Shown here piece by piece: positions 1 to 64,000 of a stretch of DNA of 64,000 nucleotides (position 1 is the first letter of the stretch; each line of letters begins with the position of its first letter). The DNA is from Cryobacterium sp. CG_9.6 (GTDB lineage: Bacteria; Actinomycetota; Actinomycetes; Actinomycetales; Microbacteriaceae). The stretch is taken from NCBI RefSeq assembly GCF_029893365.1, contig NZ_JARXUZ010000001.1, positions 1,054,001-1,118,000 of the forward strand, given 5' to 3'. The position numbers and the translations under genes were made by a program. Under the pieces are notes generated by a model. That model saw only the letters and a program-made list of their open reading frames with translations. It did no database searches and was not told where the DNA came from.

Positions 1-981
1 GTAACTCACGTGCGTGCGGCCGTGATGAGTCTTCTGCACCAGGACTATGCCGGACCGTTTGAGGTGACGCTGGCCCTCGGTCCGAGCCTGGACGGCACGA
101 CAGAACTGGTCGAGGAGATGGCGGCCGTGGACGGTCGTATTCGCATTGTGCCTAATGACGTGGGATCCACCCCGGCAGGACTGAACACCGCCATTCGGGC
201 CTCCAAGTATGACGTGGTCATTCGCGTGGACGCGCACTCCGTTCTGCCCGCCAACTATGCGCGCATCGCCGTGGAGACGCTGGAACGCACCGGCGCCGAC
301 AACGTGGGCGGAATCATGGATGCTCAGGGGAGCACCCCGTTTGAGAAGGCGGTTGCCCGTGCCTATGGCACCCGTATTGGACTCGGTGGTACGCCGCACC
401 ACGTGGGTGGCAAGCAGGGCAAGGCCGAGACGGTGTATCTCGGGTGTTTTCGCACCGAGAGCATCCTCAACGTGGGCCTGTTCGATGAGGGGGTCAAGCG
501 GGGGCAGGACTGGGACCTGAACCGTCGCCTGCGCGAAGCCGGGGGAACCGTCTGGTTCACCCCCGAACTCCGCGTGGTTTATCGACCTCGGCCAAGCGTG
601 GCCCGGCTTGCCCGGCAGATGCTCTCTACCGGGCTGTGGCGCGGCGAACTCGCGCGGCGATATCCCGCGGCCAACGGCATCCGCTATTTCATTCCGCCGC
701 TCATGGTGGTGGGTGTGGCACTCGGCGTGCTTCTCGGGCTTGGCGGTGTGGTGCAGGCTACTGCCGGGGTGACTCCCTGGCTGCTGCTTGGATTGATTGT
801 TCCCGCAAGCTACGCACTCATCGTTGTGGCCGCGACCGTCACCGTGGCACGGCCCGACGGGTTTCGTTCCGCCTGCCGCTTTCTCGTAGTCTTGCCGTGC
901 ATTCATTTTTGTTGGGGCGTGGGCTTTGTCCTCGGATTCCTCAAGCTCACCAGCAACATCACGGCACACACGGGAAGATAA
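1..981 (+). CDS. GT2 family glycosyltransferase, 5' end cut by window
   Basis: Family 2 glycosyltransferase that would add sugars to a lipid-linked or surface polymer at the cytoplasmic face. The frame is open to base 1, so the start lies outside the window; the GTG at 10 is unlikely to be the true start because the first strand of the GT-A fold is missing. Visible landmarks are a VDAHS sequence in the DxD position, a GQDWDLNRRLREAG stretch typical of the acceptor/catalytic region, and three hydrophobic segments in the last 100 residues that would anchor it in the membrane, as in ExoA-like enzymes. It is followed after 4 bases by a CDP-alcohol transferase on the same strand. The substrate is unknown. 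Confidence 0.85.
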   Translation, partial: VTHVRAAVMSLLHQDYAGPFEVTLALGPSLDGTTELVEEMAAVDGRIRIVPNDVGSTPAGLNTAIRASKYDVVIRVDAHSVLPANYARIAVETLERTGADNVGGIMDAQGSTPFEKAVARAYGTRIGLGGTPHHVGGKQGKAETVYLGCFRTESILNVGLFDEGVKRGQDWDLNRRLREAGGTVWFTPELRVVYRPRPSVARLARQMLSTGLWRGELARRYPAANGIRYFIPPLMVVGVALGVLLGLGGVVQATAGVTPWLLLGLIVPASYALIVVAATVTVARPDGFRSACRFLVVLPCIHFCWGVGFVLGFLKLTSNITAHTGR

Positions 982-985
982 CCAC

Positions 986-1795
986 ATGCACGCTACGCCC
1001 AGCTCGGCTCGGCCCACGTCGATCGCCGAGTTGCGCAGGGTGGCCCAGCCACCGGAGGTTCGTCTGCGTGCCAACGCGGAGCACTGGACGGCCAGCCTGT
1101 ACCTGCGCGACATTTCTCCCTACGTCACCTGGATGCTGCTGAAGACGCGCATCTCGGCCAACGGCGTCACTGGGCTCATGATTCTGACCGGATGGTTGAC
1201 CGCGGCCGCGCTGCTGATTCCCGGTATCGGGGGTGCCCTGCTCGCCCTCGTGCTCGGGCAGTTGCAGATGCTCATTGACTGCTGTGACGGTGAGGTGGCG
1301 CGCTGGCGCAAGACGTCATCACCGGCCGGAGTGTTCCTCGACAAGGTGGGGCACTACTCTACCGAGTCGCTCATTCCCATCGCCCTCGGATTTCGCGCTG
1401 CAATGTACCCGATCGAGGCACCGGCAGACTTTCTGTGGACGAGTCTGGCGCTGCTACTCGCCCTCATCATCGTGCTCAACAAGGCACTGAACGACATGGT
1501 GCACGTGGCCCGGGCCAACGCCGGCCTCACCAAGCTCGCGGACGCGCACGGCGAGAGCGCCCCCACCTCAAGCCTGCTGAAGCGCGCGCGCCGGTTGGCC
1601 CGGTTCCTTCCGTTCCACCGCCTGTACCATTCCGTGGAACTCACCATGGTGATCTTTGTCGCGGCTCTGGTGGGACTCGTTTTTGGTGAACCGACGGTGG
1701 ACCGGGTGCTCCTGATTGCGCTGGTTCCGCTGGCATTCCTGTCACTGATCGGGCATTTCGTGGCGATCATGGCGTCGAAGCGTGTCCGTGCCTAG
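986..1795 (+). CDS. CDP-alcohol phosphatidyltransferase family membrane protein
   Basis: Integral membrane enzyme of the CDP-alcohol phosphotransferase family, which moves a phospho-alcohol from a CDP donor to an acceptor alcohol. The signature begins at DCCDGEVAR (about residues 93-101) and continues through G-x3-D; the residue in the place of the usual fourth aspartate is His (GVFLDKVGH), a departure from the canonical DX2DGX2AR-GX3DX3D pattern. Several hydrophobic helices follow. ATG 986 was chosen over the longer open frame because it sits just after the preceding gene. The last 14 bases overlap the next glycosyltransferase, implying one transcript. The neighbouring TagF-like and LicC-like genes suggest a phosphodiester-containing glycopolymer; the actual alcohol is unknown. 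Confidence 0.8.
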   Translation: MHATPSSARPTSIAELRRVAQPPEVRLRANAEHWTASLYLRDISPYVTWMLLKTRISANGVTGLMILTGWLTAAALLIPGIGGALLALVLGQLQMLIDCCDGEVARWRKTSSPAGVFLDKVGHYSTESLIPIALGFRAAMYPIEAPADFLWTSLALLLALIIVLNKALNDMVHVARANAGLTKLADAHGESAPTSSLLKRARRLARFLPFHRLYHSVELTMVIFVAALVGLVFGEPTVDRVLLIALVPLAFLSLIGHFVAIMASKRVRA

Positions 1796-2699
1796 CGTCG
1801 CGGGGCGGAGTGCCGACAGTCCTCTGGCGCCGACGGTTCCGACCGTGGGCGTCGTGGTGCTCACTCAGGGCACGAGGCCGGTAGAACTGGAGCGGGGCAT
1901 CCGGAGCCTGCTGGCACAGACGGGCGTTCATCTCGACGTGGTCTGTGTGGGTAACGGCTGGGATCCCGTTGACCTGCCGGGAGGAGTGCGGGCGCTGGGT
2001 CTGCCGACAAATCTGGGCATTCCCGCCGGCCGCAACCGCGGCGTGGCGCGGGTGAGCGGCGAATTTCTGTTCTTCCTTGATGACGACGCGAGCATCCCGG
2101 ACCCCAACTTTCTGCGCAACGCCATTGCTCAGATTCGAGCCGACCCGACGATTGGCCTGCTGCAACCCCGGGTCGTGGACCCAGAAGGGCTTGCCTCGCC
2201 GCGGCGCTGGGTTCCCCGTATTCGCAAGGGTGAGGCCACCGAGTCCAGCGCCGTGTTCTCGGTGTGGGAGGGCGCGGTACTGCTGCCCCGGGCGGTCTTT
2301 GACGCCACTGGCGGCTGGGCCGAACCCTTCTTCTACGCCCATGAGGGTATTGAGCTGGCGTGGCGAGTATGGGACCAGGGGCTGCGCGTCTGGTACGCGG
2401 GTGACCTGGAAGCCAATCACCCGTTCATGCACCCCACGCGGCATGCTGCGTACTACCGCCTCAATGCCCGCAATCGTGTGTGGCTCGCCCGACGTAACCT
2501 GCCTGCTGCGCTGGTGCCGCTCTACGTAGGCTCCTGGACACTCATTCAGCTGCTGCGCTGGTCACGCAATCCCTCGGCACTGCGCGCCTGGTTCGGCGGC
2601 TGGCGTGAGGGATGGCGCACCGACCCGGGGGAGCGGCGCGTACTCGCCCTGCGCACGGTGTGGCGTATGACGCGAGCCGGGCGACCCCCGGTCGTCTGA
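1782..2699 (+). CDS. GT2 family glycosyltransferase
   Basis: Family 2 glycosyltransferase of 305 residues beginning with GTG 1782, overlapping the preceding gene by 14 bases. The nucleotide-binding start VGVVVLTQG, the metal-binding FFLDDDAS (around residue 92) and the HEGIELAWRVWDQG acceptor region are in the usual order. It lacks clear membrane helices apart from a weak hydrophobic stretch near residues 240-260. It resembles rhamnosyl- or galactosyl-transferase-like members, but the donor cannot be read from sequence. Operon position places it in the surface-glycopolymer cluster. Confidence 0.82.
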   Translation: MSVPSVAGRSADSPLAPTVPTVGVVVLTQGTRPVELERGIRSLLAQTGVHLDVVCVGNGWDPVDLPGGVRALGLPTNLGIPAGRNRGVARVSGEFLFFLDDDASIPDPNFLRNAIAQIRADPTIGLLQPRVVDPEGLASPRRWVPRIRKGEATESSAVFSVWEGAVLLPRAVFDATGGWAEPFFYAHEGIELAWRVWDQGLRVWYAGDLEANHPFMHPTRHAAYYRLNARNRVWLARRNLPAALVPLYVGSWTLIQLLRWSRNPSALRAWFGGWREGWRTDPGERRVLALRTVWRMTRAGRPPVV

Positions 2700-2725
2700 G
2701 CTTCGGCGGAGGGTAGGCTTAAGAA

Positions 2726-4006
2726 GTGGGTATTCAGAAAGACGTCGGGCGCGCGTTCAAGTTAGTTAAAGACGCGATGGCGTCACGCAAAGCGAAGACT
2801 CTTCTCGCCGGTCGGCTGGCCTCCCGCGAGCCGCTGCCGAGGAATCACTTCACGATTGCCGTGTACTTCGCCGACGGCCCCGTGAACATGTACCAAATGC
2901 GCCAGTGGTATAAACCGCTCCTGAAGCTGGCCGAGACGTGGCCCGTGCTGGTGCTGAGTCGCACCGGTGGCGGCTCCCTCAAGCTGTTGAAAGAGTCGCC
3001 GCTTCCCGTGGCCCATGTGCGCTCCGTGCGCGACCTCGAAAACGTGATTCACGACCAGAACATTCATATCGTGTTCTACGTCAATCAGAATCCCCGCAAC
3101 TTCCAAATGATGCGTTATGGGCGCATGTGGCACGTCTTCATCAATCATGGTGAAAGCGACAAAATGTACATGGTCACGAACCAGTTCAAAGCGTATGACT
3201 ACTCCCTCGTGGCGGGGCAGGCCGCGCTTTCCCGGCTCAACCGCGTGCTGTGGGACTACGACTTCGACAAGCGTGCCATTCCCATTGGCCGCCCACAGGC
3301 CGATCATTTCAGCGGACCGCTGCCCTACACCCCCGATTCTCGCCAGGTTGTGCTGTACGCACCCACCTGGGAGGGCGACCGCCCGGCCGCGGCCTATGGC
3401 TCCATCGTCACCCACGGCGTGGCACTCGTCACCGCCCTCCTTCGCACCGGCACCCACCGCGTGATCTATCGCCCGCACCCGCGGAGTGGCGTGGTCGACC
3501 ACGAGTATGGTGCGGCTAACAAGCGCATTGTGGCTGCCATCGAGGCCGCCAATGCCAAAGATCCCGCGGCGCAGCACATCTACGACACCGGTCCTAACCT
3601 GGGTTGGCAGTTGTCGGCCGCCGACGTGGCTATCGTTGACATCTCGGCCATGGTGTACGACCGGTTGGCCGCGGGTAAGCCGCTCATGATCACCCGACCC
3701 GTTGACCCCTCCGCTCTGATCGACACGAGTGGGTACCTGTCGGACTGCGAGTGGCTTGACGCATCCGCTACCGAGGGAATCGCCGGAGCCCTCGATGCGC
3801 TCAAGAACAACACCACGGCAGCAGCTCGGCTCGACTCCTGGGTTCAGCACTACTTTGGCGACACGACGCCGGGCGCGGCGACGGCACGCCTCCACGCTGC
3901 GGTAGCGGGCCTCATGACCGAGTGGGACCGTCACGCGGTCCTGCACGCCGGTGACGGACTGTTCGATATTCCCGACCCTGACTCGGTGGACGTACCCGAG
4001 TCATAG
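2726..4006 (+). CDS. CDP-glycerol glycerophosphotransferase-like (TagF/TagB-like) polymerase
   Basis: Putative CDP-glycerol:glycerophosphotransferase-like enzyme that would build or prime a teichoic-acid-like polyol-phosphate chain. The C-terminal half has the family pattern: YAPTWEG, then RPHP, then an LSAADVAIVDIS stretch followed by the YDRLAAGKP motif. These match the nucleotide-binding GT-B half of TagB/TagF proteins. It starts at GTG 2726. The N-terminal part (about 60 residues) is basic and may contact the membrane. It closes the plus-strand run and converges on the minus-strand ABC exporter cluster, which fits synthesis followed by export of the polymer. Confidence 0.8.
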   Translation: MGIQKDVGRAFKLVKDAMASRKAKTLLAGRLASREPLPRNHFTIAVYFADGPVNMYQMRQWYKPLLKLAETWPVLVLSRTGGGSLKLLKESPLPVAHVRSVRDLENVIHDQNIHIVFYVNQNPRNFQMMRYGRMWHVFINHGESDKMYMVTNQFKAYDYSLVAGQAALSRLNRVLWDYDFDKRAIPIGRPQADHFSGPLPYTPDSRQVVLYAPTWEGDRPAAAYGSIVTHGVALVTALLRTGTHRVIYRPHPRSGVVDHEYGAANKRIVAAIEAANAKDPAAQHIYDTGPNLGWQLSAADVAIVDISAMVYDRLAAGKPLMITRPVDPSALIDTSGYLSDCEWLDASATEGIAGALDALKNNTTAAARLDSWVQHYFGDTTPGAATARLHAAVAGLMTEWDRHAVLHAGDGLFDIPDPDSVDVPES

Positions 4007-4008
4007 GG

Positions 4009-4869
4009 TCATTCAGCGCGGTTCTCGGGTGGGACGGGTGGGCGGCGCCGCGGAAAGAGCGCGCGCGCCCCAGTGCCGAGGCCTGGCAGGGTGCGCACCG
4101 AACGCAGCGCCGGCTCCGTGCGCGCCAGACGCAGTGTGGGGAAGAGTTCGGCACGAAACTCGGGCGGGGCCTGCCCGAACGCTAGCCGTGACGAGCGCAC
4201 CACCTTCTTTCCGAGCAGATGATTGCCGGTGCCGCCGATGACGGCGCCCACGCCGAACGGGAGGGCCTTGCCGAGCAGGCTGGCCCCACCTTTGGCCGCG
4301 AACTGGCGAATGAACACGCTCTTGAGCTTGTCGGTGAGTGGCCCGAGGATGGTGCGCGGGAGGCTGTTGGTGATCAGTTCGCCCCAGTAGGCGGTGCGTG
4401 CGCCACCGCCGGTAAATTGGGCCGCGAGCTGGCGAACGAGATCTGATCCCTCGGTGCCGAGCATCATGGTCATTACGAGCGCGCGGGCACGGTCCGGGTC
4501 ATCGATGGCGAGCCCATGCACTTCGCTCACGGACTGGGCAAACAGGGCCGTGGCCTCCAGAAAGCCTGCGGTTTCGACACCGGAGAGGGCCAGAGTCATC
4601 CCGGTCCCGACGCCGGGGATCACGGCCGTGGCACCCACGGCAGCACCGCCGGTCGTGACGGCCGTGAGGTAGCGCCGCTCCAGAATCAGAATGATCTCGG
4701 CGGGGGTTGCCTGCAGATTGCGAGCACGGATAGCCCGAATGTGGGCCAGCACCACCGGACGGTGAATCGACAGCATGCGGTCGAATCCGCGAACGAACCC
4801 TCCGGGAAGCTGACCGCCCTGGGGCGTTCCTCCCGTCGACGACGCGAGCGGCGGGGGTGTGCGGGCCAT
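4009..4869 (-). CDS. Hypothetical protein, EcsC-like
   Basis: A 286-residue protein with a Gly/Ala-rich hydrophobic stretch (about residues 74-105, ending in the IPGVGTGMTLALSG region) and a second one near residues 195-215. The pattern of small-residue hydrophobic helices after an AEIILILERRYL segment recalls EcsC-family proteins, but this is a weak match by eye. The C-terminus is Arg/Pro rich. It lies immediately downstream of the ABC exporter ATPase on the same strand (55-base gap), so it may be co-transcribed. No catalytic motif is visible. Confidence 0.5.
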   Translation of the reverse strand: MARTPPPLASSTGGTPQGGQLPGGFVRGFDRMLSIHRPVVLAHIRAIRARNLQATPAEIILILERRYLTAVTTGGAAVGATAVIPGVGTGMTLALSGVETAGFLEATALFAQSVSEVHGLAIDDPDRARALVMTMMLGTEGSDLVRQLAAQFTGGGARTAYWGELITNSLPRTILGPLTDKLKSVFIRQFAAKGGASLLGKALPFGVGAVIGGTGNHLLGKKVVRSSRLAFGQAPPEFRAELFPTLRLARTEPALRSVRTLPGLGTGARALFPRRRPPVPPENRAE

Positions 4870-4924
4870 CGGGCCCTCCTTTCGCTGTGTGGATCAAGAC
4901 GCTGGTGCCTTCAGACTACGTGCC

Positions 4925-5698
4925 TCAGGCGCGCTTCACGCCGTACTCGGCGTTGTAACGGGCGAGCACCTCGTCGATGGGGCCATCGAGCACCAGATCG
5001 CCCTTGTCGAGGTAGAGGCCTCGAGTGCAGAATCGGCGGAGGTCACGTTCGTTGTGCGACACGATGAAGAGGGTTCGCCCGCCCGCGAGCAGCTCCTCGA
5101 TACGCTGGTAACACTTTTCGCGAAAGGCCTTGTCACCCACCGCGAGTACCTCGTCCACGAGGATGATGGGCTCTTCGAGTCGCGAGATGACAGCAAACGC
5201 GATGCGCACCTTCATTCCGCTCGAGAGGTGCTTGTACGGGGTGTCAATGAAGTCGGCGATCTCCGCAAACTCGATGATCTCGTCGAACCGCAGATCAATC
5301 TGCTTCCGCGTCATACCGTGCAGCCCAGCGGTCAGGTACACATTGTCACGAACGGAGAGGTCATCCACGAATCCGCCGGTGATCTCGATCAGGGGTGCGA
5401 CGCCCTCGGTCACCCGCACAGTACCGGCATCGGGAAGGACAACCCCGGTCACGAGCTTGAGCAGGGTGGACTTACCCTGACCATTTCGTCCCACGACACC
5501 GATGGCCTCGCCGCGCTGCACCGTAAAGGACACGTTCTGTAGGGCCCAGAATTCACCAGGTCGGCTGCGACGGCTGCGGGCCGCAAAGAGGTCCTTGAAG
5601 TTGCGGCGACCGCGCCGGTTGCGGCGAAAGCGGATGCCCACCCCCGACAGCGAAATCACCGGCGGTGTGTTCGGTGCCAATGCGGCAGAAATAGCCAC
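4925..5698 (-). CDS. Polysaccharide/teichoic-acid ABC exporter, ATP-binding protein (Wzt/TagH-like)
   Basis: ATPase subunit of an ABC-2 exporter for a lipid-linked polysaccharide or teichoic acid. Visible motifs: Walker A GRNGQGKST, the LSSGMKVRIAFA signature that is typical of the TagH/Wzt group, Walker B IILVDEVLAVGD and the H-loop IVSHN. At 257 residues it has only the nucleotide-binding domain and lacks the C-terminal carbohydrate-binding domain of longer Wzt proteins. Its GTG start shares one base with the TAG stop of the permease (TAGTG), so the two are translationally coupled. Confidence 0.9.
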   Translation of the reverse strand: MAISAALAPNTPPVISLSGVGIRFRRNRRGRRNFKDLFAARSRRSRPGEFWALQNVSFTVQRGEAIGVVGRNGQGKSTLLKLVTGVVLPDAGTVRVTEGVAPLIEITGGFVDDLSVRDNVYLTAGLHGMTRKQIDLRFDEIIEFAEIADFIDTPYKHLSSGMKVRIAFAVISRLEEPIILVDEVLAVGDKAFREKCYQRIEELLAGGRTLFIVSHNERDLRRFCTRGLYLDKGDLVLDGPIDEVLARYNAEYGVKRA

Positions 5699-6501
5699 TA
5701 GATCTCCTTCAGTACCGAGCGTTCGGAGCGCGAGAAGACGAGGAGGCCGAGCGCCAGGAAAGCCACGGACATGGCGGCGCCGATCGCCACGGCGAACCAG
5801 TCGAGCTGGTCGGGAAAGAATGCGGCGCGATAAAGGCTGAAAATACCGCTCAGGGGATTGAAGGCGGCCCAGAACTGAAGGTTGCCCGGAAGATCCGCGG
5901 TGCTGTAGATAATCGGCGACGCGTAGAACAGAAAGCGCAGGATCAGTTTGACCGCGCGTTCGAGGTCGCGGAAAAACACCACGAGTGGGGCCACGAGCAG
6001 ACCGACACCGGCAGTGAGGATCACCTGAAGCAGGATGGCCAGCGGAAAGAGCAGGGCATCAGCACTGATCTCGGCTCCGTAGACCACGGCAAAGAGCACG
6101 AGCACGGGGATAGCAGCGACAAACTCGATGCCCTTGGAAAGCACCAGACGATTGACCCAGATGGTGCGCGGAATGCGGGTGGAGCGAATCAGCTTCGCTT
6201 CGCGCAGAAAGGCACGGGTGCAGTCCGAGACGGCCCCGTTGAACCACATCCACGGCAGCAGTGCCGCGAGAAGGAACACAATATAGGGTTCGGATCCCAC
6301 GTTCCGCTCGAAGACCTGCGTGAAGACGAACCAGTAAATGCCCGCCATCACGAGCGGATCCAGAATCGACCAGAAGTAGCCGAGAACGGATGTCGAATAC
6401 CGCACGCGCAGGTCTCGTCTGGTTAAGAGCCAGAGGGAATGCCAGTAACGCGCCAGTGGGGTGCGCTGGTGCGCACGCACATCGTCAAAGGTACTACTCA
6501 C
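5698..6501 (-). CDS. ABC-2 type polysaccharide export permease (Wzm/TagG-like)
   Basis: Six-helix membrane permease partnering the downstream ATPase. The sequence RRDLRVRYSTSVLGYFWSIL followed by hydrophobic helices is typical of ABC-2 permeases for O-antigen or teichoic-acid export. The start is uncertain: GTG 6501 gives a 267-residue protein beginning VSSTFDD, and an in-frame GTG at 6531 would add ten residues; neither has a strong ribosome-binding site, and the shorter form fits the family better. It overlaps the ATPase gene by one base. Confidence 0.88.
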   Translation of the reverse strand: MSSTFDDVRAHQRTPLARYWHSLWLLTRRDLRVRYSTSVLGYFWSILDPLVMAGIYWFVFTQVFERNVGSEPYIVFLLAALLPWMWFNGAVSDCTRAFLREAKLIRSTRIPRTIWVNRLVLSKGIEFVAAIPVLVLFAVVYGAEISADALLFPLAILLQVILTAGVGLLVAPLVVFFRDLERAVKLILRFLFYASPIIYSTADLPGNLQFWAAFNPLSGIFSLYRAAFFPDQLDWFAVAIGAAMSVAFLALGLLVFSRSERSVLKEI

Positions 6502-6570
6502 GCGATCTATCGTAGGTGAGCGAATGCGCACGCGAGTTCACGGCGTATCCGCTCACTCACCCGAAGGTTA

Positions 6571-7263
6571 TTAAACGAAGAGGTTCGCGCGCTCGAGGTC
6601 TTCAGCGAAGTCGACCTCGACGGCATAGAAGTCGGAGATGTTGACCGGCTCAACGAGCATGCTGTTCTTCTCGATGGCCAGTTCAATTCCACGTTCGAAG
6701 TAGTCCTGGTCGCCGACCTTGGCAAGGTGACGCATGAGCACGGCCTTGTCGCCGCTGGACACGTAGTTGATACCTACGGCTTCGCCGAGACCGTTCTTCA
6801 CGGTCTTCGACAGCTCCTGGATGTAGCCCTCGGCGCTGGTGGTGTACTTCACCTCTTCATCGGACACCTTGTCGGTGTTCACGGTGACGAAGGACTGGTC
6901 CCGTGCCATCATGGCGGCCGCGCGGTCGAGGATGGCCGGATCGAAGACGACGTCACCGTTCATCCACAGCACCCCACCAGTGGTGGAGGCCTGAAGAGCG
7001 CGCAGCAGGCTCTTCGACGTGTTGGTCTGGTCGTATTCCTCGTTATAAACGAAGGATGCCTGCGGGAACGCCTCGATGATGTGCTCAAGCTTGTAGCCCA
7101 CAACGATGGTGACCTGGGCTGCACTGCCGAAGGCGTGGTCAATGTTGTCGAACTGCTGCTGCATGATGGTGCGACCGTCACTGAGTTCGGTCAGCGGCTT
7201 CGGCAATGAGCGGCCGAGACGGCTGCCCATTCCGGCCGCAAGAATTACAATTTGGGTAGTCAC
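6571..7263 (-). CDS. Sugar-phosphate/choline-phosphate nucleotidyltransferase (LicC-like)
   Basis: Nucleotidyltransferase that would activate a phospho-alcohol or sugar phosphate with CTP or another NTP. The N-terminal VILAAGMGSRLG followed by PKPL is the nucleotide-binding loop of this superfamily; MNGDVVFDP carries the metal-binding Asp. The C-terminal part (FERGIELAIEKN and DFYAVEVDFAEDL) resembles LicC-type choline-phosphate or inositol-phosphate cytidylyltransferases. GTG 7263 is chosen because AGGAGA lies six bases upstream and the longer frame adds no conserved sequence. With the CDP-alcohol transferase at 986 it could form an activate-then-transfer pair. Confidence 0.82.
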   Translation of the reverse strand: MTTQIVILAAGMGSRLGRSLPKPLTELSDGRTIMQQQFDNIDHAFGSAAQVTIVVGYKLEHIIEAFPQASFVYNEEYDQTNTSKSLLRALQASTTGGVLWMNGDVVFDPAILDRAAAMMARDQSFVTVNTDKVSDEEVKYTTSAEGYIQELSKTVKNGLGEAVGINYVSSGDKAVLMRHLAKVGDQDYFERGIELAIEKNSMLVEPVNISDFYAVEVDFAEDLERANLFV

Positions 7264-7518
7264 GATTATCTCCTGAAGAGTGGATCGGGTGACCCGCGCA
7301 CCTCTAAGAAGATAAGAGTTCACTCAGGATTCACCCACAAGTTTCTGTAAAGACACACCGTTATGCCTCTCTCACCATATCTCCAAACCACAAAAATGGG
7401 GGCGGGTGACCAATTCTGGGGCCATCTTGTGACCTAGAGCCGTTCTTCTGTCCCGACTAAAATCACGTTACTGGCCCTTAACACCTCTCAGCCAGATGGA
7501 CCTTGGTAGGTTAGCGGG

Positions 7519-9054
7519 GTGACGACTGTACCGCCGAACTCCGAGCCCGACGGGCAGCCGTCAGACGTGCAGTCCAGCGCTGGCGAGGCTGAATCCGCCG
7601 CTCCTTCAGCCGACGCGCCCTCTGATGCGACCGCAATTAAGCCGGCGCCGGTTCGAAAATCACCGGTGCGCAAACCCGCCGCGCCCCGCACAACATCGCC
7701 TCGCCCCAAACCTGCGGGGTCGGCGGCTCCGGCGTCTGCCGCCGCCAAATCTGACACCACCCCGCGAAAGCCGGCCTCCGTCCGTTCCGGTGCTGCCAAG
7801 CCTGCCACCGCCAAGCCGGCCTCCCCGCGCACCGGCACGGCGAGCACCAGTGCAACCCGGTCTCTGGCCACCGCCAAGACAACGGCCGCCCGATCCAGCG
7901 CGGTGAAGACGGCCGCGGCGAACTCAACGGCCACCAAGGCCGCGGCGGCCACCAAAGCCACAGCGGCTCGGGCGGCCGCGAGCAAGACCGCTGCCCGACA
8001 GGCTGCAACGATACGTGCTGCTGCTGCTGCTGCTGCCGACACGTCGGCCGTGCAGGATGTTGGACGGGAACCTGTTGACAAGGCAGCGGCTGAGCTCGTC
8101 ACAGTGGTGCCCACCTTTGTGCAAGACACCGTCTTACTCGAATCGTCGTCAGCCCTGCTGTCCCCGCAGGCCGGCGGATCGGAAAGCCTGACGTACCGCG
8201 CGTCACCTAGCCCGAAAACGGCGACCACAGCTGTTGTCGCCGTGCCACGCGAGCCCGAGCCCGTGACCACTCCGAAGGCTGTGGAGTCGCTCGCCCCCCT
8301 CGTTCTTTCCGCCCGAGGCCTGCTTAAGCGGTTCGGTCGCACCGTTGCCGTCTCCGGAGTTGACATCGAGGTGCGGGCCGGTTCGTTCTTCGGAATCGTT
8401 GGTCCTAACGGCGCCGGCAAGACCACGACGCTGTCCATGATCACCGGGTTGCTTCGCCCGGACGAGGGCTCGGTGCACGTGCACGGTATCGATGTCTGGA
8501 AACAGCCACAGGATGCAAAGCGGGCCATGGGAGTACTTCCCGATCGGCTTCGGCTGTTCGACCGACTCACCGGTGCTCAGTTACTCCACTACTCCGGAAT
8601 TCTGCGCGGGCTGGACGGTGAAACCGTGCGAGCCCGGTCCGCGGACCTCAGCAGCGCCTTCGGTCTGACCGACGCCCTGAACCGACTCGTGTCCGACTAC
8701 TCGGCCGGCATGACAAAGAAAATTGCGCTCGCGTGCGCCATGATCCACTCCCCGCGCCTGCTCGTGCTCGACGAGCCCTTCGAATCGGTGGACCCGGTCT
8801 CGGCGGTGATCGTCACCGAGATTCTGCAAAAGTACGTGGCGGGCGGTGGAACCGTGGTGCTGTCCAGCCACGGCATCGACATGATCCAGCGTGTGTGCGA
8901 CAACGTGGCCGTCATCGTCAACGGGCAGGTACTCGACGCGGGAACAATCGATCAGGTTCGTGGTGAGAAATCGCTGGAGGACCGCTTTGTGGAACTCGCC
9001 GGCGGTCGCACGGAATCGGAGGGCCTCGCGTGGTTGCACAGCTTCTCGGACTGA
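7519..9054 (+). CDS. ABC transporter ATP-binding protein with H1-like Ala/Lys/Pro N-terminal extension
   Basis: ATPase of a two-gene ABC exporter. Residues 1 to about 255 are low-complexity, rich in Ala, Pro, Lys, Arg, Ser and Thr with recurring KPA, AAKPA and ATKAAA blocks like histone H1 or mycobacterial HupB tails. The ABC domain begins near residue 262 and shows Walker A VGPNGAGKTT, a YSAGMTKKIALA signature, Walker B LLVLDEPFESVD and H-loop LSSHG. The ABC-domain stop overlaps the start of the next gene, so both are co-translated. GTG 7519 is the start; a shorter start near the ABC domain cannot be excluded but the upstream frame is continuous and codon use is coding-like. A (GCT)n run lies at 8017-8036. 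Confidence 0.85.
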   Translation: MTTVPPNSEPDGQPSDVQSSAGEAESAAPSADAPSDATAIKPAPVRKSPVRKPAAPRTTSPRPKPAGSAAPASAAAKSDTTPRKPASVRSGAAKPATAKPASPRTGTASTSATRSLATAKTTAARSSAVKTAAANSTATKAAAATKATAARAAASKTAARQAATIRAAAAAAADTSAVQDVGREPVDKAAAELVTVVPTFVQDTVLLESSSALLSPQAGGSESLTYRASPSPKTATTAVVAVPREPEPVTTPKAVESLAPLVLSARGLLKRFGRTVAVSGVDIEVRAGSFFGIVGPNGAGKTTTLSMITGLLRPDEGSVHVHGIDVWKQPQDAKRAMGVLPDRLRLFDRLTGAQLLHYSGILRGLDGETVRARSADLSSAFGLTDALNRLVSDYSAGMTKKIALACAMIHSPRLLVLDEPFESVDPVSAVIVTEILQKYVAGGGTVVLSSHGIDMIQRVCDNVAVIVNGQVLDAGTIDQVRGEKSLEDRFVELAGGRTESEGLAWLHSFSD

Positions 9055-10604
9055 AACTCCGGCTGCTGTCCAACCTGTTCCGGCGCAGCCCCGGGCAGAC
9101 TGCCGGCGTCGTTGCCGGCCTCCTCTATACGCTCGCGGTGACCGTTGCTCTGTTTGTGTCACTCGTTGGTCTGCGCCAGGTGAGTGACGTCGCCCTGATT
9201 CGCGACGCCGTCACGGTCACCGGCTCGGTCATCGTGCTCGGTTTTCTGCTTCTGCCACTGGTGTTTGGAACGGAAGACGCACTGGACCCCAGACGGTTCG
9301 GCCTTTTTGGGCTTCCGACCCGGGACCTGTCCTTTGGTCTCGGAGTCACGGGTCTGCTCGGCATTCCCTCCGTGACCCTCACGGTTGTGCTGATCGGCAC
9401 GATTGTCACCTGGTCGCGTGGTGGAGCCGAAACGCTGCTGGCGATCGTTTCGGCCGCCCTGATTCTCGTGACGTGTGTTCTGTTGTCGCGACTGGGCAGG
9501 GGCATCGGTGCGCTGGTGTTGTCCAGGCGCCGATCCCGGGAGTTCACCGGTGTGGGCGGCGTCGTTCTGCTCGTTGTTATCGCGCCGATTATTCTCCTGC
9601 TGCTCAACACGGATTGGGGTCGGACCGGCCGCGGGGTGCTCAGCGGGCTCGCAACGATTCTCGGCTGGACACCGTTCGGTGCGGCGTGGTCTGTTCCCGG
9701 TGACGCTGCTGTTGGCCAGGCCGGAACGGCGATCCTGAAGCTTCTCCTGGCCGCGGTCACCGTCTGGGTGCTGTGGCTGGCGTGGCAAGCAGTCGTCGCT
9801 CGCCTGCTGGTGACACCCGGTCGCGACGCGGTGGCTCGCGAGAACACGGGGCTCGGGTGGTTCGACCGCCTGCCCCACAATCCCATCGGTGCCATTGCCG
9901 CACGCACCCTTACCTACTGGGCACGGGATTCGCGCTACGGGGTGTCCTTCCTCATGATTCCCTTTGTACCCATCCTGGCCGTGCTTCCACTGGCCTTTGC
10001 CGGAGTTCCCCTGCAGTGGTTGGCGCTTGTGCCGGTTCCACTGGTCTGTGTCTTCCTCGGGTGGTCGATCCACAATGACGTGGCTTTTGACAGCACCGCC
10101 ATCTGGCTTCATGTGGCGTCTGGAACGCGTGGTTTCACCGACCGCCTGGGACGGTTGATTCCCACGCTGGCCCTGGGCATTCCGGTGATCGGTCTGGGAT
10201 CAGCGGCGAGCATTTCTATTTACGATGACTGGTCGGTGCTGCCATCCATGCTCGGAGTGAGCACGAGTATTTTTCTCTGCGGTCTTGGCCTGTCGAGCTT
10301 CACGTCGGCGCGTTATCCCTACCCGGTGGCGAAACCCGGAGACAGCCCGTTCGCTCAGCCACAGGCATCCGAGTCATCATCGGCGCTCACCCAGAGCGTC
10401 TCTTTTCTGGGTCCGATTGCTCTGGCGTTGCCCGCCGCCTTCTGTGCCTACCTTGGTTTCACCAGTGACCTGAGCTGGCACCTGACCGCGCTCCTGGTGG
10501 GCGTCGGAATCGGGCTGGTGACACTGATCGTGGGTGTCTGGGCCGGTGGGCGTATCTTTGAGCATCGTGGTCCCGACATGCTGGCGGCCGCACAGCGTGC
10601 CTGA
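9030..10604 (+). CDS. ABC transporter permease, large multi-helix
   Basis: A 524-residue integral membrane protein with roughly a dozen hydrophobic segments spread along its length, beginning at GTG 9030 and overlapping the upstream ATPase gene by 25 bases. The layout (single long permease paired with one ATPase) matches ABC-2-like exporters of actinobacteria annotated only as ABC transporter permease. No substrate-recognition motif can be read. The tight overlap indicates a dedicated ATPase-permease pair. Confidence 0.8.
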   Translation: MVAQLLGLKLRLLSNLFRRSPGQTAGVVAGLLYTLAVTVALFVSLVGLRQVSDVALIRDAVTVTGSVIVLGFLLLPLVFGTEDALDPRRFGLFGLPTRDLSFGLGVTGLLGIPSVTLTVVLIGTIVTWSRGGAETLLAIVSAALILVTCVLLSRLGRGIGALVLSRRRSREFTGVGGVVLLVVIAPIILLLLNTDWGRTGRGVLSGLATILGWTPFGAAWSVPGDAAVGQAGTAILKLLLAAVTVWVLWLAWQAVVARLLVTPGRDAVARENTGLGWFDRLPHNPIGAIAARTLTYWARDSRYGVSFLMIPFVPILAVLPLAFAGVPLQWLALVPVPLVCVFLGWSIHNDVAFDSTAIWLHVASGTRGFTDRLGRLIPTLALGIPVIGLGSAASISIYDDWSVLPSMLGVSTSIFLCGLGLSSFTSARYPYPVAKPGDSPFAQPQASESSSALTQSVSFLGPIALALPAAFCAYLGFTSDLSWHLTALLVGVGIGLVTLIVGVWAGGRIFEHRGPDMLAAAQRA

Positions 10605-10642
10605 TCTGGTCTGAGTCGGCGCGCGCGGTTTACACTGGAGTC

Positions 10643-10930
10643 ATGACTGATATCTTCCGTGCGAGCAGTGTCGAACCCGGTCAGCCCGGGGGTGGAATCT
10701 CCACCCTTGATCGTGAGCTCGAAGAGCTGCTGAACCAGGAGCAGATTGAGCCGGGCGACCACGAGCGCTTCTCGCACTACGTGCCCAAAGACAAGATTTT
10801 GGAGTCGGCCATCACGGGCAAGCCGGTGAAGGCACTCTGTGGCAAGAAGTGGCTGCCGGGTCGCGACCCGGAGAAGTTTCCGGTGTGCCCCACCTGTAAG
10901 GCCATCTGGGAGAAGATGAAGGACAAGTAG
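10643..10930 (+). CDS. DUF3039 domain-containing protein
   Basis: A 95-residue acidic-then-basic protein ending in KMKDK. The C-terminal half has HYVPKDKI, then ALCGKKWLPGRDPEKFPVCPTC, a cysteine arrangement that could bind zinc. This matches the actinobacterial DUF3039 family, which is widespread, small and uncharacterised. It is preceded by an unrelated ABC permease and converges with pncB. ATG 10643 is the only sensible start. Confidence 0.85.
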   Translation: MTDIFRASSVEPGQPGGGISTLDRELEELLNQEQIEPGDHERFSHYVPKDKILESAITGKPVKALCGKKWLPGRDPEKFPVCPTCKAIWEKMKDK

Positions 10931-10942
10931 CTCTCTGCGCGG

Positions 10943-12268
10943 TTACCGGTAGGTCGTAGGAATCACGGCATCGCCGCGGCCCAGTCGGAATGCTTCGATC
11001 GGCAACTCTCTCATCACTGTGGCGCAGTGTGCTCGTGCGAGCTCGGTGCCCGCGGCACCGGTGAATCGCTCGGTGAGAACGCCGTCTGCGATGAGTGGAA
11101 CGAGCAGTGGGCGGTCCCGTGCGGTGCCCGCTTCTGCATCCGCCGGTGCTGCGGCCGGCCCCGCTCCCAGCAGCACAACCTCTTCACGTGCCGTACCGTG
11201 CTCGTCAATGCGGCGGATCGCGTTCTTCCGGCCACCAATGGAGGTCTTCGAGACCGATGTCTTGGCCACCGAGATCCACTCGGCATTCGGACTGCGATGG
11301 GCCACCAGTTTGTAGACCAGGCCGGCGGCGGGTTCGCCCGAGCCCGTCACAACGGATGTCCCCACTCCGAACGCATCAACCGGTGACGCTGAGAGGGCTG
11401 CGATCGAGAATTCGTCGAGATCGCTCGTCACGGTGATCGTGGTGTTCACCGCTCCGAGGGAGTCGAGCTGCGCTCGGGCGGCAGCCACGACCGTTGGCAG
11501 GTCTCCCGAGTCAATGCGAATCGCGCCGAGTTGCGGCCCGGCCACCTCCACCGCAAGAGCGATGCCACGAGGCACGTTGTACGTGTCGACAAGAAGCGTC
11601 GTTCCCGTTCCGAAGGCGGCCACCTGCGCGCGGAAAGCCTCCTCCTCGCTGTCGTGAAGCAGGACAAAAGAGTGCGCTGCCGTTCCCATCGTGGGGATGC
11701 CCCAGGTGCGGCCGGCTTCGAGGCTGCTGGTGGCGGAGAACCCGGCGATGTACGCGGCTCGGGCGGCGGCCACAGCGGCATGCTCACTCGTGCGGCGCGA
11801 GCCCATCTCCGCGATCGGTCGCCCGAGGCTCACGGACACCATCCGGGCGGCGGCGCTGGCCACCGACGTGTCGTAGTTGAGCACGCTCAGAATGATGGTC
11901 TCGAGCATGACGCCCTCGGCAAAGGTGCTCTCCACCTGCAGCAGGGGTGAGCCGGGGAAGTAGGCATCGCCCTCCTGATAGCCCCAAACGCTGCCGCGGA
12001 AGGCGTAGTTGGCGAGAAAATCCAGGGTGGGTCGACGCACAACCGCGTTCTCTTCCAGCCAGCTGAGTTCCGCGTCCTCGAACCGGAACTGACGGATGAG
12101 CTCCATCAGTCGTCCGGTACCGGCAACGATTCCGTAGCGTCGACCGGTGGGGAGGCGGCGGGCAAAGGCCTCAAACATGCACTCTAGATCGGCGCGCCCA
12201 CTCTGAATCGCGGCGTCAACCATGGTGAGTTCGTAGCGGTCTGTGCGGAATGCGGGGGACAAGGTCAC
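10943..12268 (-). CDS. pncB: Nicotinate phosphoribosyltransferase
   Basis: Enzyme of the NAD salvage route that joins nicotinate and PRPP to give nicotinate mononucleotide with ATP hydrolysis. The protein opens with FRTDRYELTMV, a family hallmark; later come the SRRTSEHAA region, GTAAHSFVLLH with the His normally phosphorylated, LLVDTYNVPRG and AIRIDSGDL. The length of 441 residues is normal. It starts with GTG 12268, divergent from murI with a 62-base gap that must hold both promoters. Confidence 0.93.
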   Translation of the reverse strand: MTLSPAFRTDRYELTMVDAAIQSGRADLECMFEAFARRLPTGRRYGIVAGTGRLMELIRQFRFEDAELSWLEENAVVRRPTLDFLANYAFRGSVWGYQEGDAYFPGSPLLQVESTFAEGVMLETIILSVLNYDTSVASAAARMVSVSLGRPIAEMGSRRTSEHAAVAAARAAYIAGFSATSSLEAGRTWGIPTMGTAAHSFVLLHDSEEEAFRAQVAAFGTGTTLLVDTYNVPRGIALAVEVAGPQLGAIRIDSGDLPTVVAAARAQLDSLGAVNTTITVTSDLDEFSIAALSASPVDAFGVGTSVVTGSGEPAAGLVYKLVAHRSPNAEWISVAKTSVSKTSIGGRKNAIRRIDEHGTAREEVVLLGAGPAAAPADAEAGTARDRPLLVPLIADGVLTERFTGAAGTELARAHCATVMRELPIEAFRLGRGDAVIPTTYR

Positions 12269-12330
12269 GGCACGAGCCTATCCGTCCGGGCCGATGACGG
12301 CGGGAGGTTGGGGCGACTAGGCTTGACCGA

Positions 12331-13200
12331 GTGACTGACGCACCGATTGGAATCTTCGACTCCGGAGTGGGCGGGCTCACGGTTGCGCGGGCCATCAAAG
12401 ACCAGTTGCCCAACGAATCGCTGCTGTATATCGGTGATACCGCGCATTCGCCCTATGGGCCCAAGAAGATCGCCGACGTGCGGGGATTCGCTCTTGATGT
12501 GCTGGACGACCTCGTGGCTCAAGACGTGAAGCTCATCGTCATTGCGTGCAACACCGCATCCGCAGCGATGCTGCGTGATGCCCGCGAGCGCTACAGCGTG
12601 CCCGTGATCGAGGTGATCCAGCCGGCCGTGCGCCGTGCCGTGGGCACAACGCGTAACAAGCGAGTCGGCGTGATCGGTACCGAGGGAACCGTGAACTCAC
12701 GGGCCTACAACGACGCTTTTGCCGCGGCCACGGACATCCGCTTGTTCAGCGCGGCCTGCCCGCGATTTGTGGAATTTGTGGAGGCGGGTGTGACGTCGGG
12801 CGCCGAGGTGCTTGCCGTCGCTGCGGAGTATCTTGCCCCCCTGCAAGAGGCCAACGTGGACACCCTCGTTCTTGGCTGCACGCACTATCCGTTTCTGCGG
12901 GGCGCGATTTCATATGTGATGGGTGACGCTGTCACGCTGGTATCCAGTGACACGGAAACGGCCAACGACGTGTACCGGGTCTTGGTGAGCCAGGGCCTCG
13001 AACGTCATAGCCGGTCGGCCCCAACCTACCGATATGAGGCCACGGGAGCGAGCGCCGACGATTTTCTCGAGCTGGCACATCGGCTCCTCGGGCCCGAGAT
13101 CTCCCGGGTTAATTTGATTGAAACCGGCTCACTCAGCCTCGCCGACCTGAACGAATTCGCCGCACTGCACCCCCCAACCACTGTCAAGGAGAACCCATGA
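12331..13200 (+). CDS. murI: Glutamate racemase
   Basis: Makes D-glutamate for peptidoglycan by cofactor-independent racemisation. The substrate loop [14 protein letters not shown] is at the N-terminus; the two catalytic cysteines lie in [13 protein letters not shown] and [11 protein letters not shown]. Starts at GTG 12331, 289 residues, standard for the family. The stop overlaps the next gene's start in an ATGA arrangement, so murI and rph are translationally coupled, followed closely by rdgB. Confidence 0.95.
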
Positions 13201-13931
13201 ACGACGCTGTACGCATCGACGGACGCACCAATGATCAGCTGCGCCCCATCACCATCGAGCGCGGCTGGAGCGAGCAGGCGGAAGGTTCCGCACTGATCTC
13301 CTACGGCCGCACCAAGGTGCTCTGCACCGCGTCCTTCACCAACGGCGTCCCACGCTGGATGTCGGGCAAGGGCAAGGGCTGGGTCACCGCGGAGTATTCC
13401 ATGCTCCCTCGCTCTACGAACTCTCGCATGGACCGTGAGTCGGTCAAGGGCAAGGTTGGTGGACGCACCCATGAGATCAGTCGTCTGGTGGGACGCAGCC
13501 TGCGCGCGGTCGTGGACATGAAAGCGCTGGGCGAAAACACCATCGTTCTTGATTGTGATGTTTTGCAGGCCGACGGCGGAACGCGCACCGCCGCAATCAC
13601 GGGTGCCTACGTGGCTCTCGCCGACGCTCTGGCGTGGGGCCGCGAGAAGAAGTTCATCGCCCAGAAGGCGCAGCCCCTCACTGATAGTGTGTCAGCGGTC
13701 TCCGTGGGCATCATCGGTGGTGTGCCTATGCTCGACCTGGCATACACCGAAGACGTCCGTGCCGACACCGACATGAACGTGGTGGTCACCGGACGAGGCA
13801 AGTTTGTTGAGGTGCAGGGCACGGCCGAGGCCGCACCCTTTGACCGCACCGAGCTGGACACTCTGCTGGACCTCGCTCTGGCCGGTGCCATTACGCTCAC
13901 CGAGTTCCAGAACCGCGCACTGGAAGGCTGA
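13197..13931 (+). CDS. rph: Ribonuclease PH
   Basis: Phosphorolytic 3'-5' exoribonuclease that trims tRNA 3' ends. Recognisable stretches include the TKVLCTASF strand, the Arg-rich [13 protein letters not shown] and [15 protein letters not shown] region that binds phosphate and RNA, and [14 protein letters not shown]. Full length at 244 residues. It overlaps murI by four bases and leads into rdgB after a 3-base gap. Confidence 0.95.
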
Positions 13932-13934
13932 GCA

Positions 13935-14525
13935 ATGCAGATCGTACTGGCTACGCACAACGCTCACAAGGTGGAGGAGCTGCGCCGCATCCTGGAGCCG
14001 CAACTGCCCGGTATTGAGGTTCTCGCCTACGACGGCCCCGAACCGGTCGAAGACGGGGCTACTTTCACCGCGAACGCACTGATCAAAGCACGGGCGGCCG
14101 CAAAACACACGGGCTTGCCGGCGATCGCCGACGATTCGGGAATCTGCGTTGACGTGCTGGGAGGTGCGCCGGGGATCTTCTCCGCCCGCTGGGCCGGCCC
14201 GGACCGCGACTCCGACCAAAACCTGCAGCTTCTGCTCTGGCAACTCAGTGACATGGCTGATGAACACCGCGGTGCGAACTTCACCTGTGCGGCAGCCCTC
14301 GCCCTACCGGACGGCACCGAGCACGCTGTGGTGGCCGAGTGGCCGGGGCAGCTGCTGCACGAGCCCAATGGCACCAACGGATTCGGTTACGATCCCATCT
14401 TCTTGCCCGACGGGTATGCCATTTCGGCGGCCGAGCTGTCGGCGCATGTGAAGAATCAGGTGAGCCACCGAGCCATGGCATTCGAAGCGCTCATCCCCGT
14501 GGTGCGTGAGGTCCTAGGCGCCTAA
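13935..14525 (+). CDS. rdgB: XTP/dITP diphosphatase (HAM1/RdgB)
   Basis: House-cleaning pyrophosphatase that removes dITP/XTP from the nucleotide pool. ATHNAHKVEEL at the N-terminus, the ADDSGICVDVLGGAPG block and the FGYDPIF followed by SHRAMAF near the end are diagnostic. 196 residues. It is the third gene of the murI-rph-rdgB run. The stop codon TAA at 14523-14525 lies inside the 5-bp target duplication of the downstream insertion sequence, so the coding sequence survived the insertion. Confidence 0.95.
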   Translation: MQIVLATHNAHKVEELRRILEPQLPGIEVLAYDGPEPVEDGATFTANALIKARAAAKHTGLPAIADDSGICVDVLGGAPGIFSARWAGPDRDSDQNLQLLLWQLSDMADEHRGANFTCAAALALPDGTEHAVVAEWPGQLLHEPNGTNGFGYDPIFLPDGYAISAAELSAHVKNQVSHRAMAFEALIPVVREVLGA

Positions 14526-14526
14526 G

Positions 14527-16175
14527 CCTCGATCCACCGGTCTGCCTTGACTGATCGGCGTCACTGAATTCAGATCGTGGTTTTTGGTGGCGGGCAGGGC
14601 GAGGCTGCCGACCTTGCTGCCGGTGGTGTTCCAAGTCTTCGTTCGCCGGGTGGCTGGTGGTTAGGTGGCGGCGGTTTGCGGCGGGCCGCAGGCCGCCGCG
14701 AACGCGGTCGTCCATCCGGGTTTCCATGGCCAGTTGGCGGGGAGGTGCAGGGTGATCCTGCGTGCCGAGGTGGAGATGCGGGCGGGGATGCTGATGAGTT
14801 TGCGACGAATGGTGCCGCTGCGTGCCTTGCCGAGATCGCTGCCGGCCAGCGAACCAACGGCGCGCGAAAGGTTGAAGGCGATCGTGGCCAGCACGAGCCA
14901 GGCCGCGTTGGCCGTGAACACACCTGATGGCAGGTGCGCCAGCGCGCTGTCCTTAAGGTCGGCGTTAATCTGCTCGATGATGGCGTGCTGCCGGTGGGTC
15001 TGGTCCGCGGTGACAGTGTCCAGGTCGCTGGTGGTGAAGAACGCATGAAACCGATGCGTGTCAAACAGGGTCGGCTGCCCTTCGGTCGCCTTCTGATTCA
15101 GTTCCGGGATCCGGCGCACGACCAGGCGCCCCACGATGCGTTCGGCCTTCTTGCGCGAGCTGAACGCGGTGAACACGACTTCCGCGACCTCGGCGGACGA
15201 TATCCACGCGCCGGTGGCCTCGTCCCGGATCGCATCGGTGTAGTTGATGGTCGTCCATTGGTCATCGGTGATCGTGCCGATGGCGCGCTTAACGGCCGGG
15301 TCCATGCGTGCCGTGATGGACACTTTTGCGCCAGCCCGGTGCGCGGCGGCGACGACCGCGTGCCCATAGAACGCGCTGTCCGCGCGCAGCAGCACGAGGC
15401 CGGTGGCCGTCTGGCTGCGGAGGCGTTTCACGGTGGCGAGGACATCCCCGACGAACTTTCCCGCGCCGCGCGGGGAACCTGCCGCGCCTTTCCGCAGCCG
15501 GGAGCCGACGATGATCGGTGCCGCCTGGGGTGTGGAGACGATGCCGATCAGAGCGTTCAAGCCGCGCACTCCGGAGTAGCCGTAACCGGAGCCTTGCTTC
15601 TGATATCCGTGGACTTCCTTGATCGTGTCGTCGATGTCCACAAGGGCATAGTCGTCGATGCCCGCCACGATCGGGGTGTGTGCGGCGACGTTGACCAGCC
15701 ACCGCCAAGCGACGGCGTCCAACTGACGGACGTGACCAAACGTGAACGACCGCAGGAACGACCCCAACGTCGACGGGGCATACGTCCCGACGAAGAGTTT
15801 CTTCATCCCGCCGTGCCGCAGCAACGCCATGTCATCAATCGAATCGGCACCAGCGAGCATCCCCGCGACCAACGCGGTGACTTTCAACCCCGAGTTCGCG
15901 CCGAAGTACCCCGGCAAGGTCAGCCATGCATCGGCGAGGTCGCTGAGGCCGGTTTTCACCGCCAACGCCATCGCGGGGACAAGCCCCGCGGACGACACGA
16001 GATTCGTGTCGTCGAAGGTGGCTGACAAGCGGCTGGAACTGTGGAAAAGTTGCATCTACGAGATGCCTCTCGAATCGGTTGAAATGAACCCTAAGTAAGT
16101 TCTATTTTTCCTGATCCGAGTGGCATTCTCTGTTTAACGCGCCGCTACGACCCTAACTCGACCGGTGGATCGAGG
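14527..16175 (-). mobile_element. IS1380-family insertion sequence
   Basis: A 1,649-bp element with perfect 15-bp terminal inverted repeats, CCTCGATCCACCGGT at 14527-14541 and its reverse complement at 16161-16175. The five bases CTAAG flank both ends (14522-14526 and 16176-16180) as a target-site duplication. One transposase gene fills it on the minus strand. The intact ends, duplication and reading frame all point to a complete, fairly recent insertion directly behind rdgB. Confidence 0.9.
14661..16055 (-). CDS. IS1380-family transposase
   Basis: DDE transposase of 464 residues. The opening with FDDTNLVSSAGLVPAMALA and the middle IDDYALVDIDDTIKEVHG and LVLLRADSAFYGHAVV segments are typical of IS1380-family proteins, with Asp residues of the catalytic triad in VDIDDT and LRADSAF. 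The C-terminal part includes a QINADLKDSALAHLPSG stretch bearing a further acidic residue. The frame is uninterrupted, so the enzyme may be active. ATG 16055 is preceded by GAGAGG. Confidence 0.9.
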   Translation of the reverse strand: MQLFHSSSRLSATFDDTNLVSSAGLVPAMALAVKTGLSDLADAWLTLPGYFGANSGLKVTALVAGMLAGADSIDDMALLRHGGMKKLFVGTYAPSTLGSFLRSFTFGHVRQLDAVAWRWLVNVAAHTPIVAGIDDYALVDIDDTIKEVHGYQKQGSGYGYSGVRGLNALIGIVSTPQAAPIIVGSRLRKGAAGSPRGAGKFVGDVLATVKRLRSQTATGLVLLRADSAFYGHAVVAAAHRAGAKVSITARMDPAVKRAIGTITDDQWTTINYTDAIRDEATGAWISSAEVAEVVFTAFSSRKKAERIVGRLVVRRIPELNQKATEGQPTLFDTHRFHAFFTTSDLDTVTADQTHRQHAIIEQINADLKDSALAHLPSGVFTANAAWLVLATIAFNLSRAVGSLAGSDLGKARSGTIRRKLISIPARISTSARRITLHLPANWPWKPGWTTAFAAACGPPQTAAT

Positions 16176-16257
16176 CTAAGCGCGCACTGAGAACGGCACT
16201 CATTCCCAATTAGCGCCCCGACTGGCGATTGGGTCAGCGTGGACCTAACGTTGAGTT

Positions 16258-17172
16258 ATGGGTCATGACCACGCGCACTCCTCGGAGTCGAATCGTACCC
16301 GGCTCACACTCGCCATCGGCATTATTGGCGTGGTTTTGCTCGTGGAAATCGTGGGTGCCGTTGTCAGCGGTTCGCTCGCATTGCTGGCCGACGCTGGCCA
16401 CATGCTCTCTGACCTGCTCGGCCTGATTGTTGCCCTCACGGCAACGATCGTTGCGGCTCGGCCGGCCACAGATCGGCAGACCTTCGGCTATCAGCGTGCG
16501 GAGGTCTTCGGGGCGCTGATCAACGGGCTTATTCTGCTCGGGGTTGCCGTGTTCGTGGTGATCGGGGCGGTGAGCCGTCTGCTCGACCCGGCTGCCACGG
16601 AGGTTCTGGGCGGCCCCATGCTGATCGTGGCCATCATCGGTCTCGTCGCCAACATTGGGGCGCTGCTTCTGCTGCGCCCCGCCGCCGCTGGCTCGATCAA
16701 CATGCGCGGGGCTTACCTGGAAGTGCTGGGCGACGCTCTCGGTTCGGTTGCCGTCATTATTGCCGCCACGATCATTCTGCTCACCGGGTTTGCCCCGGCC
16801 GATGCGATTGCCTCACTTCTCATTGCGGCGATGATCGTGCCGCGTGCCGTCGTGTTGCTGCGCGATGTGGTGCGCGTCTTCAGCGAATCGGCGCCCGCAG
16901 ACACCGATGTGGCAGAGATTCGTCGGCACCTCGAGGAAACCACGGGCGTCCTGGCCGTGCACGACGTGCACGTGTGGGCGATCACGAGTGGCGCGCATGT
17001 CTTCAGTGCTCACATTGTGGTCGAACCTGAAGTGCTCGCCGACGGCCGGGCCGGCGCCCTCCTCGATGAGTTATCAGCCTGTCTCGCCACGCACTTCGAT
17101 GTGGACCATTCCACATTTCAGCTCGAGCCCGCCGAACACGCTAGCCACGGGCACGATCACCTGCATCCCTGA
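16258..17172 (+). CDS. Cation diffusion facilitator (CzcD-like) metal efflux protein
   Basis: Zn/Co/Cd-type proton-coupled efflux protein of the inner membrane. The start is His rich (MGHDHAH) and the end carries HASHGHDHLHP, both candidate metal-binding tails. Helix 2 has LLADAGHMLSDL and helix 5 has LEVLGDALGS, the paired His/Asp sites of the family. Six helices are followed by a cytoplasmic domain with VHDVHVWAI. The IS element ends 83 bases upstream of the start and may have replaced or distanced the original promoter. Confidence 0.9.
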   Translation: MGHDHAHSSESNRTRLTLAIGIIGVVLLVEIVGAVVSGSLALLADAGHMLSDLLGLIVALTATIVAARPATDRQTFGYQRAEVFGALINGLILLGVAVFVVIGAVSRLLDPAATEVLGGPMLIVAIIGLVANIGALLLLRPAAAGSINMRGAYLEVLGDALGSVAVIIAATIILLTGFAPADAIASLLIAAMIVPRAVVLLRDVVRVFSESAPADTDVAEIRRHLEETTGVLAVHDVHVWAITSGAHVFSAHIVVEPEVLADGRAGALLDELSACLATHFDVDHSTFQLEPAEHASHGHDHLHP

Positions 17173-17193
17173 CCTGGCCCCGTCGTGCGGTCC

Positions 17194-17931
17194 TTACGCC
17201 TCGTGACGACCCTCGTGGTTCGTGGTGAATGTATCGGGATCAAGCGCGAGTGGCCCCGTGACCGGGGCGGCACCTCGTGCCGCACGGCGGGCTTTGACCG
17301 TGGACCGAACGTAGTGAAAGGTGGTGGGGATCAGCGTAACGATCACTGCGCCAATGAGGATGATGTCGATGTAGCTGGTCACGAACTCGGCAACCGGCGG
17401 TATGTACCCCAAAAGGTAGCCCACGCAAGTGAGCCCCGCGCCCCAGATCATGGCGCCAACCAAGTTGTAGAACGTGTACTTGCGGTAATTCATCTTGCCC
17501 ACGCCGGCCGCAACTGGAGCGAAGGTGCGCACGACGGGAACGAAGCGGGCCATGATCACGGCCACGCCGCCAAAACGCACGAAGAACGAATTGGTGCGCT
17601 CCACATTCGCGATGCTGAACAGGCCGGATTCCTTGCGCTCAAACACGTGCGGACCAAATTTGTGACCAATGAAATATCCCACTTCGCCACCAAGAAAGGC
17701 GGAAAAGCCAATGGCCAGGGCAACCCACCAAATATCAATGGTGATGACTCCGGCCGCCGGAAAAGCCAGAAGGCCGGTAATCACCAGAAGCGTGTCTCCG
17801 GGCAGTAGGAATCCCACCAGCAGGCCCGTCTCGGCAAAAACGATGGCACACACCACGAGGAGGGCCCACGGTCCGGCCGAGTTAATGATCTGGGTCGGAT
17901 CCAACCAAGGAATCAAAGCGGTAGGAAACAC
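17194..17931 (-). CDS. DedA/SNARE-associated family membrane protein
   Basis: DedA-family inner-membrane protein, a group linked to membrane lipid (undecaprenyl phosphate or phospholipid) flipping and envelope homeostasis. Landmarks are ETGLLVGFLLPGDTLL near the N-terminus, GGEVGYFIGHKFG, and the FVPVVRTFAPVAAGVGKM segment with its conserved Arg and glycines. 245 residues with a basic C-terminal tail. The start is GTG 17931. It converges on the CDF gene. Confidence 0.88.
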   Translation of the reverse strand: MFPTALIPWLDPTQIINSAGPWALLVVCAIVFAETGLLVGFLLPGDTLLVITGLLAFPAAGVITIDIWWVALAIGFSAFLGGEVGYFIGHKFGPHVFERKESGLFSIANVERTNSFFVRFGGVAVIMARFVPVVRTFAPVAAGVGKMNYRKYTFYNLVGAMIWGAGLTCVGYLLGYIPPVAEFVTSYIDIILIGAVIVTLIPTTFHYVRSTVKARRAARGAAPVTGPLALDPDTFTTNHEGRHEA

Positions 17932-18114
17932 GGGTGATTACTCCAGTTGACGACGGGGCGCCGAGACGATGAAAGATACTGCGCCACAATAGCGCGTTTG
18001 CCCGGCAATATGCCGGAACCCAGACCTCCGGTTCGGGGCACGATGCACCGGTCGGGGCGTCGTGACGCGATGCCCGGCACGTGTCGGAGGGGAGACGCCG
18101 ACCGCTGACCGCAC

Positions 18115-18133
18115 TTAGGTTATGCTTACCTAA
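18115..18133 (+). promoter_or_regulatory. IdeR/DtxR-type iron box
   Basis: The 19-bp sequence TTAGGTTATGCTTACCTAA matches the actinobacterial IdeR/DtxR consensus (TTAGGTTAGSCTAACCTAA) at 17 of 19 positions and is an imperfect palindrome. It sits 47 bases upstream of the adenylation/acyltransferase fusion gene, where a bound repressor would block transcription when iron is plentiful. Function is inferred from sequence match only. Confidence 0.75.
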
Positions 18134-18180
18134 GTTCTTTTCGGGATTACTCCGTTTTTAGTTGAAAGTATCACCTCCTT

Positions 18181-20916
18181 ATGCTCTCCACCGGCTCTGC
18201 TCGCGGCCTGGCTCTGCTCCGTGGCCGACCTTACGCGACGGCCCTCGTTGCTGACGGTGTCCGCATCAGCTACGCCGAACTGTCCCTGCTCATTCGCGAG
18301 TGCAAGGGTCAGCTCGGTGAGACCCGTCGCCTGGTAATGATTGCCGCGACGAACGCGCTCGAGCCGATCGTCACCTATCTGGCCGCACTGGAGGGCGGGC
18401 ACCCGGTGTTGTTCGTCTCTGGGGGAGACGACGATGCGAGCCTGGCCCACAAAGCGGCCCTCATCGAGCGGTTCCGCCCCGATGTGATCGCCCAACACGG
18501 TCCGCATGGGTGGACGATGGAGGAGCAGAACCCCGGCAGTCGACACACCTTCCATCCGCAGCTCGCCATGCTCGCCAGCACGTCGGGGTCGACCGGGTCG
18601 CCGAAGCTCGTGCGCCTCTCCGTCGAGAATGTGCGCAGCAACGCCGCGTCCATCGGTGACTACCTGCGACTCGAACCGAGCGATCGCGCGGCAACGACGC
18701 TACCGCTGCAGTATTGCTACGGGCTGTCCGTGGTCAACAGTCATCTGCTCGCCGGTGCGAGCGTCCTGCTCACGGAGCGGTCGGTGACGGATGATGCGTT
18801 CTGGCAGGAGGCATCCGCTCATCAGATCACGTCGTTTGCCGGTGTGCCGTACACCTTCGAGATGCTCGAGGCCAGTGGCTTTGCCGAGCGCTCGGTACCC
18901 AGCCTGCGCTACCTCACCCAGGCCGGTGGACGACTTGCTCCGGAGCTGACGCGTCGCTTCGCCCGGCTCGGTGATGAGCGCGGATTCACGCTGTTCGTGA
19001 TGTACGGCCAGACGGAAGCCACAGCGCGGATGGCCTATTTACCTCCGGAGCTCATCGCTACCGCCGCCGGGGCCATCGGTCGACCAATTCCCGGTGGCCG
19101 TTTCCGCATCGATGCCAGCGGCACCGCCGATCCGAAGGGGAACATGGGGGAGCTCGTCTACGACGGGCCGAACGTGATGCTCGGCTACGCCGAGACACCG
19201 GCAGATTTCGCACTCGGTCGCACCGTGCACGAATTACGCACGGGAGACCTTGCGCGCCACCGGGACGATGGGCTGTATGAGATCGTCGGGCGGATGAATC
19301 GCTTCGTCAAGATTTTTGGATTACGGGTTGACCTTGACCGCATTGAGCGGCTTCTTGGCGACGAGGGACTTGAGGTGCGCGTCGCCACCGCCGACGAACG
19401 ACTGCTCCTCTTCGCCACCTCCGATCGCACCGCGCAGCGGGCACGCGAGCGCGCCGCTGCGCTCGTGGGTGTGCCCACCCACGCCATCCGCGCATACGCT
19501 GTGGAGCAGTTTCCGCGCACCTCGAACGGCAAGCCCGACACGGCCGCGCTCGTGCGATTTGCCGGGCTGCAGGATCGTGCCGCTGCCGCTGCCGCTGCCG
19601 CATCGAGCATGGCGCCCGGCGCGACCGGTCACCGTGGTGCAGCGGTCTCGCCGCAACACATTCGCGACCTGCTCGCCACGCTGCTGTCCCATCCTGAGGT
19701 CAGCGTGAATGATTCATTCGCCACGCTCGGCGGCGACTCCCTCAGCTACATTGAGGTGTCGCTTCGGCTCGAGGAAATGCTCGGTGATCTGCCCCGCGAC
19801 TGGCCAACGCTCACCGCCCGGGAATTGGCGGCGATCGCCACCAACACGGTCGGTGACGCGACGGCTCGGACGGCTGCACGGCCCGCGCAGGATCCCGCCC
19901 CGGCCGCGAGTCCACGCCCTCGTCCCCGCCTGACGAACTTGGTGCGCCTGGAGACTCCCGCCGTGCTTCGAGCACTCGCCATCGTGCTCATCGTTGGCAC
20001 TCACGCCGATCTTTTCTTTCTGAAGGGTGGCGCGCACCTGCTGCTCGCCGTTGCGGGATACAACCTGGCACGCTTCCAGCTCGCATCGGTGCCGGGGCAA
20101 GCGCGGGTCCGCCGGCTCGGGCGCAGCGCCGCGCAGCTCGCGGTACCGGCGGTGCTCTGGATTGGTGGGGTTGCGCTTCTGAACGGCCAGTACCAGTTCA
20201 CTACTGTTCTGCTGGTGAACAACCTCGTGCCCGGCACTGGGCGGTGGAACGAGCAGTGGCAGTTCTGGTTCCTCGAGACGATACTGTGGACCCTCGTGGG
20301 CCTCGCCGTCCTGTTCGCTGTGCGTGCCGTCGACCGCGTCGAGCGGCGGTCACCGTTCGCCTTCGCCCTCGGCGGGCTCGCTCTCGCTCTGATCGTGCGC
20401 TTCGCGATCACCGGCATCCACGCCGAGTATGTCGAGCTCTACAGCGGGCCGATCATCGTGTGGCTCATCGCCCTCGGCTGGCTCGTTGCCCGTGCCAACA
20501 CCACGGCCCGACGAGTTCTTGTCTCGATGATCGCGGTGCTGAGTTCGCTGGGATTCTTCGGTGACCCAACGAGGGAGGCAATACTCGCCGGAGGCATGCT
20601 GACGCTCATCTGGATACCGGCGATTCGCGCGCCCCGGTGGATGGTGCCGGTCATCGCCACGGTCGCAGGTGCGTCCATGTTCATCTATCTCACCCACTGG
20701 CAGGTCTACCCGCCGTTTGAGCAGACGGCACCCTGGCTCGGTACGCTGCTCTCGCTCATTGTCGGCATCATCACCTGGCGGGTCTACAGTCTGGCGCAGC
20801 AGCGTATCGCGCACACCCTGCGGGTGATCCGCAGGCGCAGGCAGGGCGTCGACAACGGCGCTCCGGCCACACCAGTGCTCAACGCGGCGGTGCACCGCGA
20901 GAGTGTGCTCCGATAA
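18181..20916 (+). CDS. AMP-ligase / carrier protein / acyltransferase-3 fusion
   Basis: A 911-residue three-part protein. Residues about 1-460 are an AMP-binding acyl/aminoacyl ligase with STSGSTGSPKLV (near 130), MYGQTEA (near 274), GDLARHRDDG and the C-terminal RTSNGKPD lysine. Residues about 485-560 are a peptidyl/acyl carrier domain with LGGDSLSY, the Ser being the phosphopantetheine site. From about 590 to 885 there are multiple membrane helices of an acyltransferase-3 type. It could load an acid onto its own carrier and transfer it at the membrane. A near-consensus iron box lies upstream, hinting at siderophore or envelope remodelling under iron limitation. The leader just before ATG 18181 reads CACCTCCTT, the opposite of a ribosome-binding site, so the start is not certain. 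Confidence 0.82.
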   Translation: MLSTGSARGLALLRGRPYATALVADGVRISYAELSLLIRECKGQLGETRRLVMIAATNALEPIVTYLAALEGGHPVLFVSGGDDDASLAHKAALIERFRPDVIAQHGPHGWTMEEQNPGSRHTFHPQLAMLASTSGSTGSPKLVRLSVENVRSNAASIGDYLRLEPSDRAATTLPLQYCYGLSVVNSHLLAGASVLLTERSVTDDAFWQEASAHQITSFAGVPYTFEMLEASGFAERSVPSLRYLTQAGGRLAPELTRRFARLGDERGFTLFVMYGQTEATARMAYLPPELIATAAGAIGRPIPGGRFRIDASGTADPKGNMGELVYDGPNVMLGYAETPADFALGRTVHELRTGDLARHRDDGLYEIVGRMNRFVKIFGLRVDLDRIERLLGDEGLEVRVATADERLLLFATSDRTAQRARERAAALVGVPTHAIRAYAVEQFPRTSNGKPDTAALVRFAGLQDRAAAAAAAASSMAPGATGHRGAAVSPQHIRDLLATLLSHPEVSVNDSFATLGGDSLSYIEVSLRLEEMLGDLPRDWPTLTARELAAIATNTVGDATARTAARPAQDPAPAASPRPRPRLTNLVRLETPAVLRALAIVLIVGTHADLFFLKGGAHLLLAVAGYNLARFQLASVPGQARVRRLGRSAAQLAVPAVLWIGGVALLNGQYQFTTVLLVNNLVPGTGRWNEQWQFWFLETILWTLVGLAVLFAVRAVDRVERRSPFAFALGGLALALIVRFAITGIHAEYVELYSGPIIVWLIALGWLVARANTTARRVLVSMIAVLSSLGFFGDPTREAILAGGMLTLIWIPAIRAPRWMVPVIATVAGASMFIYLTHWQVYPPFEQTAPWLGTLLSLIVGIITWRVYSLAQQRIAHTLRVIRRRRQGVDNGAPATPVLNAAVHRESVLR

Positions 20917-20925
20917 CCACTACTG

Positions 20926-21007
20926 TGCGGGAGAGGGGACTTGAACCCCCACGCTCGAAAGCACAGGATCCTAAATCCTGCGTGTCTACCAATTCCACCA
21001 CTCCCGC
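20926..21007 (-). tRNA. tRNA-Leu (TAG anticodon)
   Basis: Read on the minus strand, the acceptor stem GCGGGAG pairs with CTCCCGC, a long variable arm is present as in leucine tRNAs, the anticodon loop contains TAG, and the T-arm GGGGGTTCAAGTCCCC is standard. The terminal CCA is not encoded. It lies between the acyltransferase fusion and the LysR regulator, with no sign of an element inserted into it. Confidence 0.93.
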
Positions 21008-21042
21008 AATTACCCTGTCAGTCTACTTTCATTGCGGTGCCG

Positions 21043-21972
21043 TCACTGCGACACGGCTGCACCCATCAGCGCCGGGGCGTAGGCGGCCGTCTGTTGGCGG
21101 AGCGCGTTCACCACGGCGGCGACCGCGGGTTGGCGCAGGGATTCCGGTCGCAAGACCATCCAGTACGGGAGCTGCTCCTGAAAATCATCGGGGAGCAGGC
21201 GCACCAAGTCGGCGTGCTGGTCGCCCATGAAACACGGTAGAAAGCCGATGCCAGCCCCGGCCCGGGTGGCTTCCACGTGCACGAAGACATTGGTGGAGCT
21301 GAGTGAGTCGCGCATTTCGGGCACCAGCCGACGCGGTGCGTCCAGGTCGTCCACCTGCAACATCGAATCCACAAAGTAGACGAGCGGATGAGTGCAGAGC
21401 TCGGCCACACTCTGCGGGCTTCCGTTCGCGGCTAGATAGTCCTTCGACGCGTACATTCCGAGCATGTAATACCCGAGGCGAAACGCTTCCGCTCGGTGAA
21501 CCTGCGGTTCGCCCACGACCACCTCAATGTCCAGGCCCGAGCGGTGCTGCAGCGCCCTGCGGGTCACCGTGACGATCTCCACCCGCAGCTGGGGATTCGC
21601 GCGTTGCAGAGCGGCGACGGCCGGGGCCGCAATGTAGGCGCTGAAGCCATCCGTGGCGGAGAGCCGCACCACGCCGGACAGCTGGGGTGGTGCTCCGAGG
21701 GGCAACGCGAGCAGGCGCACGGCGGATTCCACATTCTCGGCAGCCGCGGCGGCGCGGGCGCCCAGGTCGGTGAGTTCCCAGCCGCCCACGGTTTTGGAGA
21801 GCACCCGGCCGTCGAGCACCTTCTCAAGGGCGGTGATGCGGCGGGAGACCGTGGTGTGGTTCAGGCCCAGGCTCTCGGCCGCCAGAGTGTATCTTCCGGT
21901 GCGCGCCACCGCGAGCAGAACCAGAAGGTCGTCGGGGTTCGGCGTCGACGGTGACGCGGAAGGAATGGTCAT
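21043..21972 (-). CDS. LysR-family transcriptional regulator
   Basis: DNA-binding regulator with an N-terminal winged helix-turn-helix (about residues 10-65, including TLAAESLGLNHTTVSRRITALEKVL split across the recognition helix) and an effector-binding domain. 309 residues from ATG 21972. It is divergent from the MHS transporter and 3-hydroxybutyrate dehydrogenase genes, the usual arrangement for a LysR regulator controlling its neighbours. A small palindrome just upstream of its own start could be its operator. The inducer is probably the transported carboxylic acid, by inference. Confidence 0.9.
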   Translation of the reverse strand: MTIPSASPSTPNPDDLLVLLAVARTGRYTLAAESLGLNHTTVSRRITALEKVLDGRVLSKTVGGWELTDLGARAAAAAENVESAVRLLALPLGAPPQLSGVVRLSATDGFSAYIAAPAVAALQRANPQLRVEIVTVTRRALQHRSGLDIEVVVGEPQVHRAEAFRLGYYMLGMYASKDYLAANGSPQSVAELCTHPLVYFVDSMLQVDDLDAPRRLVPEMRDSLSSTNVFVHVEATRAGAGIGFLPCFMGDQHADLVRLLPDDFQEQLPYWMVLRPESLRQPAVAAVVNALRQQTAAYAPALMGAAVSQ

Positions 21973-21985
21973 ATCTGCAATTATG

Positions 21986-21998
21986 CACACGGCGTGTG
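21986..21998. promoter_or_regulatory. Candidate LysR operator palindrome
   Basis: CACACGGCGTGTG is a perfect 5-bp inverted repeat with a GGC spacer, 14 bases upstream of the LysR start in the divergent region. LysR proteins usually bind interrupted palindromes in such regions. A second feature nearby is the direct repeat CTGAGCCGG at 22082-22103. Short palindromes occur by chance in GC-rich DNA, so support is modest. Confidence 0.3.
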
Positions 21999-22142
21999 TC
22001 GAGTTGGTTCTTGTTGCACGCCGGGGCGACCGGAATACTCGGGAAAGGCATCCGCTGTGAACGCGAACGCCACCACTCACCCTGAGCCGGCCTCTGAGCC
22101 GGTGAACGAGGTGTCAGAGACGACACTGAAGGAGACACTGAC

Positions 22143-23549
22143 ATGAGCGTCAATCAGAAAACTGGGGGCCCGCAGCCCGGTATGACGGGCAGCGGGGCCG
22201 GTGACGGCACCGAAACCTCCGGGCTCAAGAAGATTGTGGCCGCGTCGATGGTGGGAACCGTCGTGGAATGGTACGAATTTTTCCTTTACGCCACCGCTGC
22301 GAGCCTGGTGTTCGGCACCCTGTTCTTCCCGAATGCCGGCAGCGAACTGGACGGCATCATCGCCGCATTCCTCACCTACGCGGTGGGCTTCATTGCACGC
22401 CCACTCGGGGGAATTGTCTTTGGTCAGATTGGCGACCGCCTCGGGCGCAAACACACGCTGCAGGTGACGATCATCATGGTGGGTGTGGCCACATTCCTCA
22501 TGGGCTGCCTGCCCGGCTTTGACACCATCGGCTACTGGGCTCCCGCGCTTCTCGTGGCGCTGCGCTTCATTCAGGGCTTCGCCGTGGGTGGTGAGTGGGG
22601 CGGCGCCGTGCTGCTCGTGGCCGAGCACAGCCCGAACGCGTCGCGCGGATTCTGGTCCAGCTGGCCGCAGGCCGCCGTGCCGGTGGGAAATCTGCTTGCC
22701 ACCCTCGTGCTGCTCACCATGAGCTCGCTGCTTCCGCCCGACCAGTTCCTCAGCTGGGGCTGGCGCGTGGCATTCTGGCTCTCGGCCATCATTGTGGTCA
22801 TCGGCTACTACATTCGCACCCACGTGAGTGAAGCGCCGATCTTCCTCGAGGCCCGCGCCCAGGTCGAGGCCGAGAAGGCCGTGAGCTCCGGCGTGCTCGA
22901 GGTTGTGCGCCAGTACCCGCGCGGAATCCTGGGTGCGATGGGCCTGCGTTTTGCCGAAAACATTCTGTACTACATCATCGTGAGCTTCTCGATCGTGTAC
23001 CTCGTAGTGGTGCACAAGTACGACACCAGCCAGCTGCTGCTCGCACTGCTGATTGCGCACATTGTGCACTTCCTCGTGATCCCGCAGGTCGGACGCCTCT
23101 CGGACCGCATTGGACGCAAGCCCGTGTATCTCGCCGGTGCCGTTCTGGGATCCACCTGGGCCTTCTTCGCCTTCCCGCTCTTTGACACACTCAACCCCGC
23201 GTTGATCGTGCTGGCCATCACCGTGGGGCTGTGCTTCCACGCGCTCATGTATGCCGGCCAGCCCGCCATCATGAGCGAAATGTTTCCGACCCGCATGCGG
23301 TACTCGGGAGTGTCGCTCGGGTACCAGGTCACCTCCATCCTTGCGGGGTCGATGGCGCCCATCATTGCCGCGGCCCTGCTGCAGAAGTACAACTCGTGGG
23401 TGCCGGTGGCCCTCTACATCATGATTGCCTGCGCCATTACGGTCGTCGCGGTGCTCACGCTCAAGGAGACCAAGGGCGCCTCGCTGCGCGACATCGACGC
23501 CGTTGATGCACGCAAGCATGGACTGCCCGCGGCCGTGCCGCTGAGCTAG
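22143..23549 (+). CDS. MHS-family MFS transporter (metabolite:H+ symporter)
   Basis: Twelve-helix proton symporter for small carboxylates. The opening VVEWYEFFLYA, the loop motif GDRLGRKHTLQ, and RFIQGFAVGGEWGGAVLL are typical of the MHS branch (ShiA, ProP, KgtP, PcaK). 468 residues. AAGGAGA precedes ATG 22143. It is followed after 37 bases by 3-hydroxybutyrate dehydrogenase, suggesting uptake of 3-hydroxybutyrate or a related acid. Confidence 0.9.
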   Translation: MSVNQKTGGPQPGMTGSGAGDGTETSGLKKIVAASMVGTVVEWYEFFLYATAASLVFGTLFFPNAGSELDGIIAAFLTYAVGFIARPLGGIVFGQIGDRLGRKHTLQVTIIMVGVATFLMGCLPGFDTIGYWAPALLVALRFIQGFAVGGEWGGAVLLVAEHSPNASRGFWSSWPQAAVPVGNLLATLVLLTMSSLLPPDQFLSWGWRVAFWLSAIIVVIGYYIRTHVSEAPIFLEARAQVEAEKAVSSGVLEVVRQYPRGILGAMGLRFAENILYYIIVSFSIVYLVVVHKYDTSQLLLALLIAHIVHFLVIPQVGRLSDRIGRKPVYLAGAVLGSTWAFFAFPLFDTLNPALIVLAITVGLCFHALMYAGQPAIMSEMFPTRMRYSGVSLGYQVTSILAGSMAPIIAAALLQKYNSWVPVALYIMIACAITVVAVLTLKETKGASLRDIDAVDARKHGLPAAVPLS

Positions 23550-23586
23550 ACCGCCGCATCCGCTGAACGAATTGGAAAGATGACTC

Positions 23587-24387
23587 ATGACTGACACACT
23601 GCAGAGCCCACTCGCGGCCCACCGTTCCGGCCCGCTGGCGGGCAAGCGTGCCCTGGTTACCGGGGGAGCGAGCGGCATCGGTGCGGCAATTGCCCGGTCG
23701 CTCTCCGACCAGGGGGCCCACGTGGTCGTAGCCGATATGGACACTCAGGGGGCCGCCGCGCTCGCCGAGGAGCTCGGCGGCTCCAGCTGGGCCGTCAACC
23801 TGCTACGGACAGAGGAACTGCGCGAGCAGGGTCTGGCGGCGGCCATGGACGGTGTGGATATTCTCGTGAACAACGCGGGGATTCAGCGGATCAGCCCCAT
23901 TCAGGACTTTGACCCGGCTGATTTTCGGCGCATCCTGTCGCTCATGCTGGAGGCACCGTTTCTGCTGATTCGAGCCGCCTTGCCGCAGATGTACGAGCGC
24001 AATTTTGGGCGCATCATCAACGTGTCGTCGGTACACGGTTTGCGGGCCTCGCCGTTTAAGGCGGCGTACGTGTCGGCCAAGCATGGACTGGAAGGGCTGT
24101 CGAAGGTGACCGCACTGGAAGGTGGAGAGCACGGAGTGACCAGCAACTGTGTGAGTCCGGGGTATGTGAACACGCCGCTCGTTCAGAAGCAGATCGCCGA
24201 CCAGGCGCGGGCGCACGGGATTGCGGAGTCGGAGGTGCTGAGCAGGATCATGCTCACCGAGAGTGCGATCAAGCGCCTGGTGGAACCCGCCGAGGTGGGT
24301 TCCCTCGTGGCCTGGCTGGCGTCGGATCACGCTGCCATGGTCACCGGCTCGAGCTACACGATGGATGGCGGTTGGTCGGCCCGCTAG
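23587..24387 (+). CDS. 3-hydroxybutyrate dehydrogenase-like SDR
   Basis: Short-chain dehydrogenase of 266 residues. NAD-binding VTGGASGIG, the NNAG motif (VNNAGIQ), catalytic Ser in NVSSVHG and the Y-x3-K pair in AYVSAKHGL are all present. The C-terminal LASDHAAMVTGSSYTMDGGW and the substrate-loop region resemble 3-hydroxybutyrate dehydrogenases. It is co-oriented with the MHS transporter, so together they likely import and oxidise 3-hydroxybutyrate to acetoacetate; the exact substrate is inferred. Confidence 0.83.
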   Translation: MTDTLQSPLAAHRSGPLAGKRALVTGGASGIGAAIARSLSDQGAHVVVADMDTQGAAALAEELGGSSWAVNLLRTEELREQGLAAAMDGVDILVNNAGIQRISPIQDFDPADFRRILSLMLEAPFLLIRAALPQMYERNFGRIINVSSVHGLRASPFKAAYVSAKHGLEGLSKVTALEGGEHGVTSNCVSPGYVNTPLVQKQIADQARAHGIAESEVLSRIMLTESAIKRLVEPAEVGSLVAWLASDHAAMVTGSSYTMDGGWSAR

Positions 24388-24495
24388 CTCGAGCGCGGCG
24401 CGTGTTCGCGCGCAATCTCGGGGCGTGACTCGTGTGGCGCGAACGGGGCTGTGGATAACTCGGAACCGGGTATCGAAGTGGGGCAGTATGCACCC

Positions 24496-25728
24496 ATGAC
24501 TGAGGCCGTTCGCATCATTACCGAGCAGGTGCGCCTGCGAGTGCGCCTCGATGGCGTTGATCTGTCGGCCGATAATGCGCTGGCCGAACAGTACGTGCGC
24601 GACGAGGTGCGGCGCTACAGCGAGCGGGCGCTCGGCGGGTCGCTGCCGCTGCTCCCCGATGAGCACCAGGCCACCCGGGAGGTTGTGGCGTCGCTCACCG
24701 GGTTTGGTGTGCTGCAGCCCTTCCTTGACGATCCCGAGATCGAGGAAATTTGGATAAACGGTCCGGCGCGCATCTTCGTGGCACGCGACGGCGTACCGGA
24801 ACTCACGCCGATGCTTCTCACCGAACGGGAGGTACGCGACCTGGTTGAGCGGATGCTGCAGGCATCCGGTCGTCGAGTTGACCTGTCGTCTCCGTTTGTC
24901 GATGCGTCCCTCCCCGATGGGTCGAGGCTGCATGTGGTGATTCCCGACATCACGCGCAAATTCATGGCCGTGAACATTCGCAAGTTCACCCGTCGCATTC
25001 ACGATCTCAACCAACTCGTGGCGCTCGGGTCACTCACTGCGCAGGCCGCCGAGTTTCTGCGCCTGTGCGTGCTCTCGGGTCAGAACATTCTCGTGTCGGG
25101 GGCAACGCAGGCCGGGAAGACCACTCTGCTCAACGCCCTGCTCTCGGCCACGCGGCCCACCGAACGCATTGTCACGGTCGAGGAGACCTTCGAACTCGAC
25201 CTGAGCGCCCGCGACGTGGTGTCGATGCAGTGCCGGCAGCCGAGCCTCGAAGGTACCGGAGAGATCACGCTGCGGCGGTTGATCAAGGAGTCGTTGCGGA
25301 TGCGGCCCGATCGGCTCATTGTGGGCGAGGTGCGAGAGGCCGAAAGCCTTGACCTGCTTATTGCGCTAAACAGCGGGCTGCCGGGGATGTGCAGTATCCA
25401 CGCCAACAGTGCTCGGGATGCGCTCGGCAAACTCTCGACGCTGCCCCTGCTGGCCGGACGCAATATTGATTCGTCCTTCGTGTTGCCCACCGTGGCGGGC
25501 TGTATCGACATCGTGGTGCACTGTGAGATCGATCGGCATGGTCGCCGTCGGGTGACGGAGATTATTGCGCCGAGCGGGCAGCTGGCCGGGCCCGTGATCG
25601 AGGCCAGCCCGATCTTCCTGTCACCGAACGGGTATCTGGAGCCTACCGGCGGGCATCCCACCAAGCTCGCCAAGTTTCGTGCGAGTGGCCTCGACCCGGC
25701 TCTCGTGCTGCGGCAGGGAGCCGCATGA
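24496..25728 (+). CDS. tadA: Tad pilus secretion ATPase TadA/CpaF
   Basis: Hexameric ATPase that powers assembly of Flp/Tad pili. Motifs: Walker A GATQAGKTTLL, the Asp box/Walker B region ending in RPDRLIVGEVREAE, and CSIHANSARDAL with the conserved His. The N-terminal part includes EEIWINGP, typical of CpaF proteins. Start ATG 24496 is preferred; an in-frame GTG at 24451 would add 15 residues. The stop overlaps tadB by four bases. No tadZ/cpaE-like gene is seen directly upstream. Confidence 0.92.
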   Translation: MTEAVRIITEQVRLRVRLDGVDLSADNALAEQYVRDEVRRYSERALGGSLPLLPDEHQATREVVASLTGFGVLQPFLDDPEIEEIWINGPARIFVARDGVPELTPMLLTEREVRDLVERMLQASGRRVDLSSPFVDASLPDGSRLHVVIPDITRKFMAVNIRKFTRRIHDLNQLVALGSLTAQAAEFLRLCVLSGQNILVSGATQAGKTTLLNALLSATRPTERIVTVEETFELDLSARDVVSMQCRQPSLEGTGEITLRRLIKESLRMRPDRLIVGEVREAESLDLLIALNSGLPGMCSIHANSARDALGKLSTLPLLAGRNIDSSFVLPTVAGCIDIVVHCEIDRHGRRRVTEIIAPSGQLAGPVIEASPIFLSPNGYLEPTGGHPTKLAKFRASGLDPALVLRQGAA

Positions 25729-26588
25729 TTCTCGTGCTCGGCTCTGTGCTCGGCGCAGGACTGCTTCTGGTTGTCTCACCACTGATGTGGCCCGCGGGCG
25801 TATCGACCGCATCCAGCGGCCCCACACTCACGGGGCATTGGCGCACGCTGCTGGCGCAGGCGGGACTGGGTGCCCTGCCGCTGGGGGTGTTCCTCGCCAT
25901 CTGCGCGGTAATCGCACTCGCCGCGGCCGGTCTGGTTCAGGGGCTCTTCGCTATCCGGGTGCTCGCGGTCATTGCCGGACTTCTCGGCCTCATGCTGCCG
26001 GCGCTTGTCGTGGTGTGGCGGGCGCGGGCACGCCGCCGGGCAAACCGTACGGTGTGGCCCGATGTGGTGGATCATCTGGTGTCGGCGCTGCGCTCGGGGT
26101 TGGCGCTGCCCGACAGTGTGAGCAGTCTGGCACGCTCGGGTCCGGCGCCCACCCGCAGTGCGTTTGAGCAGTTCGAGAGTGAGTACCGCGCCACCGGCAA
26201 CTTCACGTACTGCGTCGACGAACTGAAACGAAGTCTCGCCGACCCCATCGCCGACCGCGTTCTCGAGACGCTGCGCATGGCCCGAGAGGTTGGTGGCAGT
26301 GACGTGACTCTGGTGCTGCGAAACCTGGCGGCGTGGATTCGGCAGGATGCGGCCATCCGCTCGGAGGTTGAGGCTCGGCAATCGTGGATTGTGAACGCCG
26401 CTCGGCTGGGGGTGGCCGCACCGTGGATCATCCTGTTGCTGCTGGCCACCCGATCGGAGGCAGCCTTTGCCTACAACACGCCCGCTGGCAGTGCCGTGAT
26501 CCTCGGCGGGCTGGTGATCTCGGTTGTGGCCTACCGGGTGATGATTGCGCTCGGACGTTTGCCGGAGGAACGCCGATGGTTTCGCTAG
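25725..26588 (+). CDS. tadB: Tad pilus inner-membrane platform protein TadB
   Basis: Type II secretion F-domain protein forming the pilus assembly platform with TadC. Hydrophobic helices lie at the N-terminus (about residues 1-20 and 50-95), then a cytoplasmic F domain with VVDHLVSALRSGLALPDSV and LRMAREVGGSDVTLVLRNLA, then two C-terminal helices. ATGA overlap with tadA. 287 residues. Confidence 0.9.
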   Translation: MILVLGSVLGAGLLLVVSPLMWPAGVSTASSGPTLTGHWRTLLAQAGLGALPLGVFLAICAVIALAAAGLVQGLFAIRVLAVIAGLLGLMLPALVVVWRARARRRANRTVWPDVVDHLVSALRSGLALPDSVSSLARSGPAPTRSAFEQFESEYRATGNFTYCVDELKRSLADPIADRVLETLRMAREVGGSDVTLVLRNLAAWIRQDAAIRSEVEARQSWIVNAARLGVAAPWIILLLLATRSEAAFAYNTPAGSAVILGGLVISVVAYRVMIALGRLPEERRWFR

Positions 26589-26697
26589 AGTGGCGGCGCC
26601 CCCGCAACTGGCCTGTGGATAACTGCGGTCGACGTGCCGGACCGGGGCATCATGCAGTCATGACCGATTTTGGCACCACGAGTCACGCGCAGCGCGG

Positions 26698-27606
26698 GTG
26701 CCGGCAGTGACCACCACAGTGGGGTGGGGCCTGTTGCTGGGGACAACCCTGGGGCTCGGGCTGTGGTCACTCGTGAGTCTCACTCCGCGGCTGAGTCGGC
26801 CTCGTTTGGCTGATCGGGTTGCCCCGTACATTCTGGACGTGTCGGCCGAAGCCCGGGCCTTCGTGGGTCGGGTCTCGGTCGACCCGATTCCGGTTCTCGG
26901 CACGTTGTTCTCGCCGCTGTTTAGCTGGCTCAAGCGTGGCCTGTCGAGCGTGCTTGGCGGGGCCGACACCATTGCGTTGCGTCTGCGACAGTCCGGTTCC
27001 ACCCAGAGCGTCGACGAGTTCCGTTCGAGTCAGGTGATCTGGGGGCTCATCTCTCTGGCCGGGGGAGTGGTGATCACCGCTGCGTTACCCGCCGTTCGAT
27101 CGTTCCCACTCGTCCTTCAGCTTGCCCTGCCGCTCCTCGCCGCGGCCGGCGGTGCGCTGACGCGGGAATGGGTGCTGCAGCGAGCCGCGACCGCCCGCCT
27201 CGCACGCATGCGCAGCGAGTTACCCACCATTCTCGAATTTCTTACCCTGTCGCTGTCGGCAGGCGAGGGCATCCTCGACTCCCTTCGTCGGGTGTCGGGA
27301 ACCAGCTCGGGAGAGTTGTCCCGCGAGTTCGCGGGTGTCGTCGGCGAGGTGCATGCGGGGGTGCCGCTCTCGGTGGCGTTGCAGTCGCTGGCGCGGGGCA
27401 TCCGTCTGCCCGAGGTGACGCGGCTCGTGGACCAGATCACAGGTGCCCTGGACCGAGGTTCCCCCCTTGCGGAGGTGCTGCGAGCGCAGGCTCAAGACGC
27501 CCGAGATCAGTCCAAGCGTGTGCTGCTGGAGATCGCCGGTAAAAAAGAGGTCGCGATGCTGGTGCCCAACAAAATTGTAAAAACGCACTACTACTGCCCA
27601 TGAGGA
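26698..27606 (+). pseudogene. tadC: tadC 5' part, interrupted by the integrative element
   Basis: F-domain platform protein partner of TadB. The first 290 residues are normal: membrane helices, then LPTILEFLTLSLSAGEGILDSLRRV and the second F-domain helix pair through KKEVAMLVP. After that proline the frame runs into the mobile element and adds only NKIVKTHYYCP before a stop. The missing final membrane helix is found at 41098-41175. Joining the two at the shared GCC gives a 315-residue TadC. In the integrated state the product lacks its last helix and is probably non-functional. GTG 26698 or GTG 26707 may be the start. Confidence 0.9.
27564..27566. other. attL crossover (shared GCC) of serine-integrase element
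   Basis: The bases GCC at 27564-27566 inside tadC are repeated at 41094-41096. Taking the left flank up to here and the right flank after the second copy rebuilds continuous TadC coding (V-P-L-V-F). Serine integrases recombine at very short shared cores, which fits a 3-base identity. To the right of this point the DNA turns abruptly AT-rich. Confidence 0.75.
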
Positions 27607-27668
27607 CGAACTGCGCGTGTTTTTGAGTGATCCACTGCGGACCTAGCCTGGGCCAGTCGTCGCGAAAC

Positions 27669-27917
27669 TCAGTTGGCGACGACGGCGGGCGTCTGCGCCG
27701 TCTGGCGCAGGTCCGGCCCGTAGTGCTTGTTCCACCAAATGTTGTGCGCGCAGTATTGGCACTTCTTGTAGAACGGCAGGTAGATGAGCCCGATTCCCGC
27801 CGTGCAGATCGCAATCGTCCAGATGACAGTCATGCGCCCGATGTGCGCGCCTCCCTTCTCGCACGACTTGCAGTCAATACAACCCTTCTGGGCGTAGATG
27901 TTGAGGTGGTTGGACAT
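27669..27917 (-). CDS. Small zinc-ribbon/membrane protein, LITAF-like layout
   Basis: An 82-residue protein with CIDCKSC near the N-terminus, a central hydrophobic segment (TVIWTIAICTAGIGLIYL), then CQYCAHN. Two CxxC knuckles flanking one hydrophobic stretch is the layout of LITAF-like zinc-binding membrane-inserted proteins, though homology is not proven. ATG 27917 was chosen for the AAGG sequence seven bases upstream and because the upstream extension is not conserved-looking. A 20-bp sequence upstream of it is repeated upstream of the next gene, suggesting shared control. Confidence 0.6.
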   Translation of the reverse strand: MSNHLNIYAQKGCIDCKSCEKGGAHIGRMTVIWTIAICTAGIGLIYLPFYKKCQYCAHNIWWNKHYGPDLRQTAQTPAVVAN

Positions 27918-27935
27918 AGGGCACCTTTCGAATGG

Positions 27936-27955
27936 ATGTGACTCATACTCCGTGG
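27936..27955 (-). repeat. Copy 1 of a 20-bp repeated upstream element
   Basis: ATGTGACTCATACTCCGTGG at 27936-27955 differs by one base from the copy at 28482-28501. Read on the minus strand it lies about 20 bases upstream of each of two minus-strand start codons (27917 and 28462) and contains TATGAGTCACAT, so it may be a shared promoter or operator. Confidence 0.6.
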
Positions 27956-27958
27956 GCT

Positions 27959-28462
27959 TCAGCCCTGGCAAATTTCGTCGGTAGCGAATCCTGACGGGTG
28001 ATCGGCAGCGTTGTAGTTCGGCTCGTAGATGCTGACGTTGTCAGAGACTTCGACCCGGTTTGCAGCCGGGGAGCTGTCGCCAGCCTGTGTCGCATGGTCA
28101 CAGATGTACAGCATCGCCTCGTTGGCGATCTGCTGCGCCTGCTCATTGGTTGTCTCTCTCGGCACGTATATCCCCGCCTTCCGCGCGGATATTTGAGCAC
28201 TGTCCAAGGCAACGCCTGACCCGGTGAGGAAGGCCTCCAGATCGAGCGGGGCGGGCTGGGCGGCGGTCTCGGACGTGGCTGGCTCAGCCGGAACGTCCTG
28301 CGTTGACTGGGGTGTCCCAGACGGAGATCCGTCGCTGCTCGGGTTGATAACAGCGTTGACGCCGCCGACGACAACAGCCGCCGCGATAAGCCAAGCCCAC
28401 CATTTCATGTACCACGGCTTCCTCGGCGTGGATGCTGAGGGCTGAGGTGACTGCTCGGGCAT
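27959..28462 (-). CDS. Hypothetical membrane-anchored secreted protein
   Basis: A 167-residue protein with a short Pro/Ser-rich cytoplasmic start, one hydrophobic helix (about residues 22-40, WLIAAAVVVGGVNAVI), a Ser/Pro/Thr/Ala-rich linker and a C-terminal folded region with two cysteines (YICDHA and DEICQG) that could form a disulphide outside the cell. AAGGAG lies eight bases before ATG 28462. I do not recognise the C-terminal domain. It is the first cargo gene beside the divergent XRE regulator. Confidence 0.65.
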   Translation of the reverse strand: MPEQSPQPSASTPRKPWYMKWWAWLIAAAVVVGGVNAVINPSSDGSPSGTPQSTQDVPAEPATSETAAQPAPLDLEAFLTGSGVALDSAQISARKAGIYVPRETTNEQAQQIANEAMLYICDHATQAGDSSPAANRVEVSDNVSIYEPNYNAADHPSGFATDEICQG

Positions 28463-28481
28463 ACGGGGCGCTCCTTTACTT

Positions 28482-28501
28482 ATGTGACTCATAGTCCGTG
28501 G
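28482..28501 (-). repeat. Copy 2 of a 20-bp repeated upstream element
   Basis: ATGTGACTCATAGTCCGTGG at 28482-28501, in the 70-base gap between the minus-strand membrane protein and the plus-strand XRE regulator. It contains the inverted repeat GACT-CAT-AGTC, and a further GACTCATTGTC follows at 28501. This is a plausible operator for the XRE protein at 28534. Confidence 0.6.
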
Positions 28502-28533
28502 ACTCATTGTCAGCTTAGCGTCAGCGTAGATAC

Positions 28534-28755
28534 ATGCCAGCCCCTACCCACCGCGCCGTCTTCGGTGCGCGCGTGCGCGAACTCAGGGTCGGACACGGCT
28601 GGTCACAGGAGGACTTCGCCCACCGTGCGAACCTTGACCGCACCTACGTTTCTGGTATCGAGCGCGGTCGGCGGAATCCGACGCTGGACATCATCCAGCG
28701 CCTCGCCCAGACGCTCGACGTGCCCGCCACTGACCTGTTCGCGGAGCACGCGTAG
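28534..28755 (+). CDS. XRE-family helix-turn-helix regulator
   Basis: A 73-residue protein that is almost entirely one Cro/CI-type HTH: VRELRVGHGWSQEDFAHRA, then the recognition helix around LDRTYVSGIERGRRNP, then LAQTLDVPATDLF. It is divergent from the minus-strand membrane protein, and a dyad-bearing repeat lies in the space between. It is likely a local regulator of the element's left end. Confidence 0.88.
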   Translation: MPAPTHRAVFGARVRELRVGHGWSQEDFAHRANLDRTYVSGIERGRRNPTLDIIQRLAQTLDVPATDLFAEHA

Positions 28756-28944
28756 GGCCCGCAACGCAAGCCATGCCTGTCGCATCCGCCATCGGCCCTG
28801 AGCGCTCCCTCTCGGACCCAGCAGCACGCCCCGGTCCCGCCGTGCTAACCCGGCGGCCTAAGGGGGCAGCGGGACGCAGGGAGGGCGCAGCCGTGTCCGT
28901 TGCTGGGTGCAACTCGCCACCTGACCTGGGGTTTTCTTATAGGT

Positions 28945-28975
28945 TTGGCGCTGATGGGTGGGGGAGCGGCATAAT
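28945..28975 (+). promoter_or_regulatory. Candidate promoter for a leaderless transcript
   Basis: TTGGCG at 28945-28950 and CATAAT at 28970-28975, separated by 19 bases, lie directly before ATG 28983. Transcription would begin close to the A of that ATG, and there is no ribosome-binding site, so a leaderless mRNA is likely. The spacing is slightly long. Confidence 0.4.
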
Positions 28976-28982
28976 AGTACAC

Positions 28983-29261
28983 ATGTCGTTCGTCGTCAAG
29001 CTCAGCTGCCGGGGCACCGCCATGCGTACGCACCCCCTGCGCACCGTGGCGGAGTTCCGCTACGAAGACGGATGGGCGCGCGTTCGCAGCGAAGGCCAGC
29101 TTGACACCGTGCAGGAGCCGACCGGGGACGTACGGCTACGGCATCGCTTCGAGTGCGGCCATGGCCGGTGCACGCGTGATGACGTCTACACGGCCGAACA
29201 GCTGTATCCTCTCCTTGACGAAGCTCGCAAGTGGGGTAACGCGGAAGTCCCCCTCGGCTGA
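28983..29261 (+). CDS. Hypothetical protein, element cargo
   Basis: A 92-residue protein beginning MSFVVKLSCRG. It has three cysteines (KLSCRG, FECGHGRC) and a C-terminal helix DDVYTAEQLYPLLDEARKWG. No family is recognised. ATG 28983 follows a -10-like CATAAT by seven bases. It is the first gene of the plus-strand run leading to the replication protein. Confidence 0.55.
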   Translation: MSFVVKLSCRGTAMRTHPLRTVAEFRYEDGWARVRSEGQLDTVQEPTGDVRLRHRFECGHGRCTRDDVYTAEQLYPLLDEARKWGNAEVPLG

Positions 29262-29331
29262 CGCCACACAGACTTATAACTGAACAGCAGTCCTCACGCC
29301 ACGCTTGACGTGGATGGGGGCTTATAAGAAG

Positions 29332-29388
29332 GCTCCTCAGCGGGAACCTCACGTTTGGCACGCCCTGCGTGCTACCTCGCTGAGGAGC
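29332..29388 (+). promoter_or_regulatory. Hairpin enclosing the Shine-Dalgarno of the next gene
   Basis: GCTCCTCAGCG at 29332-29342 is the exact reverse complement of CGCTGAGGAGC at 29378-29388. The right arm contains GAGGAG, the ribosome-binding site for GTG 29395, and is followed by TTTT. The fold would hide the ribosome-binding site, or act as a weak terminator, so it could limit expression of the replication operon. Confidence 0.5.
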
Positions 29389-29394
29389 TTTTCC

Positions 29395-29598
29395 GTGTCC
29401 CTTACCCCGAATCAGGCGTCGGCTTATGTTGCCGTTGCCGTGAGAGTCCATGACCCCGAGAGGGAAGTTACTGCCCGGCGCAACCTGGCCGAAGCCAAGA
29501 TCGCCGCTGCCATCGAGCGTGCGCTAGCCGCCGCGCCCCCGCTCACCCCTGCCCAGACCAAGCGCCTGTCGGGCCTCCTGCGGGGAGGTCAGCGATGA
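29395..29598 (+). CDS. Small Ala-rich hypothetical protein
   Basis: A 67-residue, probably helical protein (AEAKIAAAIERALAAAPPLTPAQTKRLSGLL). GTG 29395 follows GAGGAG by seven bases. The composition is like small helical proteins beside replication genes in actinobacterial elements, but no family can be named. Its stop overlaps the next start (ATGA), forming a translationally coupled set with the following gene and the primase. Confidence 0.6.
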   Translation: MSLTPNQASAYVAVAVRVHDPEREVTARRNLAEAKIAAAIERALAAAPPLTPAQTKRLSGLLRGGQR

Positions 29599-29978
29599 CC
29601 CGCCATTGGATCGCAGCCGATTACCCAAGCAAGCGAGGACTGTCACGGTCTGATGCCATGCGCGTGCTGAGCAACGGCCCTGACCCTAAGTGGTTCGAGC
29701 CGTGGGCATCACACGGAGTCCTGCTCCCCGGCGTGGCCGAGCGCAACTCCAGGTATGGATATGTCCACATTGTTGGCGGCACCGAGGGGCCGTACCAGTA
29801 TGACGTCCACCTGTTCGGGGACCGGGAGGGACTCAGCTGGAGCCTGGAGCACCTGCATGAGGATCACCCCCGGTGCGGCGACGAGTGCCACGGCCTGTTC
29901 TACTTCACAGCGGATGAGCCTATCCGCCTGCGACTGGTAGTTGAAGCGGACGAGGAAGACGGCGAGGTGACCAGTTGA
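29595..29978 (+). CDS. Hypothetical protein, replication operon
   Basis: A 127-residue acidic protein with Trp/His-rich central part (GYVHIVGGTEGPYQYDVHLF, EHLHEDHPRCGDECHGLFYF). The His/Cys cluster HPRCGDECH could bind a metal. It overlaps the preceding gene by four bases and the primase gene by four bases, so all three are co-translated. Not recognised. Confidence 0.6.
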   Translation: MTRHWIAADYPSKRGLSRSDAMRVLSNGPDPKWFEPWASHGVLLPGVAERNSRYGYVHIVGGTEGPYQYDVHLFGDREGLSWSLEHLHEDHPRCGDECHGLFYFTADEPIRLRLVVEADEEDGEVTS

Positions 29979-31780
29979 GCACCCTCGACATCGCCCTCAG
30001 CCTGGCTGCGGTTGGGTGGTATGTGTTCCCATGCTCCGCCAAGGGCAAGCCTCGCGTCCGCTGGGGTGAAGAGGCCACTACCGACCCGGCAACCATCAAC
30101 AGATGGTTCCAGCGGGATGAGCGCATCGGTGTCCACTGTGGGCGCAGTGGTCTGCTCGTGGTGGACCGTGACAACAAGGACGGCCGTGACGGCTTTGCGA
30201 GTCTCGAACTGGCGGGCATCAGGCTGCCAGCGACCATGCACTACACCAGCCGCAGCTGCAACGGCAGGCACGACGTGTTCGCGGCCCCGGCAGGTGTCGA
30301 CTGCACCATCGCCTCAGACGTCCTCGGTATGCCCGGTGTGGACATTCGTGCGGGCGTCGGGATGGTGATCTACAACGGGTCAGTGCTCGCTGAGGCCCCG
30401 AGCCTCACCCCGGCCCCAGCGTGGGCCATTGTGCACCACAAAAAGACCGCCTACTCGTCCAGGGTGTCGCTGGAGGAGTGGCTGGCGGAAGAGCGTAGCT
30501 CGGAGCCGAGCACCAAGGCGCGCAAGCTGGCCGAGGCAGTGCCGCTCGAAGGTGTTGGCAACGCCAAGCTGCTCAGTCTGATCACACCCCTCGTGGACGA
30601 CTTGATGTGGGGTAATGGGCGTCGGCAGGCGTACGACGTCGCCCGTGAGCGGTACATCCGCAACTACCCCGATACGGGCGAGGCGTTTGATCAGGCGTGG
30701 ATGAAGGCTACCGCTCGGGTGGAGTCCGACTTGGACGCGGTGATGCAAGAGCCGCCAACCGAATATGAGCCCACCGCTACACGTGAGGAGCCGGACGGTG
30801 ACGACTCCTCCCAAGACCTGTACGTCGATGTAGCCACCGTGCTGAGCGGTTCCCAGCACAGGCCCAAGGCGACCGTCGCTCTCCGCACAGATGGTCAGGG
30901 GCTGTTCTACCGAGGCAAGGTAAACACGCTGGTTGGTGACCCTGAGTCAGGCAAGACGCTGATCGCAGCTTGCGTAGCCGCTGACGTGCTGGCCTCGGGG
31001 GGAAGCGTGCTGTGGCTCGACCTTGACCACAACGGAGGCAGTGACTTGGTGTTGCTGCTGACAGGGTTCGGCGTCCAGAACAGTGTGCTCATCAACCGTG
31101 CCAGGTTCCGCATCGCCTCCGAAGTGCTGGATGACCAAGCAGACGTAATGCGAGCAGTAGCCGATGCAGCGGAGTGGGGGCCGGATTACGTCGTCATTGA
31201 CAGCGTCGGCGAGCTGCTGCCCTTGTTCGGGGCATCCAGCGACTCGGCTGATGACTTCACCGGAGTGAACCGTCAGGTGGCGGCAAAGCTGGCGACCCAC
31301 GGGGCCTGTGTCGTCACGATCGATCACCTTGCGAAAGGGCATGACTCCCGGGCGTATGGGGCCTCGGGGACGATGGCAAAGAAGCGCGCTTCCAACGGTG
31401 CCTATTACGAAGTGCAGACCGTCATCGCCTTCACGCCGTCAGGCGGTGGCCGTGCCGACTTGCGGATCGTGAAGGACCGACCGGGCAACATCCGCGACAA
31501 CTCCCCGCGCGAGGGCAAGCGCCCCAGGGCAGCGAGCTTCTCGCTGGGCAGGGATAACCGAGATCAGCCACAGTGGAAGTTCTACGCGCCGGAGGAAGCG
31601 CCCGTAAAGCCACCAACGAGAACGCTAGAGGTACAGGTCGTGGAGACCGACGTGGACAAGCTTCGTGCGCTGAACCCACCGCCTATCTCCAAGCGTGACG
31701 TCATGGCCCGCATGAAGTGGGGCGGTCCACGTGTGCTGGATGCGCTGAGGCAGTACAGGGAGGCGATGGCTGATGCCTGA
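29975..31780 (+). CDS. Bifunctional prim-pol / RepA-like AAA ATPase replication protein
   Basis: A 601-residue replication protein. Residues about 1-170 are a primase-polymerase domain: ALSLAAVGWYVFPCSAKGKPR and the metal-binding VDRDN (Asp64, Asp66). Residues about 295-510 are a RepA/RecA-like ATPase with Walker A GDPESGKT (about 320-327) and Walker B DYVVIDSV (about 402). The C-terminus has a short helical region with KRDVMARMKWG resembling an HTH. The TTG start overlaps the previous stop. It probably starts replication of the excised element, with the repeat cluster about 160 bases downstream as candidate origin. Confidence 0.83.
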   Translation: MSTLDIALSLAAVGWYVFPCSAKGKPRVRWGEEATTDPATINRWFQRDERIGVHCGRSGLLVVDRDNKDGRDGFASLELAGIRLPATMHYTSRSCNGRHDVFAAPAGVDCTIASDVLGMPGVDIRAGVGMVIYNGSVLAEAPSLTPAPAWAIVHHKKTAYSSRVSLEEWLAEERSSEPSTKARKLAEAVPLEGVGNAKLLSLITPLVDDLMWGNGRRQAYDVARERYIRNYPDTGEAFDQAWMKATARVESDLDAVMQEPPTEYEPTATREEPDGDDSSQDLYVDVATVLSGSQHRPKATVALRTDGQGLFYRGKVNTLVGDPESGKTLIAACVAADVLASGGSVLWLDLDHNGGSDLVLLLTGFGVQNSVLINRARFRIASEVLDDQADVMRAVADAAEWGPDYVVIDSVGELLPLFGASSDSADDFTGVNRQVAAKLATHGACVVTIDHLAKGHDSRAYGASGTMAKKRASNGAYYEVQTVIAFTPSGGGRADLRIVKDRPGNIRDNSPREGKRPRAASFSLGRDNRDQPQWKFYAPEEAPVKPPTRTLEVQVVETDVDKLRALNPPPISKRDVMARMKWGGPRVLDALRQYREAMADA

Positions 31781-31933
31781 GCTTGCCCCCGCGCGATCTG
31801 CTTTGCTCGCGACTATCAGTGCCCGGACTGCAACGCCCGCACCCGCCTTGAGGTGGACACATTCGGCTTGCACCACCTGATCGTCGTTCACGACGATACC
31901 TGCCCGTGGCTCTGCACGAGAGGAGGGAGCTAA
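31773..31933 (+). pseudogene. Small CxxC protein, apparent -1 frameshift
   Basis: ATG 31773 (after GGAGG) starts MPELAP; at the CCCCC run 31786-31790 a one-base slip moves reading into a frame encoding RAICFARDYQCPDC followed by LEVDTFGLHHLIVVHDDTCPW and a stop at 31931. The second part has a CxxC knuckle and His residues and looks like real protein. In the uninterrupted second frame there is no start codon, only the primase stop. It is either a single-base frameshift mutation, a programmed -1 shift, or a base-calling error. Confidence 0.45.
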
Positions 31934-31940
31934 TGACTGG

Positions 31941-32116
31941 GTACCACTAGTACCGGGCCGGGTCCACCCATGTCGGCGGTGGCAGCGGTACCGGCGGTAC
32001 CCCCTTTAAAAGGGGGGGGTACCGCCAGTACCACGCCACCTTTTCCGCGCCCCCATAGGAAAAAACCGGTACCCGGGGCGGTACTGGTACCGCTTGGCCG
32101 GTACCGCTTGGCAGCG
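31941..32116. repeat. GTAC-rich repeat cluster with hairpin, candidate replication origin
   Basis: Ten GTAC tetramers begin at 31941, 31950, 31988, 31997, 32019, 32028, 32069, 32081, 32087 and 32101, far more than chance allows in 164 bases; most are inside GGTACC. A 14-bp tandem repeat (GGTACCGCTTGGC units at 32086 and 32100) ends the cluster. The arms 31993-32007 and 32008-32026 form a strong hairpin. An open frame on the minus strand here is low-complexity and is not called. Location just after the replication protein suggests an origin with iterons, by inference. Confidence 0.6.
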
Positions 32117-32243
32117 CCGCAAGGCAGCGATCGAAGGAGCCCCTCATGACCAAAAAATCCCCGGCTTGTGTGGACAACCCACCCTGGCCTCGGGAAGATG
32201 CCCTTGACCTAACATCAACCACCGAACCTAGGAGGGCCGACTA

Positions 32244-32609
32244 ATGGCAGGCAATGCTGACGCCGAGTGGGCAGCCCTGAACGCCTCACTGCGGGACTAT
32301 ACGCCTCCCTGCGACGGGCTGGAACTGTTCACCTCCGAGCAGCTGTCCGACGAGATATTCGCGGCGAACCCGCTCCGGCTGGCCGCGGGCGGTCAGTGGA
32401 TCGAGGTCGCCCCGGAGGCGCTCGGATCTCAGGCCCCGGAGGGCGTCATCGCGGAGGTGCGCGAGCGCGTGTTCCAGCAGCTGATCGACGCGGGCGTGCC
32501 CGGAGCGGTGCGAGTGCGTGACGTGACCTGGCAAAAGGCAGGTGCTGACGGTGAAAACACGGGAGCGTGGATCACAAACGTCCGACCGGTCGTACTCTGC
32601 GTGCCATGA
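32244..32609 (+). CDS. Hypothetical protein, element cargo
   Basis: A 121-residue protein from ATG 32244, preceded by AGGAGGG. It reads WAALNASLRDYTPPCDG early and ends VRDVTWQKAGADGENTGAWITNVRPVVLC. It resembles small WhiB-associated or replication-linked hypothetical proteins of actinophages only in general layout (short conserved start with a CxG motif), so no function is assigned. Good ribosome-binding site and codon use support it as real. Confidence 0.6.
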   Translation: MAGNADAEWAALNASLRDYTPPCDGLELFTSEQLSDEIFAANPLRLAAGGQWIEVAPEALGSQAPEGVIAEVRERVFQQLIDAGVPGAVRVRDVTWQKAGADGENTGAWITNVRPVVLCVP

Positions 32610-32657
32610 GCATCCTCCCGCTGCCACGGCGGCGCTGTTGTGCATTAGTTTGGTTTC

Positions 32658-33227
32658 ATGACAGAAGGCGCGTATTGGGCAAGCAGGTTCGAGCACTATG
32701 ACAACCAAGCGCGAGGGCTCCAGCAGAAGGCCTACGAACTAGTAGCCATAGGCCTTACCACCGTCGCTGCGCTATCGGGGGTGGCGATCTCGTACTCCCG
32801 GTACGAAGTGTTCGCGTTCGTTCCGATCATCTGCGTTCTCCTGTGGGCGATCGCTGGGCGGATGATCCATGAACATCTGCTTCTCAGCGCGTACCGAGAC
32901 TTCGCCGAGGCACAAGCGGCAAAGTTGGCTACGACTTCCAGTTCATCGCTCGGTCTGTGGAGAAGTCAGGGCGGGAAGCTTGCTATGCGTGGTCCGGCGA
33001 ACTATTACGTCTTCGCGGTCGTCATCGCCATCACACTAGGCCTAACGTTTGGCAGCCTCGGTTTCCTTTTCACCACCACTGCGGTTCCCCTCGGTTGGCT
33101 CATAGCCGAGACGATCACCGTCGGCATCGTACTGATTGCTGGCGCCGTGGTCTTCGTGACGGCCAGCAGTGACCATCGTTCGCTCGAGAAGCAGATGGAT
33201 GTCGATCTCTCGCAGATTTCGCCTTAG
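32658..33227 (+). CDS. Four-helix membrane protein of unknown function
   Basis: A 189-residue protein with an N-terminal amphipathic region (WASRFEHYDNQARGLQQKAYELVAIG), two hydrophobic helices near residues 25-75, a polar loop (about 75-115) and two more helices near 115-170, ending in a charged tail. The helix-pair layout recalls SLATT-type or other pore-forming effectors linked to phage defence, but no partner gene with a nucleotide-signalling domain is adjacent. Starts at ATG 32658 without a clear ribosome-binding site. Confidence 0.6.
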   Translation: MTEGAYWASRFEHYDNQARGLQQKAYELVAIGLTTVAALSGVAISYSRYEVFAFVPIICVLLWAIAGRMIHEHLLLSAYRDFAEAQAAKLATTSSSSLGLWRSQGGKLAMRGPANYYVFAVVIAITLGLTFGSLGFLFTTTAVPLGWLIAETITVGIVLIAGAVVFVTASSDHRSLEKQMDVDLSQISP

Positions 33228-33607
33228 CGACGTTCGTTGGCCGCCCTCAAGGTCCTCGGGCCACGCTCGTGGCCAATGGATAGAAGGCAACCTCTCCAAC
33301 GGCATCACGTATCCGGCACCTTGATTTTCCTGACTGGGGACCGCTTGCGCTCCTCTGCATGGGCCGGCAGGGGGGGCGCTGTGGTGCGCCGCGACGCCCT
33401 CTCAGACGCCATGGCGTCCCAGGGTGGCCCCGGGTATCCCCGCGTTCTGCCGAGTCCTTGAGCGACGCCTCAGAGGCCCACGCCGAGGGGCCGACATCCG
33501 CGCGGCATCCCGGCTGAGCAACGGGGGAGGAGAGCGCGACCACGCAGGGCCTGGCCAAGAGCACGCGGTTTGCTCAAAGGGTCCCCTTGAGGCATAGTTC
33601 CTCATGT
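33228..33607. other. Intergenic stretch, no gene seen
   Basis: About 380 bases of GC-rich DNA between the membrane protein and the SOS box. Short open frames exist on both strands, but none has a ribosome-binding site or protein-like composition. No strong hairpin or repeat was noticed. Confidence 0.5.
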
Positions 33608-33623
33608 TCGAACAAATGTTCGA
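33608..33623 (+). promoter_or_regulatory. LexA (SOS) box
   Basis: TCGAACAAATGTTCGA fits the actinobacterial LexA consensus TCGAAC-N4-GTTCGA exactly. It lies 21 bases before ATG 33645 and just before the AAGGAGG ribosome-binding site, so LexA would repress the two-gene unit (60-residue protein plus serine recombinase) until DNA damage. Confidence 0.8.
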
Positions 33624-33644
33624 CCACTCAAGGAGGACCGAAAC

Positions 33645-33827
33645 ATGCCCACAATGACACGACACCACATCACCACCGTGCCCCGCCAGGGCGGGTACGC
33701 CGCCCGCTGCGAGTACGAGGTAGACGGCGAGGTGCAACTGTGCAACATCACGTTCGGTGGGTTCCCCACCAGGACCGCCGCCCGCGAGGCCTGCAAGCAG
33801 GGCTGCCCGGAGACGGAGAACCGATGA
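33645..33827 (+). CDS. Small SOS-controlled protein coupled to a serine recombinase
   Basis: A 60-residue protein with two clustered cysteine-containing segments (AARCEYEVDGEVQLCNITFGG and EACKQGCPE). AAGGAGG precedes ATG 33645 and a perfect SOS box lies upstream. Its stop overlaps the ATG of the recombinase gene (ATGA). The position suggests an accessory to recombination such as a directionality factor, but no sequence family is recognised. Confidence 0.65.
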   Translation: MPTMTRHHITTVPRQGGYAARCEYEVDGEVQLCNITFGGFPTRTAAREACKQGCPETENR

Positions 33828-34468
33828 CCACGATGATCGGCTACCTGCGGGTGTCCACCGAGGAACAGGTCACCAGCGGACTCGGTCTGGCGGCTCAGCG
33901 CGACACCATCCAGCGCTACGCCGACGCGCACGGCTGGGACGTGATCTGGTACTTGGACGAGGGGCTCTCGGCTAAGTCGCTGGCCCGCCCCCAGTTGCAG
34001 GCCGCGCTCGCCCGATTGCACATCATCCCGAAGCGCCGCGACGTTGCAGGCATTGTCGTCGCCAAGCTTGACCGCCTGAGCCGCAGCGTGCACGACTTCT
34101 CGGGCATCTTGAAGCTCGCCGCTGTGCGCAAGTGGTCTGTCGTGGCAATCGACCTGGGTGTGGACACCAGCACGCCGACCGGCAAGCTCGTTGCCAACGT
34201 CATGATGTCGGTGGCTGAGTGGGAGCGCGAGGTCATCGGCGAGCGGACTTCTGTCGCCATGCAAGCCGCCAAGCGTCAGGGCAGGCACATGGGCCGGGTG
34301 TCTATACTCCCGCAGAGCACCGGCGACCGCCTGCGGTCCCTTCGAGCCACGCACACCCTCGCAGAGACCGCTGTGCAGCTCAATGCCGAGGGCCTACGCA
34401 CCGCGACGGGCGAGCCGTGGTCCGCTAACACGGTGGCCAAAGTGCAGACGCGCCTGCTTGCCGCTTGA
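33824..34468 (+). CDS. Serine recombinase, resolvase/invertase type
   Basis: A 214-residue site-specific recombinase. The catalytic serine is Ser11 in IGYLRVSTEEQ; the Arg-containing KLDRLSRSVHDF segment and the helix EWEREVIGERTSVAMQAAKRQG are typical of the resolvase domain. A C-terminal HTH follows (about residues 165-214, TLAETAVQLNAEGLRTATG). The size and layout are those of small resolvases/invertases, not of large integrases. It is translationally coupled to the 60-residue gene and thus under the same SOS box. Confidence 0.9.
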   Translation: MTTMIGYLRVSTEEQVTSGLGLAAQRDTIQRYADAHGWDVIWYLDEGLSAKSLARPQLQAALARLHIIPKRRDVAGIVVAKLDRLSRSVHDFSGILKLAAVRKWSVVAIDLGVDTSTPTGKLVANVMMSVAEWEREVIGERTSVAMQAAKRQGRHMGRVSILPQSTGDRLRSLRATHTLAETAVQLNAEGLRTATGEPWSANTVAKVQTRLLAA

Positions 34469-34478
34469 ACACACCCGG

Positions 34479-35966
34479 CTAGTCGTCGTTCGGTACGTAC
34501 CAACCATCGTTGACAGTCGGATCATCAGAGAGTGCCGCGTCCTCGACCTCTTCGAGCGCTGACATGTCCAGCGGCATCTGCTCGTTGTCGACCTCGTAGG
34601 CGAGAAAGGCCGAGAGTGCCTCGCGGTGCTCCGTTGACAGATCGCTGACGAGCGGAACCGTGGCTGCGAGCAGGTCGGCCATGAGAACGTTGCTCCGCGT
34701 TACACCTGTACCAGTACGGTTCGCGAGGTCGACGTTCACTCGACCCGACCGCGTGGAAACGATGGACTGCGCCACCTCACCGGCACCTTCGAACGTCGCC
34801 GACAGGCCACGCAGACGATCCGTGCTGATCGCGCCCTCATCAATTTTCGCGCTAATGTGTTCCGGGCCAGAGTGAACGCTGACCTCCACCAACTCAAACC
34901 CCTCCGAGCGGTCGATGAACCGCTCGACCGAGACTGCCTGAGGCGTGTCCTTCTCCAGGTGGTCCAGATCCTTCTTCGCGCCGCCGAGGATCGCGAAGAG
35001 GTGAGGTGCCTCGAAGCTAATGTGTCTACCACGACGAGCCCAGCGAAACAACTCACCCTCGGCTGCGGAGTCGACGCCGAGAGGGTCGCTCTTGACCACA
35101 GCCGCGCGCGCCGCCAGCACGTCTAGGTTGGCACGAATCAGTCGCTGAATATTGTCATCGTCAGCATCGAAGTCGAGCGTGTCTAGGTCAGAAAGTCTCA
35201 GGCTGCGACCTACCCGCTTCCAGAATCCATCGTCCTCCGTGCGCATGTACTTCACGAGGTACCGCAAAGACTCCGGGTTGAGGCGACCGGACGTGTCCGC
35301 GCCGCCGGGGAACTGGCTGAGTGAGCCTTCGCTTCCCTCCCATACCGCTTGCAGCACACGATTCATGCGCCACGCCTGTGGCCCCCCGAGACGGTCGTCG
35401 ATGGCAGTCACGGCCTCGGCTGTCGGGTCGAACTCAACCTGCGCCGCCGCACCGAACCCCCGCGCCACCACGTCAGCCAGATCTACCGCCTCATTGGCCA
35501 CGAACGTGCCGCGCCCGCCCTGGACCAGCGCATTGCTGAGCATGTTGGCGGTTGAGTCGGTCTTCTTCCGGTCGATCAAACGTTCCAGAGCGTTGGGCTC
35601 AGTGAACATCGCGTCTGTGTCGGAGATCACCGCGTCAACGGCGGGACGGGCCAGCTCCGATTCAGGACTCGTAAGTCCGAAAATCAAGGGATCGGTCGTG
35701 TCGATTAGGGCGACGTCGTCCACCAGCGCATCGAGGTCGTATGCCAGTCGCAGGTACACCCGCCGACTGCTCGCATCCGGCCACGTCATGACCAAGTCAG
35801 GTGCGAACGTGTGATTGAAGTAGTTGGTGGATTTGATGTCGGCGGTGGAGTCGAGTGCTTCTAACTCCTTAGCTACCGCGTCCTTGACGCGGAAGATTGA
35901 TTCGTTAGGTGAGGGGTCGAACAATCCATCGTGGATGAGTGCTGCGAAGCCTGACACGACAACCAT
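34479..35966 (-). CDS. Unknown 495-residue protein, second gene of candidate defence pair
   Basis: A 495-residue acidic, apparently soluble protein with no membrane helix, Walker motif or nuclease motif that I can see. It starts ATG 35966 inside the stop of the upstream gene (TAATG), so the two are translated together. The early part is DLVMTWPDASSRRVYLRLAYDLDALV; later parts include GGRGTFVANEAVDLADVVARGFG and FEAPHLFAILGGAKKDLDHL. It may be the sensor or regulator of the nuclease-like partner. This is inference from operon structure and the defence-rich setting. Confidence 0.7.
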   Translation of the reverse strand: MVVVSGFAALIHDGLFDPSPNESIFRVKDAVAKELEALDSTADIKSTNYFNHTFAPDLVMTWPDASSRRVYLRLAYDLDALVDDVALIDTTDPLIFGLTSPESELARPAVDAVISDTDAMFTEPNALERLIDRKKTDSTANMLSNALVQGGRGTFVANEAVDLADVVARGFGAAAQVEFDPTAEAVTAIDDRLGGPQAWRMNRVLQAVWEGSEGSLSQFPGGADTSGRLNPESLRYLVKYMRTEDDGFWKRVGRSLRLSDLDTLDFDADDDNIQRLIRANLDVLAARAAVVKSDPLGVDSAAEGELFRWARRGRHISFEAPHLFAILGGAKKDLDHLEKDTPQAVSVERFIDRSEGFELVEVSVHSGPEHISAKIDEGAISTDRLRGLSATFEGAGEVAQSIVSTRSGRVNVDLANRTGTGVTRSNVLMADLLAATVPLVSDLSTEHREALSAFLAYEVDNEQMPLDMSALEEVEDAALSDDPTVNDGWYVPNDD

Positions 35967-36571
35967 TAGTAGCCCTTCTCAGCCTCGTACTGCTCGATGA
36001 CGCCCCGGTGGACGTTGGAGATCACCAGGGCCTCCTGCTTCTCGGAGAGGATGATGAACCACAGTCTGCTCGCAACGGCCGACACCGCGTCGGCGTCGAC
36101 GCTGGCCTCAGCCTTTGCAACATCCTTCTCACCAAACACCCGCTCACGGTTCGCGAGCACATGCTTCTTCACGTAGGCAGTTGTCGTGAGGTCGGGCCAC
36201 TTCGTGATGTCGTGGGGGCTCCAAGCGATCCACATGAAGTGGTCACAGAACCCAGGCTTGTCGATGTAGGCGACATAGCACTGCGCAAGAAACTTTGAGT
36301 AGTGCTCACCGAGATCGTGGGGCTTCGCATAGTTCTTCGACTCGGCGAAGAACATCTGGCCGTCGAACTCGCCGTACTTGAGCGTGCCACCGAGGTCGAA
36401 CGAGAAGGTCTGCCCTCCATGTGGCCACAAGAAGGTTAATTTATCGACAGCGGGCGGGTTGGGGTTAACCCAATGAGCATTGACGCGCGTAGTCGACTCA
36501 AGCCAACGCTTCGCTCGCTTCGCGCCGTCCGCACCCTTGGCTTGCGCCGCCTCGCCTTTGATCCCCGCCAT
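35966..36571 (-). CDS. Putative PD-(D/E)xK-like nuclease, first gene of candidate defence pair
   Basis: A 201-residue protein. The N-terminal helix region GADGAKRAKRWLES, then a strand with FSFDLGGTLKYGEFDG, then FFAESKNY, matches the order helix - Asp - ExK of PD-(D/E)xK nucleases; candidate catalytic residues are Asp59 or Asp70, Glu77 and Lys79. The rest has Trp/His-rich stretches (HFMWIAWSPHD). The ATG lies at 36571. It is coupled to the 495-residue partner. Nuclease function is predicted from motif order only. Confidence 0.65.
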   Translation of the reverse strand: MAGIKGEAAQAKGADGAKRAKRWLESTTRVNAHWVNPNPPAVDKLTFLWPHGGQTFSFDLGGTLKYGEFDGQMFFAESKNYAKPHDLGEHYSKFLAQCYVAYIDKPGFCDHFMWIAWSPHDITKWPDLTTTAYVKKHVLANRERVFGEKDVAKAEASVDADAVSAVASRLWFIILSEKQEALVISNVHRGVIEQYEAEKGY

Positions 36572-36638
36572 GATCCGTACACTAGCGCAGTCTCATCGCG
36601 TGCTCGCGCACACTGATACGCAGTGGACGCGCGTCCCG

Positions 36639-37640
36639 CTAGAAGGCCGGGAGCGTGTAGCGCAGGTGGGTCGGACGAAGGGCGCTGTCGCTCGGAACCC
36701 ATTCCGACCAGATGCGCACTATCCCCCCAGAAGTGACGATGGAACCATCAGCGCCCCGGGAAGCACTTATCCCGTCGACAACAAAAAGGTCTGTCGGCTG
36801 ATAGTTCCGGGCATGGTTAACCTCACCTTGCGTGAGCTGCACACTATCTACCTCGTCACCGACCGAGCCCTTGACCTCGACATGACGCTCTATCCCGTCC
36901 AACGTCACGCGCAGGTCGTAAGGCTTGCCCAGCTCCTCAATCTGGGCCGCGCCACCGGCTAGGTAGTGCTCAATAGCCATATGGACGGCGTGCTGTTCGA
37001 GCGCAGTCCTCTTCTCCGCATCCGCCATATACCCCTGACCGCGCCCAGCACGTGCTGTCGCCCGGAGACCGCTCGCCATTGCGGCCGCATCGACATCCGG
37101 ACGGTCGAAAAGGAGCGCTACGAGGGCGGCGGGGAACTTGGTGAGGTAACCCTGTTGAGCGCGCAGTTCACGACCGCCGTAATTCTGGAAGGGCGCATAG
37201 ATCGGCTTACCGTGGGCGCGGGTGACGCCGGCGATCACCTCCAATACCTCGGCACGACGAGCGTTCAGGGCTGACCGTGTGACAGGACGCTCAAGCTCCG
37301 TATAGCCGGTCAGTGGCATGTTCCACGTCGGCCCAACCGTGGGCACTCCACGCTCCCGCCCCCTGGTGCCGCGCGCCTGCCAAGACCAGGTGATTGTCTC
37401 CAACGGGCCAGCCGCTTCCGACCACCCGAGGATGCCAGGCTCGCCGGAAGGAGTCTTGTGCCAATGGAACACTCGATCGCCCGGTTGCACATACGAGGTC
37501 AGCTGGTAGGACCACGAAGGGTTACCATCGATGGCTGCTTTCGGAGCGCGCAGATAATCCCCCAATCCAACTGGCTCTTGCCTGATCTCCAGCCAATAGA
37601 TCTCCTCGGGGTCCGCATCCCACCAGTTGTGAATAGCCAT
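36639..37640 (-). CDS. Putative modification-dependent nuclease: PUA/EVE-like plus DUF3883-type domain
   Basis: A 333-residue protein in two parts. Residues 1 to about 120 (WWDADPEEIYWLEIR, GDRVFHWHKTPSGEPGILGWSEA) look like an EVE/PUA-like modified-base-reading fold. Residues about 205-320 form a DUF3883-like PD-(D/E)xK region: helix RTALEQHAVHMAIEHYL, then YDLRV (Asp242), then HVEVKGS (Glu255, Lys257), and DLFVVDGI. This combination suggests a type IV-like enzyme that recognises modified phage DNA and cuts it. It needs no methyltransferase, and none is present. Base recognition is inferred. Confidence 0.72.
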   Translation of the reverse strand: MAIHNWWDADPEEIYWLEIRQEPVGLGDYLRAPKAAIDGNPSWSYQLTSYVQPGDRVFHWHKTPSGEPGILGWSEAAGPLETITWSWQARGTRGRERGVPTVGPTWNMPLTGYTELERPVTRSALNARRAEVLEVIAGVTRAHGKPIYAPFQNYGGRELRAQQGYLTKFPAALVALLFDRPDVDAAAMASGLRATARAGRGQGYMADAEKRTALEQHAVHMAIEHYLAGGAAQIEELGKPYDLRVTLDGIERHVEVKGSVGDEVDSVQLTQGEVNHARNYQPTDLFVVDGISASRGADGSIVTSGGIVRIWSEWVPSDSALRPTHLRYTLPAF

Positions 37641-37743
37641 AAGTCAACTCTGGCAGACCCTGACTCGCCTGAAGAAACCCATGCGGCCTGATCTCCTGAG
37701 ATAATGACTTGTTCGAGAAGTCCTCGACGGAGAGCAGGATCAA

Positions 37744-39177
37744 GTGACAGACCCGATGGCGATGGTTCCCGCGCAGGCCGCGGGCGCGATGGACATGACC
37801 ACGGCCATCACACAGTTCGAAAACGCTCTACTGGCACAGGCAGAGATTATGGGCTTGCCGTCATCGGGTGTGCTTGTCGAGGTGCACCAGCGCGTTCAGG
37901 TTCTCTCGAACATGGACGGTGCGATGGCGGGGCTCCCACGCGAGAAGCGCGCGACGTCCATGTATCTGTCGAAGTTCATGCTGGCGGTGAGCGCTGGATT
38001 GTTTGACGCCGCATTGAACTACCTGTGGGACGAGACGATCGGCGAGCTCCGCAAACGGATCATCGACTACGACCTCGACTACTTCTTCGACAACGCGGTG
38101 TCCTCAGACAAGCGCAAGGAGCTCAAGGGCCCCGACGACCTATTGAAGGTAACCGACGACGAGCTGGTCCGGGCCGCGCAGAAGGTCGGATTCATCTCAC
38201 CCCTGGGCCAGCAGCAGCTCGACCTCGTGCGGCACATGCGCAATCACGCGAGTGCCGCTCACCCCAATCAGCATGAATTGCAGCCATACTCGTTGCTCGG
38301 GTATATGGAGACCTGCATCAAGGAGGTCATCACCCTCCCTCAGTCCCCGACGATGGTACAGACGGGGCGGCTCCTCGCGAATGTGAAGACTGCGACCGTC
38401 ACGAAGGAGGAGGCCGCCGGTTTCGCGACTCTGTTCGCCGGACTACGCAGGGACCAGTCCGAGACCTTGGCCAACGGCTTGTTTGGCATCTACGTATCTC
38501 TTGACTCCACGCCTGTCATGCGTGACAACGTGCGTCTACTTCTGCCGCACCTGTGGCCCAACCTCTCTGAGGATATGAAGTTCGCCTTCGGCACGCGTTT
38601 CGCGCGTTTCAAGGCGAGCCTGGACATTGCGCAGGCTGATCTCGCGAAGGAGTTCCTCCAGTCAGTCGATGGCTCGTCATACCTTCCCGAGGATGTCCGC
38701 GCAGCTGAGATCGACGTGCTCCTCGATCGCCTCCATGGTGCTCACCTTAGCATGAACAACTTCTACAACGAGCCGCCGATCGCGAAGGAGCTTGCGACCT
38801 ACATCGGGTCGCTGCCTGTTCCGCCGGGCGTCCGGGCGAAGTATGCGAGCGGCTTGGTCGATTCCTTCCTTGCACGTTCGAGCGGCATCGCCTTCGCGGC
38901 CGACGGCCTGTACGAGCAGATGCTCCTCAGCATGACTCCCGCTGAGGCGAACCTGGCCCTGCTCTACGCGACCGGCGCGGATGCCTCATCCAAGTACCTC
39001 GCCGAGATTCCCAGGAAGCAGCTCGATCGCCTTATTGCGATACTGACTCCGAAGCTGGTTAGCCGCCCCGCTCAGGACCTCATGGCGCATGTGAACGCGT
39101 TCACTGGGCCGCGGCAGAGTATGGCCATCGATTCGAAGATGGTACACCTTCGGAACAAGCTTGCAGTGACTCTTTAG
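37744..39177 (+). CDS. Unknown 477-residue protein with HEPN-like R-x6-H motif
   Basis: A largely helical 477-residue protein. The stretch QQLDLVRHMRNHASAAH contains Arg166-Asn-x5-His173, the RN-x-H pattern of HEPN ribonucleases, placed after a helix that would contribute the partner surface. The C-terminal 250 residues are helical repeats (e.g. LLLPHLWPNLSEDMKFAFGTRF) of no recognised family. It is single on the plus strand within the defence segment, facing the integrase. An RNase/abortive-infection role is a hypothesis; the Rx6H alone is short and can occur by chance. Confidence 0.6.
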   Translation: MTDPMAMVPAQAAGAMDMTTAITQFENALLAQAEIMGLPSSGVLVEVHQRVQVLSNMDGAMAGLPREKRATSMYLSKFMLAVSAGLFDAALNYLWDETIGELRKRIIDYDLDYFFDNAVSSDKRKELKGPDDLLKVTDDELVRAAQKVGFISPLGQQQLDLVRHMRNHASAAHPNQHELQPYSLLGYMETCIKEVITLPQSPTMVQTGRLLANVKTATVTKEEAAGFATLFAGLRRDQSETLANGLFGIYVSLDSTPVMRDNVRLLLPHLWPNLSEDMKFAFGTRFARFKASLDIAQADLAKEFLQSVDGSSYLPEDVRAAEIDVLLDRLHGAHLSMNNFYNEPPIAKELATYIGSLPVPPGVRAKYASGLVDSFLARSSGIAFAADGLYEQMLLSMTPAEANLALLYATGADASSKYLAEIPRKQLDRLIAILTPKLVSRPAQDLMAHVNAFTGPRQSMAIDSKMVHLRNKLAVTL

Positions 39178-39274
39178 CGGCGAAGATGATCTGGTGAGTC
39201 AGCTGGAAGAACTCCGGAGCGTCCACTGTGGACAACTCGCCCGCGGCCCGAGTGACTCTCGATAAGATCGCGCG

Positions 39275-39400
39275 ATGCAGGATGATCTGGAGGCGCTGAG
39301 CGATCCGTCTTGCGCTCGGTGCCTCGTGCGTCTCCAGATCGCCGGCAGTCCCGAGCGCCCGTTCTCGCGCTGCCCCGATTGCGGATTAGTCAGGCTGTAG
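39275..39400 (+). CDS. Small zinc-ribbon protein
   Basis: A 41-residue open frame with two CxxC knuckles (CARC near residue 13 and CPDC near residue 33) spaced as in a zinc ribbon. ATG 39275 has no strong ribosome-binding site. The knuckle spacing makes chance unlikely but the frame is short. Confidence 0.4.
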
Positions 39401-39449
39401 CGGACCTCCTCGCCCCTCTGGTGGCGACGGCTCGGTATGCTCTGCTTTC

Positions 39450-39668
39450 ATGACGATCTACACCACTAACGAGTGGCAGGGCTACGGGAAGCAGAACTAC
39501 TTTTGGAACGAGTACAGGCTCGAAGGTGCCACCGTCGTCAAGTACAAGTGCCACAGACAGAAATTCTTCGATGGCAAGGAGAACACTTGGCAGCAGGATG
39601 AAACGATCGCGGAATCCTGGGGCGTTGACGACCCGTCCATGCCTGACTGGCTTCGGCAGCATTTCTGA
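39450..39668 (+). CDS. Small hypothetical protein
   Basis: A 72-residue protein rich in Tyr, Trp, Asn and Lys ([20 protein letters not shown] start; QHF end). The amino-acid use is unlike random GC-rich frames, which supports a real gene. It lies between the HEPN-like gene and the integrase 3' end. No family recognised. Confidence 0.55.
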
Positions 39669-39691
39669 TCGTTCACAGCGCCTCGGCGTCG

Positions 39692-41068
39692 CTAGCCCTT
39701 CCAGGTGACGCGCACTGTGTCCGGGTTGAACGCCTTGCCGCTGCCGCTCGGCAGGATCGTGACCGTGACCAGCGAGGTCAGCACGGCACGCTTACTGTCC
39801 ATGCTGAGTGCGACCCAGGCCTCGGCAGCCTGCCCGCTCATCAACTCGGCAGGTACGGCAGCAGGTAGGGCGGCTTCTACGGCAGCGGCAGCCTGAGCTC
39901 GGTCGGCCCGCAGTATCTCGCTGATGCGCGTCAACTGACCGCCGTCGATGCCACCAGTGGCAAACATGTCGGCGGCGTTGGACAGCCGGGCGTCTAGCGC
40001 CTCGATCGTGACGCGTGCCTCTTGCAGTGCTGCCGGGTCGCCCGTGGCGAACAACTGCGCGGCGTCGGGCATCTGCAACCGGCCCACCACGATGCCCTCC
40101 ACCAGCGCGTCCACATCAGTCTGCTTACGGCGCACGCGGTAGCACTCGCTGCACACGTAGCTCGGTGGCTGGCGCTTGACCCCGCCTGTCTTGGTGGTTG
40201 TCATCCTACCGATGGCCCGCGCCATGACACCGTCGCACCGGCCACACCGGGCGATGCCACTGAGTAGGTACTTGGGTGCCCTGCCGGGGTTGCCCGAGCG
40301 TCGCCTCGGGTCAGTGAGCAAAGCTTTGATTCTTTCGTGAGTGTCTTCGTCGATCACACGAGGAGAGTCGGCGTGGGCATGGCCGAGTACCTGCCCCCTA
40401 TGGATTGTCAGCCCAGCCAGACTAGGCCGGAGCAGCAACTGCTTTAGCGTCGTACTGTTCCAGCGTGCGCCTCGGCCTGGGGTTGGAGCCTGCTGAGTGT
40501 CCAGGTCCTTGCAGATCGCCCGTAACGATTCACCGTCGAGCACACGCGCCACCGCCGACCGAATGGTCGTGGCCTCATCAAAGTGCAGCACAGCGGCAGC
40601 GCCCTCGCGCCGGTAGCCGTAGCCCATGCGACCAGAGTGGACACCACTGACGGCCCGCTGCACATTAGCGGCGACCTGTCGTGTGGCCTTCTGTTCGCCC
40701 TCGTACTGGCTCCACGCGGCCACGGTGCGGGCTACGGCACGCCCTGCCGGTGTGGTCAGGTCGAGGGTGCCTGCCGTCACGGTGTACACGGGCACGTTCA
40801 GCTCAATGACCCGCTCCAGGTCTTTAGTCAGGCGCAGCAGCCGGTCCTGATGCCAAGCGATGATGGCCTCTGGCTGAGCCTTGAGCATGGCCTCGAAGTC
40901 GGGCCGTACCTTGCCAGTGGTGGCGCTGATGTCGTTGTCCGTATATGTGTGGACAACTGTCAGGCCTAGGCGCTCAGCCAGCGCGCGGCACTCCTGCTCT
41001 TGGCGGGCAACGGCTAGCGCCTCACCTGTGCGGTCGAGGCTAACGCGGGTGTAGATGACGCAATCCAT
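39692..41068 (-). CDS. Large serine integrase
   Basis: Site-specific integrase of 458 residues. Catalytic Ser10 in VIYTRVSLDRTG; IIAWHQDRLLRLTKDLERV is the usual Arg-bearing segment; then a recombinase domain (YGYRREGAAAVLHFDEATT onward) and a zinc ribbon with GIARCGRCDG and VCSECYRVRR; the C-terminal part is helical. Its ATG 41068 lies 26 bases from the shared GCC at the right end. Integrase next to an attachment site is the normal arrangement. It is expected to insert the element in tadC; excision would also need a directionality factor. Confidence 0.93.
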   Translation of the reverse strand: MDCVIYTRVSLDRTGEALAVARQEQECRALAERLGLTVVHTYTDNDISATTGKVRPDFEAMLKAQPEAIIAWHQDRLLRLTKDLERVIELNVPVYTVTAGTLDLTTPAGRAVARTVAAWSQYEGEQKATRQVAANVQRAVSGVHSGRMGYGYRREGAAAVLHFDEATTIRSAVARVLDGESLRAICKDLDTQQAPTPGRGARWNSTTLKQLLLRPSLAGLTIHRGQVLGHAHADSPRVIDEDTHERIKALLTDPRRRSGNPGRAPKYLLSGIARCGRCDGVMARAIGRMTTTKTGGVKRQPPSYVCSECYRVRRKQTDVDALVEGIVVGRLQMPDAAQLFATGDPAALQEARVTIEALDARLSNAADMFATGGIDGGQLTRISEILRADRAQAAAAVEAALPAAVPAELMSGQAAEAWVALSMDSKRAVLTSLVTVTILPSGSGKAFNPDTVRVTWKG

Positions 41069-41093
41069 AAAGGTACTTTAACGCATTGCTCGG

Positions 41094-41096
41094 GCC
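41094..41096. other. attR crossover (shared GCC) of serine-integrase element
   Basis: Right copy of GCC. Immediately after it, tadC coding resumes (G 41097, then CTC GTC TTT). The joined attP (right arm then left arm) has a GGGCCC centre and partial dyad symmetry (TCGGGCC / GGCCCAAC), as expected for a serine-integrase site. attB would be the middle of the last TadC helix. Confidence 0.7.
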
Positions 41097-41175
41097 GCTC
41101 GTCTTTTTGATTTTGCCCATGACAATCCTGTTCGCAATCTTTCCCGGGCTCGTTGTTCTGCAGTCCGGCTTCTGA
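41097..41175 (+). pseudogene. tadC: tadC 3' remnant
   Basis: The first base completes the proline codon; then 25 codons from CTC 41098 give LVFLILPMTILF and AIFPGLVVLQSGF with a stop at 41173-41175, the last membrane helix of TadC. There is no start codon, so it is silent in the integrated state. Joining it to 26698-27566 restores a 315-residue protein. Confidence 0.85.
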
Positions 41176-41212
41176 CCCTGCCCCGCCCCACACCTCACGA
41201 AAGTAGCCCATC

Positions 41213-41389
41213 ATGTCGACACTCGCCCGCCGCATTGCCCGCCGATTCAGTGACGAAACCGGCGACGTTCCCGGCTGGGTTTTGATCACGCTGATGACTG
41301 CCGGGCTGGTCGTTATTATTTGGGGCCTGGCCGGTCCTGCCCTGAGCGGTGTCTTTGAACAGGCCATCGCTCGGGTCAGCGGCATCTGA
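41213..41389 (+). CDS. Small Flp-pilin-like membrane protein of the tad locus
   Basis: A 58-residue protein with a basic start (LARRIARRF), the acidic pre-helix segment SDETGDVPGW and one hydrophobic helix (VLITLMTAGLVVIIWGLAG). The size and position between tadC and tadE match the Flp-type pilin slot of actinobacterial tad loci, though the classical pilin cleavage motif with Glu+5 is not evident. It probably needs the tad machinery, now broken, to be exported. Confidence 0.65.
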   Translation: MSTLARRIARRFSDETGDVPGWVLITLMTAGLVVIIWGLAGPALSGVFEQAIARVSGI

Positions 41390-41401
41390 GCAGTGGCGAC
41401 C

Positions 41402-41818
41402 ATGAAGCGGATGCTCCGCGCGGCCCGCGCGCGCATCGCTGTCTCCGCGGAGACAGGTTCGGCCGTGGCCGAGTTCGTTATGGTCGCCGCCCTGCTCACC
41501 GCGCTCACCCTCGGCGTCATGCAGCTGGGCCTGGCACTGCACGTGCGCAACACCGTGCTGGACGCGGCAGCCGAAGGCGCTCGCTACGCCTCGCTGGCCG
41601 ACAGCAGTCTGGCCGAAGGCGCGGCGCGCACGCGTGACCTGATCCAGACCGCCGTGGGGCCGGCCTATGCCACCGGGGTCACCGCGAGCTACGACTCCAT
41701 CGCGGGCTACCCGTGCGTGCACGTGCGGGTGGTTACACCGCTTCCGCTTCTGGGTCTCTTCGGCATCGATCGCGGGCTGGAGGTTGATGGTCATGCGGCT
41801 CGCGAAACACTGGAATAA
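41402..41818 (+). CDS. TadE-like pilus-associated protein
   Basis: A 138-residue pseudopilin of the TadE family: a short basic start, SAETGSAVAEFVMVAALLTALTLG as the TadE-like helix with conserved Glu (GSAVAEF), then an extracytoplasmic domain ending SIAGYPCVHVRV. ATG 41402 is used; an in-frame GTG three codons earlier is possible. Follows the pilin-like gene by 12 bases. Confidence 0.8.
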   Translation: MKRMLRAARARIAVSAETGSAVAEFVMVAALLTALTLGVMQLGLALHVRNTVLDAAAEGARYASLADSSLAEGAARTRDLIQTAVGPAYATGVTASYDSIAGYPCVHVRVVTPLPLLGLFGIDRGLEVDGHAARETLE

Positions 41819-42311
41819 GGTCTCTGCCGCAGCAGCGGTTCGCCCTCCGGGACGTCGCCCCCGTGATCCTCAGGATGTTCGCTCCGAAGAAGGCTCGGCG
41901 GCACTCGAATTCATTACGACCGGAATGATTCTGCTCGGGCCCCTCGTCTACCTCATTGTCGCCATGGCCGCGCTGCAGGGCGGCTCACTCGCCGTGGCGG
42001 GGGCCGCGCGCCAGGCTGCCCGGGTGTACGTGGACTCGCCGGATGAGGCCGCCGCGAACACCCGGGCGCTGCGGGCCGTGCAGTTCGCGCTCGCCGACTA
42101 CGGCCTCGACGCGAACGCTGCAGAGGTATCCATCTACTGCCCGGCCCCCGCCGGCGGGTGCCTCAAACGTCAGAGCGCCATCACCGTCAGCGTCAGAATC
42201 CGAGTGACTCTGCCGCTCGTCCCCGATGTGCTGTCGCTTCCAACCAGCGCGAGCATTCCGATTGAGGCCACCGCAACGCAGATCGTGTCACGTTTCTGGG
42301 GAACCCGGTGA
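41793..42311 (+). CDS. TadE/TadF-like pilus-associated protein
   Basis: A 172-residue relative of the preceding TadE protein. SEEGSAALEFITTGMILLGPLVYLIVAM is the membrane helix with GSAALEF. The C-terminal part has two cysteines (IYCPAPAGGCLK) likely to be disulphide bonded outside. Chosen start ATG 41793 has GGAGG about ten bases upstream and overlaps the TadE gene by 26 bases, as is common in tad operons. Confidence 0.75.
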   Translation: MRLAKHWNKVSAAAAVRPPGRRPRDPQDVRSEEGSAALEFITTGMILLGPLVYLIVAMAALQGGSLAVAGAARQAARVYVDSPDEAAANTRALRAVQFALADYGLDANAAEVSIYCPAPAGGCLKRQSAITVSVRIRVTLPLVPDVLSLPTSASIPIEATATQIVSRFWGTR

Positions 42312-42769
42312 GGATTCGCGACCTCACTGTTGCCCGCTCGAATTCCGCCAGCAGCGAGGACGGCTCCACCCTTCTCCTCACCATTTTCTACGGGTTTCTT
42401 TCTCTCGTGCTCATCCTTGTAATTGTTGCCGCCACCTCGCTCTACCTCGAGCGCAAGCGGCTCTTCACACTCGCGGACGGAGCCGCCTTCGCCGGAGCCG
42501 AAGCCTTCGATTTCGGTGCCGTCGACCCGGGAACCACCGAGGCACAGCGTGCGCTCACCGGCGCCGATGTGCAGAAAGCGGTCACCGACTATCTGGCCCT
42601 GCCGCACGAAAAATTCGAGGGCCTCACCATGACCCAGGCCTACTCAACCGACAGCCACAGCGCCACCGTCTCGCTGTCCGCGTGGTGGAGACCGCCCGTC
42701 CTGACCCTGGTTATTCCCCGCGGTGTGCCCATCACGGTGACATCCGTTGCTCGTTCGGTCGTGTGGTAA
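42308..42769 (+). CDS. TadG-like pilus assembly protein
   Basis: A 153-residue protein with N-terminal SSEDGSTLLLTIFYGFLSLVLILV, then LYLERKRLFTLADGAAFAGAEAF, the pattern of putative Flp pilus-assembly TadE/G-like proteins of actinobacteria. GTG 42308 overlaps the previous stop by four bases. Last gene of the tad locus. Confidence 0.72.
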   Translation: MRIRDLTVARSNSASSEDGSTLLLTIFYGFLSLVLILVIVAATSLYLERKRLFTLADGAAFAGAEAFDFGAVDPGTTEAQRALTGADVQKAVTDYLALPHEKFEGLTMTQAYSTDSHSATVSLSAWWRPPVLTLVIPRGVPITVTSVARSVVW

Positions 42770-42994
42770 CAATTTGCAGGTTGCGAGTGTATGATGCACA
42801 GAACGCGTAGAGGGCGATTACAGTTTTTTATTGAATAAGAAACCTTTTTCCTAGTGCGCGCGCCTAGTTCCAGTCCAGCCCCGGACCCCGGTTGGTGTAC
42901 CGACGTTTCTTCGTCGCTCATCCGGTGCAGTCGCCAGCGGATGTTACGTACCGCTGTGCGGCTTCGATTCCTCTGGACGGAACGTTTCACCATC

Positions 42995-43276
42995 ATGGAT
43001 GCGCTATTGGATGCAGTTCTCGACGCCGAGCTTGTCGAGCTGCTCGACTTCGACACAAATTTTCCCTGCGAGGGTGTTCACCACGATCGCGGCCTCAGCG
43101 GTCACGACCCGGCAGAACCTGGCGGCTACATGGTGATCTCTCCGTGCTGTGGTCCCAAGGTTATTCAATGCTCCTCCCGGGTTATCGCCATGCGCACCTC
43201 GGGCGTGCTCTACTGCGGCATCTGTAAGAAGGAACACCTCACCAGCGATTACAGCTTCATTCCCCTCCCCGATTAG
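42995..43276 (+). CDS. Small zinc-ribbon hypothetical protein
   Basis: A 93-residue protein with an acidic start (MDALLDAVLDAELVELLDFD), an ISPCCGPKVIQC cysteine cluster and LYCGICKKEHL, giving two candidate zinc knuckles. ATG 42995 is chosen; longer upstream frames give low-quality protein. No family recognised, but similar small proteins are frequent in actinobacteria. Upstream (about 42800-42860) the DNA is AT-rich and may hold the promoter. Confidence 0.6.
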   Translation: MDALLDAVLDAELVELLDFDTNFPCEGVHHDRGLSGHDPAEPGGYMVISPCCGPKVIQCSSRVIAMRTSGVLYCGICKKEHLTSDYSFIPLPD

Positions 43277-43381
43277 CGTCTCCGTTAGCACAGTGGATGC
43301 CGCACTCGGCCCGGCCACTTGGCGCGCCCCCAGCAGCTACGCTCGATAGCGCACCGTCCTCGGTGCCGGGGAGGAGGCGTC

Positions 43382-44266
43382 GTGAGTGCCAAGAGGGACC
43401 GATTGAATGGCGCGGGAGCCCAGCTTGCGACCGAGGTAAGCATCAACTTTGGTTCGAGTCTGGCTGGCCTGCTCATTCCCGTGGTCGGCTCTCCGGTCGT
43501 GGTTGCGGCGCGTCAAATCGTCATGGTCTGCGTGATTTTGCCGTTTTACCGCCCAAAGCTGTCGCAGCTCAGTTGGCGGCGGGTCTGGCCCGCTCTCGCG
43601 CTCGGCGTCGTTCTGGCCGTGATGAACGTCACGTTTTATATGTCCGTCGGGCTGCTTGGACTGGGAATCGCGGCAACGATTGAGTTCCTCGGTCCCTTCG
43701 GACTCGCTCTCGCCACGTCCCGCCGTCCGCTGGACTTTGTGTGTGCCCTGGCGGCGGCTGGCGGTGTGTTCTTGCTGACCTGGTCGGACGGCACGCTCAG
43801 CGTTCTGGGAATCGTGCTTGCACTGACGGCAGCAGCATCCTGGGCGGCCTACATTCTTCTCACCCGGCAGGTTGCCACCGAGTTCCCGGGGCTTGAAGGC
43901 ATCACTATCGCCAGTCTGGTGAGCCTGACACTCGTGGTGCCACTCGCTCTGGTGACGGTGGATTTCAGTGAGCTCAACTGGGGCATCATTGGGTTGCTCG
44001 TGCTCATTGGAGTGCTGTCCTCGGCGTTCCCGTATACCGTCGACACCTACATTTTGCGCCGCATCAGCCCGCGGCTCTATTCGATCATCACCAGCTTCGG
44101 TCCGGTCATCGCGGCGGCGTTCGGTGCGCTGGTGCTCGGCGAAACGTTCACTCTGCAGCAGCAGATCGCCATCGTGGTGGTGTGCGTCGCTGCCGGTGCC
44201 GCAATTGCCACGCAGCGGGAGCGTCCCCGGTCCGACCTGGAACTCACCGCGACCGCCATCCCGTAG
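43382..44266 (+). CDS. DMT/EamA-family transporter (RhtA-like)
   Basis: Ten-helix exporter of the drug/metabolite transporter group, 294 residues. Two EamA repeats are visible, the first with GLGIAATIEFLGPFGLAL, the second with SSAFPYTVDTYILRRISPRLYSIITSFGPVIAA and ALVLGETFTLQQ. This arrangement is seen in RhtA-like threonine/homoserine exporters. GTG 43382 is chosen for the normal family length. A REP array begins just after its stop. Confidence 0.85.
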   Translation: MSAKRDRLNGAGAQLATEVSINFGSSLAGLLIPVVGSPVVVAARQIVMVCVILPFYRPKLSQLSWRRVWPALALGVVLAVMNVTFYMSVGLLGLGIAATIEFLGPFGLALATSRRPLDFVCALAAAGGVFLLTWSDGTLSVLGIVLALTAAASWAAYILLTRQVATEFPGLEGITIASLVSLTLVVPLALVTVDFSELNWGIIGLLVLIGVLSSAFPYTVDTYILRRISPRLYSIITSFGPVIAAAFGALVLGETFTLQQQIAIVVVCVAAGAAIATQRERPRSDLELTATAIP

Positions 44267-44322
44267 CCCCACCCCCGCGCCCCTCCTCGCTGGCCGAGGA
44301 GCCGGGTGCGCGCGGGCTGTTG

Positions 44323-45097
44323 CTGGTCGAGGAGCTGGCATGCTTTTCGCCGGCGTCTCGAGACCCCGTGAGCGAGCCCCGAAGACTAACTCACCCGGTC
44401 TCGACTACTCGCAAGCTCGCGCTCGACCAGCGAGAGGGCGCTCGCGCGCGGGCTGCGGGCTCCACCTCGCTGGTCGAGGAGCCGGCACGCTTTTTGCCGG
44501 CGTCTCGAGACCTGGTGAGCGAGTTCCGAAGACTAGCTCACGAGGTCTCGACTACTCGCAAGCTCGCGCTCGACCAGCGAGAGGGTGGCCGCGCTCGGGC
44601 GGCGCGCCCCTCCTCGCTGGTCGAGGAGCCGGCACGCTTTTCGCCGGCGTCTCGAGACCCCGTGAGCGAGTCCCGAAGACTGGCTCGCGAGGTCTCGACT
44701 ACTCGCAAGCTCGCGCTCGACCAGCGAAAGGGTGGCCGCGCGCGGGCTGCTCGCCCCTCCTCGCTGGTCGAGGAGCCGGCACGCTTTTCGTCGGCGTCTC
44801 GAGACCTGGTGAGCGAGTTCCGAAGACTAGCTCACGAGGTCTCGACCACTCGCAAGCTCGCGCTCGACCAGCGAGAGGGTGGGCGCGCCTGTTTTCGGTG
44901 GGCGCGCCTAATATGACGGATGGCCGCGCCTCAGATCGGTGGGCGCTACGCCGATTACCGTAGCGACCACCGATACGGGTGGCGGCCATGAGAGAAGCGG
45001 GCCCCTCCTCGCTGGTCGAGGAGCCGGCACGTTTTTCGTCGGCGTCTCGAGACCTCGTGAGCGAGTCCCCCAAACCACCTCGCGCTCGACCATCGAG
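44323..45097. repeat. Tandem 147-bp REP/BIME-like palindromic array
   Basis: Units begin with CTGGTCGAGGAG at about 44323, 44470, 44617 and 44764, an exact 147-bp period, with a shorter degenerate fifth unit at 45008-45097. Each unit has outer 13-bp inverted repeats (CTCGCTGGTCGAG ... CTCGACCAGCGAG), an inner palindrome GTCTCGAGACC and a later GGTCTCGA. Since 147 is divisible by 3, several frames stay open through the array and mimic repetitive proteins; these are not genes. The array lies in the gap between two convergent genes. Confidence 0.85.
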
Positions 45098-45158
45098 AAG
45101 GAGTGCGCACCCACTGCGAGCCGCTTGCTTCGTATTCGCCGGGAAGGGGCATGGTCAG

Positions 45159-45719
45159 TCACACACCGCTCATGCTCGGTTCACTCCGCGCGGCGCTGGC
45201 CACAAACAGCTCGCACCGCGCGTTGTAATAGGCCTCCGAAATGCCGTGATGGAGCATACCAATCCGCTCACACACCCGCTGCGAGGCATGGTTGTCGGGG
45301 TTGGTCACGGCCACAATCTTTTGCAGGCCGTGCGCAAAGGCGTGCCGGAGCACAGCGGATGCCGCTTCGCTCGCGCAGCCCTTGCCCCGAGCATCTGGAT
45401 GAAAATGCCACCCAATCTCGGTATCACCGGCGGGCTCCGCGGCCAGGTTCGTTCCCGATGCGGGAATGAACTTGAGCAGGAGTGAGCCGAGCAGCTTGCC
45501 GCTGTCGGCTTCCGTCACCGCCCACACGCCGTGCACACCGTCGTCGAGGCCGTGCCATGCCGTGATGCGGTCAAGGGCCTCATCGATGGAGGCCATCACC
45601 CCCGGCACGGCACCCAGGTAACGCTGCACATCCCAGCGCGAATACACATCGAAGATAAAGTCCGCGTCCTCCACCGAAAAGGGCCGAAGGAGAAGCCGTT
45701 CCGTGTGGATTAGTTGCAT
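45159..45719 (-). CDS. GNAT N-acetyltransferase (RimJ/RimL type)
   Basis: A 186-residue acetyltransferase. TERLLLRPFSVEDADFIFD at the start and the acetyl-CoA pyrophosphate loop in EIGWHFHPDARGKGCASEAA, then NHASQRVCERIGM, fit the RimJ/RimL-like group that acetylates protein N-termini or small amines. The substrate is unknown. Confidence 0.85.
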   Translation of the reverse strand: MQLIHTERLLLRPFSVEDADFIFDVYSRWDVQRYLGAVPGVMASIDEALDRITAWHGLDDGVHGVWAVTEADSGKLLGSLLLKFIPASGTNLAAEPAGDTEIGWHFHPDARGKGCASEAASAVLRHAFAHGLQKIVAVTNPDNHASQRVCERIGMLHHGISEAYYNARCELFVASAARSEPSMSGV

Positions 45720-45781
45720 GAGTGGATCAGTAACATGAGCGGATCAGGTGCATGGTGGTGCCTATCGCTGATGAAACGGGG

Positions 45782-47026
45782 CTATCGCGGCCGATGTGGT
45801 GCGTAGCGCGGAATGTACCGATACAGCAGTATGGCCCCAAAAAGGCCAACTGCACCCATAACGCCGCTGGCAATTGAGAGAGTGGCGATTCCGGTGAGGG
45901 TCGCGACGGCGAGTGGCGCGGCCGCGCTGCCGGCATCCGCTGTGAAACGCCACGCCCCGAGAAACGGTGCGGGCCCGGTTTTGGGGGCCAGGTCGGCGCC
46001 CAGGGTCATCAACAGCCCACTGCCCACACCGTTGGCCAGGGAGAGGAACATGGCAATTCCAATGAACCACTCAACGTTGGTCGGCAGGTCGTGCGTGAAC
46101 GCCAGCACCAGGTGGCCCGCGGCCAACCCGAGCATGGATGGGAGGGCGCTCCACATGCGGCCGAAACGATCCATGATCTGGCCGCTCACATAGAACAGGG
46201 CGAAGTCGATGCCGCCGGCGATGCCGATGATGAGCGCGGTTTGCGGGGCGCTGATGCCGATGCTCACCGCCCAGAGTGGAAGCATGACTGTGCGGCTGGC
46301 GCGCATGGCACCCACCAGAGCGGCCCCGGTACCGAGACGCAGCAGCACCTCTCGACTGGCGCGGATGGTGGCAAAGAGACCCGGAGCGGCTGCGGAGTCG
46401 ACGTCGTGACGAGAAGCGGATGCGCCGCGCGCGGGACGGGCGCCAAAGGTGGCGCTCGGATCCGGCAACAGAAGCAGAATGACCGCGGCAGCCACCGAGC
46501 AGCCAATGAACAGCCAGAAGGCCGACTGGGTGGACCCGGTCACAAAAATGAGTCCGGCCGCCACGATGGGCCCGATGAACCAGCCGGCGCGAAAGACACC
46601 CCCCAGCGTGGAGAGCGCGCGAGCCCGGTAGACGAGGGGAACATAGGTGGCCATGAAGGCATGGCGTGCCAGCGCAAAAATGGCGGTGGCAATACCAATG
46701 AGAAAGATGCCGATGCCAAGCACCCAGGGGTTGGGTGCCACGAGGCACACCAGCACGGAGATGATCGTGAGGAGCGAGGCCCAGAGCATGGCGTTGCGTT
46801 CGCCGATGCGCGACACGATCACACCGCTCGGGATGTCGCCCACCAGCTCGCCGAGCATGATCATGGCCGCAATGAAACCGGCCACGGCGAGACTGGCGCC
46901 CAAATCGTTGGCCACTAGGGGTATCAGCGGAATGATGGCGCCCTCACCGGTGGAGAAGAGCAGCGTCGGGAGAAAGGCGGTTAACGCGACCGACCGCAGG
47001 CTGAAGGGGCGCTCGGCATTCGTCAT
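45782..47026 (-). CDS. MFS transporter
   Basis: Twelve-helix major facilitator of 414 residues. After the first helix, [23 protein letters not shown] holds the family loop motif, and a second is [15 protein letters not shown] in the second half. ATG 47026 is preferred over the long upstream open frame, which runs into prfB antisense. It is divergent from prfB with a 91-base gap. Confidence 0.85.
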
Positions 47027-47117
47027 CGTTTTCGATGCTACGCCCGCCGGACTGTGTGCCGGAGCAGAAGGCTCTGCCGAGGCGGGGGCAACCGGGCCGA
47101 GTAGGCTGGGGTTTGAC

Positions 47118-48230
47118 ATGATTGACTTGGATTTTTCGGAGCAGATCGCCGCACTGCGGACCACGTTTGGCGACATTCGTTCGGTGGTCGACGTTGAGCG
47201 GCTGCGCGCCGACATCGCCGAGCTGAGCGAAGAGGCCGGCGAACCTGACCTGTGGAACGACACCGAGCATGCGCAAAAGGTCACCAGTGATCTGAGCCAT
47301 CGGCAGAGCTCGCTCAAGCGCATCGAGAGCATCGAGGCGCGCCTCGATGACCTCGAGCTGCTGGTGGAGATGGCCAACGAGGGCCAGGGCGACCAGGAAT
47401 CAGCCGATGAGGCCGAAACCGAACTGGCCAGCCTGCAGAAGCTGCTCGGCGACCTCGAGGTGCAGACCCTCCTTAACGGCGAGTTCGACGAGCGCAACGC
47501 CGTCATCACCATTCGCGCCGGGGCCGGGGGAGTGGATGCCGCCGACTTCGCCGAAATGCTGCTGCGCATGTACCTGCGCTGGGCGGAACAGCACGATTAC
47601 CGCACGAGCGTGCTCGACATCAGCTATGCCGAAGAGGCCGGCATCAAGTCGGCCATCGTTGAAGTGGATGGCGCCTACGCCTTCGGAACGCTGAGCGTCG
47701 AGGCGGGTACCCACCGTCTCGTGCGGATGAGTCCGTTCAACTCGGCCGGCAAGCGACAGACCTCCTTCGCCGCGGTGGAGGTAGTTCCGCTGATCGAACA
47801 GACCGAGTCCATCGAGGTGCCCGACGGCGATATTCGAGTGGATGTCTTCCGGTCCAGTGGCCCCGGCGGCCAGTCGGTGAACACCACCGACTCCGCCGTG
47901 CGCATCACCCACCTTCCTACCGGAACCGTGGTGAGCTGTCAGAACGAGAAGAGCCAGATTCAGAACCGCGCCGCGGCCATGCGGGTGTTGCAATCCCGAC
48001 TGCTCCTGCTCGAACGCGAGAAGGAAGCGGCGACCAAGAAAGAACTCGCCGGTAACATCACGGCCAGCTGGGGAGACCAGATGCGCAGCTACGTGCTCGC
48101 GCCGTATCAAATGGTGAAAGACCTGCGCACGAACCACGAGGTCAACAACCCCACGAACGTTTTCAATGGTGACCTGGACGGATTTATCTCCGCCGGCATC
48201 CGCTGGCGTAAGAAGGCTCCGCAGGACTGA
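47118..48230 (+). CDS. prfB: Peptide chain release factor 2
   Basis: Class I release factor reading UGA and UAA. The GGQ motif occurs in [16 protein letters not shown] and the codon-recognition tripeptide SPF in [11 protein letters not shown]. The 370-residue frame is continuous from ATG 47118; there is no in-frame UGA or programmed +1 frameshift of the E. coli type, so this copy is not autoregulated that way. ftsEX follow downstream, the normal order in Microbacteriaceae. Confidence 0.95.
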
Positions 48231-48286
48231 TCGCTGGCAATAGGTATGTCGCTGTGGCAAAACGGCGGTGCCCTGCCTAGGCTCAA

Positions 48287-49348
48287 ATGGCTATGATTCG
48301 ATTTGATCACATCACCAAGAAGTATCCCGGTACAACCCGACCGGCCCTGAACTCGATTGACGTCGAGATTCTGCGCGGCGAGTTCGTGTTCCTGGTGGGT
48401 GCGTCCGGCTCCGGTAAATCGAGCTGTCTGCGCCTGGTGCTGAAGGAAGAAAAGCCTACGAGTGGCAGCATTCATGTGCTCGGCCACGACCTGCGCTCCA
48501 TTTCCAATCGCAAGGTGCCGTACTTTCGGCGCAACCTTGGTGTGGTGTTTCAGGACTTCCGTCTGCTGCCCAACAAGACGGTTTTCGACAACGTGGCGTT
48601 CAGCCTGCAGGTGATTGGGAAGTCTCGCGGCTTCATTCAGGAAGCCGTTCCCGACACGCTCAAGATGGTGGGACTGGCCGAGAAGGCTCAGCGTTTTCCG
48701 CACGAACTGTCGGGTGGTGAACAGCAGCGGGTGGCGATTGCCCGCGCCATCGTGAACAAGCCCCAAATTTTGCTGGCCGATGAGCCCACCGGAAACCTCG
48801 ACCCCACCACGAGTGCGGAGATCATGGCACTGCTCGCGAGCATCAACGCGGGCGGGACCACGGTGATCATGGCCACCCACGAGGCCGGCATCGTCGACCA
48901 GATGCAGCGCCGGGTGATTGAACTTGTCAATGGCACGATCGTGCGTGACGAGCGTCAGGGTGGGTACGCCACGGCATCCATCCCCATCGTTCCCGGTGTG
49001 ACGCAGCCCCTGCCGCCGACAGCCAGCGCCACCAAGGTGACGGCACCGATTCCCTCGGCCCCGACGGCGGCCGCCCCGGTGCCCTCCCGCGAGGCGATGT
49101 TCTTTCCCCCCGCACCCCCGGTAACACCGGCACCCACGGCACCCACGGCACCCACGGCACTCCCAGCTCCGCCCGCCGCTGCGACCGAACCTCAGGACGA
49201 TGCCGCTGCCCCCATGACGCGACCGATTCTGCCGGTCACCCAGCACGATGCACCCGAACAGCTCACGCTCGCCGAAAAACTCGGGCTTCGTGCCCCGGGT
49301 GAGAAACCCGACCAAACTGGCGAGCAGAACGTGGGCCCCACCCGATGA
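48287..49348 (+). CDS. ftsE: Cell division ATP-binding protein FtsE, with Pro/Ala-rich tail
   Basis: ATPase of the FtsEX complex that controls cell-wall hydrolases at the septum. Walker A GASGSGKSS, signature LSGGEQQRVAIARAI, Walker B ILLADEPTGNLD. The ABC domain ends near residue 225; the remaining ~125 residues are Pro/Ala/Thr-rich, including a 9-bp tandem coding repeat (PTA units) at about 49132-49160. Such tails are common in this family in Microbacteriaceae, with unknown role. The stop overlaps ftsX. Confidence 0.93.
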   Translation: MAMIRFDHITKKYPGTTRPALNSIDVEILRGEFVFLVGASGSGKSSCLRLVLKEEKPTSGSIHVLGHDLRSISNRKVPYFRRNLGVVFQDFRLLPNKTVFDNVAFSLQVIGKSRGFIQEAVPDTLKMVGLAEKAQRFPHELSGGEQQRVAIARAIVNKPQILLADEPTGNLDPTTSAEIMALLASINAGGTTVIMATHEAGIVDQMQRRVIELVNGTIVRDERQGGYATASIPIVPGVTQPLPPTASATKVTAPIPSAPTAAAPVPSREAMFFPPAPPVTPAPTAPTAPTALPAPPAAATEPQDDAAAPMTRPILPVTQHDAPEQLTLAEKLGLRAPGEKPDQTGEQNVGPTR

Positions 49349-50259
49349 GACTTGCACTCGTACTCTCCGAGGCCGCGAACGGCCTTCGGCGCAACGCTTC
49401 CATGGTGGTTTCGGTCGTGCTCGTCACGTTCATTTCGCTCACCTTCGTGGGCGCCGCGATCCTCATGCAGATGCAGATCGGCCAGATGAAAAACTTCTGG
49501 TACGAAAAGGCCCAGGTAGGCATCTACATGTGCACCGACGTCTCGTCGGGTGAGACCTGCACGGGTGGCGAAGCCACGCCGGAGCAGATTAGTGCCGTGG
49601 AGACCCAGCTCACCTCGGCCACCCTGACCCCGTTCGTGGATCGCTACTACTTCGAAACCCATGAGCAGGCGTTTGAGAATTTCCAGGAGCAGTTCAAGGG
49701 CAACCCGGTGGCCGACTACGTCACCGCTGACCAGCTGAACGAAACCTTCTGGGTGAACCTGATCGATCCCTCGCAGTCCGATGTGCTCGTGGAGAGTCTG
49801 TCAGGGCAGGCCGGCGTCGAGAACGTGGCTGATCAGCGCAAGTACCTCGATCAGATCTTCTCGGTGCTCAACGTGGCGAGTTACACCGCCATCGGGATCG
49901 CGGGACTCATGCTGGTGGCGGCCGCGCTGTTGATTGCCACCACCATCCGCTTGTCAGCCTTCTCGAGGCGCCGCGAGCTCGGAATCATGCGGCTCGTGGG
50001 GGCATCCAACAGGTTCATCCAAACCCCCTTCATTCTTGAAGGCGTCTTTGCGGCGCTTCTGGGTTCGTTGCTGGCCGGCGGCGCCATCGTGGGCATCGTG
50101 CACTTCTTCGTGCAGGGGTACCTCGGGGCGCGGCTCAGCGGCTTTGCCCTGGTGGGTATGGAGGATGCGGTGCTGGTCGTGCCTATTCTGCTGGTGGTCG
50201 GGGCGGTGTTGGCGGCCTTCTCGGCCAACTTTGCCATCACGCGCTACCTCAAGGTCTAG
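49345..50259 (+). CDS. ftsX: Cell division permease-like protein FtsX
   Basis: Membrane partner of FtsE, 304 residues. One N-terminal helix (about 20-45), a large outside domain (about 50-175, with two cysteines in the YMCTDVSSGETC region) that would engage a hydrolase, and three C-terminal helices with RRELGIMRLVGASN. Four-base overlap with ftsE shows coupling. Confidence 0.93.
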   Translation: MRLALVLSEAANGLRRNASMVVSVVLVTFISLTFVGAAILMQMQIGQMKNFWYEKAQVGIYMCTDVSSGETCTGGEATPEQISAVETQLTSATLTPFVDRYYFETHEQAFENFQEQFKGNPVADYVTADQLNETFWVNLIDPSQSDVLVESLSGQAGVENVADQRKYLDQIFSVLNVASYTAIGIAGLMLVAAALLIATTIRLSAFSRRRELGIMRLVGASNRFIQTPFILEGVFAALLGSLLAGGAIVGIVHFFVQGYLGARLSGFALVGMEDAVLVVPILLVVGAVLAAFSANFAITRYLKV

Positions 50260-50331
50260 CCCCCAGCCTGCCCGCGCTAGACTGATGGGCTGCCCCGCAC
50301 AAAGCCGGGTGGTCTAAGTATTGGAGAAACT

Positions 50332-50808
50332 GTGCCCCGGGAAAGTGGCGAGAAGGTCGTAGCGTCTAACCGCAAGGCGCGCCACGACTATGCAATCAGT
50401 GACACCTACGAGGCCGGAATGGTCTTGAGTGGCACCGAGGTGAAGTCCCTGCGCGCCGGTCGAGCCTCGCTCATCGACGGCTATGCCTTCATTGAGGGCG
50501 GCGAGATGTGGCTGGATGCTGTGCACATTCCCGAGTACGCGGCGGGCACCTGGACAAACCATCCGCCGCGCCGCAAGCGCAAGCTCCTGCTGCACAAGCA
50601 GGAGATCGTGAAGATCAGCCACAAGACAAAAGAGGGTGGCTACACCCTCATTCCGCTGCGCATCTACTTTCTCAACGGTCGGGCCAAGGTGGAGATCGCC
50701 GTGGCCAAGGGTAAGAAAGAGTACGACAAGCGGCAGACGTTGCGCGAGCGTCAGGACAAACGTGAGTCCGATCGCGCCATGTCTGCCCGCCGCAACCTGG
50801 GTGACTAG
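50332..50808 (+). CDS. smpB: SsrA-binding protein SmpB
   Basis: Binds the tRNA-like part of tmRNA and brings it to stalled ribosomes. [26 protein letters not shown] at the start, YLNG-like [22 protein letters not shown] and the basic C-terminal tail are diagnostic. GTG 50332 is preceded by GGAG. It is immediately upstream of ssrA. Confidence 0.95.
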
Positions 50809-50811
50809 GTG

Positions 50812-50839
50812 GTGTCCCTGCCGGGCCTGATGTAAACTG
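50812..50839 (+). promoter_or_regulatory. Candidate ssrA promoter
   Basis: GTGTCC at 50812 and TAAACT at 50834 are separated by 16 bases, about 55 bases before the mature tmRNA 5' end. It overlaps the smpB/ssrA junction. Only a moderate match to consensus. Confidence 0.35.
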
Positions 50840-50870
50840 ATGTCTACGGCAGAAGTTTGGTAATTCAACA

Positions 50871-51297
50871 GCGTGTGACAACCACCCCATCATGGGGATG
50901 ATCGGTTTCGACATTGTTTGCGCAATTATGAGAAGCGGGTCGAGGATGCAGGGTTATCTCGTAAACGACCTCTGCAAAACAATAAGTGCCAAATCAAACA
51001 GCACTGACGCGCGTTCCGCTTTCGCCCTCGCGGCCTAAGTAGAACCACTAAGCGTCCGTCAGACTGGGAATGCTCTCTACCCAGATCCTGACGCCATTTA
51101 GAGAGATTGCTTCTACATTGAGCCACGGGGTGTAGAGGGACTTAAACGAAGGCTGGGCCTGTCGGAGTAGATGCCAGTGGCAAATTCCGGGGCCGAGAAA
51201 GCGATTTCACTGGATACACCCGTAGAAGGCATATGACCACAACAGTGGACCGGGGTTCAATTCCCCGCATCTCCACCACCGGGTGGTTGTCACACGC
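50871..51297 (+). repeat. 17-bp inverted repeat flanking ssrA
   Basis: GCGTGTGACAACCACCC at 50871-50887 is the exact reverse complement of 51281-51297. In the precursor RNA this would join the leader and trailer into a 17-bp helix stacked near the acceptor stem, separated by 6-nt loops on each side. It may guide RNase P and 3' processing of the precursor. Confidence 0.75.
50894..51278 (+). ncRNA. ssrA: Transfer-messenger RNA
   Basis: One-piece tmRNA of 385 nt. The acceptor stem GGGGATG (50894-50900) pairs with CATCTCC (51268-51274), followed by A-CCA; GATCGGTTTCGACA follows the 5' end and GGTTCAATTCC forms the T arm. The resume codon GCC is at 50988 and the tag reads AKSNSTDARSAFALAA before TAA at 51036. 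The tag ends in the ALAA proteolysis signal. smpB is just upstream. Confidence 0.96.
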
Positions 51298-51317
51298 AGT
51301 TGAAGAACCGCCGTTCA

Positions 51318-51351
51318 CACAGGCCCGGAACCATTTGGTTCCGGGCCTGTG
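51318..51351 (+). terminator. Strong hairpin after ssrA
   Basis: Perfect 16-bp inverted repeat, CACAGGCCCGGAACCA at 51318-51333 and its complement at 51336-51351. There is no U-tract, so it may act as a transcription pause/terminator or RNA stabiliser. Starts 40 bases after the tmRNA 3' end. Confidence 0.6.
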
Positions 51352-51385
51352 CTGGTTAGGGCCTGTGCTGGTTAGGGCCTGTGTG
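51343..51385 (+). repeat. 16-bp tandem direct repeat
   Basis: GGGCCTGTGCTGGTTA occurs at 51343-51358 and 51359-51374, with a partial third copy from 51375. The first copy overlaps the right arm of the hairpin after ssrA, so repeat expansion may have come from slippage there. Confidence 0.7.
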
Positions 51386-51438
51386 TTTCGGCCACTCTTG
51401 GGTATGGTGGGCGCAGTGACGCGCCGGGAGGGAGCCAG

Positions 51439-53166
51439 TTGGGCAGCACGCGGCTCCGACGATGGCTGCCGGGAATCCACACGGCATCCACGTACCGGCG
51501 CGCGTGGCTGGTTCCCGATTTGCGTGCCGGTGTTGTGCTCACGACACTCCTTATTCCGGTGGGCATCGGCTATGCCGAGGTGGCCGGGCTTCCGCCCGCG
51601 GCGGGGCTCTACGCCACAATCATCCCTCTGCTGGCCTACGCCATCTTCGGTCCCTCGCGCATCCTCGTGCTGGGGCCGGATTCCGCCTTGGCGCCGATCA
51701 TTGCCGTGGCCATTCTTCCGCTCGCCCTCGGTGACGGCGACAAAGCCGTGGCCCTGGCGGGACTGCTCGCCATCATGGTGGGCGTCATCCTGCTGGTGGG
51801 CGGGGTTTTTCGGCTCGGATTCGTGACCGATCTGCTTTCCAAGCCCATTCGGGTGGGCTATCTCAATGCTCTCGCGCTGCTCGTGATCATGTCTCAGCTG
51901 CCCGCGCTTCTGGGGTTTTCCGTGTCGGCCGATTCCCCGATGGGTGATGCCGTCGGCATCGTTTCCGGTATCGCGTCCGGCGAAGTGGATCTCACGGCGA
52001 CGCTCATCGGGGTGGGAGCGTTGGCGGTGATTGTGCTCTTGTCGTGGTTCAAGTCGCGAGTGCCGGGTATCCTCGTCGCGGTTGTGGGGGCCACTGCGAT
52101 CACGGCCATTCTGGGCCTGCAAAATGACCTCCCCGTGGTGGGCGCTCTGCCGCAGGGCATTGCCGCACCCGCGCTCGGTGGCCTGGTCTGGGCCGACGTG
52201 GTGTCCCTCATCGTGCCGGCCTTTGGAATCGCCCTCATCGCCTTTGCCGATACCGCCGTGATTTCGCGCACCTTCGCGGCGCGACGGGGCGAGAGTGTGA
52301 ACGGCAGCGAGGAAATGTCCGCTATCGGCCTCTCCAATATTGCCGGTGGGCTGCTGGGCGGCTTTCCCATTTCTGCCTCGTCCTCGCGCACTCCCGTGGC
52401 CGAACAGGCCGGGGCGCGTTCGCAACTGACGAACGTGGTCGGGGCGCTCCTCATCGTGGCGTTCATGCTGCTCGCCCCGGGAGTGACGGCCTACCTGCCG
52501 TCGGCGGCCATCGCGGCGGTCGTGATCGTCGCCGCGGCCGGACTGATTGATGCTCGCGGCTTCATCGCACTCGTCAGAATGAACAAAATGGATGCCGCAT
52601 TATCCCTCGCGGCCTTTGCCGGCGTTCTCGCCGTGGGAGTCATTCAGGGCATCGTGGTGGCCATCGTCCTGTCCCTCGGTGCGTTTATCAGCCACGCCTG
52701 GCGGCCCTACCGGGCCGAACTCGGACGCATCACCGGCCTCCGTGGATACCACGATCTGTCCCGGCATCCGGAGGGTGAACGACTGCCGGGCATCGTGATT
52801 GTGCGCTTCGATGCCCCGCTCTTCTTCGCGAATGGTGGTCTGTTCGACGACTTCGTGCGGGCCACGGTCGCCGCGGCGGGGAGCGGCATCCACTCGGTGA
52901 TCGTTGCGGCCGAGCCCATTACCGAGATTGACACGACCGCCGTGGAGGAGCTTCTCGAACTGGACGATTTTCTGGCGTCCCGCGGCATCACCCTCCTGTT
53001 TGCAGAAATGAAGGGCCCGGTGAAGGACAAGCTCCACGAGTACGGACTGAGCAGCCGGTTTTCTCCGGACCGCTTCCCGAGCACGGTGGGCGAAGCCGTG
53101 GACGAGCTCACCGGGACCCTGCGCGGAGACCTGGATGGCACGGTGTGGGACGACGAGACGTCCTGA
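51439..53166 (+). CDS. SulP-family anion permease with STAS domain
   Basis: Sulphate/bicarbonate-type secondary permease. Membrane part with DLRAGVVLTTLLIPVGIGYAEVAGLPP and YAIFGPSRILVLGPDSALAPI, typical SulP sequence, then a C-terminal STAS domain (about residues 440-560, IVIVRFDAPLFFANGGLF; ITEIDTTAVEELLEL). 575 residues from TTG 51439, preceded by GGGAGGGA. The transported anion is not certain. Confidence 0.88.
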   Translation: MGSTRLRRWLPGIHTASTYRRAWLVPDLRAGVVLTTLLIPVGIGYAEVAGLPPAAGLYATIIPLLAYAIFGPSRILVLGPDSALAPIIAVAILPLALGDGDKAVALAGLLAIMVGVILLVGGVFRLGFVTDLLSKPIRVGYLNALALLVIMSQLPALLGFSVSADSPMGDAVGIVSGIASGEVDLTATLIGVGALAVIVLLSWFKSRVPGILVAVVGATAITAILGLQNDLPVVGALPQGIAAPALGGLVWADVVSLIVPAFGIALIAFADTAVISRTFAARRGESVNGSEEMSAIGLSNIAGGLLGGFPISASSSRTPVAEQAGARSQLTNVVGALLIVAFMLLAPGVTAYLPSAAIAAVVIVAAAGLIDARGFIALVRMNKMDAALSLAAFAGVLAVGVIQGIVVAIVLSLGAFISHAWRPYRAELGRITGLRGYHDLSRHPEGERLPGIVIVRFDAPLFFANGGLFDDFVRATVAAAGSGIHSVIVAAEPITEIDTTAVEELLELDDFLASRGITLLFAEMKGPVKDKLHEYGLSSRFSPDRFPSTVGEAVDELTGTLRGDLDGTVWDDETS

Positions 53167-53191
53167 GGATACACAGGACGTTCGACCGGGC

Positions 53192-54706
53192 TCACTCGGG
53201 GCGGGAAAATGCCTTCCAGGCGAGGTGAAAGCGCGCCACGGCATCCGCTGCCCGCTGTTGCTCTCGGGCATGCAAACGCCCGTAGCTGAAGGTGTTTTCA
53301 CCGTTGAGAAAGGCCGCCACGGTGACGCGCTCGAGCAACAGCTCCCGGGCCACCACGCTGTCCTGGTGCTCACCCAGAATGATCTGCACCTTCTGGGCGT
53401 CGGACACGAGGCGCTTGGCAGTTTTGCGCTGCACGGGAAGAGCGGTCTCGGCGGCGTAGCGCAGGCGCTTGGCGGCCTTCCGCACCTCGTGCAGGGCCAG
53501 ATCGTGGGGGTGCGGCTCCGACGCCTGCGCGGCAACACGCACCGCGCTGCGTACGCGCTTCCACTCCTGCTCGAGCAGTTCTGGCACCACCTTGCGGGCC
53601 GAGCGGTAGGCCAGGTTGGTGAAGCGCGGTGCCGACAGCAGCGTGTCGAGATCGTCGAGCAGCCGAAAGTAGCGGATGCCGTCCAGCGCCGCGGCGAGAT
53701 TGTGCTCGGCGTTCTCGGTGAGGGCGTCAAACTGGCTGGACACTCGCTGCACGACAGGCCCGAGCAGCAGCTCGGCCGGTTCCGTCGCAATGAGCTTCAG
53801 CAGTCGGTCCTCCTGCACATGCTCGTCGCGGGCAATACCGAGCAAACCGGCGAGCCAACGCAGCTCATCCCGCAGTCGCTCCGTATCGGCCTCGTCGGAG
53901 AGCAGCGGCGAATATGTGGCCAACGCCGAGCGCAGGCGGCGCGTGGCCACCCGCATCTTGTGCACGGCGTCGACGTCGTTCTGTCGCACTCCGGGGTCAT
54001 GCTCCGCGATCACGCGCAGCTGCTCATGCACGTAGGCGAGCAGCACGCTGGCGGCCGCCCCCGAGGGCGTTGGCACGGGTGCGGCGGTTGGCTCGGCGGG
54101 AAAACGGTCCCCGAGGGCTCGCCCCAGCTTGGAGGCGTGACCCGAGGGGCGGATGCCGGCAGTCGCCATCAGTTCCTGACTCGCGTCGAGCAGTGCCAGG
54201 GGCCCGTCCACGAGTTCGATCTCCCACTCGCGCCAGGACGAATGCTGCGGTTCGGGCTGCAACCGGTCGGCCTCGACGCGGTCGTCGCAGACGTCGGCGA
54301 GGGCTTCACCGTCGACGCCGCGCAGGCGGTGCACGATGCGCCGGGTGCGCAGCAGCGCGATCGCCACGAGGGGGCGATCGCGCACATGCACGCGCACCAG
54401 TCGGGCGAGAGACTCGGGAACGGTCGTGGACGAGCCGGTGAGCGGAGCGTGAATCTCCCGGCGTTCACTGGCGGTCACCGGCAGCTTGAGGTGCCAGCCA
54501 GCATCGTCACCACCGGCTCGACGCCGCAGGGTGATGTGGTGGGCCGCCAAAACAAACGTGTCGGTGTCGAAGTACACGGCCTCCAGATGGTGCTCCACCG
54601 GGCGTTCCACACCCTTCACACCCGGCAGATCTTGCAGCCGCGGCAGCTTCGATTGCTCGTCAACGTCAAACTTGAGTTCAATCTCACGACCGGTCGAAGT
54701 GTCCAC
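53192..54706 (-). CDS. CYTH and CHAD domain protein
   Basis: The CYTH part (residues about 1-200) begins REIELKFDVD with the ExExK signature of triphosphate tunnel enzymes. The CHAD part (about 215-500) has many conserved histidines and arginines (VDAVHKMRVATRRLRSAL; EVRKAAKRLRYAAET), linked with polyphosphate binding. It likely acts on inorganic polyphosphate or triphosphate. GTG 54706. It is followed by hmp on the same strand. Confidence 0.88.
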   Translation of the reverse strand: MDTSTGREIELKFDVDEQSKLPRLQDLPGVKGVERPVEHHLEAVYFDTDTFVLAAHHITLRRRAGGDDAGWHLKLPVTASERREIHAPLTGSSTTVPESLARLVRVHVRDRPLVAIALLRTRRIVHRLRGVDGEALADVCDDRVEADRLQPEPQHSSWREWEIELVDGPLALLDASQELMATAGIRPSGHASKLGRALGDRFPAEPTAAPVPTPSGAAASVLLAYVHEQLRVIAEHDPGVRQNDVDAVHKMRVATRRLRSALATYSPLLSDEADTERLRDELRWLAGLLGIARDEHVQEDRLLKLIATEPAELLLGPVVQRVSSQFDALTENAEHNLAAALDGIRYFRLLDDLDTLLSAPRFTNLAYRSARKVVPELLEQEWKRVRSAVRVAAQASEPHPHDLALHEVRKAAKRLRYAAETALPVQRKTAKRLVSDAQKVQIILGEHQDSVVARELLLERVTVAAFLNGENTFSYGRLHAREQQRAADAVARFHLAWKAFSRPE

Positions 54707-54768
54707 ACGTCACCTTAGCGCGGGCCTGCGAACACACGAAGGCTGGCGCGCCCACCCAGGAACACTCC

Positions 54769-55941
54769 CTACGCAGCGGTTCCCGCGAGCCACAGGTCCG
54801 GTCCAAAGACTTCGTAGTGGATGCGTTGAGCCGGCACTCCCGATGCCAGCGCCTGCGAACGGATCGCGCGCATGAAGGGCAGTGGACCACACAGGTACAT
54901 GGATGCGTGTGCGGGGATATCTACTCCATCAAGGCTCATGAATCCGGCGTGCGACCCTGCCGTGGGTTCCTCGAGCCAGAGCTGCAGTGTGGCATCTTTC
55001 AGCTTCGCAACATCGGTGCTCATCTGGTGTCGGAGCGCCCAGCGCTCAAGGGTGCTCTCGGCGTGAAGGACGAGGACCTCGCGCGTCGAGTTCGTGTCGG
55101 CAAGTGAGCGCAGAATCGACGCGCTCGGAGTACAGCCGATGCCGGCAGAGGCGAGAATGAGCGGGCCGTCGTCCTCGGTGAGGGTGACGTCGCCGCAGGG
55201 GTGCGAGAGTGTGAGCTGGTCGCCCACCTGAACGTCGCGGTGCAGGGCGGGGGAGACCTCGCCATCGGCATCACGTTTGGCCGTGAACACCCGCACGTCG
55301 GTGCCGGTGCCTGCCGAGAGTGTGTACTGACGCACCTGACGGATGCCGTCGGGCATCACCACCGTTACGCCCACGTATTGGCCGGGCTTCGACGCCGATA
55401 CCGGGGTATCGTCGGCGGGAACGAGGGTAAACGTCATCGCATCCGTGCCGGCGGGCTCCTTGCTGGTGACGATCCACGGGGCAAGCGCCTGCGGGCTCGC
55501 GAGTCCGGCGTAGAGACCGTTTTCTTGCTTGATGAGCGCGTGGGCCATGAGCCAGTACACCTCGGTCCAGGCCTCCGCGATCTCGCTGGTGATCACGTCG
55601 CTCAGCTCGTCGGCGATGCCTTCTAACAGGTACTGATACACAACGTCGTACTGTTCAGGGCGGATGCCGAGCGACACGTGCTTGTGCGCGATGCGGGAGA
55701 GCATGACCTCGGGGGCGCTCTCGGGGTTCTGCAGCAGGTGGGTGGCGAACATGGCCACGCTGGCGGCGAGAGCCTGCTGCTGCGTGCCGTTCTTCTGATT
55801 GGAGCGACTGAACAGCCCGTCGAACAGCTCAGGGTGCGCCGTGAGCATGCGGTGGTAGAAATTCTTGGCGATGGCGGGCATCCGCTCGCTCACCACCGGG
55901 AGGGTGGCTTCGATGATGGGGACCGACTGAACGGAAAGCAT
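54769..55941 (-). CDS. hmp: Flavohaemoglobin (nitric oxide dioxygenase)
   Basis: Converts nitric oxide to nitrate using NAD(P)H and O2. Globin domain about 1-140 with RIAHKHVSLGI (proximal His near 88), then a ferredoxin-reductase-like region with RQYTLS for FAD, and GIGCTPSASIL for NAD(P). C-terminal YEVFGPD. ATG 55941 follows AAAGGAG. The nsrR-type gene is directly upstream on the same strand, and a perfect palindrome lies between the two. Confidence 0.92.
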   Translation of the reverse strand: MLSVQSVPIIEATLPVVSERMPAIAKNFYHRMLTAHPELFDGLFSRSNQKNGTQQQALAASVAMFATHLLQNPESAPEVMLSRIAHKHVSLGIRPEQYDVVYQYLLEGIADELSDVITSEIAEAWTEVYWLMAHALIKQENGLYAGLASPQALAPWIVTSKEPAGTDAMTFTLVPADDTPVSASKPGQYVGVTVVMPDGIRQVRQYTLSAGTGTDVRVFTAKRDADGEVSPALHRDVQVGDQLTLSHPCGDVTLTEDDGPLILASAGIGCTPSASILRSLADTNSTREVLVLHAESTLERWALRHQMSTDVAKLKDATLQLWLEEPTAGSHAGFMSLDGVDIPAHASMYLCGPLPFMRAIRSQALASGVPAQRIHYEVFGPDLWLAGTAA

Positions 55942-56018
55942 AGGAACTCCTTTGAGTGGGGACACTGTCCCGGGGTGTTCCTAAAAATAGCATTTGATAT
56001 GCCGCATTTATTGCAATG

Positions 56019-56035
56019 TTCTACAAATTGTAGAA
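56019..56035. promoter_or_regulatory. Palindrome, candidate NsrR operator for hmp
   Basis: TTCTACAAATTGTAGAA is a perfect 17-bp palindrome located 78 bases upstream of the hmp start and 10 bases downstream of the nsrR stop. Rrf2/NsrR proteins bind short dyads near NO-detoxification genes. Function inferred from position. Confidence 0.55.
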
Positions 56036-56044
56036 AACAGGGTC

Positions 56045-56497
56045 TTAAGACCCGGTGGGTCGGGACAGGAGGGTTACGGGGACCGGTCCGGAGGCGCGGC
56101 GCGGCGCTACGTCGGCAATGAGCAGGTCGTCGAGCTCCCCATAAAAGGCCTCGCGCGCCCGACGCAGAGCGCCCCGCAGGCCGCAGCCCACGATCAGCGG
56201 GCACGGGCCGGTGTGGGTTTCGCAGCTGGCCAGATCGAGGCGAGTGTCGAGTTGGCGCAACAGCCAACCCACGGTGGCCGTTCTGCCGAGGGCGCTGATC
56301 TGAACACCGCCGGTACGCCCGCGCACCACCTCGATCAGGCCGAGTTCGCGCAAGCGGATGATGGCCTTCGTCACGTGGTTGTACGGGGTGCCGATTGCGT
56401 CCGAGAGGGCTCGGCTCGTGACCAGATGCGGGGTGGTTTCCGTCGCCAGCAGCATGACCACCCGCAGGCAGACATCCGAAAAGGCGGTGATTCTCAT
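56045..56497 (-). CDS. nsrR: Rrf2-family regulator, NsrR-like
   Basis: Iron-sulphur NO sensor. Winged helix at the start (FSDVCLRVVMLLATE; YNHVTKAIIRLRELGLIEVVRGRTGG) and three cysteines at 92, 99 and 105 (SCETHTGPC, then GCGL), nearly matching the 93/99/105 pattern of streptomycete NsrR. It precedes hmp in the same direction. NO would inactivate the cluster and derepress hmp. Confidence 0.88.
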   Translation of the reverse strand: MRITAFSDVCLRVVMLLATETTPHLVTSRALSDAIGTPYNHVTKAIIRLRELGLIEVVRGRTGGVQISALGRTATVGWLLRQLDTRLDLASCETHTGPCPLIVGCGLRGALRRAREAFYGELDDLLIADVAPRRASGPVPVTLLSRPTGS

Positions 56498-56552
56498 GTC
56501 CTCAGACTACGACCGAGCGCACCGCACCCGAGAATGCGGGAGAATGACTTAA

Positions 56553-57269
56553 GTGACGTTGGACTCAGAGGCGATATTCGAGGTAATCCGTTTTGTCGAC
56601 CTCGCCGGAGTTCTCGCCAATGCCATTCTTGGTGGTGTGGCGGCACGGTCTGCTCGCCTCGACATTGTGGGATTCGTTGTTCTGGCCATCATGTCGGGCC
56701 TCGGTGGTGGCATTATTCGCGACACCCTGTTGCAGCAGGGCCCGCCCGCCGCCCTGACCGACTCGGCTTACCTCATCACGGCCGTTGTCGGTGGCGTGAT
56801 TGCGTACTTCGTGACGTTCAACGGGCGGTGGTCCCGGCGTGCTCTTCTGCTGCTCGACGCCCTCGCTGTGGGCTGCTGGTCGGCTGTGGGTGCGCAGAAA
56901 GCTCTCGAAGCGGATTTGGGCTGGCTGCCGGCCATTCTGCTCGGGATCACCACCGCTGTGGGTGGCGGAATGGTGCGCGATGTGATGCTGCTCAAGGTGC
57001 CCACCGTCTTCGGCGGCAACACGCTCTATGCCACGAGCGCGGTGCTGGCGAGCACCGAGATGGTGATTATGAGCAAGCTCGGTTTCGTCGCCCTCGGAAC
57101 GGCCGTGGCTATTCTGAGCGGTGCCGCGCTCTCGCTGCTCGCGCGGCGCTACGGGTGGGTGCTGCCCACCGGGTATGCGCTCCGAATTCCCAAGCCCATC
57201 TTTCTGATCAACCCGCGGGCCTGGCGGGAACGCCGCCGGAGCGCCAAGCGGCGCGCCGACCTCGAGTAG
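56553..57269 (+). CDS. TRIC/UPF0126-type cation channel family protein
   Basis: Membrane protein of 238 residues with seven helices and two copies of a Gly-rich motif (GLGGGIIRD and VGGGMVRD), the mark of UPF0126/TRIC-like channels (E. coli YicG relatives). GTG 56553. It diverges from nsrR. C-terminal tail is Arg-rich. Confidence 0.85.
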   Translation: MTLDSEAIFEVIRFVDLAGVLANAILGGVAARSARLDIVGFVVLAIMSGLGGGIIRDTLLQQGPPAALTDSAYLITAVVGGVIAYFVTFNGRWSRRALLLLDALAVGCWSAVGAQKALEADLGWLPAILLGITTAVGGGMVRDVMLLKVPTVFGGNTLYATSAVLASTEMVIMSKLGFVALGTAVAILSGAALSLLARRYGWVLPTGYALRIPKPIFLINPRAWRERRRSAKRRADLE

Positions 57270-57275
57270 GCCCGC

Positions 57276-58094
57276 CTACGGGTTGAGAACGGCGAGCGTG
57301 GCCGCATGCAGCAGGCCGTTGGTGGCCAGTGCGCTGCCGTGCCAGACGCCCGGCTCGCCGCTTACGGACGTGAACACGCCGCCGGCTTCCTGCACGATCG
57401 GCGCGAGCGCTGCCATGTCGTACGGTTTCAGGTCGAATTCTCCCGCAATGTCGAGGTGTCCCTCGGCGAGCAGCATGTAGGACCACATATCGCCGTAGGC
57501 CCGCGTGCGCCACACCTGCCGGGTGAGGCTCACCAGGGCGTCGAGCTGTCCCGCCTGGTCCCACTGCTGAATGCTGTTGTAACTCACGGATGCCTCGGCG
57601 AGCGAATCCACGCCCGACACGCGCAGCCGGGTGGGCGCGGCGTGCGGCGTGCGTTCGTCGCTGGACCACGCGCCGTGTCCGAGACTTGCCCACCAGCGTT
57701 TGCCGAGCGCGGGGGAGCTCACCACTCCGACCACGGGAACGCCGTCCACCGCGAGGGAGATGAGTGTGGCCCAGATCGGGATGCCGCGCATGAATCCGGC
57801 GGTGCCGTCGATCGGGTCGATGATCCACTGGCGCACGGTGGAACCCTCGGTGCCGAACTCTTCGCCGAGAATACCGTCGGTGGGGCGGTGAGTGGCGAGC
57901 AACGCGCGAAGTTCCCGCTCCACGGCCTGGTCGGCATCCGTCACCGGCGTGCGGTCAGGCTTTGTGGTCACCACCAGATCGAGCGCGGTGAAGCGCGCGC
58001 GCGAGATGGTGTCGGCGGCATCGGCCAGCGCCAGAGCCAGCTCGAGATCCTGCGCTACGGAGAAGGAATGGGGGGAGTTTTGCGTGTCGGTCAC
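57276..58094 (-). CDS. hisN: Histidinol-phosphatase of inositol monophosphatase family
   Basis: Metal-dependent phosphatase of 272 residues. GEEFG, then IIDPIDGTAGFMRG (metal-binding DPIDGT) and GDMWSYMLLAEG with PYDMAALAPIVQEAGG fit the HisN/IMPase group of actinobacteria. GTG 58094 is used because the upstream extension is not family-like. Inositol-1-phosphatase is an alternative role. It converges with the channel gene. Confidence 0.85.
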   Translation of the reverse strand: MTDTQNSPHSFSVAQDLELALALADAADTISRARFTALDLVVTTKPDRTPVTDADQAVERELRALLATHRPTDGILGEEFGTEGSTVRQWIIDPIDGTAGFMRGIPIWATLISLAVDGVPVVGVVSSPALGKRWWASLGHGAWSSDERTPHAAPTRLRVSGVDSLAEASVSYNSIQQWDQAGQLDALVSLTRQVWRTRAYGDMWSYMLLAEGHLDIAGEFDLKPYDMAALAPIVQEAGGVFTSVSGEPGVWHGSALATNGLLHAATLAVLNP

Positions 58095-58234
58095 GCTCTC
58101 AAGAATAGTAATGTCGAACGCGGACACGCGGAGGGTGCCTCGATTGGCGCCAAGTCCTTTCTGGGTGTTAGGGTTGAACGTTCCCGCAGGTCGCACTGCT
58201 GAAATATGCAGTGATAGCATCGCAGAAACATTAC

Positions 58235-58310
<76 letters not shown>

Positions 58311-58420
58311 AGAAATGCCGTCTCATCAGGGGTTTACTGCCCATGAAATGAGACTTGACTCCAAGTAGATATCCTAAACTCACGTGTTACTCACGCGAAT
58401 GCTTTGAGGCTGTAACAGAG

Positions 58421-58458
58421 AAAGACCCCCGTCCAATTGGACGGGGGTCTTTTGTTTT
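58421..58458. terminator. Bidirectional intrinsic terminator
   Basis: A perfect 16-bp stem, AAAGACCCCCGTCCAA at 58421-58436 with its complement at 58437-58452, then a T-rich run TGTTTT. On the minus strand it ends the integrase transcript, and the A-rich other side can work in the opposite sense. Confidence 0.85.
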
Positions 58459-58469
58459 GCCTTTTGCAA

Positions 58470-59699
58470 TCAAGCCGTTATGGCTTTCGGCATGAGGTTG
58501 TTGAGTGCGCCTGCGCCGGTGTCATCGACAGTGTTGATGTATTTGACATAGTGCGCGTAGAGCACAGCGGTTCCGTGCCCATGCCCCAAATATTTCGCGG
58601 CGTACTCAGGCGAGACCTCTGCGGCAAGAATCGTACCGACTGTGCGTCGCAAAGCGTGCGGAGTGATTTGGTTCAGGTCTTCAACGTCACCGGTTCCACG
58701 AATGCGACGCCAGGACCGTCGAAGGTTTGCCGGCCCGACGATTCCGCCGGTGCGCGTCGTCAGCAGGAGGTGGTCGGGACCACCGTCGGCCGTTTCTTCC
58801 ATCAGCTGTTCGATGACTGCCGCGGCGAAGTTGGAAATCGGAACTGTGCGAACGGAAGATTCCGTCTTAGGGTGCGCCTGACGGAAGATAGAGCCCTTAT
58901 CCGGCTCGATAATCGTTCCTTGCACGGTAAGAGTCCATGGCGCGCCTTCCCCTTGGGGCCGTTTCACGTCCCGGCGTCGCAGGGCGCCAACCTCACCAAT
59001 ACGGAGACCGGAACCGAGCGCGATTCTGAGCACACGCCCGAGTCGACCATCGGGTCGCGGTCCGCGCCGACCAGGGGCCGTGTTCCATGCATCAACCGCG
59101 CCGAGCATGCGGTCAATCTGTGGCATCGTCAAAATTAGGATTTCGTACTCGCGTGCTGGTGGCACGAATGCTGAGGGCATGAAATTGACGGGGACAGCCT
59201 GGTGCCCGACGGCGAGTTTGAGCATGGCGCTTAGAAGGATGCGGGCGCGGTCAGCTTCCGACGGAGCTTTTTCCGCCAGCTCCATGAGGAACGCATCGAC
59301 TACAGGAATCTCGAGGTCACCGACGGCGAGCTCGCCGAGGCCCGTCTCCTTATTGAGAATGTGGTTGCGCATGGTGCTTTCGTAGCGTGCCATGCTCTGT
59401 GGCCCGGCCTTCTTTTCGGCACGCTTTCGGCGCATCATCAATTCCGCCAGCTTCGAAACAGTGTCGAGCGCGCCAATTTTGACGCTGGTGCCGAGTGCTT
59501 TCTTAATGTCTGTGCCAGTGAGAACGGCGTTGAGGTTCTCGAGAACCTCGCCTTTCGTTTCACCGCCGCGGGTAATCTGGCGAACTTTCCCCGTGCGTGC
59601 GTCGCAGTAATTCACCTTGGAAACGTGCCAGCCGCTGCCCTCTTTGGAAGACGTGGATATTTTCCCCCACTTACCGGGCTTCAGCTTCGCGCGGGCCAT
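58470..59699 (-). CDS. Tyrosine recombinase / integrase
   Basis: Phage-type integrase of 409 residues. N-terminal arm-binding region up to about 75, core-binding helices about 80-180, catalytic domain with Arg233 (GSGLRIGEVGAL), Lys278 (HPKTESS), His348-x2-Arg351 (PHALRRTVGT), His373 (LGHGHG) and Tyr381 or Tyr384 (VLYAHY). It is beside tRNA-Lys as expected. Four bases upstream is the excisionase gene. Confidence 0.93.
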   Translation of the reverse strand: MARAKLKPGKWGKISTSSKEGSGWHVSKVNYCDARTGKVRQITRGGETKGEVLENLNAVLTGTDIKKALGTSVKIGALDTVSKLAELMMRRKRAEKKAGPQSMARYESTMRNHILNKETGLGELAVGDLEIPVVDAFLMELAEKAPSEADRARILLSAMLKLAVGHQAVPVNFMPSAFVPPAREYEILILTMPQIDRMLGAVDAWNTAPGRRGPRPDGRLGRVLRIALGSGLRIGEVGALRRRDVKRPQGEGAPWTLTVQGTIIEPDKGSIFRQAHPKTESSVRTVPISNFAAAVIEQLMEETADGGPDHLLLTTRTGGIVGPANLRRSWRRIRGTGDVEDLNQITPHALRRTVGTILAAEVSPEYAAKYLGHGHGTAVLYAHYVKYINTVDDTGAGALNNLMPKAITA

Positions 59700-59923
59700 T
59701 ATGCGGCCACCGCAACGGTCATCTTGGCGGCCAAGCTCAGTGCCCAGCTGTCGAGTGTTGCCTGGTGGTATCGAACGGCCGAGCCGAGCTTGAGTGACTG
59801 GGGCCCCGTTCCTGCCGATCGCCAGTTTCTTAGAGTTTTTGGCTTTAGGCCAAATCGGGCGGCTGCCTGAGCCTCGGTGAGGAACGGGGAGAGTTCCTGT
59901 GTGGGGGTAGTGGTCATGGTCAT
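59699..59923 (-). CDS. Excisionase-type helix-turn-helix protein
   Basis: A 74-residue AlpA/MerR-like small protein: FLTEAQAAARFGLKPKTLRNWRSAGTGPQSLKLGSAVRYHQ is a complete helix-turn-helix with wing, split here at its usual points. It overlaps the integrase start. Such proteins act as recombination directionality factors. The start may be ATG 59923 or the ATG two codons later. Confidence 0.85.
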   Translation of the reverse strand: MTMTTTPTQELSPFLTEAQAAARFGLKPKTLRNWRSAGTGPQSLKLGSAVRYHQATLDSWALSLAAKMTVAVAA

Positions 59924-60089
59924 GAGCTGTCTTTCAGTTTGTCCGGGACCTGCAGGGTTACTGGTTCCGCCTAGTACTTGCGCGGACCGCGCCGCACTTT
60001 CCGAAAAACTGATTTATTTTTAGAGTAAAGCCCTGATCAGTCCACTAATAGCAAAGCACGACTGGATGTCATCCCGGGCGTGTCGTTGT

Positions 60090-60587
60090 TCACAGGTACG
60101 GCTCCCGAATCCTGCTCGGCCCATTGATCCTGCCGGCGTCGTCGAGCTGACCCAGCCTCTTAAGAGCGATCAGAAGGTGCGCCGGTGTCGCTCCAGCCTC
60201 CAAAATGAGGACGTTGCCCGTAATAGTGATGCGCGTCGAGCGTGACCTGGCCGATCCCGCCGACTGTATGAGCAGCAAGGGAACTGCACACGTCCAAGCA
60301 CCGGTGCCGCTCGGCGCCCGCCCGCGCTTGCTTGCACGGAGCCGGTCACGCTCCCATGCCGGCGCCGAAGCCTCATCCCAATCACCTGCCAAAATAGCGG
60401 CATCGATAAGGCCTGCCTGAGTCGCCATGCACGCTCCATGCAGAAACCCGTCCCGGAGTTCGTGCCGGGCGGCCTGGGTTGCTTCCGCGTAACCGGTGAT
60501 CAATCCGGCCAATAAGTCGTCTGTGGAGCCGACCCACAGAGCGCCGTCGGTCAGCATGCCAGAGCAGTGGTACAGAGAGGTGTTCAC
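60090..60587 (-). CDS. Hypothetical protein, paralogue of the next
   Basis: A 165-residue protein of unknown type. GYAEATQAARHELRDGFLHGACMATQAGLIDAAI and DWDEASAPAWERDRLRASKRGRAPSG are closely repeated in the gene at 60877-61403, so this is one of a tandem duplicate pair. The C-terminal IALKRLGQLDDAGRINGPSR is helical. No catalytic motif. It is in the accessory part of the tRNA-Lys element. Confidence 0.65.
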   Translation of the reverse strand: MNTSLYHCSGMLTDGALWVGSTDDLLAGLITGYAEATQAARHELRDGFLHGACMATQAGLIDAAILAGDWDEASAPAWERDRLRASKRGRAPSGTGAWTCAVPLLLIQSAGSARSRSTRITITGNVLILEAGATPAHLLIALKRLGQLDDAGRINGPSRIREPYL

Positions 60588-60968
60588 GGGTGGGTCATGC
60601 GCGGCAGCGGCGCGCTGCGACGGGTTGCCCGCCAGTATTATCAGAAATACAGATTCAATTTTGGGGAAACCTGCCGCTCATTCCACAGCGAGCCGTCATT
60701 GTCGTCTCAGGCACGATCACTAACCAGCTCATGGCCGAGTTCGACCGGCGGTAGTGTGATGAGCGCCAGTGAGTTCAGGCGGCGGCTTTAGCGGTCCTTG
60801 GCCGCAGAGCAGCGGGAAGCGATTTCTCAGGGTGGATCATGTCGTAGACGACGAACTCAGTCCCGAACTCTTGGAGTCAATCAACCTGATGCTCGCCGGG
60901 AGAGTGTCTGAGATCGGGCAAAGGGTTGTCCCGACTCGCCCCATTCACATGCCCGGCGTCGAGCATTC
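60588..60968. other. Gap between the duplicated genes
   Basis: Holds the upstream region of 60090-60587 (GTCATGCGCGGCAG is also found upstream of the other copy near 61411) and, nearest 60877-60968, the frame-shifted tail of the second copy. No other gene is supported; a plus-strand frame at 60769-60972 is judged to be a shadow. Confidence 0.45.
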
Positions 60969-61403
60969 CTAGCTGTGCCAAAGCGAATGAGCTGGCGTTC
61001 CGGATTGGAGCACGAGCACGTTTCCTTTTACGGTGATCCGAGTGGCACGGGAACGTGCGGCCCCGGGAGCCTGCACCAAAACAAGCGGGACGACGCAGTC
61101 CCAAACGCCACCGCTGGGCGCTCGCCCCGCTTTGCTCGCTCGAAGACGATCCCGCTCCCACGTTGGCGCCGTAGCCTCGTCCCAATCCCCAGTCTCAACT
61201 GCGGCGTCGATGAGCCCCGCCTGGGCTGCCGTAGCAGCCTCGAGCAGGTACTCATGCCGACGATCACCGCGGGATGAAGGGGCGGCCTCTGCGTATCCGG
61301 GGATGAGCCCCATCACCAGTTTCTCCGTCGAGTCCGCAATCCAGAGCTCACCATTGTGGGTCAGTAAGCCTGTCGCGTAATACAGGGATGAGGAAGTCTT
61401 CAT
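60877..61403 (-). pseudogene. Frameshifted paralogue of the preceding hypothetical
   Basis: From ATG 61403 the protein matches 60090-60587 (LIDAAVETGDWDEATAPTWERDRLRASKAGRAPSG) until GTPAHS, where the frame ends at 60969. The missing C-terminal homology, ALAQLGMLDAGHVNGASRDNP, is found in another frame down to 60877. Seven bases appear lost at about 60985 relative to the first copy. The gene was duplicated and then damaged, or the protein has a new end. Confidence 0.6.
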
Positions 61404-61455
61404 GGGGGAGTCATGCGCGGCAGATAGTCGGAGCGATGCCGCGCATGCATCCTGC

Positions 61456-61701
61456 ATGAATGACGAGCAACGCCCGCCGCGTCGGCCTGGCAAATACACG
61501 ACTAATCGAGCCGTGACCGTGACCGCCGAAACACCGGAAGGCGTCATTGACGGATCAGAATGGGGGGACGGGGAGCCACGGTATGGACTCACACAGGCCT
61601 GGGTCACCCGCCAGCAGATCGCAGACCTGGTCGAGGGTCGCGTCCTCGCTATCGACTTCGGTCAAGAATATGTCGTCACAATCTGCTTACTGCCCGAGTG
61701 A
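61456..61701 (+). CDS. Small hypothetical protein
   Basis: An 81-residue protein, MNDEQRPPRRPGKYTTNRAV at the start, then EWGDGEPRYGLTQAWVTRQQIADLVEGRVLAIDFGQEYVVTICL. The second half looks like a folded beta-rich domain. ATG 61456 was chosen over the upstream frame, which is low-quality. Not recognised. Confidence 0.55.
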   Translation: MNDEQRPPRRPGKYTTNRAVTVTAETPEGVIDGSEWGDGEPRYGLTQAWVTRQQIADLVEGRVLAIDFGQEYVVTICLLPE

Positions 61702-61799
61702 CACCCTGCCCGGCCGCTGCAGCCGCTCACTGACGGGCCCAGCAGGCACGGAACACTGGCCAGCCGGCCGAAACGCACATTCGTGCATGCCGCGTGCAG

Positions 61800-62138
61800 C
61801 TATGAGAGGCCATGGCAGCGACCGCACTGAGTCCCGCCGCAAGGGGTGGTGCTTACGTGAGACCGGGCCGATGAGACCCACTGCGCTGACCGGGCAATCC
61901 ACGGACCGTTACGCCTCGAACTTGCGGCACGCAAACGACATCGGAATCGGTCGGTCTTTGGGTCATCAAATTGCCCGGAGCCTCCAGCGTCGAGTGGCCT
62001 GGTCCGAAAACTGCCTAGATCAGGGATGTCCTGCTCATGCTCCCTCAACAACCGAAGACGCTCCATGCCGGCGACGACCTCGGGGTCTTCATTACCAGGT
62101 AGGTCTTCGTTAGATAGCCCGAGCTCATCGATCATCAT
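61800..62138 (-). CDS. Possible small hypothetical protein
   Basis: A 113-residue frame from ATG 62138, preceded by GGAGGGG with five-base spacing. The N-terminal 40 residues (MMIDELGLSNEDLPGNEDPE and VVAGMERLRLLREHEQDI) look like protein; the Ser/Arg-rich end does not. It may be a truncated gene. Confidence 0.4.
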   Translation of the reverse strand: MMIDELGLSNEDLPGNEDPEVVAGMERLRLLREHEQDIPDLGSFRTRPLDAGGSGQFDDPKTDRFRCRLRAASSRRNGPWIARSAQWVSSARSHVSTTPCGGTQCGRCHGLS

Positions 62139-62504
62139 CTGCACCCCTCCACCAACTCTCAGAACAGAAATGTATCCCACCTGTATCAAGCCGTCCATGG
62201 TGACGTTGGGTTGCTGTCGGCCTGGTCATCGAGTCGCGCGGCGGACCGGGGGAGTGTCGAGCAGGTACCCATGCTGCGGGGGTTCCGTTGAGGTCGCCGG
62301 CGACTGCTGGACTGACAGTCTTGAAAGTTCACCTTCGGTGCACGACCAAGCCGCGAATGTGAAAGACGTGCAGCAGTCCATTGTCGGGGTGGCGTTCATC
62401 AAGTTGGTTGGCGATAGCCGGGCGACGGTCTTCGGGCCTGGAAGAAAAATCGCCGTAATCGGCAAGGCAAGCCATAGGATTAGCGTGAGCAGATTGGAGG
62501 GGTG
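62139..62504. other. Gap with no supported gene
   Basis: Open frames on both strands (for example 62226-62465 minus and 62026-62505 plus) lack a ribosome-binding site and have shadow-like composition. GGAGGGG at the right end is the ribosome-binding site of the gene at 62505. Confidence 0.4.
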
Positions 62505-63107
62505 ATGAATACTGACAAGTCCAAGTTCTGGCAGGTCCAGGTCGACATGCCTAAGAACGACAAGGACGGAAACGCCATCTCCCCGGACTCGTGGAGTTCA
62601 GGCGGTGCCAGGAACGCTGACGGGTCCCTCATCATGCAATACAGCAACCCGAGGGTTCTGGGATCTGCGGGCGAACCTCAATCCGACCGCGGATTCGACG
62701 AGCGGTCGAGCCGTAAGAACTCCGCGCTGCGTAGACGCGAATATGATGCCGAAGAGCGCCGGCGGGAAGACAACAGAGTCATGGCCGGGTTTCTCAGGGA
62801 CGAGATCGTGATTCCATTAATGCGCAACGTCCTTCTTCCGGCGGCGGCGAAGTGGTGGGACACCACGTTGAGGCCCGAAGGCAAACGGTTCGCGCAGCGT
62901 GTCTTCCGTCCGAAGTCGGGCTCTCCCGAGTCGTCTCAGGAGAGCGGAGATACGACTATTGCGGCCGACGCTGCCGATTCGCTCGCAACCTCACGGCCCG
63001 TCACCGACCACCTCACTGAAGCATCTGCTGTCCAAGAGCACATAGCGGGCGCGGCGATCGCTGAAGTGATCCAGATCGATCAATATCAGAACCGTCGGTC
63101 CGCCTAG
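62505..63107 (+). CDS. Hypothetical protein, element cargo
   Basis: A 200-residue charged protein from ATG 62505 with GGAGGGG four bases upstream. It begins MNTDKSKFWQVQVDMPKNDK, has a strongly Arg/Glu-rich helix (LRRREYDAEERRREDNRVM) and then FLRDEIVIPLMRNVLLPAAAKWW, possibly an amphipathic or membrane-touching segment. Unknown family. Confidence 0.6.
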   Translation: MNTDKSKFWQVQVDMPKNDKDGNAISPDSWSSGGARNADGSLIMQYSNPRVLGSAGEPQSDRGFDERSSRKNSALRRREYDAEERRREDNRVMAGFLRDEIVIPLMRNVLLPAAAKWWDTTLRPEGKRFAQRVFRPKSGSPESSQESGDTTIAADAADSLATSRPVTDHLTEASAVQEHIAGAAIAEVIQIDQYQNRRSA

Positions 63108-63469
63108 CCACTTCACGCGAGTGTCGATTGCGGCACAACCGTCGGTACCCGAATCAATCCTTTCAAGCGTCTGCTGACAGAACGACCAGGTACGGTCGTG
63201 TCAGCGGTCGGTTCCGCCAGTCAGACTAGCGGCGGGACCTCTGCATAAAGGCGTCCCACGCGTGGCCAGAGCGCGTCCCTATTGCCCGCGGAGGGATGCC
63301 AGCTCGATAGGGCTACTTCTCAGCCTTTTGACGGGCCACCCTGGCATTCTGTTCGGAATTGACTCGTCGGGTTCTTCCTCTGCGGACTCAGCGTCATAGT
63401 CCTCCACACGGCACCAGCGCTCTGACCGGGTACGCACGTGCACACGCTCGTTATGCGTTTCCCGTGCCG
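63108..63469. other. Gap with no supported gene
   Basis: Only short frames without ribosome-binding sites; a minus-strand frame 63279-63506 overlaps the DUF4238 stop and has low-quality composition. No repeat or hairpin stands out. Confidence 0.4.
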
Positions 63470-64000
63470 TCAGATCACAGCCTCTTCCGAGTCCAACCCG
63501 AACCACGGGGCACCAGTGAACTGCATGTCGGCACCGCTCATCGACACATTCACTAGCTGCGGCCCATGCAGGTCCTTCGGCACGAACCGAGCGTCATCCG
63601 GGTGCCGGTAGAGGTACTCGCTCGCATTCAAAGCCGTGTGCTCGTTGAACAGCTTCTCCATTGCTGTCGTGCCAACCTCCCTATGGTCGGCCTGGCCCTT
63701 ACTGACTGCATCCCAGATCTTCCCGATGCGAGGGTCGTCCGGCGAGAGATTTTCGATTGCCACCATTGGGTCACTCATCAGCAAACCGAGCTTTCGCGTG
63801 AGGGGGAAAGCAATTCCCCAAGCCGTTGCAAAGCCCACTCCGTCGTGTGGGGCGTCCTTCGCGTCCCGGATGAGCGTGACAGGTGAATCTCCCGTGATGA
63901 GTGACCGATTAGTGAAACTGACCAGCGTCCACGGGCGTGCAGTGATGTATGGCAGCATCTCCAAGGCCATCTCCATCATGTGCTGAATATGCGCCCAGTT
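63470..64000 (-). CDS. DUF4238-like protein, 5' end outside window
   Basis: The frame is open through the right edge of the window, so the start lies beyond it. The visible 177 residues include WTLVSFTNRSLITGDSPVTLI, the pattern seen in DUF4238-like proteins (a W-x-hydrophobic stretch leading to a TGD/SDNP-like turn), then PLTRKLGLLMSDP. DUF4238 proteins are of unknown function and are common in accessory regions. The gene ends at 63470. Confidence 0.65.
   Translation of the reverse strand, partial: NWAHIQHMMEMALEMLPYITARPWTLVSFTNRSLITGDSPVTLIRDAKDAPHDGVGFATAWGIAFPLTRKLGLLMSDPMVAIENLSPDDPRIGKIWDAVSKGQADHREVGTTAMEKLFNEHTALNASEYLYRHPDDARFVPKDLHGPQLVNVSMSGADMQFTGAPWFGLDSEEAVI

Follow-up and report, generated by a model that had tools for sequence, protein, structure and literature searches.

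Why does a pilus gene lie in two pieces, and what might the DNA between them gain from it? In the window (the whole stretch of 64,000 nucleotides from Cryobacterium sp. CG_9.6 analysed here) the tad genes are read on the + strand. They comprise an intact tadA, encoding the pilus ATPase (24451–25728; Pfam T2SSE; NCBIfam TIGR03819 at 269.8 bits, below its cut-off of 373), an intact tadB (25725–26588; Pfam T2SSF) and the body of tadC (26698–27566; Pfam T2SSF and the list of open reading frames). After the CC of a proline codon, tadC is broken by an integrated element of about 13.5 kb (27567–41094), into which the interrupted frame continues as far as a stop at 27601–27603. The tail of the gene, made up of the third base of the proline codon, a further 25 codons and the stop, is found on the same strand at 41097–41175. 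It is followed by the flp pilin gene (41213–41389, +; 58 amino acids), which is intact here and split by other elements in relatives, and by tadE (41393–41818, +; Pfam TadE). The genome, of 3.54 Mb, has one TadC match; its comEC is uninterrupted and lies 1 Mb away.

Do the two pieces still make a gene? Joined, the flanks 26698–27566 and 41097–41175 give 948 nucleotides, or 315 codons, with no internal stop. The initial annotation had proposed this join, at a GCC common to 27564–27566 and 41094–41096, and recomputation returned the same single frame. The missing codons that it placed at 41098–41175 were confirmed in the window, as were the coordinates of the intervening 13.5-kb block with an integrase 26 bases from the right junction. 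Its truncated tadC, given as 26698–27606, starts at the correct base; the frame, stop included, ends three bases earlier, at 27603. A shared GCC of three bases would by itself be at chance level. The junction match rises above chance because the tadC codon run is intact in 31 of 36 congeneric genomes and cut at the same codon region in the other five (G005, G007, G017, G019 and G020), and because further genomes of the family are cut there too. Relatives with an intact tadC at this locus, which the annotation had proposed to look for, thus exist. The opposite case that it had raised, a split tadC lacking an element, was not encountered: the cut relatives have an integrase at the junction, except G017, where the contig runs out and neither integrase nor tadC tail was found.

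Where, then, does the crossover fall? Both ends were found for 13 elements (one pair, G452/L035, is spread over two contigs). In every one of them the two proline codons start with CC, and the frame made by joining runs on to the stop of tadC. We therefore place the probable core at this CC, in the window at 27565–27566 (+; bases 1 and 2 of the proline codon) on the left and at 41095–41096 (+) on the right. The strongest hydrophobic segment of the joined TadC, residues 287–305, lies downstream of the break. The window and its five cut congeners reach a stop after only 4–18 residues past the break. The proposal of a site-specific serine-integrase element in tadC, with a clean join and a truncated product, is borne out.

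Is the interrupted gene decaying? Compared with its nearest relative, G016, the tadC body of the window has a dN/dS of 0.071 (at a dS of 1.04, near saturation), similar to the 0.054–0.265 of eight intact tadC pairs; in the tail there are 9 synonymous and 0 non-synonymous codon changes. Since this dN/dS is as low as that of the intact pairs, inactivation may be recent. Judged from such comparisons, either the insertion would be recent or function would have been regained through excision.

What kind of element is this? Its large serine integrase (39692–41068, −) is full length at 458 amino acids, with the Resolvase (PF00239) and Recombinase (PF07508) domains above the Pfam cut-off and a zinc ribbon match at 23.3 bits against a Pfam cut-off of 25.3. 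Its first base, 41068, lies 26 bases short of the CC at 41095, at the right end of the element, and it adjoins an att site with a very short core and a clean join. At the other end lie a 182-amino-acid ORF (27959–28507, −) with a weak match to PHROG 4980, ‘superinfection exclusion’ (E 3.2e-5), and a small HTH regulator (28534–28755, +; regulator-type matches in PHROGs and PADLOC). A Prim-Pol/AAA replication protein (29975–31780, +; PF09250, PF13481) and a second, small serine recombinase of resolvase type (33824–34468, +; PF00239) both have relatives in sister elements. Among the nearest five (Y82, BB307, G164, G167 and G177) relatives of both occur in every one, those of the Prim-Pol protein being weak in two; in G279, of the same clade, neither was seen. 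The small recombinase perhaps serves in dimer resolution. The cargo (34479–39177) consists of ORFs at 34479–35966 (−), 35966–36571 (−), 36639–37640 (−; NOV_C domain) and 37744–39177 (+). Across the 19 elements compared these have no match, except for a weak one to 36639–37640 in BB307. With its NOV_C ORF the cargo resembles a defence cassette, with no good match to a PADLOC system; a role in defence is our guess.

No capsid, tail or packaging gene was recognised with Pfam or PHROGs among the 13 element ORFs scanned, and no FtsK-like TraB transfer domain with Pfam in the ten scanned for it. Small size, a replication gene and the absence of structural genes among those 13 ORFs are traits of phage satellites. 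The phage and plasmid protein matches of the Prim-Pol protein are partial only, the best plasmid match being to a Corynebacterium glutamicum plasmid (38.5% over 68% of the query). Relatives of the integrase occur in 763 of 50,697 phage records, the best rows being Streptomyces phages. Every best place has less than 60% identity (the rows listed, about 37–39%), so the deposited phages hold no near relative of it.

How often is tadC occupied? An even draw of 160 family genomes contained 99 with TadC, of which 93 could be classified, leaving out the weak-TadC genomes G074, G089, G097, G105 and G152 and also L195, which has no motif. In 7 of these 93, the window included, tadC is cut; four loci with long read-through tails (L097, L105, L111 and L114) were classed as cut by eye, against the automatic rule. 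Most tadC sites are empty. Across 398 family genomes, the window included, the eight integrases most similar to that of the window all adjoin a tadC tail, and three further matches adjoin the tadC body, on the opposite side. Where both ends were found, the smallest tadC insert measures about 8 kb (G279) and the largest about 38–39 kb (G005 and G007). In the G005 insert a DNA-polymerase match and phage families with no assigned function were seen, and no virion gene was recognised among nine ORFs. On one contig, L034, labelled Stenotrophomonas maltophilia P13, the same integrase adjoins a tadC tail, flp and tadE; the contig is probably actinobacterial contamination.

Is tadC the only target? 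In the pilin gene flp, elements occupy an Ala-Gly-Leu site in G032, G068, G136, G333, Microbacterium sp. Bi121 and H83, and Agromyces salentinus, and G193 has its split close by, at Gly-Trp; an IMG/VR contig holds one element end at the Ala-Gly-Leu site. Inserts of about 6 to 82 kb split tadA in 15 of 18 re-examined genomes, a lower bound, the 18 having been chosen by eye from the 398-genome scan. The remaining three (G130, G400 and G418) were dropped as insertions, tadA being broken there without an insert and the pieces adjoining. The tadA splits fall at about five sites, near residues 100, 145, 155–185 (where the ends are blurred), 220 and 300–320. Beside the break lies a serine integrase in 10 of the 15 genomes and a tyrosine integrase in 3; in G244 and G329 no integrase was found there. 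Finally, comEC, which lies outside the tad operon, is interrupted near residue 265 in two genomes, by 16 kb in G180 and by 47 kb in G235, with a serine integrase at each break; this count too is a lower bound, from 19 genomes chosen by eye. The comEC pieces of G309 and G339 lie on separate contigs and were left uncounted. In all, about nine sites in four genes (tadC, flp, tadA and comEC) are used.

Four of these genomes merit separate description. In G068 (L224, L259 and L262) one tad operon holds inserts in both flp and tadA, and tadC is broken between frames. In G230 (L217, 1906–3504) the reading frame of a tadA fragment passes uninterrupted into that of the integrase, making one open frame of 753 amino acids; the tad promoter may therefore drive integrase expression. 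The integrase of G119 (L253), nearly identical to the one in tadA of G415 (L280), lies near a fragment of a TadA-like paralogue that starts at about residue 220, as in G415; it was excluded from the tadA count. G235 has a weak TadA match only (2.5e-53) and may lack this Tad operon.

How large a share of the integrases is involved? We counted 128 PF07508 matches by hand in 249 family genomes and removed four extra copies in G193. At least 21 of the resulting 124 distinct matches lie in tadC (9), tadA (6), flp (4) or comEC (2); for the other 103 a location in an uptake gene is not known, and the counts were made without matched control genes. Outside the family, but within the order, 4 of 17 loci of related integrases, from 15 genomes (L327, L330, L331 and L333), adjoin tadC or tadA; what was seen at each is the piece of the tad gene on the integrase side, not the other half. 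These four come from four families, and the window is one member of a pattern that extends across its own family and four others of the order. Neighbours of other integrases, from a scan of 20 ORFs at 19 loci, most of them lacking a Pfam match, include polA, a luciferase-like gene and a RecD-like helicase gene. The near-identical integrases L090 and L091 adjoin the gene for a luciferase-like monooxygenase, and L039 adjoins polA. Of 160 family genomes, 158 have ComEC and 99 have TadC; because ComEC is nearly universal, their co-occurrence is uninformative.

What might the elements gain? It is rather probable, in our judgement, that they disable DNA uptake by the host and are the actinobacterial counterpart of the prophages in comK, comYC and comFA. 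Recombination between the attP of the element and an attB in the conserved proline codon of tadC would cut off the last hydrophobic segment, and the Tad/Flp pilus could then probably not be built. In this group the pilus most likely binds DNA and draws it in for ComEA/ComEC. With uptake blocked, the host would be unable to swap the occupied locus for an empty one through transformation, and the element would thereby be guarded against being cured. Selection for such self-protection could lead different elements to converge on tadA, tadC, flp and comEC, and the insertion would presumably be reversible in living cells. Tad pili have a role in adhesion too. As an explanation, a block on transformation covers all four targets at once: tadA, tadC, flp and comEC. 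In Micrococcus luteus, transformation was abolished by the loss of any tad ORF except one, whose deletion reduced it more than 100-fold (PMC4322843); that tadC would be needed for uptake in the present host is an analogy read from M. luteus only.

Might the integrases instead have drifted to conserved, dispensable coding sites in tadA, tadC and flp, the uptake defect being a mere by-product? Conserved coding sites are often used by serine integrases, and tadA and tadC are conserved. At the crossover core, too, both the proline codon and its flanks are conserved, and other targets such as polA exist. However, the insertions are spread, by a count without matched control genes, over about nine sites, all within four genes that belong to a single pathway, and are the work of several serine-integrase clades and of tyrosine integrases as well; moreover, comEC is remote from the tad operon. 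In a tree of 68 integrases the four target labels require 11 changes, against a mean of 31.9 with shuffled labels, and tad versus other targets requires 8. This is a quick tree (LG+G4) with long branches for G193, G251 (a short row), G395, G419 and L084; it omits L240, L242 and L041 (no match or too short), the loci L226, L246 and L247, others that were duplicates, and the G235 integrase. One tadC-targeting clade has nine integrases, all beside the tail; in another, of eight, half adjoin the tail and half the body. Recombinases of unrelated types converge on the uptake pathway. We regard drift to safe sites as unlikely, if deserving of some weight. It is evenly poised, in our view, whether selection has acted on several unrelated integrase lineages, in Microbacteriaceae and other families, for Tad and comEC targets that end transformation.

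Could loss of the Tad pilus instead shield the lysogen, and hence the element, from phages that bind the pilus? In Caulobacter, Tad pili are reported to adsorb phages, phiCb5 among them (PMC11067988). But insertions in comEC leave the pilus in place, ComEC being an inner-membrane DNA channel, and no actinobacterial Tad-pilus phage appeared among the literature matches listed. The integrase of G180 (L084, labelled ‘other’ in the tree, its comEC target having been found later) falls inside the flp-targeting clade, on a long branch with an inner fork support of 86; that of G235 is of another lineage, its nearest row being L225 at 52% identity. A relative of the flp-targeting integrases has thus reached comEC, a gene tied to flp through DNA uptake, and it is this that sets the block on transformation apart from exclusion of pilus phages, which we hold to be distinctly improbable. 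A host switch of the kind put forward in the initial annotation, in which regulated excision would turn pili or competence on when useful, draws on the restorable frames of the 13 pairs, the full-length integrase and the purely synonymous changes in the tadC tail, but the patchy distribution fits parasites, restorable frames are expected from any such integrase, exact excision is most likely a property of the integrase and no proof of a switch, and we give the idea very little credence.

If the block on transformation is correct, what is known from Firmicutes and other groups as a conflict of mobile elements with transformation would reach the actinobacteria and another type of pilus. The pattern of attB sites would then mark the Tad pilus as a general DNA-uptake pilus of these actinobacteria, many of which may never have been assayed for competence; it would be a clue, from genomes alone, to DNA import by Tad pili across a large group. 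The integrase–attB pairs in conserved genes are landing sites of possible use.

How do these elements compare with known systems? The skin element of Bacillus and other developmentally excised elements combine a serine recombinase, an interrupted gene and its exact restoration with programmed excision. The tadC element resembles the skin element in the first three, as read here from DNA sequence. Phage satellites and the actinomycete integrative elements with Prim-Pol are small and carry an integrase and a Prim-Pol protein. The tadC element is like them in these respects and in that no structural genes were found; it is unlike them in having no FtsK-like transfer or packaging gene among the ORFs scanned. 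No report of elements in tad genes was recognised among the literature matches listed, judged by title and the start of the abstract, subscription literature being mostly outside this scope; in a paper on Clavibacter prophages (PMC11856565) the words tad, flp and pilus are absent. The Tad-dependent transformation of M. luteus (PMC4322843) involves the same types of pilus gene, knocked out there and interrupted by mobile elements here.

A further likeness is to the competence-gene prophages of Firmicutes. The strategy proposed here, together with chromosomal curing, is described for comK, comYC, comFA, comM and comEC in two accounts (PMC4774983, PMC12637031), and a prophage in comGA of Staphylococcus pseudintermedius in a third (PMC7029219). 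The prophages in comK of Listeria, comYC of pneumococcus, comFA of Streptococcus and Bacillus, and comGA make site-specific splits of uptake genes, as do the elements here, and in both settings divergent integrases converge on the uptake pathway. Unlike the Firmicutes cases, the targets here are the actinobacterial Tad/Flp genes and comEC, at about nine sites, and small Prim-Pol elements take part besides inserts of prophage size.
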